Source: Liolophura sinensis
Lineage: Eukaryota; Mollusca; Polyplacophora; Chitonida; Chitonidae
Length of the DNA: 64,000 bases
Assembly (NCBI RefSeq): GCF_032854445.1
Contig: NC_088302.1
Span: 53,352,046-53,416,045, forward strand
Direction: 5' to 3'
A model generated the notes under the pieces. That model saw nothing but the letters and a program-made list of their open reading frames with translations. It searched no databases and was not told where the DNA came from. Made by a program: the position numbers and the translations under genes. Positions 1 to 64,000 of this stretch are shown here, piece after piece; the first letter of the stretch is position 1, and every line of letters begins with the position of its first letter.

Positions 1-105
1 ATCTCTCTAGTCCCCACTAGAGCTCCTGTTGGACTCTGTATCTTTGCTGACCGCTCAGCTGCTTTGTGGACTGTACTCTGGGATGACCTGTATATATGTG
101 CATAG
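1..105 (+). CDS. possible terminal coding exon of an unidentified gene (partial, enters from left edge)
   Basis: Frame 1 is open from the first base and ends in TAG at 103-105, giving 34 residues ending in ALWTVLWDDLYICA. The composition (Trp-rich, hydrophobic, with acidic DD) looks like protein rather than random sequence, and an AATAAA follows about 270 bases downstream, as expected for a last exon with a short 3' UTR. I do not recognise the family. With only 34 codons this could be chance; the next 30 kb shows no similar stretch. Confidence 0.35.
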   Translation: MSLVPTRAPVGLCIFADRSAALWTVLWDDLYICA

Positions 106-370
106 TGAACTGGAGATTTCTTTAATGTGACTCATCTGTCTGTTTCTTCCCTTCTGTCTTCACTCTCTTGTGTATGTGTCTGCTTTCATCATGCAGAATA
201 AGATCTGGTTCATTCATTTTCTATCACCAACATTTTCACTCTATATGAATCATGGCTTATTCCAAAATTTAAAAGTTATTAAAATTCACTGTTTATGTAA
301 AATGTAGTGTGAAAACAAGAATTTTGGATTAAAACTTTACAACTACCATCATGTCACTGGAGCGTCTTGC

Positions 371-376
371 AATAAA
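371..376 (+). terminator. candidate poly(A) signal AATAAA
   Basis: A canonical AATAAA lies within gcaataaacttgg, about 265 bases after the stop of the possible terminal exon at 1-105. If that exon is real, the transcript would end near 390-400. The hexamer alone is common by chance. Confidence 0.35.
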
Positions 377-395
377 CTTGGATTTACAAATAATT

Positions 396-2395
396 TGTTG
401 TCTTTGTGATATAAATTCAGGGGGTTGAGTCTAGGTTTCAGAGCTTGACTCTTGTGGAAGATTTTTTTAAAGCCTACCTAGCAGTTCACAATCAAGTTGG
501 CCTGGCTTCCTCGAAGCAAGGGGATGCAAAGATTCCCTTGCAACTTTGTTGATATATATAGTAATGCCAGGATGCATAGATGTAGATGCCAATCCTTGAT
601 GGCATAATTTTGAAAGGGGTAAGACACGTGCATTTTCACCATGGAATTAGAATGGTTGGCTCCACGCCACCAGTGTCAATTATATTACATAAGCTTTCAA
701 AAATACGGTTTTGAAAGAATTTTCACAAAACTTCGTCTGCCATTACGAAGAAGACAAACCCAATTCATATTCAGGTCAGCTGGTCATTGCCACAAAAGGG
801 AATGGTTTTATTTAATGTAAAGCCCTGGGAATATAAGCGCAGTATCATGTCAATGGAATCGGAGTGTTGTCACCTAACAAGGGAAATAACTGCTCATAAC
901 AAGATGGTCAGATATGTTCTGATGCATCTGTCTCCAACTGGTCTACATTACCTTTTTCAGAAGGTCAGTAAATACCTGTATGACTGGGTGTATCTGTTTT
1001 GAATTTTTTCGTCAAACAGAATATGGACATATTGGTACTTCAGCGCTGATGAACAGGATATGGTTTGTATGGTCACGCGTTAGCGTACTTGTATGCAGCG
1101 TCCATCACCAGTTAATAGGCACTGACAAGTATCCGGGCTTTATCAGATTAAAGTACAGGCTCCTATACAAGATGTTTGAGCAATCAGTTGATTTGACAAG
1201 AGAGATTTACGTATAATGTAATAATGGAAACAGTATGAAGGAGAATGATGACTCGGATAATGGATAGATCCATGACATCCGATGTTCAACCACCCCGCTA
1301 CTTATTTTGTTCCCGGGGAAAGCAATTGTGACGTCATGACAATTCTGCTTATGACTGCGTGTTCTAGCTTGACAGTGCGGAAAGATCTAATAAAGCCTTT
1401 CAGCAACTACCAAAACCTTCAGTAGGACACTCCTTATAGAGCATGTGCCGCTCGCTGCATCACTGGCACCTCTAGACTAGCTTGACCTTAGAAGCCTGTA
1501 AGACGCGTGGGCTTGTCCACGCTAAGCCTGACGACAGGTGTCCTGGTGCGGACCTATTATCACCATTCATCAATAAAACTGCATGTCAAACGATCGCTAT
1601 AATCATGTAAAACATACTTTTAGATGAAGAGAACAAAATTATCCACTTAAAAAATTTACCGCCATCTTTAAACATAAAAGTCTTGTGTGCAAGGTTAAGG
1701 TCAAACTTGATTCTTTAGTATTCAAACACGATAGTGGTCTCCTATATTGAAAGGAGTGATCTCCCCTGAGTTGTTTGACCATAGCCAGTGGTGAGAGCCA
1801 AGAGCGGTTTCCGCCCAGTATGGTACATACAATCACGTTCAACAAATGCCAGAATTTTCAGTTAAAAACCGGAAAATCAAACTGCCCTAAGAAGTAAAAC
1901 AACAGTCGCCCAAAAATGTAAAGTGTCACATTAGTGATAAACAGACAGCTTGATATATAGGATTAACGCAGCAGATCATCGCTTGCCTTTCCCTGAGGCA
2001 CACGCCAGGTGAGTGTTCAATACCGGCTTTGGGAAAGCAATAAGCGATGGACGACACTCCTTTGATGTTAGCGTAATCTAACGTTGAATTGAATGGTTGA
2101 AGATTACTCGTCTTAAATTTCACCACTTGATATGCATGATGTGCATACATCAATGTTATTAAGTCATGTGCATTCATTCCTAATTAGGTCACACCTGGCA
2201 AAGCTCGTCAGCAATTTGTCAAATGTCGGAAGTTTAATGCGGGTATTCCTGTTTCCCCCACTCATATATAACACTGGCCATCGCTGTGTGAGAGAAATAT
2301 CCTTGCATATCACAGTGATCAATCAGTCAAGCAATCAGTCAGCGGTTGCCAACGCCCGATTGCCGTTTGCACATTGTACAGTTACTTAAGACCAA
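396..2395. other. about 2 kb with no recognisable gene
   Basis: Short open frames on both strands have no family signature and no convincing splice context. No tandem repeat or clear transposon was seen here. Confidence 0.5.
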
Positions 2396-2530
2396 TAGTC
2401 CTCCGCCAGTATGGGGTGCATTTGACACGTGGGAAGTTAGTCACATAAAATTGAACGTCATCGTATAAGAGAAACAATTTTGAGTGTGGCGTTAAACCAC
2501 TGTGTAAATAAATAAATAATAAAAAAAAAA
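2396..2530 (+). repeat. decayed SINE tail
   Basis: The end of this stretch (gtataagagaaacaattttgag, then gcgttaaacc, then aaataaataaat) follows the order of the 3' tail of the SINE family seen intact at 17809-18079, with many substitutions. No tRNA-like head is visible. Confidence 0.4.
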
Positions 2531-3307
2531 TAGATAATAAAATTAGTAAATCGATACGCTCAAACTGTTTGTGGCTGTTTGTGTTTTTCGTGGTTTGTCA
2601 TTCATTTTTCTGGAGATGTCAACCTTTCAAGCTTCCTTTTGTTCCTTTTGACACCTGCAGCTATAGGATATGTTTTGCAAATATTATATTATTGTCAATT
2701 TACAATAGCCAAAGTAACGCATATATTGGCCGTCAGTCATATATTCTAGAAACTTAGGGCCTCTTCCACACAGCGCCATTGGCGTTATTGGCGCAAATAA
2801 TTACCATGGCAACTAAACCGGTAATCATTACGTCGCCATGGTAGTTGCTCACAGGTACAACTCTGAAAGAACGCTAAACGAGAAGCTATGGGCAAGCTGT
2901 TTAGACATCGTTAACTGGCTTTAATGTACGGCAACATTTTAAGAGAAGATATGTGTTACACTTCTCGTTACACTGTTTTTTATGCTACGGTCGTTAATAG
3001 CATAACTATCTATATTTAAGAGACGTATTTTAATCCCACGTGTGTGGCAGCTGGATTCCAACATTTGACCTGATTTATTAACACTCTACCTCGTTGCAAT
3101 GATATACCGATACTGTTTGATTTCCATTCGGCTGGAGGTGTGCGATACCTCCCCCGTCCCCCAGGCCCCACCATCACCACCACCACCACCAACACACACA
3201 AACCAAAATAAACAAAAACTTTAAAAACTACCTGTGCAATCTTTCATTGACAGAATGCTATGACTATGACGACAGAATAGATTATGATATTGTTTACTCT
3301 GACAATA

Positions 3308-3369
3308 TCCGTCGTAAAAGTGAAATATTCTTGAGTACGGCGTAAAAAAAAAACAATCAAATAAATAAC
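3308..3369 (+). repeat. SINE 3' tail fragment
   Basis: Close match to the tail of the SINE at 17809-18079: the block aagtgaaatattcttgag, then tacggcgtaaaa and caatcaaataaataa. Only the 3' end is present, as expected for a 5'-truncated retroposed copy. Confidence 0.7.
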
Positions 3370-3494
3370 TATGATTATGACATCATAATAGAGTATGTTA
3401 TTGTATTACAAAATTGTTATACAAACCATTGTGTTATATACATGACAGACTTGAGTTATTTCAGCTGAATATTTGTATTACATGGTGTAAAGGG

Positions 3495-3682
3495 GCATTG
3501 TGTTGTGCAGTAGATAACATTGTGTTGTCCAGAATATAACATTGTGTTGTGCAGTAGATAACATTGTGTTGTCCAGAAGATAACATTGTGTTGTCCAGAA
3601 AATAACATTGTGTTGTCCAGAAGATAACAACGTGTTGTCCAGAAGATAACATTGTGTTGTCCAGAAGATAACATTGTGTTGC
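3495..3682. repeat. 22-bp minisatellite, about 8.5 copies
   Basis: The unit acattgtgttgtccagaaga plus ta repeats head to tail, with a variant gtgcagtaga in two copies. Because 22 is not a multiple of 3, the minus strand reads through it in several frames, producing repetitive shadow ORFs that are not genes. Confidence 0.9.
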
Positions 3683-3719
3683 AGGAACATTGCAAGAATA
3701 CTGGACAAGATATTGTATT

Positions 3720-3915
3720 TATTTACTCTCTAAATGCAATTGTGTACAAAAATACACAAGATGTGTATCACATTATTGTGTACATCGCATATACCTTGCA
3801 TATGTACTTACACATATCATCATGTGTACCAAATTGTGTACCTATGGCTATACACATCTTATTTACATCGCAAACTACACAAACAAATGTGTACAAAACG
3901 ATACACATTTGCTCT
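3720..3915. repeat. cluster of TGTGTA / TACACA words, possibly a decayed array
   Basis: TGTGTAC or its complement occurs many times in under 200 bases, for example at ttgtgtacaaaaatacacaa and atgtgtacaaaacgatacac. Orientation alternates, so short palindromes form. No clean period could be read. Confidence 0.4.
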
Positions 3916-4110
3916 TTGATAGGTTTGAGTTGAGATTTTTATGTGGCACTATAGAATATAATAGAATCAAGTTTTCATATACACATAAAGCAAACTCGTC
4001 ATATACATCCACATGGGACTATGAGAGGCCTACATTTGTAGTCACGTATGTAACACAGCTTAACCCGTACCGTGAAGTGTGATTTGTTGTATGAAATCAT
4101 TGCTACCTGA

Positions 4111-4450
4111 GAGGGCATCTCACTTCGCGGCCCGCGGCACGAGGAAGGTGCAAATCGCGCGCGAATGATACTGTTCTCGTGCCGCGGCCCGCGACCCGCG
4201 ACCCGCGAGATGAGGGGACGAGGACAGTACCCGCGGCTCGAGGACGGAGTAAATCGCACGCGAGTGGCACCGACCTCGTCCCGCGGACCGCAACCCGCGG
4301 GATGAGGGGACGAGGACGGTCACCATTCGTGGCCCCTCGTGAAGAAGAAGTGTCGCGCATAGCGGTTCGTGGGCCGCGGTACGAGAAGGGTAGCATTCGC
4401 GCACGATTTGCACCGTCCTCGTGCTGCGGGATGCAGGGCGAGATGTCCTC
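4111..4450. repeat. GC-rich foldback: 89-nt inverted arms around a direct duplication
   Basis: The left arm 4111-4199 and the reverse complement of 4362-4450 align without gaps over 89 nt, with about 16 mismatches by eye (near 82 percent). Both contain ggtgcaaatcg, gcgcgaatg and ttctcgt followed by ccgcggccc. Between them, a second direct copy of the module starts near 4231 (gaggacggagtaaatcgcac) and both direct copies end in gatgaggggacgaggac. The block is far more GC- and CpG-rich than its AT-rich surroundings. Open frames across it on both strands are composition effects. It could be a remnant of a foldback element or a hairpin-forming CpG island; no terminal target duplication was found. 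Confidence 0.8.
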
Positions 4451-4452
4451 AT

Positions 4453-5771
4453 CCGGCTTCCATACATATAGGCTTGAATCTAGTTCTGATGATGATCTGT
4501 TGTCTTTTTCCCTTATTGTGCCCCATGTTGTCTCATGACTCGAATTGCATAAGGTGCTACATTATAATAAGAGATTGATTACGACGTGGTTTACTCCTCC
4601 GATGTATGGGCTCTATACCATGATTGGAGGAATAATGTATAATGCATGCATACTTGTGTAAAGCGTATATAGATGAACACAACTGACTGAGAGCATGACC
4701 ACGCTTGAAAAAATGTGCCATACCTGACCTTAAACTTAGTCTATAACCTGGGCAATGTCTAAAAGCAGCCAATCATCACCGACACTGTAAGGTAGACTTT
4801 ACCGATACAATGTTGTGGTGGAAGTCTACAACCCCAGTTAACCTATTAGTACACATTCGGCCCTAAGTATAAATACTTTTCATGCTATTGTCCAATGATG
4901 TCATATATAGGTTCGAACCCACGGCTCGCTATTATAATATGGCTTTTGGTCACGATGTTTGTCAGGCACCTTGCCGTACAGGTGAGATGTCTGAAAAGTG
5001 AAATATACTTGAATAGGGTGTAAATCACTATAATTAGACACAGTTTTATGCAGTAGTGGGGGTAGCTGTGAAGTGACTCCCTGCATAGCTTGCATGATGT
5101 TCCGCATCGTTTAGGTGACAGTGTAAATTACCGCCTCAGTTTGTGCAGGTCGTCAGAGTCGTTTAAGTAGACCTGCACGTGTTTCACTCATACAGATGTC
5201 GCTTCAGACACCGCTGACTCGAGTGTGGTCTGAAAGACTAATCAAAGAAATGTAATTAGACATGTAATTTAGTAATATTGGAACCTTATTGTTGATAAGA
5301 TCGTACATACTACTCCATCAAGCAGGCAGTAAATCACTTTAAAAGTGAGTAATATCGCTGATATCAGAAAGATGTTACTGCATTTCTGAGGCCTACATGG
5401 CCAAGGGGGTCATACACTAGTTTTGATTGTTATTATTGTTTTTGTCTGCCGTTTGAGTGCGACCCTCGAGTAATTAGCTAGACCCGTAATTCTTTTAGTG
5501 CACTGTGTTTTTATTTCCTTTTCACTTTTTGCTGTGGCCTTATACTTAATAGCCTACATAGTCTGTTTAGCACAGTTTCTACTTAGAATTGGTCGGGCTT
5601 TGAAAATGGTACTTGTTGTTCACTCGACTGGGGTTCAGCAGTGAGCGGTTAGAGCAAAGAAAGGGCTGTTTCGCCGGGTGTCAACATAATGTGACTGTGT
5701 GAGGTGTCATGACTAGTGTTTTCGGCACGATACTTCAGTGGCGGCAGCAATTTGGCGGCATGGATTCATCC
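4453..5771. other. no recognisable gene
   Basis: Only a weak SINE-tail relic near 4990-5030 (gaaaagtgaaatatacttga) and an isolated B-box-like word ggttcgaaccc at about 4910 were noticed. No exon could be supported. Confidence 0.45.
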
Positions 5772-6048
5772 TGTCTCAAGAAGAGTGAGTGAGTGAGTGA
5801 GTGCTTGGGGTTTAACGTCGTACTCAACAATTTTTCAGTCATATGACGACGAAGGAATCCTTAGGGTGCATGTACGTATAATGTGCCTCCTTGTTGCAGG
5901 ACGGATTTCCACCGCTCTTTTATTTAGTGCTGCTTCACTGAGACGACTTACCGAAGGCAAGTAAGGCGCCCCGCCCGAGCCATTATACTGATACGGGTCA
6001 ACCAGTCGTTGCACTATCCCCTTCATGCCGAACGCCAAGCGAGGAAGT

Positions 6049-6089
6049 TACAACTTCCTCTTTTAAAGTCTTAGGTGTGACTCGATCAA
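6049..6089. repeat. 41-bp direct repeat, left copy (target duplication)
   Basis: Starts tacaacttcctcttttaaag and ends ctcgatcaa. It is repeated exactly at 6343-6383 on the other side of the nested SINE. The sequence belongs to the host SINE body, so it is an insertion-generated duplication. Confidence 0.9.
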
Positions 6090-6342
6090 TTTATTTATTT
6101 ATTTATTTGGTTGGTGTTTTACGCCGTACTCAAGAATATTTCACTTATACGACGGCGGCCAGCATTATGGTGGGTGGAAACCGGGCAGAGCCCGGGGGAA
6201 ACCCACGACCATCCGCAGGTTGCTGGCAGACCTTCCCACTTACGGCCGGAGAGGAAGCCAGCATGAGCTGGACTTGAACTCACAGCGACCGCATTGGTGA
6301 GAGGCTTCTGGGTCATTACGCTGCGCTAGCGCGCTAACCGAC
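6090..6342 (-). mobile_element. nested SINE (family 2), 5' end truncated
   Basis: Minus-strand copy of the family seen intact at 17809-18079. The tail (tttatttatttatttggttg on the plus strand) is at the left, the central part around ccagcattatggtggg in the middle, and the tRNA-like head at the right is cut just upstream of ggttagcgcgctagc. The flanks at 6049-6089 and 6343-6383 are identical over 41 bp, which marks the insertion boundaries inside the older SINE. Confidence 0.88.
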
Positions 6343-6383
6343 TACAACTTCCTCTTTTAAAGTCTTAGGTGTGACTCGATCAA
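6343..6383. repeat. 41-bp direct repeat, right copy (target duplication)
   Basis: Exact second copy of 6049-6089. Immediately after it the host SINE resumes (ggattgatcctgg) toward its tRNA-like head. Confidence 0.9.
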
Positions 6384-6459
6384 GGATTGATCCTGGATCT
6401 ACCGGTCCCGAAGCGGACGCTCTACCAACTGTGCTATCCGGGCCGGTGTCTCAAGAAGA

Positions 6460-7120
6460 TACGGTATATGCGCACCCACGTATTTAATGACTCCTTGTCG
6501 TCATGTGGATGAAAAATCGCTAAGTACGACGTAAAATCCCAATCATAGGATTGAATCATAGGGTTCTTTTTTGTTGTTGTTGTTACGATGACGCTGTGTG
6601 ACATGTAGGTTATGTTAGACTGATGCCGTCATATTGACCCGTTTGGCTTTGTATATAGCCTATATAGCTGAGACACAGGACAATGCATAATCTACATCAA
6701 ATCGATATATACGTCAGGTATACGATAAACAAGTCATAAAAGTACACTGGCACATATCACGAGCATGCAAGCCACTGGTATTGCATACATGTTACAGGTA
6801 GGCTCTCATACTGGATGGCTTCAGAATTCATAATTATAGCAGACAAATAAGTCCTTAAACATGGATTATGAAACATCTGCAAATGTGAAATCCGTAATAA
6901 GGAATCCAAATCCAAGTCGAATTTAATAAATTAGTAATCCATATAATCGGTAAAAACGAATGAACAAAATTGCTATATCTATTTAATGTGTGGAGCGCCG
7001 CCGTTTTAGTTGGTAGGCCTATATGCACAAGGTGTTCGAGCCCAATAATACGCTATTCTTTCAATTGGTTATTATATTAATGCAGTTTGAGACTAGTAAT
7101 TAGAGTTCATCTTTACCGTT
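6460..7120. other. no recognisable gene
   Basis: A short SINE-tail-like fragment near 6510-6540 (gctaagtacgacgtaaaatc) is all that could be recognised. The rest is AT-rich with no supported feature. Confidence 0.4.
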
Positions 7121-7780
7121 TACATGTCTGAACGTCACTCGTAAATATCTGAACATCACTCGTATATGTCTGAACGTCACTATGTGTGAACATCAATCGT
7201 AAATATCTGAACATCTCTCGTAAATGTCTGAACGTCACGTGTAAATGTCTGAACATCACTCGTGAATATCTGAACATCACTCGTTAATGTCTGAACGTCA
7301 CTCTTAAATGTCTAAACATCACCTGTATATGTCTGAACATCACTTGGCAAATGTCTGAACGTCACTATGTCTGAACATCACTAGTAAATGTCTGAACGTC
7401 ACTCGTAAATATCTGAACATCACTTGTAAAAGTCGGAACGTCACTCGTAAATGTCGGAACGTCACTCGTAAATGTCGGAACATCACTCGTAAATGTCGTA
7501 ACGTCACTATGTCTGAACATCACTCGTAAATGTCTGAACGTCACTTGTATATGTCTGAACATCACTCGTAAATGTCTGAACATCACTCGTAAATATCTGA
7601 ACGTCACTCGTAAATGTCTGAACATCACTCGTAAATGTCTGAACATCACTCGTAAATGTCTGAACATTACTTGGCAAAGGTCTGAACCGCGTCACTTAGC
7701 TAATGTTCGAATGTCACTTGGCAAATATCTTATCATCACTTGACAGATATCAGAACGTCACTTGGCAAAGGTCTGGGGCC
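7121..7780. repeat. 21-bp minisatellite, about 30 copies
   Basis: The unit aacatcactcgtaaatgtct plus g is tandemly repeated, with variants (aacgtc, cttggcaaa, cttgtatat). As 21 is a multiple of 3, minus-strand frames stay open and give repeating peptides such as FRHLRVM; no start, splice or composition evidence supports a protein. Copies become degenerate toward 7700-7780. Confidence 0.92.
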
Positions 7781-7929
7781 ACTTTGACAAAGACGTCGTA
7801 CTTGTACGATATCGGACATAGAGGACAATGGTACGTTAATAGTGGCGTATAAAACATCGCACGACAAATGTACGATAAATAAATGTCATACGCCACTTTG
7901 TAAAAGTGGTTGCTGAACCAGGTCAGTTT

Positions 7930-8056
7930 TGGCAAATGTTTTGAACGTCACTTGGCAAATGTCTGAACGTCACCTGGCAAATGTCTGAACGTCACTTGGC
8001 AAATGTCTGAACGCCACTTGGCAAATATCTGGACGTCACATAGTAAATGTCCGAAC
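7930..8056. repeat. outlying block of the same minisatellite, 22-bp variant
   Basis: Five to six units of aacgtcacttggcaaatgtc plus tg, separated from the main array by about 150 bases of unique sequence. Probably one array split by divergence or insertion. Confidence 0.85.
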
Positions 8057-8202
8057 CCTTAATTCACTTTATAGAAATCTATTGATGTTCTGAGTTCAAG
8101 TCTCCCTTTTCGTTATCAAAAAGTATTTGGCATTAAATTTTGTAATGTTATATAGTTGCATGATTTTCATATTTTGGGAGACAGCATTTGCCTGTGTTCT
8201 GT

Positions 8203-8460
8203 TTATTTATTTCTCTGGTTGACGTTTTACGACGTGGTGAAGCATATTTCACTTGTATGACGGAGATCAGGTTTATTGGAGAAGAAAAGAAAAATAAAAA
8301 CAAGACAAAGCCCAAACAAAACCATCTCCACTCGTCTGTGCCTTTAAACAAATTTCCCGGCCTAACACTAGGGCCAGAGCTGGGTTCGATCACTCAACCT
8401 CACTGGTCAACGTCTGCCGGCCGCAGTGTAAGTGATAAGCGCATTTACCCTATGGAGCTG
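8203..8460 (-). repeat. degraded SINE-related sequence
   Basis: The start (tttatttatttctctggttg, then cgttttacgacg and catatttcacttgtatgacg) is the inverted tail of family 2. The middle has been replaced by A-rich unrelated sequence, and a B-box-like word sits at about 8382. Too decayed to define ends. Confidence 0.45.
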
Positions 8461-8525
8461 CGAGCGTTCGTTCTTATGGGTTGTCTGCTGCCGGTTCTAT
8501 GTAAATCAAGGCGATTTTTAATGTA

Positions 8526-8649
8526 CAGTGTGTCCCAGAAGTCGTGCACCATCCTGATTTTTATTTTTTTTCTTTGTTTCAGATTTATTACTGATTTTAA
8601 ATTTTTTTCAACCTCAACCTTGATGGTGCGCGACTTCTGGGACACCCTG
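8526..8649. mobile_element. 124-bp mariner-like MITE
   Basis: Terminal inverted repeats of about 28 bp (cagtgtgtcccagaagtcgt at the left; the right end reads cagggtgtcccagaagtcgc in complement) are flanked by TA at 8524-8525 and 8650-8651. TA duplication and cagggtgtccca-like ends are typical of Tc1/mariner elements. The interior is only T-rich filler, so the copy is non-autonomous. Confidence 0.8.
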
Positions 8650-8901
8650 TATTTACAGAAAGTTTATGATTTGATTCTTTGTGAAATGTGACTTATTGGT
8701 TTACTGAATATAAGTTAGTTTTTCGTAGAGAAGGGATACACTGTGGAATATGCTATAGTTTCACTCCACAAAAATACGTGTAGTACATATATAGATGTTT
8801 CATTTCTATAGGACTCAAAAGCTCTGAAATGTGTTTCAGTGTTAAACGGTGGTTGCACTCACTTTAAGGTAAGTTATGTCTTGGAATGAAATATGATTCT
8901 C

Positions 8902-9024
8902 GGGTGAAGGACACTGGATAGAGACAGAGGTGGGATGGAGGAGGGTGAAGGATACTGGATAGAGACAGAGGTGTGATGGAGGAGGGTGAAGGACACTGGA
9001 TAGAGACAGAGGTGGGATGGAGGA
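8902..9024. repeat. 41-bp tandem repeat, 3 copies
   Basis: Copies begin at 8902, 8943 and 8984 with gggtgaaggacactggatag. They differ at only a few bases, so the duplication is recent. Confidence 0.9.
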
Positions 9025-9119
9025 GAAGTCGCTTTTGAAAGAAAGTGGTTTCACGGCGGAAAAGTGATTTGCTGTCAGGTAATTTTATTTGTCGAAGGAT
9101 TGTTTAACTGTTACTGTTC

Positions 9120-9325
9120 TGAACATGGTTCAGAAAGTACATGTTTATTGCAAAAACTGTGATTCAGTGTTAGGTAAGTGCTTCTCAAAATAAGATGTTT
9201 ATTACTTGGAAAAACTGTGGTTCACTGTTGGGAGAGTGGTTCACGAAGTAACATGTTTATTGGAAAAACCGTGGTTCACTGTTAGGAAAGTCACATGTTA
9301 TAGGGAAAATCGTGGTTCATCGATC
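9120..9325. repeat. degenerate tandem repeat
   Basis: Imperfect copies of a unit containing atgtttattggaaaaaccgt followed by ggttcactgttagg occur about four times with indels. An old, diverged array. Confidence 0.6.
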
Positions 9326-9403
9326 GACTTCATCATTAAGAGTGAGTATAAGATCGTTTCCATCGTTACTGTGTGTTCGAGCTATATAGGGGAGTAATAT
9401 CTA

Positions 9404-10948
9404 ACGTCTGGGACTGGATGATACACATACCAAACTGTGCACCTCCTCAGAACAGAAGTAATATCTAAAGTCTGGGACGGGATGATACACATACCAAACT
9501 GTACATGTCCACAGGACAGAAGTAATATCTAGCGTCTGGGACGGGATGATACACATACCAAACTGTACATGTCCACAGGACAGAAGTAATATCTAACGCC
9601 TGGGATGGGATGATACACATACCAAACTGTACATGTCCACAGGACAGGAGTAATATCTAGCGTCTGGGACGGGATGATACACATACCAAACTGTACATGT
9701 CCACAGGACAGAAGTAATATCTAACGCCTGGGATGGGATGATACACATACCAAACTGTACATGTCCACAGGACAGGAGTAATATCTAGCGTCTGGGACGG
9801 GATGATACACATACCAAACTGTACATGTCCCCAGGACAGGGCTGGGACAGAATAATACACATACCAAACTGTGCACCGCCTCAGGAGAGGAGTAATATCT
9901 AGCGTCTGGGACGGGATGATACACATACCAAACTGTACACTTCCTCAGGACAGGAGTAATATGTAGCATCTGGGACGGGATGATACACATACCAAACTGT
10001 ACATGTCCACAGGACAGGGCTGGGACAGAATGATGCACATACCAAACTGTGCTCCTCCTCAGGAGAGGAGTAATATCTAGCGTCTGAGACGGGATGATAC
10101 ACATACCAAACTGTACACTTCCTCAGGACAGGAGTAATATGTAGCATCTGGGACGGGATGATACACATACCAAACTGTACACGTCCTCAGGACAGGAGTA
10201 ATATCTAGCATCTGGGACGGGATGATACACATACCAAACTGTACATGTCCACAGGACAGGAGTAATATCTAGCCTCAGAGACGGGATGGTACACATACCA
10301 AACTGTATATGTCCTCAGGACGTGAGTAATATCTAGCGTCTGGGACTGGATGATACACATACCAAACTGTACACATCCTCAGGACAGGGCTGGGACAGAA
10401 TAATACACATACCAAACTGTGCACCGCCTCAGGACAGGAGTAATATCTAGCGTCTGAGACGGGATGATACACATACCAAACTGTACACGTCCTCAGGACA
10501 GGAGTAATATCTAGCATCTGGGACGGGATGATACACATACCAAACTGTACATGTCCCCAGGACAGGAGTAATATCTAACATCTGGGACGGGATGATACAC
10601 ATACCAAACTGTACAACGTCCTCAGGACAGGAGTAATATCTAGCATCTGGGACGGGATGATACACATACCAAACTGTACACGTCCTCAGGACAGGAGTAA
10701 TATCTAGCATCTGGGACGGGATGATACACATACCAAACTGTGCACCTCCTCAGGACAGGAGTAATATCTAGCGTCTGGGACGGGATGATACACATACCAA
10801 ACTGTACACGTCCTCAGAACCTGAGTAATATCTAGCGTCTGGGACGGGATGATACACATACCAAACTATACCCGTCCTCAGAACCCGAGTAATATCTAGC
10901 GTCTGGGACGGGATGATACACATACCAAACAGTACATGTCCTCAGGGA
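9404..10948. repeat. 64-bp minisatellite, about 24 copies
   Basis: The unit contains taatatctagcgtctgggac, then gggatgatacacatacc, then aaactgtacatgtcc; copy starts are 64 bp apart (gatgat at 9481, 9545, 9609). A shortened subtype (cagggctgggacagaataat) lacks the taatatctagcg part and recurs at intervals, so blocks of mixed unit length have been duplicated. Minus-strand ORFs here are repeat read-through. Confidence 0.93.
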
Positions 10949-11104
10949 AGTGGTTTACAAATAACGAGATTATAGCCTGTGTACATACTGGTCAACAATA
11001 CAAGCAACTGATTGTTGAATTTTTACACAATGTTTAGAATACAAAGGAGCACAGCATAGAGAGCAGTGACAACAGAGCGATTTTGACAGTTGGTCACATG
11101 TAAT

Positions 11105-11395
11105 CCGTATGAATGAGTCAGCGAGTGCTTGGGGTTTAACGTCGTACTTAATAATTTTCAGTCACATAACGACGAAGGAGCCCTTAGAGTGCACGTAATG
11201 TGCCTCCTTATTGCAGGACGGATTTTAACTTTTATCTAATGCTGCTTCACTGAGACGACTTACCGAACGCAAATAAGTCGTTCCGCCCGAGCCGTCACAC
11301 TGATACGGGCCAACCACTTCCTTTTCATGCTGAACGCCAAACGAGGAAGCGACTTCCTCTTTTAAGGCCTTAGGTGTGACCCGACTCAGGATTGC
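11105..11395 (-). mobile_element. SINE family 1 copy lacking the tRNA head
   Basis: Contains cttggggtttaacgtcgtac, then gacgacttaccgaacgcaaa and cgaggaagcgacttcctctt in the same order as the copy at 5785-6446. The part corresponding to the tRNA-like head is missing at the right end, so it is a 5'-truncated copy in minus orientation. Confidence 0.8.
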
Positions 11396-11445
11396 GTAAA
11401 CTATTAAATCCTGGCCTTCTGTCAACTTGGGCCACCTTAATTAGG

Positions 11446-11518
11446 GTTTATTTATTTATTTTGTTTATTTGATTGGTGTTTACGCCGTACTCAAGAATAT
11501 TTCACTTATACGACGGCC
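11446..11518 (-). repeat. SINE family 2 tail fragment
   Basis: Inverted 3' tail: tttatttgattggtg, then ttacgccgtactcaagaata and tttcacttatacgacgg. Only the 3' end is present. Confidence 0.7.
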
Positions 11519-13007
11519 ACTTTAAGGTGAGAGGAAGCTGGACAGGGCCGACTCGTCACTCATTTCAACATGTCGTAGAGAAATCACCATACTGATATAC
11601 CTATGTACGATGTGAACATTTTCTTTTTCCGTGTATATTCCTTGTATACTCCCAGCCTCGTCGGCCATACATTGATTCTCATGTCATTAATCTTCTGTTT
11701 TGCCAACGCCCTGAAGGCTTATACAGACTGGCCTTATATACAGGTCATCTCAATATAAAGAGGTGAATTTATATGTGCCTTACTTTCCAACAACAGTTTA
11801 GCTATTCCATGCGTTTGAATAATAAGGGCCTATTTTCAAAGTTTCAAGGTGGAGTCATGAAAAATAAGAAAATCTTTAATATGTTTTGTCGCTGTTAATG
11901 TTCTATTTATTTCTAACAATGCTTGTTTTTCACATTGCTACACCATCAGCGATCTAAACTTTCCAACACTATACAATGGCCACCCACCGATTTTCTGGCC
12001 ATATTTATTATAGACGTTCCGGATAGCAATTTTACGCATCTTGCCACCAATTGTCTCTAAAGAGAAGAAAATCGACATTTATACGAGCTACGGATAAATT
12101 TGACCAGAATTTGACCTTCAAATTATTGATTACATGTATAACAAGTTAAATTTACTCCCTATTGAAATTCAATGGAAAGATTTGGGGCAAAATTTGTGCA
12201 TTACGTTCTGTATTTAACTTACACAGCGCGTAAGCATGTAAAAAACGGTCATGATTTTATACGTCAGTCGGCACATGGTTAGGCCATAGCTGACGTACGC
12301 AGTGATAGTGTCAGAGTACGAGGGCACTGCCTAGGTTAAACTCTGGTGCTATAGAGAATCCTGCTTGCAACAGCTGTATCAATAATAAGTCAATAGTGTT
12401 TACGAGCTATGCATATTGGCTCGTATGTCTGTGAGGGGGGCCGATTGACATTTGCGGATGAACCTAGCCTTGGTATACTGCAGATAGGGGCAATAATCAG
12501 AGAGTATGTGCGCAATGTGGCTCGCAGCACCGTAGCCGTGACTTCAAAACAAATAATTACGTGGGGCAATTAGCCGGTAGGTAATGAGCGCAGAGAGCCA
12601 AGGGATTGACGGTTGGCCTTCGGAGCGTATTGTACAGGAACTGTTGATGTGCGAGGACCAAAGCAGACAGTTGTGAGGAAACAATTCGCTAAACTACCAT
12701 CAGAAACTCCACCAGTCGGATATGACTCTGTCCCCATACAGGATTTATACTTCCAGTAGTGTTAGGCTATAGCCTATTGCTAGCGCCTTGCGTACAAAGT
12801 CATCCTGCAGCATCATAGATCGATACGTGTCAACAAATGCCAATAGGCAAGTGTCAGGTTTAGGCTCCTCCCATTTTGTGTCTCGCTGGGCTGTACGCTA
12901 GTCGCTATACCTGTTGTATTCTAATTTATGGTGATTTTTGAGCCGAGCTATGACAAGGATCTTCTAAACTGACTAGAAAGACTTGATAACTCGGACTGTC
13001 GAAGTTC
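11519..13007. other. no recognisable gene
   Basis: About 1.5 kb with no exon, RNA gene or repeat that I can support. Confidence 0.45.
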
Positions 13008-13148
13008 AGCTGACCACATTGCTGTGTCACATGAACTTGTTCTTCTGACAACATTGCTGTACGATATGGCCTTTTTCTACTGACAACATTGCTGTACGAT
13101 ATGGACTTGTTCTGCTAACAGCATTGATGTACGATATGGATTCGTTTA
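13008..13148. repeat. 35-bp tandem repeat, 4 copies
   Basis: Copies of acattgctgtacgatatgga followed by cttgttct occur with the core gctg/gatg at 13021, 13056, 13091 and 13126, exactly 35 bp apart, with moderate divergence. Confidence 0.75.
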
Positions 13149-13590
13149 GCTGGAAACTTTGCCCATTATGACCCGTGGGGGCTAACAACACAAACCTGTG
13201 GTCATGTCGACGCCTGAGTGGGGCGGGGACGGTTGTACGGACCCACCTCTAGCACACGGGTTCGTAGTACCCTTCAATTTTATTTATATTTTGCGATGAC
13301 TGTACGGTATTGTTGTCTAAAACCATGGTTCTCGATAGCTGATTTGGTTTTCAGGAAGTTTAAGTAACTTAATTACTGACTAATCTAGGTGAAATAATCA
13401 GTTTTGTCTGGTCTGTTAAATTCTCCACGAAGCTATAGCTGACCGTTATCATCCCCCAAATGAGAACTATTGTTCAGAGCGATGTGAAATACTACATATA
13501 ACTAACTATGGCAGATTAATTAGCTACCTAACAAAAGGACTAATGGACTGACTGACTAATTGATTAAATGTTTAACTAACTAACCGTACT

Positions 13591-13658
13591 GACTGACTAA
13601 CTGACAAACGGACTGACTGACAAACGGACTGACTGACAAACGGACTGACTGACTAACG
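13591..13658. repeat. 16-bp tandem repeat, about 4 copies
   Basis: The unit gactgactgacaaacg repeats at 13611 and 13627, with variant copies on either side. Confidence 0.85.
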
Positions 13659-13989
13659 AGTTAACTAAATGGATGACTTAATTAAGACGCTTTTATTGTC
13701 CAGGCTATCTTTTATAAGACATGTCATTATACAGTTCACTTGTTGCAGGATCGTTCAGACGTTTGTCAGGTTAGTAATCTGCTTATCTCTGTACTCAGTC
13801 GTCAGAAGTGTAGTAGATAATCTCAGCGACCACAGCTATTAACAAATTTCCTATGAATCTCTTCCAGTAACGTAAAGATTTAAGACCTAAATCTGAGTCT
13901 AAATAAAGCAGGAATTAAGTTTCAAAGTGAACTTTAAAAGAAGAAACAAAAGCAAAACGGAAGAAGGGTAAATACCATCGTAATACTGG

Positions 13990-14290
13990 TCTCGGTTAAA
14001 ACCCCCGGGAGACCTGCTGGGAATATGACCCCATATGACGCATTGTCCTATTGGGGTAGGTTAAACCATTGAGGGAAATTTGGTCGGAATTCAACTCTGG
14101 AAAGGAATTTTGGGTAGGTTAGAAAATTAGGGGAATCCTGCTGAGAATTTTACTGTGACGAACTGTGACGAGTTTTCTAGTGGACTATGTTAAAACACCA
14201 AAGAGACTCGATCGACTGACGGACTTCTCTATTGGGGTAGGTTCAATCACAAGGGAAATCTAGAGAAAATTTAACTTTTACAAATAATAG
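13990..14290. repeat. degenerate tandem repeat of long unit
   Basis: The phrase ttggggtaggtta recurs three to four times with a following gggaaat and ctgctgggaat-like segment, roughly 70-110 bases apart. Strongly diverged; boundaries are uncertain. Confidence 0.4.
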
Positions 14291-14321
14291 TTAAGTTAAT
14301 GGACTTTCCAACTGAGACCAA

Positions 14322-14658
14322 AACACCGGTTAGTGAACACCGGTTAGTAAACACCGGTTAGTGAACACCGTTTAGTAAACACCGGTTAGTAAACACCGGT
14401 TAGTGAACACCGGTTAGTAAACACCGGTTAGTAAACACCAATTAGTAAACACCGGTTAGTGAACACCGGTTAGTGGACACCGGTTAGTAAACACCGGTTA
14501 GTGAACACCGGTTAGTGGACACCGGTTAGTAAACACCGGTTAGTGAACACCAGTTAGTAAACACCGCTTAGTGAACACCGGTTAGTAAACACCGGTTAGT
14601 AAACACCGGTTAGTGAACACCTTTTAGTAAACACCGGTTAGTAAACACCGGTTAGTGA
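14322..14658. repeat. 14-bp minisatellite, 24 copies
   Basis: The unit aacaccggttagta (or ...tg at the end) repeats almost perfectly for 337 bases. Rare variants are accaatt, accgctt and ccttttag. Each standard copy carries the palindrome ACCGGT and the heptamer ACCGGTT. Confidence 0.95.
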
Positions 14659-17066
14659 ATGGGCTTTCACGCCAATATACGAAGTAGATTCTGCTACAAG
14701 AAAAAAATTCAGATTGGATGTTTTCAAGAGTGTTGTTGAGAAACTAAAAATAACTTCTTTAACATGAAATTACGCCTACGTGTCTTGTTTACATTATAGG
14801 TCTACTCTGTAATGTAAACATTTTATGACTCTCTGTTTTGATCCTATAGCGATATAATGTTTGTTGATCTCGGCTAAATTTATAATTATTGAAAGTGTAT
14901 TGGTCATAATAAGATTAACAGCTCAAGGTCTCCCATAACCGTCGTAGTGTAATATATACATTCTGGCGCGTGAACCACTTAGCTAGAAAACTCTAACGGG
15001 AACGACTTCAGTTGGGATTTATCATCAGAAAGGTAAGCTATACTGTGGATAATTGAATTAATTCCTAACACGGGACCGGGTCTGCAAATATCACATTTTT
15101 CAGGTCAGCCGAAAAAAATGGTTTGCGTTGCCAAAACCATTGCAGCAACCGTACGGCCATACATCGTATTGTACGGGATATTCACATCTAACCTTCATAA
15201 CGGCAATCAACAACTGTGTTATTTTCTTATTACGCATGCGTACTTGTTTATGGCATATGAGCTGTTTAGTAGATAATTCACATGAGGCAATACGTATTAC
15301 AAATTACTCAACGTTGGGATCTGAATGTCAAATCTCATGCTTCTGCTATAATAATGAAATGTAGACATTAAAGAGAAAATGAATACAGACATTTTTAGTG
15401 CTACTTTTGATAGTCATTTATGACTTGTTCATTCAACAGTCATTTATGACTTATATACCATATTTGATAGTCGCTCAGGACATGTGTATTTACTGAGACT
15501 GGGTAAAATGTTGAGCAATTTAGATATTATTTCCATCATGTCGGCGGCGTTCATTTTTATTAGCGGACTAGCGGAATCATTTGTGTATAGCTGAACGGAA
15601 TGGAGGGTTATTCTTTGTCCAAATAAGAACGAGGTTTACATGCCATAGGTCAGATTTAAGAGTCATGTAAGCTTTATCTCATGTAAGAGCTGACATGTCT
15701 ATATCATGATCTACAGTCTAACAAACAGGAAAGCCTTGGAGTATTGATCGACCACAGTGTACAGGAAAAAAATTATTCTAACTGCATTTTCTTTGTAATA
15801 GTATAGACGTTCAACAGATCAGTGTATAAAGCTTGTGGTGTTGTATGGCACTAACGAAAGGAAATTTTGATGGCGAGTATGACTGAATTTACACATATAG
15901 CTGAATATAGGCGACAGATGAAAAGCAGTTTCTCTTCTGTCAAGAGAACTGTCTTTTTCGCCAGTTTTTAATGATTTTCAACCAGAATATATGTGCTGCG
16001 GAACGTGGCTCACCTGTAAGGCGTTCGACTCCAACCAAGAGGCTCACCAGGTCTAGGTTCATTCAGGGCCATGGGCACGGAATTTGCACATTTTTCTTTG
16101 TTTCACGCATTCGGGTTATCCGCACGGAGTAGGAATTACTAACATGGCGCTAAACGGGCGAACTGCTGAGTTTGTGGCAAAGTTTTATGTATACCTGAGC
16201 ACTGAAACTGTCATTGCTGCCAGGCATATTCTGATTCCTTTTCCAGGAGGAGTTGTTACCTACAGGTTTGAGATTTCATTTTTATGGCGAAAATCTATTT
16301 CAAAGCCTGTCCTGTGTTAAATTTGCTGCAAGATATTGTTATCAGTTTTGTGCGTGTAAGAACAGAAAATCTTCCACAGATTTTTGTTTATGTCAGATAT
16401 CTGTACTCGCAAAAGACATGTTTGATGTATCCTACGCGGAAACATGTGTGCTCTATCCTACGTAAAGGCATGTTCGGCAATATTGCAGCCATATTGGGGC
16501 AACAAGCACAATAAACATTACACGGCTGAAATTTTGTCATTACAGTGACACGCTGTGCGGCATTTTAACGCTTTCTTTTCGTGAACACCACAATCGACCA
16601 ATGAACATCACAATGCTTGACACTGTCTCATAAGACAGTAAAAACGTTAAACTTTAATTTAGTGACTTTTCAACACAGCTTAGAGTGCAACCATATGGCG
16701 AAACCCATGTAAAATTGTGGCTATTCCGCGATCGCTTATCATCAGTGTTCAGTGGAAAGTTTACATCACGTGCCGCACGCGACACCTGTCAAGTGCACTG
16801 ACAGGCGTAGGTGTCTGTGTCCTGTTGAAGTGGGCCATCCGTGTACCTAAACTGGCCGAGTGGCATCATTAGGAACCGCTTTGACAATAAACTACAGCTA
16901 CGTAATAAAGACTGAAGTGACACTCAATTGTAGTCTAAAAAAGTGCGCGAAACACCACATGCTTATCACACGGATCCCCAAAGCAGCAGAATGTTGAGTG
17001 GATTGTCAAGGCGACATAATTTTGTGTTAAACATATATGTTTTCACGGAAGTATGTATATGTGTAA
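14659..17066. other. no recognisable gene
   Basis: Short open frames at 15128-15364 and 16084-16514 lack any family signature. The only notable item is a weak tRNA-like stretch at 15999-16065 (tggctcacctgtaaggcg, then ggtctaggttcattc), perhaps a SINE head relic. Confidence 0.45.
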
Positions 17067-17175
17067 GTATGCTTGGGGTTTAACGTCGTGCTAAACAATT
17101 TTTCATTCATAAGGCGACGAGGAGTCATTAGGAGTGTGAACGCATATATATTGTGTCTTCTTGTGGCAAGGCGTT
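17067..17175 (-). repeat. SINE family 1 tail fragment
   Basis: cttggggtttaacgtcgtgc followed by aacaatttttcattcataag and a diverged remainder matches the 3' part of the family-1 SINE at 5785-6446. Confidence 0.65.
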
Positions 17176-17739
17176 CATTGATATAAGTTACGATAAATTT
17201 AGCCTACGATTGCCTTGTGAAAGAGAGCCCTGGCTTAAAGTCGGTTTATGTGCAGTTCACATTCGTTCACGTCACAACACATCTACACGACTATTTTGTC
17301 GCAGGTGACAAACATATGTGCCATTATCACAGAATAAACTCGGCATACTTTCAAATTGTTTCTAGAACGAACCAATGTTATGAAATAAAAATATTTTGTT
17401 CTCAGCGTCGTCATCCGGCGTAAAAGCAACGGCTCGCCACCCACTCATTACAGCCTATGAACACTGGGCTTCTGATGTATGCTTCTCATGCATTACAAAT
17501 GCCAGTTCTATAGGCGTCTTATCAGGATTTCGTATACCAATCGTCAACTATGATGGGCGTTCCAGGTACAATAATGGCGACAACAATTTCAAACACAACA
17601 CAAAAAATTTAACACAAAACCACCATGCAAGGAACTAAGAAAGTTTATAACGTAAGAAATAACTTAAGAGATGCAGTGAACATGTTATTCTAGGCGCATA
17701 AATTTAAATAGTATCCAAACCCAGATATTGTTATGTATA

Positions 17740-18310
17740 TCAGGGTCGATTTGATTACCAATGTTCATATAGGCCTATCCAACAGGACGATTTTATTACC
17801 ACTGTTCAGGGGCCTCCGTGGCTCAGTTGGTTAGCGCGCTAGCGCAGCTTAATGACCCAGAAGCCTCTCACCAATGCTGTCGCAGTGAGTTCAAGTCCAG
17901 CTCATGCTGGCTTCCTCTCCGGCCGTAAATGGGAATGTCTGCCAGCAACCTGCGGATGGTCATAGGTTTCCCCCGGACTCTGCTCGGTTTCCTCCCACCA
18001 TAATGCATGCCGCCGTCGTATAAGTGAAATATTCTTGAGTATGGCGTAAAACACCAATCAAATAAATCCAATAAAACTTCTGTTCATATAGGCCTATCCA
18101 ACAGGGCGATTTGATTACCAATCTTCACATAGGCCTATCTAACAGGGCGATTTGATTACCAATCTTCACATAGGCCTATCCAACAGGGCGATTTAATTAC
18201 CAATCTTCACATAGGCCTATCTAACAGGGCGATTTGATTACCAATGTTCATATAGGCCTATCCAATGGGGCGATTTGATCACTAATGTTCATATAGGCCT
18301 ATCCGGCAGG
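17740..18310. repeat. 41-bp minisatellite interrupted by a SINE
   Basis: Units containing taggcctatccaacagggcg followed by atttgattaccaat recur every 41 bp (acagggcg at 18101, 18142, 18183). About 1.5 copies lie left of the SINE (17740-17808) and about 5.5 copies right of it (18080-18310), so the array predates the insertion. Confidence 0.88.
17809..18079 (+). mobile_element. full-length tRNA-derived SINE (family 2)
   Basis: The head has an A-box-like tggctcagttggttagcgcg and a B-box-like gagttcaagtcc. The body follows with tcatgctggcttcctctccg and tttcctcccaccataatgca, and the tail has aagtgaaatattcttgag and accaatcaaataaat. The word ctgttca at 17802-17808 and 18080-18086 is the likely target duplication, although part of it also occurs in the host repeat unit. 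This is the best reference copy in the window. Confidence 0.88.
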
Positions 18311-19429
18311 ACGATTTTGTTGAATACGTTGCATAAACATCCCACCCACCTAACCTGTGGGAGAGTTTCAAATTAACACCGGTCATGCATGTGTGGTTTG
18401 CTCATTAAATTCGTCCAGGTGAGCGCCGGACATAAGCTACAGCATCTTTCTGTCAGAAAGGTTGATCCTTCTCTATATAGGCTTCGTCCTCTTGTTGAAC
18501 ATCGAAAACTTTTATTGACTGAAAATAAAGCTATACTGCCAAAAGCGAAAGCTAGAATGATAACTGATATAAACGAACATTGTTCGAGTCTAGATCACTG
18601 TATTCATAGATCGTGACAGCGAATTTTCCTAAACAATTAGTTCGAATTGCCTTTATAGCTCTGTTTGCGCCAGAAATATCACGGCACTGTTCCACATGCT
18701 GAGTAAAATGCGCACTCTCCCAGACACGTCTTCTGCGCACTAATGTGGCTGAAGCCTCATTGGTCGACGTATATTTCTTCCTCCTTGCTCGTCGGGGTCT
18801 TAGTCTTAAGTCGCTTTGGATTAACTGAGCGGGCAATCTTATTATCAGCAAGTTTTGTACATGCAGTTATGTTATTGCGTGTTAGTGTGAGCTGATTTAC
18901 ATGTGTGTTAAAAGCTATATCCATGCCAAAGTCTCTCGTCTTGTATGCACTCTGAATTACTTGACTTGGTATTTTCTTGGTGTCAATACCACCAAAGCAT
19001 AAGGTTGCTTTACATTCATAGCATATTCATAACAGTTATTTCGTCCATGGTTCTGTTCTCAACATCCCACATTCGGCGCTTTCATTCATACTCTTTGTCA
19101 TTAATTTGCAGTCAGTTTATCCGAACATAAAGTAAGACATTCCTGAGAACGACAAGTGTTTATAATTCAGTAAAAAATCGCATAGCTGTCTGTCAGTTGA
19201 TCGGGTAAAAAATCACAGTCGTAAAATTAACAGTCATCGGTGTCATTCGATAACCATGAATCGCCGTCATGCAAGCACCAAATAAATATATAGTACACAG
19301 ATCTGGTGACACTCTGCATGTAGACGACTCTATGAAGTGACTTAATTTTAGTTGTACTGTTTGAATTTGCTTCAGCCCATGAATGTTCTTAAGCCTTAGG
19401 CCTGTGACAGTTTCAACTACCGACGGCTG
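18311..19429. other. no recognisable gene
   Basis: Open frames at 18389-18616 (+) and 18552-18851 (-) have no recognisable domain and no start or splice evidence. Nothing else was seen. Confidence 0.45.
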
Positions 19430-19985
19430 TCGTCGCGGCTTTAAGTCACAAGGTTTATCAAGTAGCTATCAGGTGCGGTTGTTCCGCCCCAGCTTTGCCT
19501 TGTGTCCTCCAAACATAAAACTGACTGCCATCATATAAGTAACGTGGTTGAGTACGACGTAAACATGTATTAGATTAATAAATTAAATAAATCAAAAGAC
19601 TTAGACGAGAATCTCATAAAAATGAAAACAGAAAAAGTCAGGTATAATGTCAGGAAATTATAAAAACCTTTCTACTGTATGAAAATATACACACAAACAT
19701 ATCGCTGTTGATTTCGGAGCAATATAAATGCATGTGTAAATAAAACGTGATGGGTAGGACGAAGGAGGGACTACATGACACTTCTCAAAATGTTATATTA
19801 ATGTAATATTTAACATTCACTAGTCTGTATGTTATCGCGAGAGTTCGGTCTAGATTAACGAGGTTATGGGTTCGAATCCAGCTGTCGATGGTTTAGGTCC
19901 AGCTATGAAAATCACGAGGTTTCCGTCCCGTCATAAATCAATTAAGCGAAATATTCCTGAGTAAAATTAATTAATAGATATAAAA
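19430..19985 (+). repeat. two decayed SINE relics
   Basis: At 19545-19600, catcatataagtaacgtggt, then tgagtacgacgtaaa and ataaattaaataaat resemble a family-2 tail. At 19845-19985 a B-box word ggttcgaatccagc is followed by cataaatcaattaagcgaaa and tattcctgagtaaa, a similar tail. Both are heavily mutated. Confidence 0.5.
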
Positions 19986-20065
19986 CAGAACGCTTTCAGT
20001 GATAATGATTCACAGATTAAGAATTATGGTTCACAGTACTTTGCCCACACTTCTAATCTCCCTGA

Positions 20066-20238
20066 CAGCTCATGCTGGCTTCCTCTCCAGCCGTACGTGG
20101 AAAGGTCTTCCAACAACCTGCAGATGGTAGTGGCTTTCCTCTGGGCTCTACCTGGTTTCCTCCCACCATAATGTCAGCCGTCGTCGTATAAGTGAAGTAT
20201 TTCTAAGTACGGTGTAAAATACCAATCAAATCATATAA
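20066..20238 (+). mobile_element. SINE family 2, truncated (no tRNA head)
   Basis: Begins at cagctcatgctggcttcctc and runs through tttcctcccaccataatgtc to ccaatcaaatcatat. It lacks the tRNA-like head and has many substitutions. Confidence 0.8.
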
Positions 20239-21345
20239 TGTCAGTGACCGTTTATCAGTCATTGGCCGTTGATCAATATACCGATGGAATGAACCGTTGT
20301 TATAGGACTACAACCACAGTGTTTTTACGCATACAGACTTAATATAAAAGCGGGTGTTTGTCCACGAGTTATTGCTAACTTAATATTGTATTAGATGTTA
20401 GATTGTGTCACCGTATGCATGGATCGATGACCTTCACCTTTGAGCTTGAGTAACAGATGTTTAGGATATGCCGCACTGCGTAAAAGCAAAAGCAAAGAAA
20501 CAGAACCACAAGGGGACGTCACTCGAGGAGCATATTATTATAGACCCTACGGCTAGATTGAAACAATGACTGGACTGCACTATGTATGGACACGAAGGAA
20601 CGTATAGATGGTGTCTGTGTATAAGTGAAAGTTTAACATTGTGTAAATTGAGATTTTGCCCGACCTACTTAGAAAAGTAAAAAATATTAGTCCCACCTTT
20701 ACATGTTCAGTGTTGGCTTTATGTACGGTATGGCAGAAACTGATTTGCCAATTGGCAATTGCAATTGCCTGAATTACCCATGTGTGAAATGTAGCTGGAC
20801 TGCAGTTACAACAACATCTTTATACAAATAACACATTGATGTATACAAGACATCTGGATTTGGATTATGTAGCGTCTCACACGCTCACTTGGTGTTTTCG
20901 AAAACGGTCTTCTTAAAACCTTTTCGTTGAGTCACTTGCGCAACGTACCGGTACATGCTTTTGTGAGATAATTACGGATTTGCCTGCTTTGTAAATATAC
21001 CCTGTATTGAATGATCTTGAAGGTCATACTGACGTTTACATTTCGTCCTTGAACCTGATATTTCTAGCTTAGGCCTACTAATACCATTTAGAAGCTAGTC
21101 AGCTGGAAAGGTGTCCTTATCACTGCCCTAAATAAATATTAACAATATAGAGCCCTATACAGGTTCCCACCTATCATTATTCTAACACAATTCTCCAGTA
21201 GCCATTGTTTCCAAGGTTAACAGCCGCATTATTGGAAAATATATTTGAATACAATAAACCATAATGTGGAGAATAAAATCAGAGCAGTTGATAAATGATA
21301 GGCTAAAATCCGAACATTTGAGAGTTTGCCTCATTTATGGGTTTA
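20239..21345. other. no recognisable gene
   Basis: About 1.1 kb with nothing I can support on either strand. Confidence 0.45.
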
Positions 21346-21614
21346 GGGGTCCTCCGTGGTCAGCTGGTTAGCGTGCCAGCGCGGCGCAATTGCCCAGGAG
21401 CCTCTCACCCATGCGGCGGCTGTGAGTTCAAGACCAGCTGATGCTGACTTCCTCTCCTGCTGTACGTGGGAAGGTCCGACAGCAACCTGTAGATGGTCTT
21501 GGTTTTCCCGCCGGTTCTGTCATATTTCCTCCCACCATAATACTGGCCGCCGTCATATATGTGAAATTTTGTTGATACGGCGTAAAATACTGTGCAAATA
21601 CATAAATCAGTCAA
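21346..21614 (+). mobile_element. near full-length SINE family 2
   Basis: The head ggggtcctccgtggtcagct with ggttagcgtgccagc matches the head at 17809, and tgtgagttcaagaccagctg supplies the B box. The body and tail (cataatactggccgccgtca, then gatacggcgtaaaat) are older and mutated. Flanks catttatgggttta (left) and catttagggttta (right) look like a target duplication with one indel. Confidence 0.83.
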
Positions 21615-21627
21615 CCATTTAGGGTTT

Positions 21628-24600
21628 ATGTGTTAATGCCATCATTAGCCAAATCTTGAAAAAAACAGCTTTTATACATTTTAGGCCCAAAAAAATCTAT
21701 CAGCACAAATCTTGTAAAATGTTTGCTATTATCTTACAATAGCTCAAAATATCTGCCTCATCAGTACACAGGTTATCTTTCAAAAAGGTTTGTAAAACCA
21801 TTAAGCGGGCCGCACTGTATAACTTTTTCAAACTTTAGAGTCATTTTTACACTATAAAAAGAACACGTACGAATCTGATATTTACTCAAAGGCAGTCATT
21901 TGAACTATTATTGGTAAATGCAGAAAATTTGCTTTGACAAGCGATTATGAATTGTTTGCCCCAAATCTCCGGTACAGGCTCTTTAATTAATATTACTTCC
22001 CCTCTGTAGAGCGGATTCGAACAGATGTTAGACTCAAGTGAACTAGATTTGATACATAATAAAATGTGCATTGTACTTTGATTCTAAGCAGCTACTTTTA
22101 TACTACAAGGGATTGCAGCTAGAGCTGAATTACAAGGAACTGGAGTTAAATTCAGGTTCATTTTCATTCCGTTGAGATGGAATTGGATTAAAAACTACAA
22201 GCACAGTAGAAAGATTTCAATGAAATTGATTCGGATTCCATGAAGCTATAGTTTTGAATACGAATGAATTAAATGTGGATTCTAAAGAACTGGTTTGGAA
22301 AAAAATGTGTTGTAGGAGACATGCCTTACCCAACTATATGCCAACAGTTGATGAAGTGAGGCCATTTTCTGTACCTATGTTCAGTTCTCATTAAAATTCA
22401 TGTGATCTGCGCTCATGTAAGGTGTGCCTGTGCAGGAGAAAGCAAATCTGATATCTGTTTTAGAGATAGAAATGCATTGTCAATATGGCCTATAAAGCCC
22501 ACCGTACCATCAACCGTTCGACTGCATTTAACTCGAATGTATATTTCCAGAAACATTTTTCAGTTCTCTTTCAAATGACAGAGAATGTTTTTACAGTATC
22601 CTTTCGATTACGTGAGGCGTTAAACGCTGATCGAATATATAAACTAAAGTTTTGGTTGTAGATAGCAAATAGACAGAGATCTGGTGGTCCGTTTCCTATA
22701 TTAGTGAATGTCGGGGAGATATTTTGTCTAATTCTCAGAATACTCATTATGCTAGCTGTTGTAAAAGCTTCTGGTGACCTTGTGACGTTTTACTGTCATG
22801 GCATTCAGAAATGACCTTCGTTCGTGACTGTGACCTTGATCATTACGGTTTAAAGTGGCCGCTCCAGGCCTTTGCGGTGAGGTTGTTTCAGCCTATGCAT
22901 GGTTGTCTTCTTGTGGTCTTAATCGATGTGAACGGTTCTTCATAGCCAATATCAGTTCTATCATTTTAATAAATACACGCTCTTCCTACGTGTGATAATC
23001 TCCCACAAAAAATATCGTTGGTCGCACCCTATTCCATCATGTAGACAATCACAGACTAATATATCCTCATCGCCATTATCTACGAGGACGACAACAGGCT
23101 GTCTATCAAATATTTACGGCAGTCCCAGACGGCTGCCGGTTCTATGTTTGAAAGCTGCCGTCAGTGAACGTGCGCTGGAGCTGTTATCCCCTTGTCACTG
23201 ACGCTGTTTACCGGCCTAAAAATAGACATCGTGGAGATAGAATGAGTGAGAACTGATCTTATAGCTTCCACGCCAAACCCACATAAAACTCGAACAGCCA
23301 ATCAAAATGACAGTCATGCTAATTTGACAAGCATCTTACTACGCGAACCTTCCCATAGTTATTGAATGTAATGAAAAAATGCGTTGTTTTCTGGGCTATG
23401 ACTTTATTTGGGCAAAGCGTCCACACGTTTTATTCGCTGAGGAACGGTGGTAGGTCGAGCTGTCTTTATAAAAGACGAAATGTTGTGATGATGCCATGGT
23501 AAACCACTTCATTGATACAGTCGTTCATTCATGCTGCGTGATGGACTTGTACTCCGACTATACAGCTTTCAAGTAAGTGTTTCCTCTGTTTGTTCACATT
23601 GCCAATTGTGGTCTTTACACCCGGTGCAGCGATCTGTGTCCAGTTTCACAAAGATGCCGTATACGTTTGATAATCGCACGTATAGGAAAATGAAACGGTA
23701 ATAGTGACGTACAAACATCGTTTGTGAAACTAGGCCCTGAAGTGTATTACTCCAGCACGTATAACATGGCGTATACACACTGATAAGTGTGTCACACATG
23801 TATTGGTAAGCGTGAGTACACTTTGTACATTGACAAGCCTGTCGCAAATACAGCGTATTTGGCGCACGGTTTGTATACTGATGAGTGTAACATCATCAAT
23901 ATATTTCCTATCGGTACGTGGCTTGCACATTGAAAAACGTACCACGCATTCAGTACCGGTATTGGTTCGTGATGTAAACATTGCATATAGCCACTTGTAC
24001 CACGCCGTACCGTATTAGATGGTAGCACTCTTAACGCATTGGTATGTGGCGCACATATTGTGCGAGTCAGTCATAGCATATAGACATCCTTGCTACAACA
24101 TGGTGTCATACACACGTTGCTCTTTTTGGCGTCATTACAAACATTGTGTTCTCCTTCATATTATAGAAGGTGAACTTCATCGATTGAATAGCTTAGGTTC
24201 AAATATGTTAAGCATTCGTTTGCTATTTGTTTAGCCTGATTTGTCTCCTGCATATATAGCGCATTTATCATGATTTCGAATCCCATTCTAGCTGACTTTT
24301 TTAACAAGTTTTTTAGACATCGTAAGCTAATTGCTGTTGAAGATGAATTTGAGTTTGGCTCTGAAAGTGAAAGTCATAAAATCGTTTTCGAGTGTCCTTA
24401 GACTTCATCATTCAAACCATGGGACTGATGCTGACACCAAATGTTACCAGATATTTTCAGGACGTGACTAGCTATATCGCTGTACCGTACTTGCATCATT
24501 ATCACTGGGCTTCCGGTAGCAGCAGCATGTGTAGAGCCCGTTAACCCTTGTCTTTTGTCGTCACAACGATTTGCGCTGACGTCGTTTGAGTCATATGATA

Positions 24601-25457
24601 TATATGCAGTTACCAGCAAGCTTGGTACAGTACTGGAGTCCAAAAAGGACAATCGTAATACAGATTTGCACGTGCTTTTGAAGGAGCTAGTATTATCAAA
24701 AGGCTGACCTAGGGCAGGCGGTCCGGAAATCAATATTTTATGATTTTTTTTGTAAGAAAAATTTCGGTGTCTCGGAGTCGGTGTGAAAGACTGCAGTTAA
24801 CTGTCTCTAGTTTGGCGTTGATGTCCGTCATGCCTCGCTATAATGTCGCGAACGAGATATGTTTTGTATACTAGTATATCTCCACCAGGCTTAAACATCA
24901 CTCTAGTTAAGCCCTAAGAAGTGCAGATTTGCGCTCGACCCTTACTTCGCGAAACCTCACAAGAACTTATTTTAGGACTAAAATGTATAAACTTCAGGGT
25001 TATTTCCAATTCTTCGTACAAGACGCACCCTCACTATATCCAGATTACTTGTATTGGAAATTGGCAAAACATTTCTGTTCATATTATTTGTGCAACAACT
25101 ACACAATTACTTATCAACTGAAAAGATCACTTCAAAATTTGAGCTTTGATTCATTCTTGTGTAAGGAACTTAACATCTTCAGATGTGTACATTCTACAAA
25201 CCAATCTGGTAAATTGAAGATGATACTATGTTTCCTTAGCGATGCTAGAAGACATGGTGTCAGAATATGATTCCATGTTGAAATAACAGGAACAAGTGTG
25301 CCACATACAGTATAATGATTTGTATCAGTAGCACAGGCCAAATGTATTGAGTCAACACTCAGAAACATAGCATTCTGTCAATTTAACACATTTGATTTTA
25401 CAGTTTTGGACGTGTGAAAGTGGTGGTGGTGCGAATGTGACAATTTTCACATGTATA
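21628..25457. other. 3.8 kb with no recognisable gene
   Basis: Open frames at 24398-24733 (-) and 24929-25270 (+) reach 110 codons but show no recognisable domain. Between about 23750 and 24110 the words attggta, gtggcgcac and tacattg recur at roughly 50-base spacing, perhaps an ancient decayed array. Confidence 0.4.
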
Positions 25458-25625
25458 AGATGTATTTATTTATTTAATTCATGTTTACACCGGGCTCAAA
25501 AATGTGTTACTTATGTAATACCGAGACAAGCGACCCTCGCCCTAGAAACTCGACAAACCTCCTGACTGCAAAACCGCAGCATAGCGAACGGAAGCTGGAT
25601 TTGAACACTCACTGAGCAAGGTCAT
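25458..25625 (-). repeat. decayed SINE relic
   Basis: The order tatttatttaattcatgttt, acaccgggctcaaaaatg, then ggaagctggatttgaacact follows the inverted family-2 layout (tail, centre, B box) at low similarity. Confidence 0.4.
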
Positions 25626-25884
25626 CTTACAAAACAAATGGCACACGCATGAGAACTAAGCATGTGGCGAGATAACTGGGACGTATTATTCCCAGGGAAC
25701 ATAACTGCATGCAGATGGAAAGTAGGCCTACGTTTTGTTACTTCTATGGTACAGATGTAGGCCCTACATGAAATGATGTACCTCGCAGATATGCATTCGC
25801 ATTAGTTCATATAGAGCTTTGTAATACTGATTTGTTGTTACTTGATTTGTAAACTTACTCTGTAGTCTGACCGTCAGATCTCGT

Positions 25885-26430
25885 GTATGTATAGCCCCTT
25901 CCAGATTTTTACAACCAGAACCATCATTTAGCCCCCATTTCGCGCTTTTACATATAGAAACTTCACGCATGTATAGCCCCCCCCCCCCCCCCCCCACCCT
26001 CTGGACTTTAACAAACAAAAGCATCGTTCACATGTAACCCCTTCCGGACTTCAATAACCAGAACCCTCTTGCACATACAGAGCCTTCTGGACTTTAACAC
26101 CAGAACTATCGTTCACAAATAGCCACTTCCGGACATTTACACCCAGGACAATCGTGCATATATAGCCCCTTCCGGACTTAAACAACCAGAACCATCCTGC
26201 ACATATAACCCCTTTCGGACCAACAACCAGAACCATCGTTCACAAATAGCCCCTTCCGAACATTTACACCCAGAACCCTCGTGCATATACATGTATAACC
26301 TATTCCCGACATTAACAACCAAAATTTTGGTGCATATACATGTACAACCCCTCCTGGGCTTTTGTGCAACCATAGCCTTCGTGCATATGTAACCTCTTCC
26401 GTTCTCAACAAAACCTACGTGCAATGCCTT
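25885..26430. repeat. about 44-bp diverged minisatellite with a poly(C) tract
   Basis: About 12 units of the pattern agccccttccggactt, aacaaccagaaccatcgt, then gcacatat vary in length from about 40 to 60 bases. One unit contains a run of 19 C at 25977-25995. Minus-strand ORFs rich in Gly-Ser-Gly are repeat read-through. Confidence 0.8.
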
Positions 26431-28239
26431 CTGGATTTTATATACATTTAGGAACTTCGTGGGTATTCAATCCCGGAGTTTAGAGGCTGATCGAGTCTTC
26501 GTGCATAGCCCATAAGGAAGTTCAGTTCAGTCATGTTTAGATGTACGTTTTGACAACAGCTATCATTAAAAGCTTAAGAGAAACGCGCTCTTCCAATGGG
26601 TTGTAGAACATTTGTTATACCTTACATATGTCTGTCATATTCGGAGTTTTGAGGCAACACAAGTTGGACATCGCTCCATTCGGAGGCACGGGACAGCCTC
26701 TGCATTGCAGAGCTTTTATCAGCAAGCAAAGTCAGGGCAACATCTGTAGTACGTGCATTTTATGGATATTTTGGGTCTATAAACAAATTGCACATCACAC
26801 TGCTTAGAAAGACGTTTAAATCACCAGCGTTGCTTATTGATTCCAAGATTGAGCAAGACGGTCACAAGCGGCAAAGATCCCGGGTATTGTTCCCGTGCCA
26901 TGTATAATTGCCATGCTGCTCCGTAGCTCTTACTCAGCTCTGCGTACATTTGTGGCTTGTGCAGCAAGCATTGGTCTCCACAAGACTAGAGCAAGGCCGA
27001 GCCACGAGTCTAATAGATAAACTCCAGGTCGCATGACCTCGATATCGGTCGTAATGGTGCAGCCTGCGAGACGATGTTTTACAGACAGGGGTAGGTCGCT
27101 CGGGAAATATGCGAGGATCTAGCCGGATTTCTACCATTAATGGGGGAGATACGGTAGCGGCACGCCACCGGCCTCCCCGGGCCTTGTTTGCTGCTGACAA
27201 CCCGCTAGCCTTTCCTTCAATTAACCAAGCGCCATCTAGTGGCGCTGATCTGTCAATTCTCCGGAGACCACACTTGATTGGTCGCCTGGAACTTTAGTTA
27301 TCTGCAACCAGCATGACTTGCTGGGAAAATGGTCTACGAGCGCTGAAACCAAACAGGATTGTCCGGTTGGATGTATCACACATTTTCTTTAGAACTCCGG
27401 TGGAAGTTCTAATCCAGATTCTTCTTAGTGTTTCATGTTCTAAGTTACTGTAGCCTTAGAAGAACAGATGGAGAAGTAAAAAGGGTTAATGAATATTGGA
27501 GTAAAGCTGCGACCAATTCTTCCGCATTCTAAGGTACTGCACGATTTTAAAGATGATATGTAGGAAGTAAACGAAGTGGGATTTAAGGTTTTTAAAAAAT
27601 AAGGTTGTATAGATCATCTGTGATAACGCAAGTTTGTCTTAAAGTGAACTGTTGACAGGTGTAAACACCCCGTTGTAACTTTACCAATCCGCTGCCTCGT
27701 AACATAGTGAAAACGCAGCTACACTTCAATGTACCATGGTAAAAACGTAGCTACACTGATGTTCAATGCCACAGACTAAAACGAAACATACTTATATTAG
27801 TAGAATTATAGGTGACTTTCACTCGCAGCCATGTTGAATCTCATGGCCTCTCCTGCAGTGCGCATTTCGCTATCAGCACTTGACCAAGAAATTCTTTTGC
27901 ACGTCACCTCTACTGTCCTTGGTGTGATACATGTTCTTAGCCACTGATATGGTACAACATTTCCAGCGACATACCTTCATGAGTTGGAAAACAAAACCTG
28001 ATCTGACAGATATAACATATAGATTGTTTGGACCTTCGAGACTGGAATAATACTGACGCTAACTTCTATACAGCGGCATAAGACAGAGACTTTGTAAATT
28101 CCGCTCCCACAGTTCCTGGGACCTTTGTGACAATAAGACGTTCGTGTGCATGGCCGTACCGAGGAGTCTATGGCCATCGTTTGCTGAAGACCACTTGTCT
28201 TCCATCAATACGATGTGTCGTCAGCAACTTTGCCAAAGG
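26431..28239. other. no recognisable gene; locally CpG-richer at 26860-27330
   Basis: The stretch 26860-27330 has more GC and CpG than its surroundings and carries an inverted CCAAT word in ttgattggtcgcc. It could be an upstream promoter or non-coding first exon of the KSR-like gene, but nothing in the sequence proves it. Confidence 0.25.
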
Positions 28240-28350
28240 TCGAAGGTTTGCACCTCGGTTACTTGCACCCATAGAACTAACATCCATCGTACAAGTGAAG
28301 AAAATTTCTTAGTATGGGGTTAACCCATTGTCAAACAAATAAATAAATTA
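28240..28350 (+). repeat. decayed SINE tail
   Basis: catcgtacaagtgaagaaaa, then tttcttagtatggggttaac and caaacaaataaataa keep the order of the family-2 3' end with numerous changes. Confidence 0.5.
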
Positions 28351-30252
28351 ACGGCATCGACTTTTGCAAATTTCAAATATATTTATGGTAGGGATTTTTT
28401 TTCAGTTGGAAATCACATCGGCACCAGGTTATAACATCAAAGGACGATGTACTTTACGGTATAATTGCCCTGATCATAGATTGTTTACGTCGATTCCATA
28501 CGCCATTAAGATGAACTATATACTCTATAAAACCCACTCCATATTTTGCCAAGAGTATGCAACTTTCGTGTTTTCAGAAGGGCTGTTCTATCCAAGGTCG
28601 TGCACGTCGTAAACAATAATAAGTAGCACGTGCAATGTTGATCACTTATGGGCACTTAGTCAGTGGCCAGAAGGTGTTGACAACCGTTGTCTCCAGCTGC
28701 AAATGTTTTCTCTCCAGAAACTCGGACAGCTATAAGCCATACGCATGTGGCCAATGCGGCACTTATTTTGAAATGCACTTCTTTTGATTTCATCGAATGG
28801 AGAGCAGGAGATCAGACAAAATTCAGTGCTGGTTATGACGTAAATGTGTTCGTTTGAATTAAAGAACTAACGGAGATTTTGTACAGGTAAACAAAGGAAC
28901 TACATCGCCGGCAGTATCACCTGTCTATTATCTCGAAGATTCTTGTTTTTGGACAAACAAAGACTTAAGTAATATGATTCATGTACACCGCGGGCTACGC
29001 TTCGAATCAACTAAAGAAATGAACCCAGTGCAAAATGCATTTAATAACTGAAATAGGCATATCGCACACAAGGAAGATTAATCTAAGGACCATTGGGAAG
29101 TAAATATTTCTTTCACATTACCAAGCCATTTAGGATGTAGACAAATTAGAACGTTAAATACCATTGCATTGACATAATCGCAAAATTCCAGCCACAAATA
29201 GCACGCAGTTCTTATACAAGGAAAGGTGATTTATAACATTAGGTTGGTGGCATATCAAATAAAAGTAATCACAAGTTTTCTGTGAAGTTCCCCGGCAATT
29301 ATAACATAGACCACGCTCCAGGTGCCAAACTCGAATTTCAGATTAATATTCCACTTGGCACTTTATTTGCAACTGTTCACGCAAGTGCGATGATGACATA
29401 AAGCAATGATTTGCATAATAATATAAGGGTAAAGCTCCCGTTTATGAATAGACAATTTACTTATCAAAACCGCTATTATCTCGCATATGAATATGAAGTG
29501 TGATGTAAACAAAACAAAGCATATATCGCCGTTAGCGTTATCTGGTGTTTATCTGGAAAGTTCCTATGGGGACATAGAAGTCCTTGATCTCAATACTTCT
29601 TGTTGCCATATGCCTCTTAATCTTGGTTAATATTGTATCTTTTATTATGGTATTTTCATTTGTTCTGTGCCTTAATATATTATGCCACCACAGTTGATAA
29701 TAAATATCACCGTTGATATAAAGTTATACCCAAATATTATTATCTCATATGTTGAAATCATTCACGCCAATCAATTAAAATCATCAATTCAATCAGTAAA
29801 TTTATCAGTACATCTCACTTGGTAATTGATCAGTGTGTAACATAGGCATGTATCCACACATTATGTGTTAGATTAACCACTTACCAATTAATTTACCAAT
29901 ACGTTAATCCATAAAATCATCCAGTATTTCAATTAATCAATGTACAAATCACTTAACCTTTGGCACTTAGAATATGCTAGGGTGGACACAGCAGTGGGTG
30001 CCCCCAGGCTGTCTGTCGATAGACACACCTGTGAACTCGCAATTACGACATAACGTAAACGCCTTAAGTGTAACCTGCTGTCCCCGAGCAAATCCCGATA
30101 TATCACCCAACTGTTGTTGTGAAATTCTGATTTTCCTGTGGCGTTAGAATTCCACTGATGAACTGTTATTTTAGACTGATCAAGAACATTCTTAAAGCAT
30201 TTTAATCAATATTTGGCCGATTTCTTCATTATCGATTGTCTCGGGGCTACAG
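28351..30252. other. no recognisable gene
   Basis: AT-rich sequence. From about 29750 to 29960 short words such as caattaatcaa and accaattaatttacc recur, giving low complexity. No exon could be supported. Confidence 0.45.
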
Positions 30253-30354
30253 AACGGCACGGCCACCGGATTCCACGTTTAGACATGAACTGGTCTTTAC
30301 ACCTGATGCGGAAACCTTCGTTACTGTATACAGATGTCCGTCGCCTGGCCTCAG
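30253..30354 (+). CDS. candidate upstream coding exon of the KSR-like gene
   Basis: An AG (cggggctacag) precedes an open stretch of 102 nt that ends in ctcag followed by gtgtgg. In the frame starting one base in, it reads 33 codons ending VTVYRCPSPGL plus a two-base AG. The next exon at 30580 begins with a single base before its codons, so the phases match and would make a serine. Another frame is also open, and the encoded segment has no motif I recognise. It would not supply the missing first C1 histidine. Confidence 0.25.
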
Positions 30355-30579
30355 GTGTGGGCTGTATCGCTGGCATTTATCTTTGCGTGGCAAAGCATTG
30401 ACGTCACAAGTCCCTGAGTTCAAAAAATCATTACGTCACAGATAGCGATTTTATATATATTAGGCCGTTATGTAGTCAGCTGGTAGAGTAGTTTCGCCGG
30501 GCGAATAGCTGTTCGTGGACATAAGCTGTACTGTGGCTGTAACCCCTCTTTACTGAAAATAAGTGCTTGTGTTTTGCAG

Positions 30580-30666
30580 CATGACTGCCGAATTAGGGAA
30601 CCACGAACGCTGCAGCACCTGCAGAAAGGCAATCTTCAACAAGCTGTACCATTGCAAGCATTGCAG
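30580..30666 (+). CDS. KSR: KSR-like exon A (C1 finger, first half)
   Basis: Acceptor tgttttgcag, donor gtaagt. One leading base, then codons from ATG, ending in phase 2. Encodes the first four zinc ligands (CSTC and CKHC), with KHC shared with KSR C1 domains. The ATG may be internal or the true start. Confidence 0.82.
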
Positions 30667-33600
30667 GTAAGTCTGCCGCTGTGTGCCTTACCATAGTTTT
30701 CACTAGGCCTTCATGTGTGCTCGGCTATTTCCCCCTGTCCAGTGTGATCGGCAAAACCTGGTGCTGATGGGATACATTTGCAGCCGTCAAACACAGGGGC
30801 CTAATTACTATTCGTCTGGCTGACTGTCTCTTTATCATGCACTTTTGTTTTACCTTGCACCTGTCTACATGTATGTCAAAGATACATAAATGTTTCAAGG
30901 AAAGTGCTGGCTCATGAAGATTAAAGGGATGTTTTGTATAATGATAAAACTCAGAATATAAGTGTGTGAAGTGTACAGTTCGTCCGATTGGCGATATTTT
31001 AAGTAGAAGGCTAAAGTAGATGTGTTTATTCACGAAAACCCTTTGCACAGTCAACCTATCAAATGTGCCCCAGTGATTAATGTCTGTGTTTTCCTAAATT
31101 ACAGCGGTCGATGTAAACGACGATGCAAGCATTCTGGGACAACTAGCTGCAGGAGATGCGCACGCAAGCGAACGAAAAGAGGTAAAAGGTGTTTTTGCTG
31201 CACATATGTACATGTGTAACTGCTCCTGTAATATTCATTATGTGTACTTTTAAGCATTAAGTGGTTACAATTTGGGATCAAAAGATACCCTCACAATGAG
31301 GGTTACGCCATGTTCTCGCGAAATTCAGTTACCATTGTCATTTAATAGCAGGGCTGCCAGTGTATATCATTTGGAATGCGAATGGTAAGGTGCTTTTTGC
31401 AATGGATTGTAGACACTGTAGAACTGTGTAGATAACAATCCCCTGGGGTAGAATGCCTCCATCAGTTGAAACATTTTCTTCATGATCTTTTTTTTTCAGG
31501 AGAGACCCACTGGTCAAAAGTTTTGCAAGCCAATGAAGTCAACTCGAACTTCGTCATTTTACCTTGCGCTGACAGCTGTGGAAGTTTCCACGTTGAAGTG
31601 TCCGACATTTGCACCTGTAATATGAAAGGAAGGGTCAGCAAAGATGGTGGCGTCCTCTCCAATCTGTACGAAAGGTTTTGCCAGTGGTTGCTGTCAAAGA
31701 AGAAAAACCCTACTCCGACAGGCATGAGACCTGGGGACAAAAAACGAAACAGCCGTAAAGGCTCAGGGCTAGGCATCGACCTTGGCTATGTTAGTTTTGA
31801 CGAGGTCGTGTTGAATTCTCCCATAGAAACTAACAGAGAGTTTTCCTTCTCTCGTCCGTATACGATGTCCTCGTCGGACAGTTGCTCGTGTTGTAGTTAT
31901 TCAACGACATCGTCCCTCAGCAGTGCCACCTTTGGCATTGCCCTAGCGGACGGGCAGGTAACGGACATTGTGGATAGCCTGGTGCAGAGCGGGTCCTCGG
32001 AGCGGTCGGCCCATTTCCAAGATTTTCCGATAGGTCACTTCCCAGAGGCAGCAGCGGGGCATCCCCTGGATGAACCATCAGCCAACTGCCAGGAAGCTGC
32101 ATCGGCAAACTTCCAGGATCCACAATGTCTTGTTGCTGGAGAGCAACCGCTTCAAGAAGAATTCCAGGATGAAGTTTTCCTTCCGGTGGATAAGTTCTGG
32201 TCTCTTCAGTTGTCCAGGCATTCCAAGATAAATAACAGAGCTAGAGAACGCCGCCACACTTCATTAACGACGACTTTAAGTTGTCCTCACAAAACTTCAT
32301 CCAAAAGCTCGACAGACTGTGACGATGGAAAACTAGGTCTAGCGTTGTGCTCCACGTGGCCTCTGCTCGCATATCCCAGCCAGGAATACGGTAGGTTCAC
32401 GATGATCATATGTTAATATCCAAAAGCTTTTTGAAAGAGCAAGCTAGTATTTGCGCTGTCCACATTGGTTACACGTGGACGTTTTTACGTTGCTAATTTA
32501 CCTCATTTGCTCTTACCAATCTGTACCCAATTAGTATGTTCATCATAATTGATATGCTTTTGACGGACTTGCTTTCCATTTACACATTTTTTCAGCGTAT
32601 TTTTTTCGCATCACCTGTACACACTCCTTTACGGGCATGTCATACAAGTTCACAGTACAGGTGAAGAAATGCTCTCTCCCTAGTTTGAGGCAGCAGTGCT
32701 ATTTATTATAACGGCAAACAGGGCACTCACGCAAATTTATCAATATATCGCATTAGTTGGCAATATTATCCGAAAATAATATTGCCTATGTTTTGTGGGT
32801 AGGTATCGATTGGCTAGCTGTCTGGACAGGGGCGGTGGACGTCCACGCCGGTGGAATGGTGTGTTCCACGTTCGCGTCATTGCTTTTCACCGGTGGCCAG
32901 AATTATTGCCTCATTGCCGCTTAAACGAAGTCATGTGAAATAAATCAGCTGTTAATTGAATAAAAATAGCACCTGGATAAGATTATTTAAAAGATTCCTT
33001 CACTGGCCGCTTTTTATGGTTGCTTAGCCCGTGAGGAAAATTGGATTTTTCGTTTATTTTGGTCACCAGAAGGATTGCTGATTTCTTAAGTCTGCTTTTA
33101 GACACAATCGATGAATATGGCGGTGCTAGGAAGACCACCTACTCTATTTTCGGCTCATTCATTGCGAATCAATGAACGAGCGGTATTTTTAGCCCGGTTA
33201 AAGCACTTGCGGCTGCCAGAATATCATTCTCTGGAGATCCATTGAGATAAAATAAATTTCATGGACGCACTTCAGTAGCCTGGTTGTTGTGAATATTTCA
33301 TACGACCAAACATGGTCAAAGACACGTTCTTTAAGGCTGTCATGTAATCTTTCCTGATTTAGTCCAAGGTTCTATAGCTGTAAACATATTATTCTTTCAG
33401 GTCCGCCCGACGAGGTGAGGGATGAAGTACATGTATATGTTGATGAGCTGAGTGAGCAGTTTTTCAACCCTTTGTCCAGGTAGGTCAAATATACAAACAT
33501 TTTGTCACAGTGGGTTTAAAAACTCAAAAGCAAAAATGTTTATTCCACTCACAATTTATCCTGTATAAACCGTTCATATTTAAAATGGAAATTTTTAGTC

Positions 33601-36600
33601 ACCTTTTAGTGGGCCAGTAACTTTGTCAGAGGCCGATGGTTTACAACTGATCGTGTTAACATGAATTAAAGAATAATAAAAACAAAATGAAAATTAAAGT
33701 CATTTGTTCACGTACAGATTTTTTCTCCAATAGCAAGTGGTAACGTACAATTAAGAAGTTCCAGTCTGCTGATAAAGTGTGCAACGTTACATTGGTTGGT
33801 TGGTTTGTTTTTCGCTCTGCGCACCATGAGTACAGCTAGCTGATGGACGATTTCTGTGTCAACTTGTGACAGCTTGATGGATTGTATTAACCAACTGGCT
33901 GTTTCAGACTCTTGTTGGGTAGTCTTCTTGAAAACATGCTTCTATTTTGAGCAGGCTGCCATAGGCAAAATCATTTTTCCACATGGACTTATATTTGCGA
34001 CTGATGTGTGCTGATGATGTGCTTGTTTTGTATCAAATATCCAGCATTGCTATATTTTTCGTTTTCTGTTTTTCCCAAACTCTTCGTCATATAGAATAAA
34101 CTTTCCAAGTGTTGGAATAATTTAGATATAGACGAATGCTGGCAGACTTGAGGTGGTTGTCCCCTCTACAGTATACACTGGAATAGCCATGTCGCGCATT
34201 CTGAAACTGCCAGCTGCTGGAGAGGGGGTTTCTGCCACACAGCCTTTGTGGGTTGATAAGTGGTACTCCTTCAAGGTTATCGGCAAAATAAATCCTTGAA
34301 ATTGGATAAGTGTACTTCATCGGCCCCCGGTGGTTATATTTTTTAATCGCCCTATTCCGCACAGTTTGAAAACCGCCGTAAGGTGCTTTGGGTAGGTTGG
34401 TTCCTGATAAATCAGGCGTACTTCATTTTAGGAACTGTCCCATTTTAAAAAGACGTGGATCTTCAGCAATTTTAATTACTAAAACATTCTTTGCCTTGTC
34501 TCCATGACTAAATATCAACGAAATGATTTCTTCTCCAAGAATTTGGCTTTTCTGGTGAACATATTTTACCCAACACATTGGTGAAGGCACAAACGCAACA
34601 CTATAGCCTCGGAATAACCCATGTACAGCTAATTCGCTTTTGTACCCAACGGCTAACTTCTTGTGGTGGACTTACTCATACAGTTAGTCTTCTCAGTGAA
34701 GCTACTGTGTCTCTACTTTTCACCAAAGCTAATGTGTGCAAATATAGAAAAAAAATCAACAGGATTCAAGTTTTGTTCAACTCACATTCCGGCTTGCTCT
34801 CCAAAATATTATTTTGTTGAAGAAATAGTGGTTTTGACGTTGTTTTATCAAAACGTGTTGACTCAAATTAGAGGAAAAGACCCTGTAAGGTGGTCTTTTG
34901 GCTCATCGACGAAACAGGGTGTCAATCATCGGCCAACCCCAACCCGCAAACTGGGTCATCGACAGAAAGCCACTGCAGTGCTGTTCACAGGCTATTTCAC
35001 GCTATAGCCATTCGTATGCAGTACCTGTCATCATTCCGCACTGTTGACTCCAGATATGTTTATACAACATTATGCAGAAATTATGCATTCAATTCTCCTC
35101 TACCAGCATAACACAATTTTAAATTTAGTTTGTATTCTGTCAAAATTATGCATTTCAGGCAGACACTGTTTTCCGCAGAAATGAAAATCCGGAACGCTCT
35201 ATTTCCAACTCACTATAATAAAGCATATGTATTCAGAAAAAAATTATTGTTGGAGGGGGATTTGATACATCCGCAAAGGGCCAAATCCATGCGGTACCGA
35301 TTTCTTTCTTCGCTGGCCCAGTCGTTTAATGCGTCGTTCTCGATGCACAAAATAGGTCCTTAATCCAACGTACTCTGCCGCTTTTCCCATCACCTATAAG
35401 CCTGACTGTTGTCGAATAAGGAAAATATTCTTGATTTATTTATTTATTTGATGGGCGAAAATTGTTCACGAGCTGAAAGAAAGAATGAAATAAATGAATA
35501 ACAATAACCCGGGGTGTGCGGGGTTCTGTGTTCAGTTGCGAACATTTGTCACAATAAAGATGTATCAAACTTTTCGTTGCAGACGGCAAGCGTCTAACCT
35601 GAGTGATTCACTAGGAGACTGTACCATACCGTTCGCTGATTTGGAGTTTGGGGAATGTATTAGAAGTGGCCGTCGACAGCAAATCCACAGGTGAGCATTT
35701 CGTCGGAACTTACCAACGACAAATTTGTCGTTCTAAGGAGAACTGTGTAGGTAAATGCCTTAGTATAAACGAGTGAATGATTATAGCTTGACGCCACTTC
35801 GTCAGTATTGCCATATCATTGTAAGAACGTGTTTACATCAGAAGACAGTAAACGGTTTTCGATGCGATAATGAGAACATCCAAAATCAAACAAAGGTAGA
35901 CGGACATTTATAATCGTCTAAATTAACTTGAACGTCAGATAAAATTCGAAAACCAATTCATATTTTTAATATATATAACGTCCTTCAGTGTAGGTTGTTG
36001 GTATTTATACTGTTATTGTTTAGTTTATAAGCAAATGACTGAGGCTGGTCAGTACAATGGCAAACTTTATTCAGACTCATCAAGATTACTGGTAGGAGTG
36101 AAATGATGACGGTCTTCCTGTATCACGTTTACAGAGGCAGGTGGCATGGTGACGTCATCATCCACACATTCCGTGACCTGGACGATGAGGAGGTAAAGTT
36201 CTTTCTGCGGGAGGTGTCCAACATGAGCATGATACGTCATGACAACATTACGCTGTTCATGGGGGCGTGTCTGGAACCTCCGACGCTAGCAGTTGTCAGC
36301 GGGTAAGTCCAAGTTATCCTGATTGTTGCTTGATCAGTGCCTTAGCATGTACTATGTGGCCGCTTGAAATGACACGCCAAAGTGTTCTTCTTGAACGGTA
36401 GCTCTGCAGAGGACCTCAAAAGTTCTACACTTGGGGTATGATTAGACGGTAGACCATGGCTGCCTATATGTTAATGGCAAGAGATTACTAGTGATCTTGT
36501 AAGCAGTTAACATAAAGAACCAGTTGAATGAAAAAGTGAAAAGTCTTTATTAAATTCAACCTCCCAGTGCGAGATTGAATCCAGTTCGTATGTACTCCTG

Positions 36601-39600
36601 AGGTTGGAGGGTCTACCAGAGTTGTGAAGATATCAGCGGAAACAGATAAGGGATTCATTTGTGTGAACAGCATGCAACTAACACACGGCATATGAGAGAA
36701 ATTTGGGCAGATGTTGTTGCCTTCTTTTGCTATGCTCAACATAACGTTTGGACATTTGAAGTCATTTTAGTAAACTCTGGAGTTTCCATTTACATCCATA
36801 GATATTTCATTGGAAAGTCACCATGCTAACGCCTGGCAGTGTATCTATGACAACAGCTACGAGCAGTTGTTTTAGGTAAATTCCTCATGATCCCACGACA
36901 AACTTTTAAGACATTCGAAACTTTGTGTTTGTTGCAGGTTGAGCCGGCGACCTTCTCTCTACGAGAGTATCCATATAAAGGGGGAGAAGATGCAGCTGCA
37001 CATGCGCGTACAGATAATCCGGCAGATTGCCCAGGCTATGGGCTACCTCCACGCTAAAGGTATCATCCTTAGGAGGCTCAACACGAAAAACATCTTCCTT
37101 GAACCGAAAGTGAAAATCTCCATCATGGATCACGGCATGAGTCAGCAGAAATGTGATAGGTATGTTGGCTGTTGTCGGTAGTTGGTTGATTTATTGATTG
37201 TTTGATTACTAAAAGAGCGAGTCTGGGTATGATTTGTATGAGAAATCGGATAGATGAGTTAGCCGCTGTCATCTAATTGGTGAGGTAAGAAATCCAACAT
37301 GTTGCTCATAAGGGATAGGGACTTAGATGCTTAAAGCGCTGGCGGAATCCATTTGTTACTGTTTAGGATGCGGCTTTTAGTCGAAAGATTTGTTAGGTAA
37401 AAGTTGTTGGTTTGCTCTGGGCACTCCGGTTTCCTCCACCCATAAAGTTGGCCGCTTTCATATAAAAGTCATATATAAGTCTTTAAACGATGTTTAACAC
37501 CAATCAGTCAATCAATCAATCATGGGGTATGAGCTGATTCGGAGTAAGTGGATCAGAAATGGGACAGGTGTGGTACTGATTTGGCTATCATTGCTTCATA
37601 GTGGTGTCATGGGGCGTAGGTTTAAAGTGCATCGATCGTGTTTGAAGAGTTTTTGGGTCATGAAATGACAAAATTATGACAGGAATATTTTGTATTTTCT
37701 TTACTAAGTGTTTCATATTGTTCAACGCGAGATGTTGTTTTCCTTTAACTGATTCGCCATAACACATTGATAAACAGCTGATATGACAACTAACAATTTG
37801 ATTTGCCAACAGGTCAGACAAAGGGTGTATTCCTAAAGGTCACTTGACCTACATCGCCCCTGAACTGTTAAGGACCGTCCGAGTGGAGCCCCCAAGGCTG
37901 AGGACTGACGAAACATTCACACGAGAGACCGATGTGTTTGCTTTTGGGTAAGTAAAATCCACCGATAATCTGTCACGCTCTAGAAATGTTACGCTTACAA
38001 GAAACCGTGTAGTGTAACAGTCCTTAAAGCGCTTAAAACATTGGCCTTTTCAGTACACCAGATATAAAGAGACGCTAATACTGAAAGAATCTGAATGGAT
38101 AGGCGTTTTTAGCATTCATTCTCACAGTATAAACATGATATTAAATACAGTTCAAATTTTCGATAAGAAATCCAACCCCACAACGAGCCCACAGAGCAAA
38201 GCGTTGGGAGCCGACGAGCAGACTATGACATCACTGTAATACCGGCCTATGGCTGATGTCGAGTTTTCATCACCATATCAACAAACTCGCGAGTACTGCC
38301 CAGTAGCACTCAAAACATATGTATGGTCCGTATATTTGTTCTAATGTACACATAACGTATCATATAATGTTACACTGACGCCTTGTATAGAAATGAATTC
38401 TTTCACTTCAATTCCTACTCACTGAATTAATTTCTTAAGGAGGCTTACATATGCGAACTATAAAGTGTAACAAACCCTGAAGAAAAAAATTGCTTTTATT
38501 TATTTTTTTATTTTATTTGTTATTTAATGAAAGGTGAACTTATAGAATGAGTGCAGCAGCGCACCCGTAGGTCATACGTTACAAAGTACAAAACGCCTGA
38601 TGTTATTATTGGGCGATTTTAAGTACACGTGTAGAATTGCATCTTGAGTATTTGATTATTATCAGTATAGTTAAAACTATTTTTTTTAATCATAGCTTTA
38701 TACAATAAAATATTTCGGCCGTGACCTATTTGGGCCCCTGTTGTCGCCATCTGTGGGTATAAACCATGTGGACATAATGTCCTTGCCATGTATCGCGAGG
38801 AAAGACTTTTCAGATCGATACACGATTTTCTTTCATCCAGACAGAAAGCAAACTGTGTCTAACTAGGTCACACATCTGCGCATTCTGACAAGCAGAAGCT
38901 AGCACGTTCATTTCAAACTCCGTGTTGCGAGCAGGTGCTTGTCAGTCGTTATCAGTTTACGTTTATGGTTACTGCGCTTCGTCAAACTCAAAACCATGAC
39001 CACGAAATTAAAGGGAAAAAAGCCTCAAGACCACAGTGGTTATTACATATCATTATATATCTTATTCAACTGCATCGTGCTGATGTAGGGCTTGTTAACG
39101 TGTCCCGTGAAACTCCTTAAAGGAGTAAACCAAAAAGCATTGTAAACTACTCATGAGATCTTATCAAAACTATTTTCGCAACCATTTTATCCCCTGTAAC
39201 TGTGGAAACTTTATGTCCAGAAAGGATACAGTTAAATTTTAACCAACAAAGAGGGGCTAGAAGCTTCTGATCCCAGTTTGACGAAGGTCCTAGAGATTTA
39301 CTTTCAGGTGACTTCCATGATGACGTTTTATACAATTACCTTTACTGTTGACCTCTTAGGGTATAGATGCATTCACTTATCGCTAAGACCGTTTCCCTAA
39401 AACTGAGCCAATGTAATAAAAAAAAAAACTATTAGAAAAACGACTTAAAATTAATACGGGATTATTATTGCATCGAGAACGTGTGATAAATATGTGGGGT
39501 ATGACGTAGAGTATTCTGCAATTCAGTGATATTAAGTGATTATCAGTCTATTGTCGATGGGAAGACGATGAGATATACCTTGTAGGATGATGCACTATGT

Positions 39601-42600
39601 GGCGTCTGGATAGCCAATCTGGACTAAGATAGATATTGAAGAAGAAGACTTAAATATGAACAATTTCACGTTCGTACTATCTTTAATTTAAGCTGATTGT
39701 TACATTGCTTTCAGGACGGTGATGTATGAAGTGTTCGCAGGCCATTTTCCCTATTCGGACCTCCCTCCAGATGTGGTCATCTATCAAGTGGGCAAAGGTT
39801 ATCGGCAGCCGCTTTCTGACCTCAACTGCCTGTCTTTCGTAAAGGTAGGTAAACACTGATATTACCGCATTTTCCAAAGCTTTCCCACCATTGCCAGTTG
39901 TCGTGTTTTGACTCTCCTGTTCACAAAGATGGATCTAGGTTTTATTTTTATTTTTGCGAATTGGGGAGGTGGTGGGAGGGATATGAGCACTCTACAGAAT
40001 ACTTGTCCACTGGAGATTGTTGTGTGAATTGCGTTTGAGGTTTCTGTTTTGTTTATTAGATAGTATGGAACTTTGGCCAGTTTATGGCCACATTGTTACG
40101 ATTCGAGTTGCTCAGTTAGCCAAAATCAAGTACAAAACATTGCAGTCCGTGCCGTTCCTAGCGATCAGCTTAGTATAGGAATTCCTCATTCAATGTATGT
40201 ATGTACGTGTGTATGTGTGCTTGCGTTTTACCTACTTAACAGTTTTTCATCCATATTTGACGAGGAGAGAAGAGTAATTGGGCATCACCCATTGAAAACA
40301 AGAAGTAATGTTGATATATTCAGCAATCCAACATTAAATCCCCTCCCCCTCCTCTTTACCAGACCCCCCACACTCACGTACTTCCCCAATTCACATATAC
40401 AAAGCTATGCTTGGCACACGTGTTTACCTAGTTGATATAGAGTGACAAAGACACATCACATATGCCCTTCATCCTTATCCCCTGAGTACACATTGCTGTG
40501 CGTATCAAAGGTCGACATCGACTTTCAGATCATATGTTTGACAGGGTTTTGATTTGGGCCGGATCAGATAACTCATTTCCAAGAACATTCAATCCTGTTC
40601 AGATTTCTTCGATTGGAGTTAGTGCTTCTGAGAAAGCCAGTAATGATTAATGGACATGGAACGTTTTTAGTACTGTTATCATTAAAATTTAACCTCCATG
40701 TGTTTTTTCTTAATGACTCTATAGTGGTTTCAGCTTGTAAATATGTCACCTTCTGAAGGAAAACAACTGAAAGTGGAAATATGGTTCCAAAATATAATAA
40801 CTGGAGGGCAATTCCGAAAAATTATTTTTGACTGAAGTCAGCGTTAGGAAATATTTATGATCACATTTGTTCAATTCGTGGCAGATTTGCCTTGTACTGG
40901 ATAGGTGTTATGACTCGTCATCGTTTAACCGTTCGATATACTTACGTCAATCTGGCTTTGTGGAATGAAGTTTTTTCGGTTGAATAGCACTAGAGTAGTC
41001 AAGCGTAAGGTACACTGTAGATATGTAGGGTAGGCCATGCTCTTTTCCATGTAATCTATCGATATTCACATAGGTCACTTGTACCTGGTTAAGGAAGTTC
41101 GGCTACGAACGTATCTTTAGAAAATCTTGTTTAAAACCAGAATGGCTAGAACAGAAACAGTAAAAAAGATTATAACATGGATACTAAACCCAGAGTGGTG
41201 ACAACAGTGTGTTTGTTGGCAACTGGTCACACGTAACCGATGAAATCCGGCATCTTGTCAGTTTACTTCCGGTAGGGGTTTATTCTATCTGTTCATTTAA
41301 ATGTTTGAAACAGCTAAAGTTAAGCAGGTCTTCGAATCTTGTGGCATGTCTGAATCAATTTTGTTTGAATGTATCACAGCGAAGTGCAAGTTTGAGTTTC
41401 TTTCAGTAAGGGTTTTATGAGAAGAACACAAAATTATACATGTACATGGGCGTATGTAGGCCTACTATCACTAATCACTACTTATTCGAACCAATCCAAA
41501 CACTTTGCTTTTTTTTTATTCGACATACGAACCAAATTTAGGAACTCGTTTGCTTGGTCACTTGACTGTTGTGAGGGTTATGGACGTCCGTTATAACATT
41601 ACATTACTTAAACAATATCCATATAGGTTACATGTACATAAATTCACTGCTAAGAAATCGTCCATCTGCTATTGGCAGATTTGCTACAACCTGTTCCATG
41701 GCTAACGTCATAATGTTATAAATGGATTGCGAGGAAACAGGGAACCATTTAAATAGGTGCTATCTGACAGACTGCAATATATAACCATGGTGGCGTTAGA
41801 GCGATTGAATGTTTGATAGTACTTACAACTGTTCTAAATGTCACCCCCTGCCATTTTACTGGTGATAAGACAGGAACATTCCAGCAGTTCTTGTAATGCA
41901 GCCTGTATATACAGGAGTTCGAGGAAAGTGTCGAGGTATATCCAGTAATGGCAAGATGTGTGTCGAAAGGTATTCAGATCACTCCTGATGAAATACATAA
42001 TCCGAACAATGCATGTGGAAATCCTCGCATCTGACACGGACATGGGATCATGTAGCACATTGGACGCTTGCTATGGTACCAGGAAAACGAACAGTTCGCT
42101 TAATACATTCCTTTCCGGTTTATCTTTAAAAGTTTCGATCAGTTTTGAATTAGAAATAGCTTTAGTGTGCTGAATTCCTCTAAAGGCCCGTTCTCACAAT
42201 TCGATTTGTAGTGCCATCTTGTAGCATTCGACTTCTAGTGTTCGACAATAATTGCATTTAACATGGTTGCATGCAACTTGTCTCGGATATCGGGTTTTTT
42301 CCTCCTTCATTTCCGTTGCTAAGATTTGGCCTTTTTTGTCAGCACGTTTGTCATAATGAGTTTTTTGACTGCAATTAACGTGATGTGTAATTTCGTGGTA
42401 GATCTAGACAGAGATAGTAAGCAATAAATTGCTTGGTTGCAGAGAGCGGTACACCAGTCTGCTTTTTCATGGTATAAGCATTTGTAGGATTATAGTCATG
42501 GTTGTTGACATGCTTAAATTGGTAACACAAAGGGCCGTATTTCTTTCGACTAGCTCACAACTCGTTGAATGCGACAAATGTCGAAATGATTCGGATTTTC

Positions 42601-44036
42601 TGACGGTTCGACTCGGTTGCGTGCTACAAGTTGGTACTACAAATCGCACGCTGAGAACGAGCCATAAAGGTTTGAACAGCATTAGTTATCTTTGCAAAAA
42701 TGTTTAGAGTTCAAACCAAGTTATCACACATTGGCCTAATATCAATACAACATTCCTTCAAACAAACACATGTAAATATAGGTAATTGTAAAAGAGAGCC
42801 CATGCATGCATGGTGTGTTTTGTCCTTGAAATCTAATCTCGCGACAACATGATACCAAGGTCACAGGCTGTTAACTTGGAGGCCAACCGTATTTATTTAT
42901 TTGATTGGTGTTTAACATATGGCCGGGAAGAGGAAGCCAGCAGGAGCTGGACTTGAATTCCCAGCAACCGCATTGGAGAGAAGCTCCTGATCATTGTGCC
43001 CCGCTGAAGGCCAACCGTACAATCATGGTTCGTTATGTGGTGTTGAACACAACATTTCCTCTTCATGGCACACCAAGCCGTAAGTTTCATAAAGTTAATT
43101 AAAAGCAATCCAGCCTTTTTAATTACTCACACTTTGACTTTATATTTTCCTGCAGGATCTGATAAAAGATTGCTGGACGCACGACTCCCTTAGCAGGCCT
43201 GAATTCTGTGAAATCACCAAAGGCCTCATCCACAACGTAAGTTTTATTTTACCTATTCATTTACCAAACAGAAACACTACGTTCACATGTTTCATCAGTC
43301 TTTCCTTATATTATTTTACATTCTAAATCAGCATTGAATGGTGCACTTCTGTTCTCTTTCTAAGGTCACTTAGGCGAAAAACCGAGCCATATATAGCCTT
43401 TGTCCCATTGGTGTATATGGGGAATACAATGGCTCGTATCTCGTAAAATGCTAAACAGATACATGTTCTAAACGCACTGTATGTGGACATCAAGGCCAGA
43501 AGTGTTTAACTGGGTCAAACATATGTGCCTTATATAGGTGCTACGATATAGCTTTACTTTCTATACAGATACTTGGGTTTGCACATAGACAAAATTAGCA
43601 GAGTATGTCATATAGGCCTACTTGGGTTTGCATATAAAGTCCAGGTGACACGTGACAGGGTAAATACGGCCTCTTGACTATTTACCTCAGTTAGAGTTTT
43701 ATTCTAACTGTTCATATAAATTCATAAATGGTAGCAAAATACACGTCCCCTAGCACCACCTCTCTCATGTTGGCAAATTTGACAAAACCTTTTGGGGGCA
43801 TTTTTGCCGTGAAATCTAACGGCTGAGAAATGTTGTTGAATGTATGTACATATAACCGACAGCTTGACCGATGGCCTACAGGTGATCATCAAGTTGACCT
43901 ACATTAAAATTACATGGCGTCTGTTTTCACACTTGTGTATTCTTTGTTTCAGGCCGCTCTTCACAAACGTCACAGCTCATCGGAACCGGAGGGCATCAAC
44001 AGGTCAGGTTTCAGAAACAGGTCTTTTTTCACCTGA
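30581..44036 (+). CDS. KSR: KSR-like pseudokinase scaffold (gene span, 11 exons; N-terminus unresolved)
   Basis: Joining 30581-30666, 31105-31181, 31500-32390, 33401-33479, 35583-35690, 36135-36302, 36938-37159, 37813-37947, 39715-39844, 43156-43236 and 43953-44036 gives 686 codons plus stop with every phase consistent. KSR proteins scaffold RAF, MEK and ERK downstream of Ras in the cytoplasm and at the membrane. Seen here: a C1-like zinc finger (Cys 11, 14, 25, 28, 36, 44), a long Ser-rich linker (about 56-390), and a kinase fold from about 391 with GRWHGDV, LFMGAC, GYLHAKGI, APE (559-561) and DVFAFG. Catalytic features are lost: no Gly-rich loop (RSGRRQQ), VAIK Lys is His424, HRD is LRR (514-516), DFG is DHG (534-536); Glu440 and Asn521 remain. 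The first ATG follows an acceptor directly, so upstream exons with the N-terminal domain probably exist. The divergence suggests a paralogue rather than the canonical gene. Confidence 0.85.
31105..31181 (+). CDS. KSR: KSR-like exon B (C1 finger, second half)
   Basis: Acceptor taaattacag, donor gtaaaa. Continues GRCKRRCKHSGTTSC in the C-x4-[H]-x2-C-x7-C register, but Lys33 sits where the family has His. Followed by a basic run RRCARKRTKR. Confidence 0.82.
31500..32390 (+). CDS. KSR: KSR-like exon C (Ser-rich linker)
   Basis: Acceptor ctttttttttcag, donor gtaggt. The 891-nt exon is open throughout (296 full codons), by far the longest coding stretch in the window. It encodes a Ser/Gln-rich, probably disordered linker between the C1 and kinase-like regions, with a Ser cluster (SSSDSCSCCSYSTTSSLSS) near its middle. 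Linkers of KSR proteins carry 14-3-3 and ERK docking sites; I do not see an exact FxFP motif. Confidence 0.8.
32391..35582. other. KSR-like introns 3 and 4, nothing else recognised
   Basis: Apart from exon D, this 3.2 kb shows only a weak SINE-tail relic around 35400-35455 (aaaatattcttgatttattt). Open frames near 34578-35363 are not supported. Confidence 0.5.
33401..33479 (+). CDS. KSR: KSR-like exon D
   Basis: Acceptor attctttcag, donor gtaggt, phases 1 to 2. Encodes an acidic segment (PPDEVRDEVHVYVDELSE) before the kinase-like domain. Confidence 0.75.
35583..35690 (+). CDS. KSR: KSR-like exon E (kinase N-lobe start)
   Basis: Acceptor tttcgttgcag, donor gtgagc. Contains a basophilic RRQAS site, then IPFADLEFGECI, which aligns with the KSR stretch IPF..VELGEPI. 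The glycine-rich loop is replaced by RSGRRQQ. Confidence 0.85.
36135..36302 (+). CDS. KSR: KSR-like exon F (N-lobe)
   Basis: Acceptor cgtttacag, donor gtaagt. Encodes GRWHGDVIIH, the helix C segment FLREVSN with the conserved Glu, RHDNITLFMGAC and EPPTLAVV, strongly KSR/RAF-like. His replaces the ATP-binding Lys (Arg in many KSRs). Confidence 0.92.
36938..37159 (+). CDS. KSR: KSR-like exon G (hinge to activation segment)
   Basis: Acceptor tgtttgttgcag, donor gtatgt. Contains SLYESIH, IRQIAQAMGYLHAKGI, then LRRLNTKNIF where catalytic kinases have HRDLxxxN, and MDHG in place of DFG. Asn521 is kept. Confidence 0.93.
37415..37512 (+). repeat. SINE family 2 3' fragment in a KSR-like intron
   Basis: gcactccggtttcctccacc, then cataaagttggccgctttca and taacaccaatcagtcaatca match the centre and tail of the family in decayed form. 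Confidence 0.6.
37813..37947 (+). CDS. KSR: KSR-like exon H (APE region)
   Basis: Acceptor atttgccaacag, donor gtaagt. Encodes LTYIAPELLR and, after a variable insert, TRETDVFAFG, the conserved C-lobe DVxxFG motif. Confidence 0.93.
37948..39714. other. KSR-like intron 8, nothing recognised
   Basis: 1.8 kb of AT-rich intron with T-rich runs near 38490-38540. No exon, RNA gene or clear repeat. Confidence 0.5.
39715..39844 (+). CDS. KSR: KSR-like exon I (C-lobe)
   Basis: Acceptor attgctttcag, donor gtaggt, ends in phase 0. Encodes TVMYEVFAGHFPYSD and IYQVGKGYRQPL, matching the KSR/RAF C-lobe pattern. Confidence 0.93.
39845..42183. other. KSR-like intron 9, left part, nothing recognised
   Basis: About 2.3 kb before the MITE. 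Open frames at 40073-40435 and 41209-42173 lack domain or splice support. Confidence 0.5.
42184..42664. mobile_element. 481-bp non-autonomous DNA transposon (PIF/Harbinger-like)
   Basis: The left end aggcccgttctcacaattcg, then atttgtagtgccatcttgta, and the reverse complement of the right end (tggctcgttctcagcgtgcg, then atttgtagtaccaacttgta) form imperfect inverted repeats of about 48 bp. TAA stands at 42181-42183 and 42665-42667 as a 3-bp target duplication. Three-base TWA duplications and GGGCC-like ends are usual for PIF/Harbinger elements. No transposase is encoded, so it is a MITE in a KSR-like intron. Confidence 0.75.
42892..43007 (-). mobile_element. short internally deleted SINE (family 2) with 12-bp target duplication
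   Basis: The word aggccaaccgta at 42880-42891 and 43008-43019 flanks a 116-bp minus-strand element. On the minus strand it has a B-box region (aattcaagtccagctcctgc), ggcttcctcttcccggcc, then directly aacaccaatcaaataaataa. The central domain of the family is missing. Confidence 0.85.
43156..43236 (+). CDS. KSR: KSR-like exon J (C-lobe)
   Basis: Acceptor attttcctgcag, donor gtaagt, phase 0 at both ends. Encodes DLIKDCWTHDSLSRPEFCEI, the CW..xxRP motif typical of TKL kinases. A 3.3-kb intron with two mobile elements precedes it. Confidence 0.92.
43953..44036 (+). CDS. KSR: KSR-like terminal exon K
   Basis: Acceptor tctttgtttcag in phase 0; 27 codons then TGA at 44034-44036. The peptide LHKRHSSSEPEG sits where KSRs have a basic-Ser tail after the last helix. 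A longer open frame here is out of phase. Confidence 0.75.
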   Translation, partial: AALHKRHSSSEPEGINRSGFRNRSFFT

Positions 44037-44726
44037 AGCGAAAGCTTATGGTTGGAAAGAGAATGAAACCGTCGAAGTGCTTCACAGGCACATTGGCTGC
44101 TGGTTGGCCAGTGAGTGTCCACGTGACCGGTCGAACAAGCGTGCCAAACTCGCGCGGGCTGGGCAGGTCCCGTCCTGTCGAGCAGACGACAGTCCAGGCG
44201 CGGGATCAGCCGAGGGTCGTCTGCTCCCAGAGCGAGGCTCGGCACGAACAGACGCGGATGCGGGCATCCGAAACTAAGAGATACAGTCCTTCCTGACGGA
44301 CCTCTTGTCAGAAGTTTAGAACAACAATCGATGAGTGAGATATCGATAAGCTTGCAATAAGCACAATACGCTGTATCGCTGCACGTGTCCAGCGTGTCTC
44401 TCTACATATTGAGCAATTTGATGTACATTTGAGCTTCTACGAATTCGAGGCTAAATGACGTACATGGCAATAATGGGGCAATGTGAAATGGTGCCTATAC
44501 ATAGGCATACAGGCTTAGCTAAGGGCTATTTCTCGCATGCCATTATTTAGCCAAAATGGGTTTCTTCTTCTGATCATAGATTACAGACCCTGGATAATGT
44601 TGATGCATGACATTACATATGTAAGATGCATCTTATAGATATATGACTTATATGCTTCTTCATCCATTAATACGTTGAAGAAACGGATGTACGAAGGTTT
44701 GAGTGGAAGTATGGGTACAACCGCTG

Positions 44727-44868
44727 CCAGTTAATTAGAGTTTAAATGCTTCCAGTTCGGTACAGTTAATTAGAGTCAAATGGTTCCAGTTCGGTACAGT
44801 TAATTAGAGTCAAATGGTTCCAGTATGGTACAGTTAATTATGGTCTAAGTGGTTCTGGTTTGGTACAA
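44727..44868. repeat. 34-35-bp tandem repeat, 4 copies
   Basis: The unit agttaattagagtcaaatgg followed by ttccagttcggtac starts near 44729, 44764, 44798 and 44832. The last copy is diverged. It lies in the presumed 3' UTR of the KSR-like gene. Confidence 0.88.
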
Positions 44869-45939
44869 GATTGCATGGATCTAGTTGATAAGGATATACA
44901 CATAAGCGACAGGTAGTCACTGCCTAATCAACAGATAATTGGTATGGATAATTTGCCCACTGTATTATTCAGCCATTACCGGATACTTCCGAAATGATAA
45001 GAGTCGAAAATGCGGAAAATGCAAGACTTGTGAATGATAAGTTTGTTAAATCGTTGACTCTGATGACGATAAAACAGTTGCTGTGATAGATGGTTTTGGT
45101 GTGGTTTTTGTGATACATAGCACTGAACAAATGGTTATATACCCCTGTCAATTATTGTATAACGTATTTATAATGTGCAATCTGTAAAGGGAGTGAACTC
45201 TATCTTCTGTGATCTGAAAACTTTATATAGATTGCATCTATATTGTCCATTTTATATGTCAATGCATAAACCGTGTGCTTTTAGCAGATTTTACAACACT
45301 GGTGAACGGTTTTACAACTTCATTCTTCTTGTTCCATATCGGAGATATTATCACATAGTATATAATTCCGTGGAAAGTTTTACCATCCCACAGGAAATGA
45401 GGGTTTTCACTTCGTGCAATTGTTGAAGTTATGTTATATGATATGATAGCTTTTATCTTTGTTGATCACTTTTAAAGTCTATTCTACATGTGAACATATT
45501 TTCATTGTTGGCTTTTGTGTTGTGGCAGGTGCCACATATTATATGTTTTTTAATCGTATTACCAAATGTGTGATTTTCCATATAGTTTAAGTTATGAATA
45601 TCTTTTTAAGATTTGGGTGGTTGTAATCAAACTGATAGAGATTATCATACCCTCTGTTCACCTAAAGCCCACGACTCCCCAAACTTCTCAGCCTGTGTCC
45701 TTCCCGCCAGTGCCTTAGATCTCCTCGTTACAACTTCATTCTGAACTCTAACGCAGCACCCCTCACCCGAATCTGCTCAATGCTGTTGCTCCCCTCCCAC
45801 TTCCATATAGGACTTAAAAGCTATACTAAATTATGTAATTTATTCTATAATAGACTTTTTGCCGCTATTTTATATATAACATAAGTTTTTGTTGTTTTGT
45901 ATTTGGTGAACCGGGTTCGACTCGATATGTGCAATTTGA

Positions 45940-45945
45940 AATAAA
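45940..45945 (+). terminator. candidate poly(A) signal of the KSR-like gene
   Basis: AATAAA in ttgaaataaaaacttatcac, about 1.9 kb after the stop codon and followed by T-rich sequence (ctcctcgtttgtttgatttc). Confidence 0.5.
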
Positions 45946-45960
45946 AACTTATCACCCTAA

Positions 45961-48214
45961 TCGATTTCTCCTCGTTTGTTTGATTTCGTGATAATCTACG
46001 ACATAAGGTTTAGTATTTACTTCCTGGTACGCTACTAGCTTCCTGATCACTTTTGTCAACAGTCGATGGTATCACACGATAGCAGAGCAATTTCAAGGAC
46101 ATTACTCAGATCTACTTTTTTGTGCTGCTGCCTACATAAGGTATATCGCATCAAAAACACAAAATTTGGCACCCTTTCCGTCACTGCATAAAATAACTAA
46201 TATTTCTAAACATGGCGTACATGTAGAATGAATAAACGGTTACGAGTTAAAGGCATTCAGTCAAATAATTTGTTTGATTTATTGTCGCCGATCTATTACT
46301 GTCAGTAACATTGTAGAGCAGATAGGGGAAACTCCAAAACCGGGTTTGAACCCATACATTCAAGAAGTGTATTGTTATGGCTTAACGGAAATTCAGGAAG
46401 GAATGGAAGATTTACTGTGCGATTTAGTTAACGACATTTAGCCAAAGAATGTAATACTTATCACCGCTAATAAACGTCATTTATTAAACGAGAACTAGCC
46501 CATCTCTCATTTCTGCTAATGACCTTGCCTGGCTGGCAACTAAGCTCACGTACAGTATGAAACGACCACAATTTCAAAATCGCCACAATACAGAAAAAAT
46601 GCAGTGTACGCGTGTAAATGTTCTGACCAAAAGTAGTGGTGTTACTGCAATTTTAGATTTTAGTCCGGTCACACGCAACCAAGTGCCCCGCCGGATCAAC
46701 GTTTATTTGTCAAATGTATGATAACTCGCGGTGAAACTAACCAAAACACAACGATCCTAGGCCATTTTAAAAGTGAAATTTGACACGTGACATACAGAAT
46801 AATACATGCCTGTCTGTATGCTGTATAACCGGGGGTGAGAGGGATTACTCTTCCCTTCGAATCAAATCCTACTATAGTTGTCACTAGACCTCCGGTTGGT
46901 CAGTACTGGTTAATAAATGCCATAGGATTGTATACATACGCTATTACCACCCTGCAGCTTTAAGAGTACATTTACATATGGCTCTGAGATCGGTAGACCA
47001 TGTTCCCATGTTTCCAACTTAAAACCTCTGAATCTCTATATATACAAATCTAAAACTCGGTCCTGTCGCTTGGACTGTCCTCAAAGCTGTAAGCCATAAA
47101 AACAGGTTTCCTGTGGACTTAAAGCAATTCTGAATTCACATCACCTTATAACGCGAGAATAATAAAGATCATAACGTCGCAATTTAACCAACGCATCCAC
47201 TAAGATAGCATCTGAACTTCGCAAAGCACCATTTTCGGATCACGCGTCTTCGTTGTTAAAGTGAACATGACTGCCTTTCCCCAAATTTACCTCATATTCT
47301 TTTTCCACAATAGTTGCATATTTTTCCCTTTGTTTATTATTAAAAGACAAATGAATGTCAAGATTCCCGAAGAAATTGTCAATCACCATTTTATGAGGGT
47401 AATATTCTTGGTTTCGATCTAAACCTTCCACGACTGCATCTTTTTCCGTTCGATGCTGAGTGCATCGCGAAGCGAAAATGGCTTAGCGAAGTTTGGCTTA
47501 CTTTCAGGGGCATTGGGCTAATCGTGACGTTATGCCCCACATCATTTATGAATACGTAGCTGATATGAAGTAAGAATTACGATAGGAAATAGAAATATTT
47601 TGTAGAGTATACATCTTGACATATATTGAGGACAGCACACTCGAAAAGACCGAGTTTTAGGTTAAGGAACGCAAGAGTGAAAATCTGTACATCTGAACGA
47701 AGCCGCGCTCAGATTTATTTTACACAGAAAGCCTAACAATAGCCCTATATTACAAAAAGGGGACATTGCTGATGAACTGGGTTACGGGGCTCACTTATTC
47801 GGTACACACGACTTACATTGTCACCGTCTTTTCGGCATCATCGAAAACTGTTAACCGTATTCATGAACCCATTCCAATTTCTTACTTTTACAAGTTTTTT
47901 ATTAGTTTTTCGGTGCTTTGTGTTGAATGTTATTTAGGAAATCTGTCATGCGATAACTTACCTGGAATGTCCGTAACAGTTGACGACTGGTAATGTCTAT
48001 TTCGACGCTTAGATTCAAGTTGCGCTTAAATTAATGTATACAGTGTGCATATACAAAAGTTCTGTTACCATTAAAATTTAGGTAATGAAACGGTTGTGTA
48101 AAAATAAGATTATTAAATTGAAGTGACATGTAACAAATAACACCATTGCATCTTTTTACCTAATTCTTCTTTTAGCCATGGTGATAGGAAGCGAGTAAGT
48201 TGCTGCTTTTTAAG

Positions 48215-48218
<4 letters not shown>
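45961..48218. other. intergenic, nothing firm
   Basis: Between the convergent genes. A decayed SINE-like B box (minus-strand gggttcaaacccgg, near 46340-46355) is the only item noticed. Open frames are short and unsupported. Confidence 0.45.

Positions 48219-48274
<56 letters not shown>
48219..48274. repeat. (TA)28 microsatellite
   Basis: Uninterrupted TA dinucleotides for 56 bases. Confidence 0.97.
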
Positions 48275-48277
<3 letters not shown>

Positions 48278-48702
48278 AATCCGCGCCTTAGACAAGCAAT
48301 TGGTACAATCTGCCTCGGTCACTGTTCAATAGCCTTGTAGACAATAACCGGTCAACGAACCATTACGTATCGGAACTTGTCCTGTATCGCTAATCCCCCA
48401 AGGACTTCACCTCTGACAGTACACTGGTGTCGGGACTTCCGTCCTGTACCATGAGCACCTTCAGATAAATGGGTACAAATCTTAGCTAATTGTGATGGGA
48501 CTTGACAACTGACAGGGTAATGGGAATTAAAATGGGGTCTACTCTGTTGGTTGTATTTAATGTAGATTCAGTTTTCTGAAAACGGCACTCCCTTGTCACA
48601 GGCCGATTCCAATGGTGATATAGCGCTGCGCATCTGGTACACCACTTTGGGGACCTTTAAGACAACAGTAACATTATACATCTGACATTATTAGTTACAT
48701 GT

Positions 48703-48802
48703 ACATGGTTACTCAGTGGTAAAATACGCAAATATATGGTGTCATCAATATGAGGATTATTGACATCATATATCTGCGCATCCTATTACTGAGTAACCAT
48801 GT
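48703..48802. repeat. 100-nt foldback hairpin (42-bp stem, 16-nt loop)
   Basis: The arm 48703-48744 and the reverse complement of 48761-48802 both start acatggttactcagt and end atgtca; they differ at 7 of 42 positions, all transitions. As RNA, three of these would be G-U pairs. It could be a small MITE or a hairpin RNA precursor. No clear terminal duplication was found. Confidence 0.85.
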
Positions 48803-49477
48803 AACGAATTTAACCAGCAAAGACCCATCAATTCAATGCAGGTGTATGTATGGGTGAACCACTTGTGATGTGACCATTGTATTCATAACCCAACAAAGGG
48901 AGATAACCTACTCAGCAGACACATTTGACGTCGTCTGTAACTTATTTAGTCTTCAGTGAAATCCCAGCATTTCCTTCTCTGATAAAAATGATATCTTCAG
49001 TAGTTAAATATCACTTTTGTTATTTACATTTTCTGCTGGAGACCTTGACCCATGGTAGACCACATCACAAGGCCGTGCGCTTCTGCGCAGTATATAATTC
49101 GCCGAAAAAAAAAAAAAAGGTAGAAATTCTTCATGTGCTTCATTTACGTAAAAACCTATATTGCATTAGCATTAAGCACCTTTGGTGAATGTATGATTAC
49201 TTACAGACAGCGTTTAAAACTGTAAAAAGGTTGTGTGCGCTGACATGGCCGAAATTGCTCCGCACAAGAACAAAATCAGAAATACGACGAAGGTGGCACA
49301 TTGCTTATTTCTTTCACGGATGCAACAGATAAACTGATACGCATTTATATACATGTAGAGAAAATGTCAGGATATAAATAACAGAATATTGCACAGTGAA
49401 GGTTGAATACCATATATATTGCTCTCGTGAAAGGTAGAAATCATAACACACGAGACACTGGTTATCATTTCCACCTG

Positions 49478-49596
49478 TATTATCTCAGTGACCTCATGGT
49501 TAAAGTGTGCACCTATATTATCTCAGTGGCCCCATGGTCAGAGTGTGCACCAATATTATCTCAGTGGCCTCATGGTTAAAGTGTGCACCAATACTA
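49478..49596. repeat. 38-bp tandem repeat, 3 copies
   Basis: The unit tattatctcagtggcctcat followed by ggttaaagtgtgcacc occurs three times. The phrase tcagtggcctcatggttaaa is similar to a tRNA-type A box, so it may derive from a SINE head. Confidence 0.85.
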
Positions 49597-49705
49597 TCTG
49601 AAATATTGGACCACAGCACTTATAAACAATCAAATCAATAAATAGAACCCAACTTAACGGCTCCCTCCACCACACTGTCCTAATTGCAAGATCCACATCA
49701 AGAAC

Positions 49706-49711
49706 TTTATT
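49706..49711 (-). terminator. candidate poly(A) signal of CCT3
   Basis: TTTATT on the plus strand (AATAAA on the minus) in aagaactttattcaacc. It is the first such hexamer seen below the CCT3 stop, implying a 3' UTR of about 830 bases. Confidence 0.35.
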
Positions 49712-50535
49712 CAACCAGGTTTTTTTACACCAGATGGAAACCCTTGATAGTGACACGAAAATGTTAAAACTTAATTTAGATCACATTTCCACTTTCTTGA
49801 ACTTTTTTTTAAGGTCAGACTTGCTCCAACAGCTTTCCAAGACAAGTCAAAAATAAATTTTTTTACTTTTCACCTGGCAAAGGCCAAGCCTGTGTCTTCT
49901 TGTCAACATCTGAGATGAGAATTGTGTGAAAAATTCAGTCAATAATAAGATGAACACAGCAGTTAAATTATACCAGGAGCACATTTTATAGAAACCTCCA
50001 ACATTTAAATGATAATACAATGAAAAAAAAAATTTATAGCACAACACCTGACTGGGACACTGAATTAAGAAAATCTATCCAAGTCATCACATGTGCCAGC
50101 TACAGGTGCATCCAATACAGCACTAACTAGACGTAGACGGGTAAGGGGAGACAATTTGTACATAAACTAAAATGGGTTTGCATGTTTTGTTGATTTTCTA
50201 TTCTGTCAAATTCCAAGTCATTCCAGAAGAGCCAAATGTTTAGCAGTACTGTTTCTTAGAAATTCTAAATTTAAGCTACTCTTAAAGCTACACAAAATTG
50301 CAAAATGGAAACAGACTAAGGAAATTTCACCGTCCAAAAATGAAAAACTGGTGCATTATCATGTGAAATTGATAATTCCACAAGTTCAGGTAGCGCAGCA
50401 GACAAACTGACAATGAAATATGGCACAAAGAAAAATGGTTTCACGTTTTCCACCACTAAGTTTTGAATTTTCCCAGCTCTGGAGTGGCAGCACATCTATG
50501 CATGTATGCCACACAGGTTTTCAAGTCCTAGCTCT

Positions 50536-50643
50536 TCAAGAATCGCCAGCACCGTCGGTAGGAGCTGGGGCGCCACTACCGTCAGCAGCCTGCTTCTTGG
50601 TGCCAGAGACAATGTCATCTATCCTCAACAGCAAAATGGCAGT
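50536..50643 (-). CDS. CCT3: CCT3 terminal exon 14
   Basis: Acceptor tatattttcag. Encodes [20 protein letters not shown] then a Gly/Ala/Pro-rich tail ending GAGDS and TGA at 50536-50538. The flexible tail is usual for CCT subunits. Confidence 0.95.
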   Translation of the reverse strand, partial: TAILLLRIDDIVSGTKKQAADGSGAPAPTDGAGDS

Positions 50644-53600
50644 CTGAAAATATATACAGATACATGATGGAATATTGCTTAACTACAATTTGGATAATTG
50701 TTTACTCAATGTTTTGTTCACACATACAACAGCAGTCAGTTTCTCTGCCGGAGGAAACAATAGTGATTGGAGTAAATCACCAGTGTTTGGTGAGTAACTG
50801 GCGAAGTTTTTCCCACAGGACATCCCCATTTTCCCCATTCATCATCAAAACAAGCTCACGGTGTATACCTTCTTGGTGGAAGGAAAACAATCGCCAACAA
50901 TCTTTATGTCAAATCACCTACATGTATTAAAGCAGCTGTGTGAGCAATGTCAACAGCATATTGCACCAGTGAAAGTTTGGGGGAGGTCCAGTATTCAGTG
51001 CCCTACGCTGGGATTGAACCAGCATCCAGTTTGCCTTAGCAATTGAAGACAAATATCTTCACCAGTCCTTCCGTGCATGCTAATGTCCTGGATATGGATA
51101 ATGTTCCCATAGCCAGGCCACCAGATGGGAATCAGGTCCTACAATGCTTGTGGCTAATGTCCTTATAACCAGGCCACCAGATGTGAATCAGGTCCTACAG
51201 TGTTTATGGCTCGTGTTCCCATAACCAGGCCACCAGATGGGAATCAGGTCCTACAGTGTTTATGGCTCGTGTTCCCATAGCCAGGCCACCAGATGGGAAT
51301 CAGGTCCTACAGTGTTTATGGCTCGTGTTCCCATAACCAGGCCACCAGATGGGAATCAGGTCCTACAGTGTTTATGGCTCGTGTTCCCATAACCAGACCA
51401 CCAGATGTGAATAAGGTCCTACAGTGTTTATGGCTCGTGTTCCCATAACCAGACCACCAGATGTGAATAAGGTCCTACAGTGTTTATGGTTCGTGTTCCC
51501 ATAACCAGGCCACCAGATGTGAATCAGTTCCTACAGTGTTTATGGCTTGTGTTCCCATAATCAGGCCACCAGATGTGAATCAGGTCCTACAGTGTTTATG
51601 GCTCGTGTTCCCATAACCAGGCCACCAGATGTGAATAAGTTCCTACAGTGTTTATGGCTCGTGTTCCCATAACCAGGCCACCAGATGTGAATAAGGTCCT
51701 ACAGTGTTTATGGCTCGTGTTCCCATAACCAGGCCACTAGATGTGAATAAGGTCCTACAGTGTTTATGGCTCGTGTTCCCATAACCAGGCCACCAGATGT
51801 GAATAAGGTCCTACAGTGTTTATGGCTCGTGTTCCCATAACCAGGCCACCAGATGTGAATAAGGTCCTACAGTGTTTATGGCTCGTGTTCCCATAACCAG
51901 GCCACCAAATGTGAATAAGGTCCTACAGTGTTTATGGCTCGTGTTCCCATAACCAGACCACCAGATGTGAATCAGGTCCTACAATGCTTGTGGCTAATGT
52001 CCTTATAACCAGGCCACCAGATGTAAATAAGGTCTTGCAGTGCATATGGCTAATGTTCCAACAACCGGGCTACCGGAACTGTCAGAAAGGCTGAACTTTT
52101 GTCAGAAGTTATTGAAGTGCAGAGTGTAAGTGACTAGTACCACAAAGCCAAGCATGGATTGTCTCTGAGCACGAAGGTTGATTCTAGTAACATGACAAAC
52201 CTCTATCGCAGTCTTGCAGGTTTGAGCTTTGACCGACAAGGGGTCCCATATTCCAAACTCCTGCATGTCCACCAGGTTCCCTGTCTCTCCATCCACCCCC
52301 CAGGTTGTGCTCTTAGCTTGAGTATGTTTAGCCTGAAACAGAACAATCACTGTCACATTACACCTCAGCCAGGTAAAGTTACATCCGCACTCACAAATGA
52401 CAAAGGCTTTAATTCATATACTTAAAGGATACATGAAAATGTCTTAAAGAAATATATGCAAACAAAAATAAATGAGAAAAACTTATTAGAGGCATATTTT
52501 ATGCATATTTTCCATCAATGGTCGGGAATATTCGGAAGAGTTTCATACATCCTTTCAGTTAAAACAGAAAAATGACTCAAAAGTCTCATCCATGATTTTA
52601 GAAGGAATACTAAACTGTGCCAAGTACCCATGTAGAAGCTGTTTTCACCTATGTAGTTTATCACTATCTATGGCAACTAATCAGAAACCTTTATCAAATT
52701 TACATTTGTCAAATATGAGTAGTCAATCACCCTTAATATAAGGGAGTACACTCAAGTTATGACAAGTCAGTTGATTTTGTGTGAGGCTGGAGCCTTACCC
52801 GGAGAGCGGTCAGCGTCCTGATCATGTTAACTCCACAGTTCTGGATTAGAGTGCGAGGAATCACCTCCAGAGCTCTGGCCACTGCACGGTAGGGCCACTG
52901 GTGCACGCCCGTGATGCTCTTAGCCTTCTCGTTCATTGCCTGAGGGAGTAAATTAAATACCATAGATCATAAAACAGGTACTAATGCTCTGTGTATATAT
53001 GCATTATCACAATCCCAGTAATTATTAATTATACCATCTGACTACAAGGGTTACTCTGATCATAAGACAACAGATTTGAGCTAGAGTAATTTCTTTGACA
53101 TGATCACCTCCCCCCCTCTCCACCTGGCACTAACAAATGGTCAAACCATTCCACCTTACACTGATCACAAGTCTACACACCTGAGCTAGAGCCATTTCTG
53201 TGGCCCCTCCACCTGGCACTAACAAAGGGTCAACCGTTCCACCTTACACTGATCACAAGTCTACACACCTGAGCTAGAGCCATTTCTGTGGCCCCTCCAC
53301 CTGGCACTAACAAATGGTCAACCATTTCACCTTATACTGATCACAAGTCTACACACCTGAGCTAGAGCCACTTCTGTGGCCCCTTCGCCTGGCACTAACA
53401 AAGGGTAAACCATTCCACCTTACACTGATCACAAGTCTACACACCTGAGCTAGAACCATTTCTCTGGCCCCTCCACCTGGCACTAACAAAGGGTCAACCA
53501 TTCCACCTTACACTGATCACAAGTGTACACACCTGAGCTAGAGCCATTACTCTGGCCCCTCCACCTGGCACTAACAAACTGATCACAAGTCTACACACCT

Positions 53601-56600
53601 GAGCTAGAGCCATTTCTCTGGCCCCTCCACCTGGCACTAACAAACTGATCACAAGTCTACACACCTGAGCTAGAGCCATTTCTGTGGCACCTGAATCTGG
53701 CACTAACAAACTGATCACAAGTCTACACACCTGAGCTAGAGCCATTTCTCTGGCCCCTCCACCTGGCACTAACAAACTGATCACAAGTCTACACACCTGA
53801 GCTAGAGCCATTTCTGTGGCCCCTCCACCTGGCACCAACAAACTGATCACAAGTCTACACACCTGAGCTAGAGCCATTTCTGTGGCCCTGCCACCTGGCA
53901 CCAACAAACTGATCACAAGTCTACACACCTGAGCCAGAGCCATTTCTGTGGCCCCTCCACCTGGCACTAACATGGGATCCACCATCACATTTCGGGCAAC
54001 ATTCATTGCATCTTGCAGGTTCCTCTCCACCTCATTCAGGATGTCTTTACTCGCCCCTCTCAGCAGGATCGTACAGGCTTTAGGGTCCTGACAGTCGACC
54101 AGGAAGGTGAAGTACCTGTAGGTACAAGGGAGATAATCATGATAAACACCAGCAAACAGCAAAGTGAACATCTGCTTAAATAATTTATACTACAAAAGCC
54201 AGTGTTTTAGAAAAGACTGCAGGTTTAACAATACTATTGCGATGAAAGTAAACCTAAAACATAGGCTTGTTTCCTAGAAGTATGCATTTAAAAGAAAACT
54301 CTGAAATCATGTTCAGCTTACTCTGTGTGTCTACTGCTACATGTTAGGTAGCAGAGAGCACAGTGTAACTTGTGAATACAAATAAACCAGTGACCTAAAG
54401 GGCTGTCATCTCATGGGCCGATGAAAGATCAAATGACACACTGACAACATGGGCACAGAGGAACAAACTTTGCTTCTTTTTTTTGTCTTTAACAAATAAT
54501 TAAAACTTGTCTGTATTACAGAGAGTAGACCACAGGACCTGCTATATAGCTGATCTTAAGAGTTTCTTTTATCTTGTCAAACAAAAAAAAAAAAATTGCC
54601 ACTCAATTCAGAAACTAAACAATCCTTAATGCTGTGTTAATGACTTACTCTTCACCAATCTTTTTAATTTCAAAAAGCCCACATCTTGTACCCACATCAT
54701 CTTCTTTCAATTCATCTGTTCTTGCACAAATTGTTGCTCCACAAGCTCTGAAATACAGAACAGTATTTAAATTTTAAAAAATCCAAAGCTGTACCCGACA
54801 AAGTTATATTTTAAATTTCTACTGAAATAGTAGAAAAATCAAGCATTTATTTTCCGAATTATTTGCTATAATTGCTGAAGAAGTACTCTACAATAAATAA
54901 GATAATGCAGGCTCTTCACTAAATTAGAGCCTCTTGTGGAGCAGTGTTAAACTCCAGTCCAATAAATCAAGATAAAGACTCCGCCACAGCAATTTCTATA
55001 ACTTACTGCATGTGGCAATCCTACTGTTATTTGTCTTGTGTAACTGTCTGACACAGCTATAGAATACACACCCAGCAATTCTATTGTTATCTGTCTTGTG
55101 TAACTGTCTGACACAGCTGTAGAAGACTCACCTAGCAATCCTGTTGTTATCTGTCTTGCATTCCCACCTGATACAACTGCAGAAGACTAACCTGGCAATG
55201 TTATTGTTATCTGTCTTGTGTAACTGTCTGACACAGCTGTAGAAGACTCATGTGGCAATTCTATTGTCATCTGTCTGATACAGCTGTAGAAGACACACCA
55301 GGCATTTCCATTGTTATCTGTCTTGCATCCCCACCTGTTACAGGTGTAGAAGACTCACCTAGCAATTCTGTTGTTATCTGTCTTGCGTAACCGTCTAATG
55401 CAGCTAATGCCTGCTTTCACAAGGAAATGCTGGGCAAGATCTGACACCCCTTTCTCTGTTATCACCAGATCAGGCTTCAGCTTGATTATGTCATTACAAA
55501 TCTGCTGAATGTAGTCTTCCTCCAGCTTCAGGATTTTACTGCACACAGAAAAGAACAGGTGTAAACTGATTATTTCTCAGGTAAGTAAGCAAAGTTCTGA
55601 GCTTATTTAATTCAGATGAAAACTAAATCCATAAGCAAAGTTAGAAAAAGCCCACTACAAAACTGTGAAATAAAACAAAAGACAACAGGCAGTAGATCTG
55701 TTCTGTCTCTAAGACACAGGTAAATTTAATCCCCCAATGCACTGCACAGATTAGTTGCAGCTGGGATTGTAAGATACTTACGCAAAATCTTCTTCCTTTG
55801 TTATCTCAATGTTGGTCTGTGAACATAAAATAGCGGTCAGCAGATCAGGAAATAATCCCAAGGAGTGAGCTGCTATCTTGATTTTACCTTGTGTTATTCA
55901 TTTGTTTTACATCTACTTTCACCAGAGTAATCCAGTTTTGGGTCAGAGAACGACACCAGTTAACTTTCCATACCATTGTCACTATCAAATGTGACACTGT
56001 TATTTTAATTCTTTTCTAGTGTTTGTTTTACTCTGTTCTTCATACTTTTACTTCTATGTTATCAGGAGTCCTCAAATTGCAGGTGGGCAGACCACACCTC
56101 TATTACCAGAGACTTTCCAACAACAATCTACAACACGAGTCCAATTTGCTTATCAAAAAGATCATTTGATCTCTTTTTGGGATTCACACTGTTTAACAAT
56201 TATTCCCCATCAAACCAATGAGCCAACTGTGCCATAAGCTACAAATAATTACTCCTGCTTTCTTTAAAAATACCTGGCTCTCCCCTTTTTTGTACTCCAA
56301 ATTGCAGTCCAGCAGAATTATTCTCGGATTTTCAATTCGCCTGAATAGGAGAAACAAAGCTTGATGACCACAAAATTATGGTATTTGATCAAAGAATGTA
56401 CATTGTTCCAATGTTTATAAAGGTTATTAAAAGTATCAAAATATTTTCCACAGAAATTCAGGACAAACTGGAAATGCATGTCCAGCATATGAATTTCAAG
56501 AAGGTGTCATTTTGCCAATGGTAATTATATTGATTTTGGGAAAAAGGTCTGTGTTGAGAATTGAATGTGGCTAAGCTCTGTGGTTACCTCCTCATCTTAG

Positions 56601-59600
56601 GATGGACTACATCCTTGTTGACCATTACCCCTCGTAACACCTTTGAATCTTCAATAGATCCTCCGGGCACCTGTCAACAGAAAACAAACAATTTATTTAT
56701 TTGACTGGTGTTTTTCAAGAATATTTCACTTATATTATATATAAGTATATATACAACATCAGCTAGCATTATGGTGGGAAGAAACCGATCAGATCCCAGG
56801 GCACATCCACAACCATCTGCGGGTTGCTCTCAGACTGCACCACTCATGACCAGAAAGGAAGCCAGCATGGGTTGGACTCACAGCACACAGATGAATACTT
56901 CAGTTAGGTGATGATGGTCCTATTAATGGGTGGATGTAAGAGGAACCTGTCCTTCTGCCAGAAGTTCTCAAGGAACTCCTTTCACAGTGCTTATATTAAA
57001 TGTTCTAAATACAGAGACTGTAATTCAGACCACTAAGTCAGCCGGGGCTGTCCCAACATATAAGTATAAGTGGTCAAAACATATGATCTCCAGACGTTAT
57101 TATTCACTTATCGGTTGCTTTCTCAGCTGCTTCGGTTTCTGGTTTCAAGTTCAGCTCATGCTGGCTTCCTCTCCAGCCGTAAGTGAGAAGGTCTTGCAGC
57201 AACCTACAGATGGTCGTGGGTTTTCCCCCAGGCTCTGCCTGGTTTCCGCCCACTATAATGCTGGCCGTCGTTGTATAAGTGAAATATTCTTGAGTACAGC
57301 ATAAAACACCAAATATATAAATAAATAAATAAGTTAGTTTCTGGTTCATGCCTTTCCATTCCCAACTGCTTATTTTCTTGCTAATAACAAGATGTTAATA
57401 ACAGTATTGGAAGATAAACAAGACTTTAAAGTTTTAAGATCATAGCTTGCAATATGAAGATCAGGATGGTCTACCCACTCTGACCTACAATCTCAACATT
57501 GTACAAAACTGCATATATATTCTTCAACTGGAATGTCTTTGCCATGGAAACCACTGGCTACATGTACTTACTTTTTCTACTTTTGCATATCTTTTAATGT
57601 CAATCTCTTTCCTGCCATTCTCCTCCAAAGCAACTGTAGCTGTGGCTTCCAGGGCAATTTCACACGCTAAATCCGACCTAAATTGAGAAAACAGAATAGA
57701 AACAAACCATAGATCAACAATCTGACCTCAACTGAGACAACACAGTATTTAGTTATTTATTTATTTAATAAATTTTGCTTAATGCCATACTCAAGACTAT
57801 AGAACCCATAAACCATCACACCCAGCGTCAGGGAATAGTTTGGTTTGATAGACTGCAACATCAGTTAAGAAGCCACTTGAAAATACCAAGTACTAATACA
57901 TTATCCACCCACAAATCGCAAAGTACCTTACATAACAAAACAGAAAAAGAAAGTTCAACACTTACCATTTTCTCATAAATTTTGTTCCTATACAACTTTT
58001 GACAATCTTCAGCATCTCATTTTTGTTCTTCACATCAACCGGTACACTGCAACACAACAGGTAACAAATGGTCTTCAAAGCTCTTTCTAAATTGCTGTTA
58101 GGACAAGCTAAGTATACAGCAGGTAACCCACCAAGAAGCATATTGGAAGAGTCCACTACTGTTGCAATCTGCATGTACCAGGTAATTTACGACAAGGATG
58201 TCCCCGAAACTAACCGACTGCTTGAAACTGACAAGCCCAGCTCAATCCCAAACATCACCCCAATCAACATGACCAATGGCCAGGCAGAAGTTTGAAAGTC
58301 ATCTTTTTATTTGTTTTCAAAATACTTAGTTCATAAAGCATAAGAGAAGGACGGATGGAGATGAAACTATACATAAAGATCACTCAGTCATGAGCAGAAA
58401 ACAATTTTACACACTGCCGATAACAAGGACATTCATTCTGCCACAAGCAAAATGCTTTTAGATTAGCTTTTATTTGACATCAAAGCAAAATTATTTATTG
58501 TGTATTGCATAACATTTCTTCCCTCCAGTGGAAGACACTGAGGAGGAAACTGGGCAGAGTACAAGGATGACCACCTTATGATACAAAATCATAACCAATT
58601 TAAGGAGAGCTACATTCCATTCACTCCTGTCATCTAGGTCTTGTCTTCAGGGAGCAAGTATCTGGACTATTTAGCTACCAAGGGTTCAATATTTCATGCA
58701 ATATACATTAACAGTAATGGACGTTTGAATTTTGATTCCAGCCAATACTGACGCTATTTTTGTCCTGAGCATGTCCACAAGGTCCTCTAGCGCCTGTCTG
58801 AAAGCACTGATGATCACGGTGGGGTGCATCTGCTGTTGGAGAAAAGGTTCTGCTACTGACAACATCTCACCTCCTGGGAAATGCAAACATCCCACAATTA
58901 ACTTCCATGTATGATGATGTAAAATATAGGCACCATCCCAATGACAAACACTGCATACCAGTTACTGCAAAGTTAAGGCTTCAGTTCACGTAAATGCATA
59001 GCCGTTTGAAAACTGACTATCTCAACAGCTCCATAGTACACACGCAAGCAAAGATGGACCTTTTATACAGAAACAGTAAATTGATGTTTGTACAAAGCAA
59101 AACTGTCTACACTTAAATTTAACACTCTGAACATTGATGTGACTGAGGATATTATGAACACTGATGTGACTGAGGATATTATGAACATTGATGTGACTGA
59201 GGATATAATGAACATTGATGTGACTGAGGATATAATGAACATTGATGTGACTGAGGATATAATGAACATTGATGTGACTGTGGATGTTATGAAAATTGAT
59301 GCGACTGAGGATATTATGAACACTGGTGTGACTGAAGATATTATGAACACTGATGTGACTTAGGATATTATGAACACTGGTGTGACTGAAGATATTATGA
59401 ACATTGATGTGACTGAGGATGTTATGAAAATTGATGTGACTGAGGATATTATGAACATTGATGTGACTGAGGATATTATGAACATTGATGTGACTGAGGA
59501 TATTATGAACACTGGTGTGACTGAGGAACCTTCTGAACACTGATGTGACTGAGGATATTATGAACACTGATGTGACTGAGGATATTATGAACATTGATGC

Positions 59601-61350
59601 AACTGAGGATATTATGAACACTGATGTGACTCAGGATATTATGAACAATGATGTGACTGAGGAACCTTCTGAACACTGATGTGACTGAGGAACCTTCTGA
59701 ACATTGATGTGACTGAGGATATTATGAACATTGATGTGACTGAGGATGTTATGAACAATAATGTGACTGAGGAACCTTCTAAACACTGATGTGACTGAGG
59801 AACCTTCTGAACACTGATGTGACTGAAGAACCTTCTAAACACTGATGTGACTGAAGAACCTTCTGAAAACTGATGTGACTGAAAAACCTTCTGAACATTG
59901 ATGTGACTGAAGAACCTTCTGAACACTGATGTGACTGAAGAACCTTCTGAACATTGATGTGACTGAGAATATTATGAACATTGATGTGACTGAAGAACCT
60001 TCTGTACATTGATGTGACTGAGGAACCTTCTGAACATTGACGTGACTGAGGATATTATGAACATTGATGTGACTGAGGATGTTATGAACAATAATGTGAC
60101 TGAGGAACCTTCTAAACACTGATGTGACTGAGGAACCTTCTGAACACTGATGTGACTGAAGAACCTTCTGAACATTGATGTGACTGAAGAACCTTCTGAA
60201 CACTGATGTGACTGAAGAACCTTCTGAAAACTGATGTGACAGGATATTATGAACACTGATGTGACTGAGGATGTTATGAACACTGACATGACTGAGGAAC
60301 ATGTACACACCCAGAATGATAACAGTGGTGGTTCCATCCCCAACCTCCTCATCCTGTGTCCTGGCCACCTCAATCATGGACTTGGCCGCTGGGTGCTGCA
60401 CTGTGATCTGTACATAAATACATCAACTGTGAGCAGAGTGGGTGATCTCTGTACATAAATACATCAAATGTTAGCAATATGGGTGGGCTCTGTACACAAA
60501 TACATCGAATGTTAGCAGAGTGGGTGGGCTCTGTACATAAATACATCAAATGTTAGCAATGTGGGTGATCTCTGTACATAAATACATCAAATGTTAGCAA
60601 TGTGGGTGATCTCTGTACATAAATACATCAAATGTTACCAATGTGGGTGATCTCTGTACATAAATACATCAAATGTTACCAATGTGGGTGGGCTCTGTAG
60701 ACAAATACATCGAATGTTAGCAATATGGGTGGGCTCTGTACACAAATACATCTGTTAGCAATGTGGGTGGGCTCTGTACACAAATACAACAGTTAGCAGA
60801 GTGGGTGATTTCAGTACACAAATACATCAAGTGTTAGCAGAGTGGGTAATCTCTGTAACAAATACATCAAGTGTTAGCAATGTGGGTGGGCTCTGTACAC
60901 AAATACATCAACTGTTAGCAATGTGGGTTGGTTCTGTACACAAATACATTATATGGAGACTGAGCAAATCTGCTACCACCATCAGTGTATCCTTCGGCCA
61001 ACATAGGCAGATATCTAAAACCTCATGTCAAAAGTCACTACTTGGTCTGTGCACACTTCACGAAGCAGAGCCAAAAAATGCAAACTGTTACCAATGTTGA
61101 GAACACACATCCCTTCTCTGACTCTTCAAAATATCAAATCAGCAAGAAAGCAACAGTTCCATGCTGTAATCACTTAGCATTTTATTGAACAATTTCACTT
61201 GATGTACATAACACTACTATCACGTTTGTATCGTGCATAAACTTTACTGTAATGAATTATCAGGTCACCAGGTGATGTCAAACTTACCTCCCTGAGAATG
61301 GCATTCCCATCATTGGTCATCACAATGCCTCCCATCGGGTCCATCAACAT
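50536..61350 (-). CDS. CCT3: CCT3, TRiC/CCT chaperonin subunit gamma (gene span, 14 exons in window, 5' end missing)
   Basis: Joining the 14 minus-strand exons (61288-61350 down to 50536-50643) gives 1,500 nt, 499 codons plus TGA, with all phases consistent. The product is one of eight subunits of the cytosolic ATP-driven ring that folds actin, tubulin and other proteins. Seen: [16 protein letters not shown] and [14 protein letters not shown] (chaperonin signatures and nucleotide-binding loops), an apical part with [19 protein letters not shown] and [28 protein letters not shown], the [14 protein letters not shown] nucleotide loop, and [17 protein letters not shown]. Human CCT3 has about 545 residues, so roughly 45 N-terminal codons are absent and must lie beyond 64000. 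Nothing suggests a pseudogene. Introns are loaded with minisatellites and several SINEs. Confidence 0.96.
51090..52075. repeat. 56-bp minisatellite in CCT3 intron 13, about 17 copies
   Basis: The unit gtttatggctcgtgttccca, then taaccaggccaccagatgtg and aataaggtcctaca repeats every 56 bp (starts at 51202 and 51258). Central copies are nearly identical; the edges are diverged. It does not include exon sequence. Confidence 0.94.
52201..52332 (-). CDS. CCT3: CCT3 exon 13
   Basis: Acceptor ctgtttcag, donor gtttgt, phase 0. Encodes [20 protein letters not shown] then [20 protein letters not shown]. Confidence 0.96.
52799..52939 (-). CDS. CCT3: CCT3 exon 12
   Basis: Acceptor tactccctcag, donor gtaagg, phase 0. 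Encodes [36 protein letters not shown] and IRTLTALR. Confidence 0.96.
53090..53928. repeat. CCT3 exon-11-edge array (66- and 88-bp units, about 12 copies)
   Basis: Each unit repeats the last codons of exon 11 ([14 protein letters not shown] on the minus strand), the CAG/gtgtgt donor and the first intron bases. About seven units are 66 bp apart (53533, 53599, ...), and about five distal units are 88 bp apart (53181, 53269, 53357) with an extra ccattccaccttacac segment. The 66-bp units stay open on the minus strand. Confidence 0.93.
53929..54115 (-). CDS. CCT3: CCT3 exon 11
   Basis: Acceptor gtacctacag, donor gtgtgt. Encodes [37 protein letters not shown] and [14 protein letters not shown]. 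The exon end and donor seed the downstream array; I took the first donor because it joins exon 12 exactly as in the family. Confidence 0.94.
54649..54747 (-). CDS. CCT3: CCT3 exon 10
   Basis: Acceptor agtatttcag-type (gtatttcag), donor gtaagt. Encodes [20 protein letters not shown] then [14 protein letters not shown] replaces the GA usual in vertebrate GTGAGL. Confidence 0.94.
55008..55358. repeat. CCT3 exon-9-edge array (60-bp units, 6 copies)
   Basis: On the minus strand each unit consists of a 45-nt stretch resembling the last codons of exon 9 ([14 protein letters not shown]-like) and 15 nt, gtgagtcttctacag, that end one copy and begin the next. Copies at 55192-55236, 55132-55176 and 55072-55116 keep both AG and GT borders and an open frame; others have lost one border. 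Confidence 0.9.
55359..55538 (-). CDS. CCT3: CCT3 exon 9
   Basis: Acceptor tctgtgtgcag, donor gtgagt. Encodes [20 protein letters not shown] and [20 protein letters not shown], ending KTDNNRIA plus AG. Its last 45 bases and donor are the source of the 60-bp array downstream. Confidence 0.96.
55782..55816 (-). CDS. CCT3: CCT3 exon 8 (35-nt small exon)
   Basis: Acceptor ttatgttcacag, donor gtaagt. Encodes [11 protein letters not shown] plus two bases that join the next exon as Ala. Confidence 0.93.
56274..56340 (-). CDS. CCT3: CCT3 exon 7
   Basis: Acceptor ctcctattcag, donor gtattt. Encodes [20 protein letters not shown] then SQ, phase 0 end. Confidence 0.95.
56588..56670 (-). CDS. CCT3: CCT3 exon 6
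   Basis: Acceptor ctgttgacag, donor gtaacc. Encodes [20 protein letters not shown] then VVHPKMR, ending in phase 2. Confidence 0.95.
56689..56905 (-). mobile_element. SINE family 2 copy in a CCT3 intron
   Basis: tttatttatttgactggtgt, caagaatatttcacttatat, ctagcattatggtgggaaga and aaggaagccagcatgggttg appear in the inverted family order. An AT-rich insertion lies near 56735-56755. The head is degraded. Confidence 0.78.
57125..57335 (+). mobile_element. SINE family 2 copy in a CCT3 intron, opposite orientation
   Basis: gttcagctcatgctggcttc, gcctggtttccgcccactat and aagtgaaatattcttgagta, then aaataaataaataag. A degraded B box (gtttcaagttcagc) precedes it. The copy at 56689-56905 is inverted relative to this one, so the two could pair in the intron RNA. 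Confidence 0.8.
57572..57677 (-). CDS. CCT3: CCT3 exon 5
   Basis: Acceptor tctcaatttag, donor gtaagt. Encodes [20 protein letters not shown] then [25 protein letters not shown] is near-identical to other CCT3 proteins. Confidence 0.95.
57966..58046 (-). CDS. CCT3: CCT3 exon 4
   Basis: Acceptor ttgtgttgcag, donor gtaagt. Encodes [20 protein letters not shown] then TKFMRK, ending in phase 2. Confidence 0.93.
58753..58873 (-). CDS. CCT3: CCT3 exon 3
   Basis: Acceptor catttcccag, donor gtcagt after a two-base GC. Encodes [20 protein letters not shown] and on to LRTKI. The downstream GTATTG would break the frame; gtcagt keeps it and gives KIAVPVD, as in the family. Confidence 0.93.
59135..60300. 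repeat. 27/28-bp two-type minisatellite in a CCT3 intron, about 42 copies
   Basis: Type A is gatgtgactgaggatattat followed by gaacatt (27 bp); type B is gatgtgactgaggaaccttc followed by tgaacact (28 bp). Type A dominates 59135-59630 and type B 59650-60240, with mixed blocks. Long frames on both strands here are array read-through. Confidence 0.94.
60311..60407 (-). CDS. CCT3: CCT3 exon 2
   Basis: Acceptor tttatgtacag, donor gtgtgt. Encodes [20 protein letters not shown] followed by [17 protein letters not shown] is the ATP-binding chaperonin motif. Minisatellites lie on both sides. Confidence 0.96.
60411..60955. repeat. 41-bp minisatellite abutting the CCT3 exon 2 acceptor, about 13 copies
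   Basis: The unit gtgggtgatctctgtacata followed by aatacatcaaatgttagcaat includes, on the minus strand, gatgtatttatgtacag, the same sequence as the exon 2 acceptor. Later copies use gggctctgtacacaaatac. Confidence 0.92.
61288..61350 (-). CDS. CCT3: CCT3 exon 1 of those visible
   Basis: Acceptor atatttgtag, donor gtaagt, phase 0 at both ends. Encodes 21 residues, [20 protein letters not shown] plus E, the TCP-1 signature around the NDG loop. Confidence 0.94.
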
Positions 61351-61352
61351 CT

Positions 61353-64000
61353 ACAAATATAAAAAGGCCACAGGACATCATTACATACACTTGCAGAAGG
61401 TTTTGATTCTCTCATTCATAAGGTTTTTGAGAAACCCATGAACTTCAGTGTTACCTGTACTTTCATAAAACTCTTAGTTACAGCACAGGTACATGTAAAT
61501 CTTACACAGGGTTTGAATTCAGTAATTGGTTCTGACGATTATGAACAGACAGTTCTTTAGAACCATTTTCTCAATCATGTTCATTTAGCCCAGATCTTAT
61601 CATGGAAGTTTAGACACCTCCCAGGGTTTGAAATCACCAGACTCAGACATGTCTGGCACAAATATGATCACAATTTAGCTGCAGCACAGACAAGTGTCCG
61701 GTTAAATATTTGGCAATGAGAATTTGCACATACATGAAATTTTGCTACTTTTGATCAGTTTCCGAAACTGGTTTTAAAGTGGATTCATAGCAGCGCCTTT
61801 TATTCGTAAGAAAATGTCAAATTACTTCAAAACATTGGAAAATGCGCGCTTCCATAAACTGTACCCGACTTCCTTTGCGAGACTTTCCTCACTACAAAAA
61901 TAGATTATCCTGTTCCCGTGGCTTTCCACCGAGTGAAGAGACGATATGCGCTTTTCACGACGTAAAGTTCACGGGCACAGGAGTGCAACTCTTGGACTAT
62001 GGCAGGGAAACAAAAAAAAAACTGATCGCTCAAAACGTCTGGGTCTGGCTTTACCATCGACTAATGGATCAGTAACCAGCCCAAGCAATGAAGCTAATCC
62101 AACAACAACGTCAGGTGCACACCGATATTTCATGGAAGATTGCAAGAGATCTGTTGCACCACGTGTGAAAATTATGGTGACCACAAATAACCCTCGTGGT
62201 CAATTATTAAAACAGTTACATGCCAGAACTAAGTACGCAGTGCATTTAATCATATCAGCCAACAATTCAGTGGGGAGAAATTGTGTCCTCTGAGCTACAA
62301 AAATGTTCGGTAACTTCTTCGGATCAACAGGACAATTGTCCTTCTGGCTTTACTTCTAATTTCTATCCCTGGCACTGAAAATTCTAAATGAGAGATCAAA
62401 GTCTGTATACTTAATTATTGTCTGTGTACAACAAGGAACAACTTGGCTGAATATCAGATTCAGAATATAGATGGGCTCAGGCACAACACATAGGCCACTG
62501 CAGTATTACAGCCTTTAAGCCATAATCATTCAATATTGTATATCACACACTTCTATCCACACTACTAACAAACACTGAGCAAAAATACTGAAAAATGACT
62601 AAAGTGTTTGTATTACAGATGCTGAATGATAAGGCTGGTCTAATTTGCATTATCTTGTTGAGACAAGAGTTTGAACAGAAGCATTGGGTATTAGGGCATT
62701 TACATGTACAGCCTGGAGAGATTGATTTTAACATTACGAGCAGACATAAAGTAACTCCAATAGTGTTTGCGCTAGTCACGTATCTACCCTGTGTGAATAA
62801 ATAGTATATAGGGAGAGTGAGTTTGGGAGAGGTAAGGGGCAGATGGCACATGTTCATGGAACATTCTCCTGAGAATGCTTTCCCACATCTGCTAACTCCT
62901 TCATCACTGTCACATCGAGTCCACAGGATAAAGAACTGATCACAGCTGGAGTCAAAACTCAGAAAGAGCAATGTCTCCACATGGCCCAAGGGTGGCAAAA
63001 CCCTGTTATAAAGCCTTCTCAGTTTGAACAATGTACAACATAAACCAATGATGCCAGCAGAGTGATATTTTTTGTGGTAAAGTATTTTTCACTTATATGA
63101 TGGCAGCCAGTTTTAAGGGTCTTTAAGCTGAAACATCCCTGGCAACCGGTCTCCAGCAAACTTCATGTACATGTACCCAACCCCATATTAGAATGACCTC
63201 AACTGCTTCGTGCCACAAAGGCCTGGAGAACAACGGAACACAGCAAAAATGCTTAATAGGACCCTGCTATCTCTTTGACACTACATGTATTTCAGTGTAC
63301 TTTAATTCATCTCTTTTTCACAAAATTTCTAAGTTTACGCCAGAAAATGAAAAACGGGTTTACCACGCTTCTCGTTTTTTAAAATCAATGAATAATAAAT
63401 CTTATACGAAATACCCTTTACATGTCTTGTAAATTAATTTCTGTAAAACCATCAACAGGGTTCTCCACACTTTTTGAAAACAACTGTATAATGGGTTAGT
63501 CTCAGGCAGCTGCTGACCACAGCCAGACGAGCATTGGCAAAAGAGCCAGGGGTCTGGGGTCCTGTGTTCCCCAGCTGCCATTTTTGCAACATGCTCTAAA
63601 ATACTTTCTCTGTTGTTTTAAGCCGTCTGCTATTGTATAACACCAAATACCTATCACTGTCATTGTACAGTGAATTTTTGATGTTCAAGACAATAAGTAA
63701 CACTGGAAACCAGGCAACCACTCATTGCCATTTAGTTTGTACTCCAATAATGGTTCAGTCAGTTTAAAGAATGTTCAGAAAACATGGTCACTGGGAACAG
63801 GAGTAAATAACATCTGACCTTACACCCTACTTTACTTTATTCCATTTATGACTCACAGGATTCAAAGGAGTCTAATTTAGACACCATCAACAGGCTGCTA
63901 AATTCCAAAACTGAAAGAAAATCAATCCTGATGCAACTTTCGACCTTAACTCCAGAAAATTCATTTCATACCTTTCTGTTTAAGTTACATGTATGGTGTA
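61353..64000. other. CCT3 intron upstream of the first visible exon
   Basis: I looked on the minus strand for the N-terminal CCT3 codons and did not find them. A SINE-tail fragment (minus) lies at 63070-63112 (tatttttcacttatatgatg). Open frames at 61842-62293 (+) and 62543-63031 (-) have no recognised domain. Confidence 0.5.

Follow-up and report, generated by a model that had tools for sequence, protein, structure and literature searches.

Tandem copies of an exon-intron edge in a CCT3 gene: a probable intronic minisatellite of the mirage type

Introduction

When an intron opens with several copies of the end of the preceding exon, splice signals included, do these copies act as small additional exons, or are they repeats that leave the transcript with the rest of the intron? 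The question is raised by the sequence downstream of exon 9 of a CCT3 gene, in a window of 64,000 nt (GC content of 0.406; CpG observed/expected ratio of 0.71). An earlier note on this DNA had proposed that in-frame mini-exon cassettes stand there in tandem, and had offered two readings of them, either length variation in a chaperonin apical domain or a duplicated exon edge that is decaying without harm.

The CCT3 gene in the window

On the minus strand of the window lies the 3′ portion of the CCT3 gene, which encodes T-complex protein 1 gamma. According to the exon model, 14 coding exons span positions 61350 to 50536, with all 13 donors starting in GT and all 14 acceptors ending in AG. No 5′ end of this gene was found within the 64,000 nt, and the exon numbers used here count only the exons found in the window (exon 9 is the ninth found). 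Joined with no cassette included, the exons encode a protein of 499 residues that is collinear with residues 49–537 of PDB chain 4b2t_G (E = 8.4e-245), and the alignment contains one single-residue gap, located away from the exon 9/10 border.

Exon 9 (55359..55538, minus strand) is 180 nt long, leaves 2 bases over in the phases of the exon model, and ends at the authentic 5′ splice site TAG/gtgagt (55353..55358, minus strand), with a donor score of 10.45. The canonical acceptor for the following intron belongs to exon 10 (54649..54747, minus strand), and the intron between them, intron 9 (54748–55358, minus strand; 611 nt), houses the array in question. The exon 9/10 border corresponds to about residue 325 of 4b2t_G, and the same stretch is covered by the CCT-gamma fragment 1gml, which we take to be the apical domain.

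Anatomy of the exon 9 array

The source of the repeat is the final 47 nt of exon 9 (55359–55405) followed by gtgagtcttctac, and the 60-bp unit consists of the last 45–47 nt of exon 9 together with the first 13–15 nt of intron 9. Six copies follow this source, between 54997 and 55343 on the minus strand. Tandem Repeats Finder (TRF) reports a period of 60 at 55015–55276 (score 335), with overlapping rows that extend to 55383, and a separate repeat search found a 135-nt family with five copies in the array. At a lag of 60, identity over 55405–54997 is 0.68, compared with a maximum of 0.39 among 2000 mononucleotide shuffles at lags of 20–199. Identity from unit to unit is 53–85% when the exon 9 edge is counted in. 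The tandem array pointed out in the earlier note is thus real, and its description of the unit, as 45 nt of exon-9-like sequence plus 15 nt that supply GT and AG, is anatomically right.

The copies are numbered here c1 to c6 in the order in which they follow exon 9, and all lie on the minus strand. Copy c1 (55284..55343; 60 nt) has the donor CTG/gtgtgt, with ACAC in place of an AG directly before the copy, while c2 (55237..55283; 47 nt) is missing 13 nt and is without a GT donor. The next three contain the proposed cassettes, each of 45 nt and open: c3 at 55192..55236 (ctacag/CTG to CAG/gttagt; whole unit 55236–55177), c4 at 55132..55176 (donor TAG/gtgagt; whole unit 55176–55117) and c5 at 55072..55116 (TGG/gtgtgt; whole unit 55116–55057). 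The last and most diverged copy, c6 (54997..55056), is 53–70% identical to the other units and has lost the GT donor, although a different donor-like sequence, GCA/gtaagt, occurs in it at 55006. Overall, a GT donor is kept in four of the six copies (c1, c3, c4 and c5), an AG acceptor stands in front of five (c2–c6), and both borders occur together in three (c3, c4 and c5). Between successive copies there are exactly 15 nt from donor to next acceptor. For c3, c4 and c5 the coordinates, the paired borders and the absence of stops had been given correctly beforehand, as had the frame: exon 9 leaves 2 bases, and each 45-nt cassette is frame-neutral.

Splicing potential of the cassettes

Introns of 15 nt are too short for ordinary splicing. 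Neighbouring cassettes cannot both be joined because the gaps between them are only 15 nt, and therefore only non-adjacent cassettes could both enter a transcript by ordinary splicing. The proposal that any number of cassettes might be included fails on this point. Reading straight through adjacent cassettes was also considered and rejected: c3 into c4 is open, but a TGA interrupts the reading from exon 9 into c1 and again from c4 into c5. When exon 9 was extended to each of the seven downstream donors of the array, a stop was encountered every time.

Splice paths were enumerated from seven acceptors and seven donors picked by the analyst within the array. When every intron had to measure 60 nt or more, 8 of the 32 paths were in frame and open, comprising the canonical path, six that take in a single insert, and one that takes in two (c3 plus c5). 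Lowering the minimum to 30 nt gave a count of 9 of 36, two of them carrying two inserts, and a minimum of 15 nt would leave 31 of 208 open, some holding as many as four inserts.

Splice-site strength was scored with a rough weight matrix. The acceptors of c3, c4 and c5 score 0.57, 0.74 and 0.08, respectively, compared with 2.08–6.57 for 13 authentic acceptors of the gene. Other AGs in the array, at 55334, 55167 and 55283, score 3.65, 3.16 and 2.23, which places them inside the authentic range, and the one at 55167, lying within c4, would combine with the c4 donor into an open exon of 36 nt. The c4 donor is the best in the array; scoring 10.45, it is identical to the authentic exon 9 donor. The matrix is a blunt tool, as three AGs of intron 9 (54887, 54821 and 54818) outscore the real acceptor of exon 10. 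Judged from these sequence features, use of a cassette would be possible, and efficient use would be unlikely.

Selection on the copies

Codon-level tests were made on five of the six copies, c2 being left out for its 13-nt deletion. Each codon position supplies 15 columns. Taking exon 9 and the five copies together, the first position has 7 variable columns, the second 8 and the third 7; among the five copies alone the numbers are 7, 8 and 5. The copies carry 23 unique changes, of which 5 are synonymous, 12 are non-synonymous, 3 lead singly to a stop and 3 could not be classified; the expectation is 24% synonymous, 72% non-synonymous and 5% stop, and shifted frames yield 6 synonymous changes each. 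Synonymous enrichment among these unique changes, looked for by comparing the coding frame with the shifted frames, was not found. Mean identity across exon 9, c1, c3, c4 and c5 is 0.77 in the exonic 45 nt versus 0.83 in the intronic 15 nt, and the chance of an open frame is 0.76–0.81 per cassette for c3–c5. The copies thus lack codon-level constraint among themselves, and the coding constraint that would mark the units as alternative cassette exons is absent.

A synonymous excess does appear when the copies are compared one by one with exon 9. Of the 46 differences in these comparisons, 22 are synonymous, where 25% is expected, another 22 are non-synonymous and 2 lead to a stop, and the shifted frames show no such excess (13 of 48 and 11 of 49). 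With exon 9 and c3–c5 alone, 16, 14 and 24 differences fall at codon positions 1, 2 and 3. Constraint on the cassettes was considered as the source of this excess and set aside. Because the excess is absent among the copies alone, it is attributed to selection on exon 9 itself, together with shared changes that were counted more than once. Against the consensus of the copies, 4 of the 7 differences of exon 9 are synonymous, as expected if exon 9 is the constrained partner.

Other arrays in CCT3 and in the rest of the window

Exon 9 is not the only exon of this gene with a copied edge. A second exon-edge array, of 855 bp (53118..53972, minus strand), repeats the 3′ edge of exon 11 with its donor and the start of the intron, at a spacing of 66 and then 88 bp. 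Over 63 nt, ten copies match the exon edge with 92–97% identity, so that, counting the authentic donor (/gtgtgta), eleven near-identical donors stand in a row. The first seven of these share the reading frame, uninterrupted by a stop, in steps of 22 residues. As a source of length variation, this array would be more promising than that of exon 9.

A third array (60407..60949, minus strand) repeats the acceptor region of exon 2 in a 41-bp unit and reaches the first base of the exon. Thirteen of its 14 unit ends are in AG, and the last is the authentic acceptor. TGCTAAC, presumably a branch-point-like motif, occurs 10 times in the array, and the unit adjoining exon 2 has TGCTCAC instead. On the other side of exon 2, an array of about 43 copies of a 27-bp unit (59128..60298, minus strand) begins 12 nt inside intron 2 and so adjoins the donor without spanning the junction. 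The fifth array of the gene (51102–52074) has its nearest junction 126 nt away.

Tandem arrays make up 36% of the CCT3 span versus 8% of the remaining window. Three of the five CCT3 arrays touch a splice junction, for which random seeding gives P = 0.013; this is a post hoc figure, the pattern having been noticed before it was tested, and one of the three, the array at the exon 2 acceptor, overlaps its junction by a single base. If only two of the five are counted as touching, P is 0.106. Four of the five arrays lie within 12 nt of a junction (P = 0.003, at a distance chosen after the data had been seen).

A census of 26 junctions, searched for 1500 nt each way, singled out the same three sites. 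The best copy of the exon 9 donor scored 84, whereas none of 200 shuffles exceeded 26, while the exon 11 donor scored 110 and the exon 2 acceptor 48, and shuffle maxima for these clear three were 25–27. The exon 2 donor (30) and the exon 5 acceptor (28) were borderline, their own shuffle maxima being 27 and those of other junctions reaching 34. At the remaining 21 of the 26 junctions, no copies above the shuffles were found within 1500 nt each way.

Elsewhere, a six-frame Pfam scan of positions 1–50000, with stops rendered as X, returned a protein kinase domain and three below-cut-off matches inside a minisatellite. The kinase domain lies in pieces at 36127–37151 on the plus strand (PF07714, best E = 2.6e-10) and belongs, by eye, to what we assume to be a KSR/Raf-type gene. 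No TRF array was listed at 27000–44000, and for that reason the kinase gene gave no second test of junction arrays. The weak matches, to LPP, DUF948 and NleF, fall in a 21-bp array at 7124–7687 and were taken as chance. A common translated motif, perhaps from an interspersed repeat, was seen at 5942–6274 (plus strand) and 57107–57394 (minus strand). No Rfam family was found in the window at gathering scores.

Origin of the exon 9 array and alternative explanations

Very probably, the exon 9 array is an intronic minisatellite that was seeded on the exon-intron junction, is of the type known as a "mirage", and is spliced out together with its intron. Slippage or unequal exchange would have copied a 60-bp segment running from the 3′ end of exon 9 across the 5′ splice site into the beginning of intron 9, and the copies would then have drifted as intron sequence. 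The spliceosome would pair the authentic exon 9 donor, which comes first, with the exon 10 acceptor, thereby removing the whole array. Between the two readings offered at the outset, the harmless decay of an exon edge is the better supported, and length variation is weakened by poor acceptors, short gaps and the lack of codon bias.

The competing view is that some transcripts take in functional mini-exons (c3, c4, c5, the inner 36-nt part of c4, or c3 plus c5), which would lengthen the apical domain by 12 to 30 residues at the exon 9/10 border. Three open cassettes with both borders would allow this, as would the c4 donor, which equals that of exon 9 (10.45), and the inner c4 acceptor, which at 3.16 is within the authentic range; moreover, the introns from exon 9 to c3, c4 and c5 would measure 122, 182 and 242 nt. 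However, the acceptors of c3–c5 themselves score below all 13 authentic ones, the gaps between cassettes are 15 nt, both borders survive in only three of the six copies, and the copies show no codon bias. The point of insertion also falls inside a 13-residue stretch that is identical between the CCT3 of the window and 4b2t_G. Taken together, these points make functional mini-exons unlikely.

It is conceivable too that the copied donors serve as decoys or regulators, their occasional use extending exon 9 to a stop so that nonsense-mediated decay lowers the output of mRNA. The stops met on extension to all seven downstream donors tested, four of which score 7.9 or more, would suit such a role, but the authentic donor comes first in order and matches the strongest copy, and this explanation appears highly improbable. 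Misassembly of a repeat has a precedent of sorts, as one globin mirage was reported to be apparently wrongly assembled in a genome draft (PMC3087553). The copy number at exon 9 could still err on this account, but units that differ as strongly as these (53–85% identity) are unlike a duplicated read path, and an artefact is the most remote of the explanations.

Significance

The exon 9 cassettes are of less interest than the presence of several arrays in one gene, above all the in-frame donors of exon 11. In this single gene for a core chaperonin subunit, two arrays at donors and one at an acceptor copy splice junctions or extend up to them, and CCT3 would thus provide a natural test of how the spliceosome finds the correct site when near-identical ones lie nearby. 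The arrays also bear on the question whether duplicated exon edges contribute to the gain of introns or to changes in proteins. A bolder, and very unlikely, possibility is that splice junctions are preferred seeds of minisatellites in this genome and that the arrays feed protein variation, the allele length at CCT3 setting the range of isoforms. If that were true, the exon 11 array would offer seven in-frame, near-identical donors, extending the exon by 0 to 396 nt in 22-residue steps, and rarer cassettes of 12 or 15 residues would come from the exon 9 array.

Comparison with known systems

Tandemly duplicated alternative exons are repeated exon-like units between constitutive exons, and the CCT3 cassettes resemble them in being just that. 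They differ in that only the 3′ edge of the exon is copied, in their 15-nt spacers, and in the absence of coding constraint among the copies. A limited literature search on CCT3, amphioxus, alternative splicing and chaperonin repeats found no paper on such arrays in CCT3.

Another related process, described in a review (PMC3443670), is the gain of introns through the tandem duplication of genomic AGGT segments. The CCT3 arrays share with it the tandem copies that carry AG/GT proto-splice sites. Unlike that process, however, the CCT3 edge has been copied into an existing intron, and no new intron is evident.

The closest parallel is with the mirages of amphioxus, which are tandem copies of exon/intron borders that are said, in two reports, not to disturb splicing (PMC3087553, PMC3902484). 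In the first, mirages were reported in two globin genes, with Adh3 and other loci cited and the Adh3 mirages credited to Canestro et al. 2002; AG/GT signals occur in many, though not all, of the repeats; and the Adh3 data together with globin RT-PCR suggest regular splicing despite their presence (PMC3087553). The same report describes length instability in mirage clusters and proposes them as a route to intron gain (PMC3087553). The second describes 60-bp and 108-bp repeats at splice sites of the lancelet PGBD5 gene, cites Adh and troponin C, and leaves out an annotated PGBD5 exon within the 108-bp repeats for want of transcript support (PMC3902484).

The CCT3 arrays are likewise minisatellite-like tandem copies of an exon/intron boundary, mirages being found at 5′ or 3′ edges, and the exon 9 unit of 60 bp matches the size of one of the PGBD5 repeats. 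Each 60-bp unit at exon 9 spans the boundary, with 47 nt of exon 9 and 13 nt of intron, and, as in the mirages described, AG and GT are kept in many copies but not all (GT in 4/6, AG in 5/6, both in 3/6). The differences from the mirages described lie in the host gene, CCT3, and in its having two arrays that span donor junctions and one that reaches an acceptor. By its anatomy, the CCT3 array is most likely a further instance of the mirage kind.
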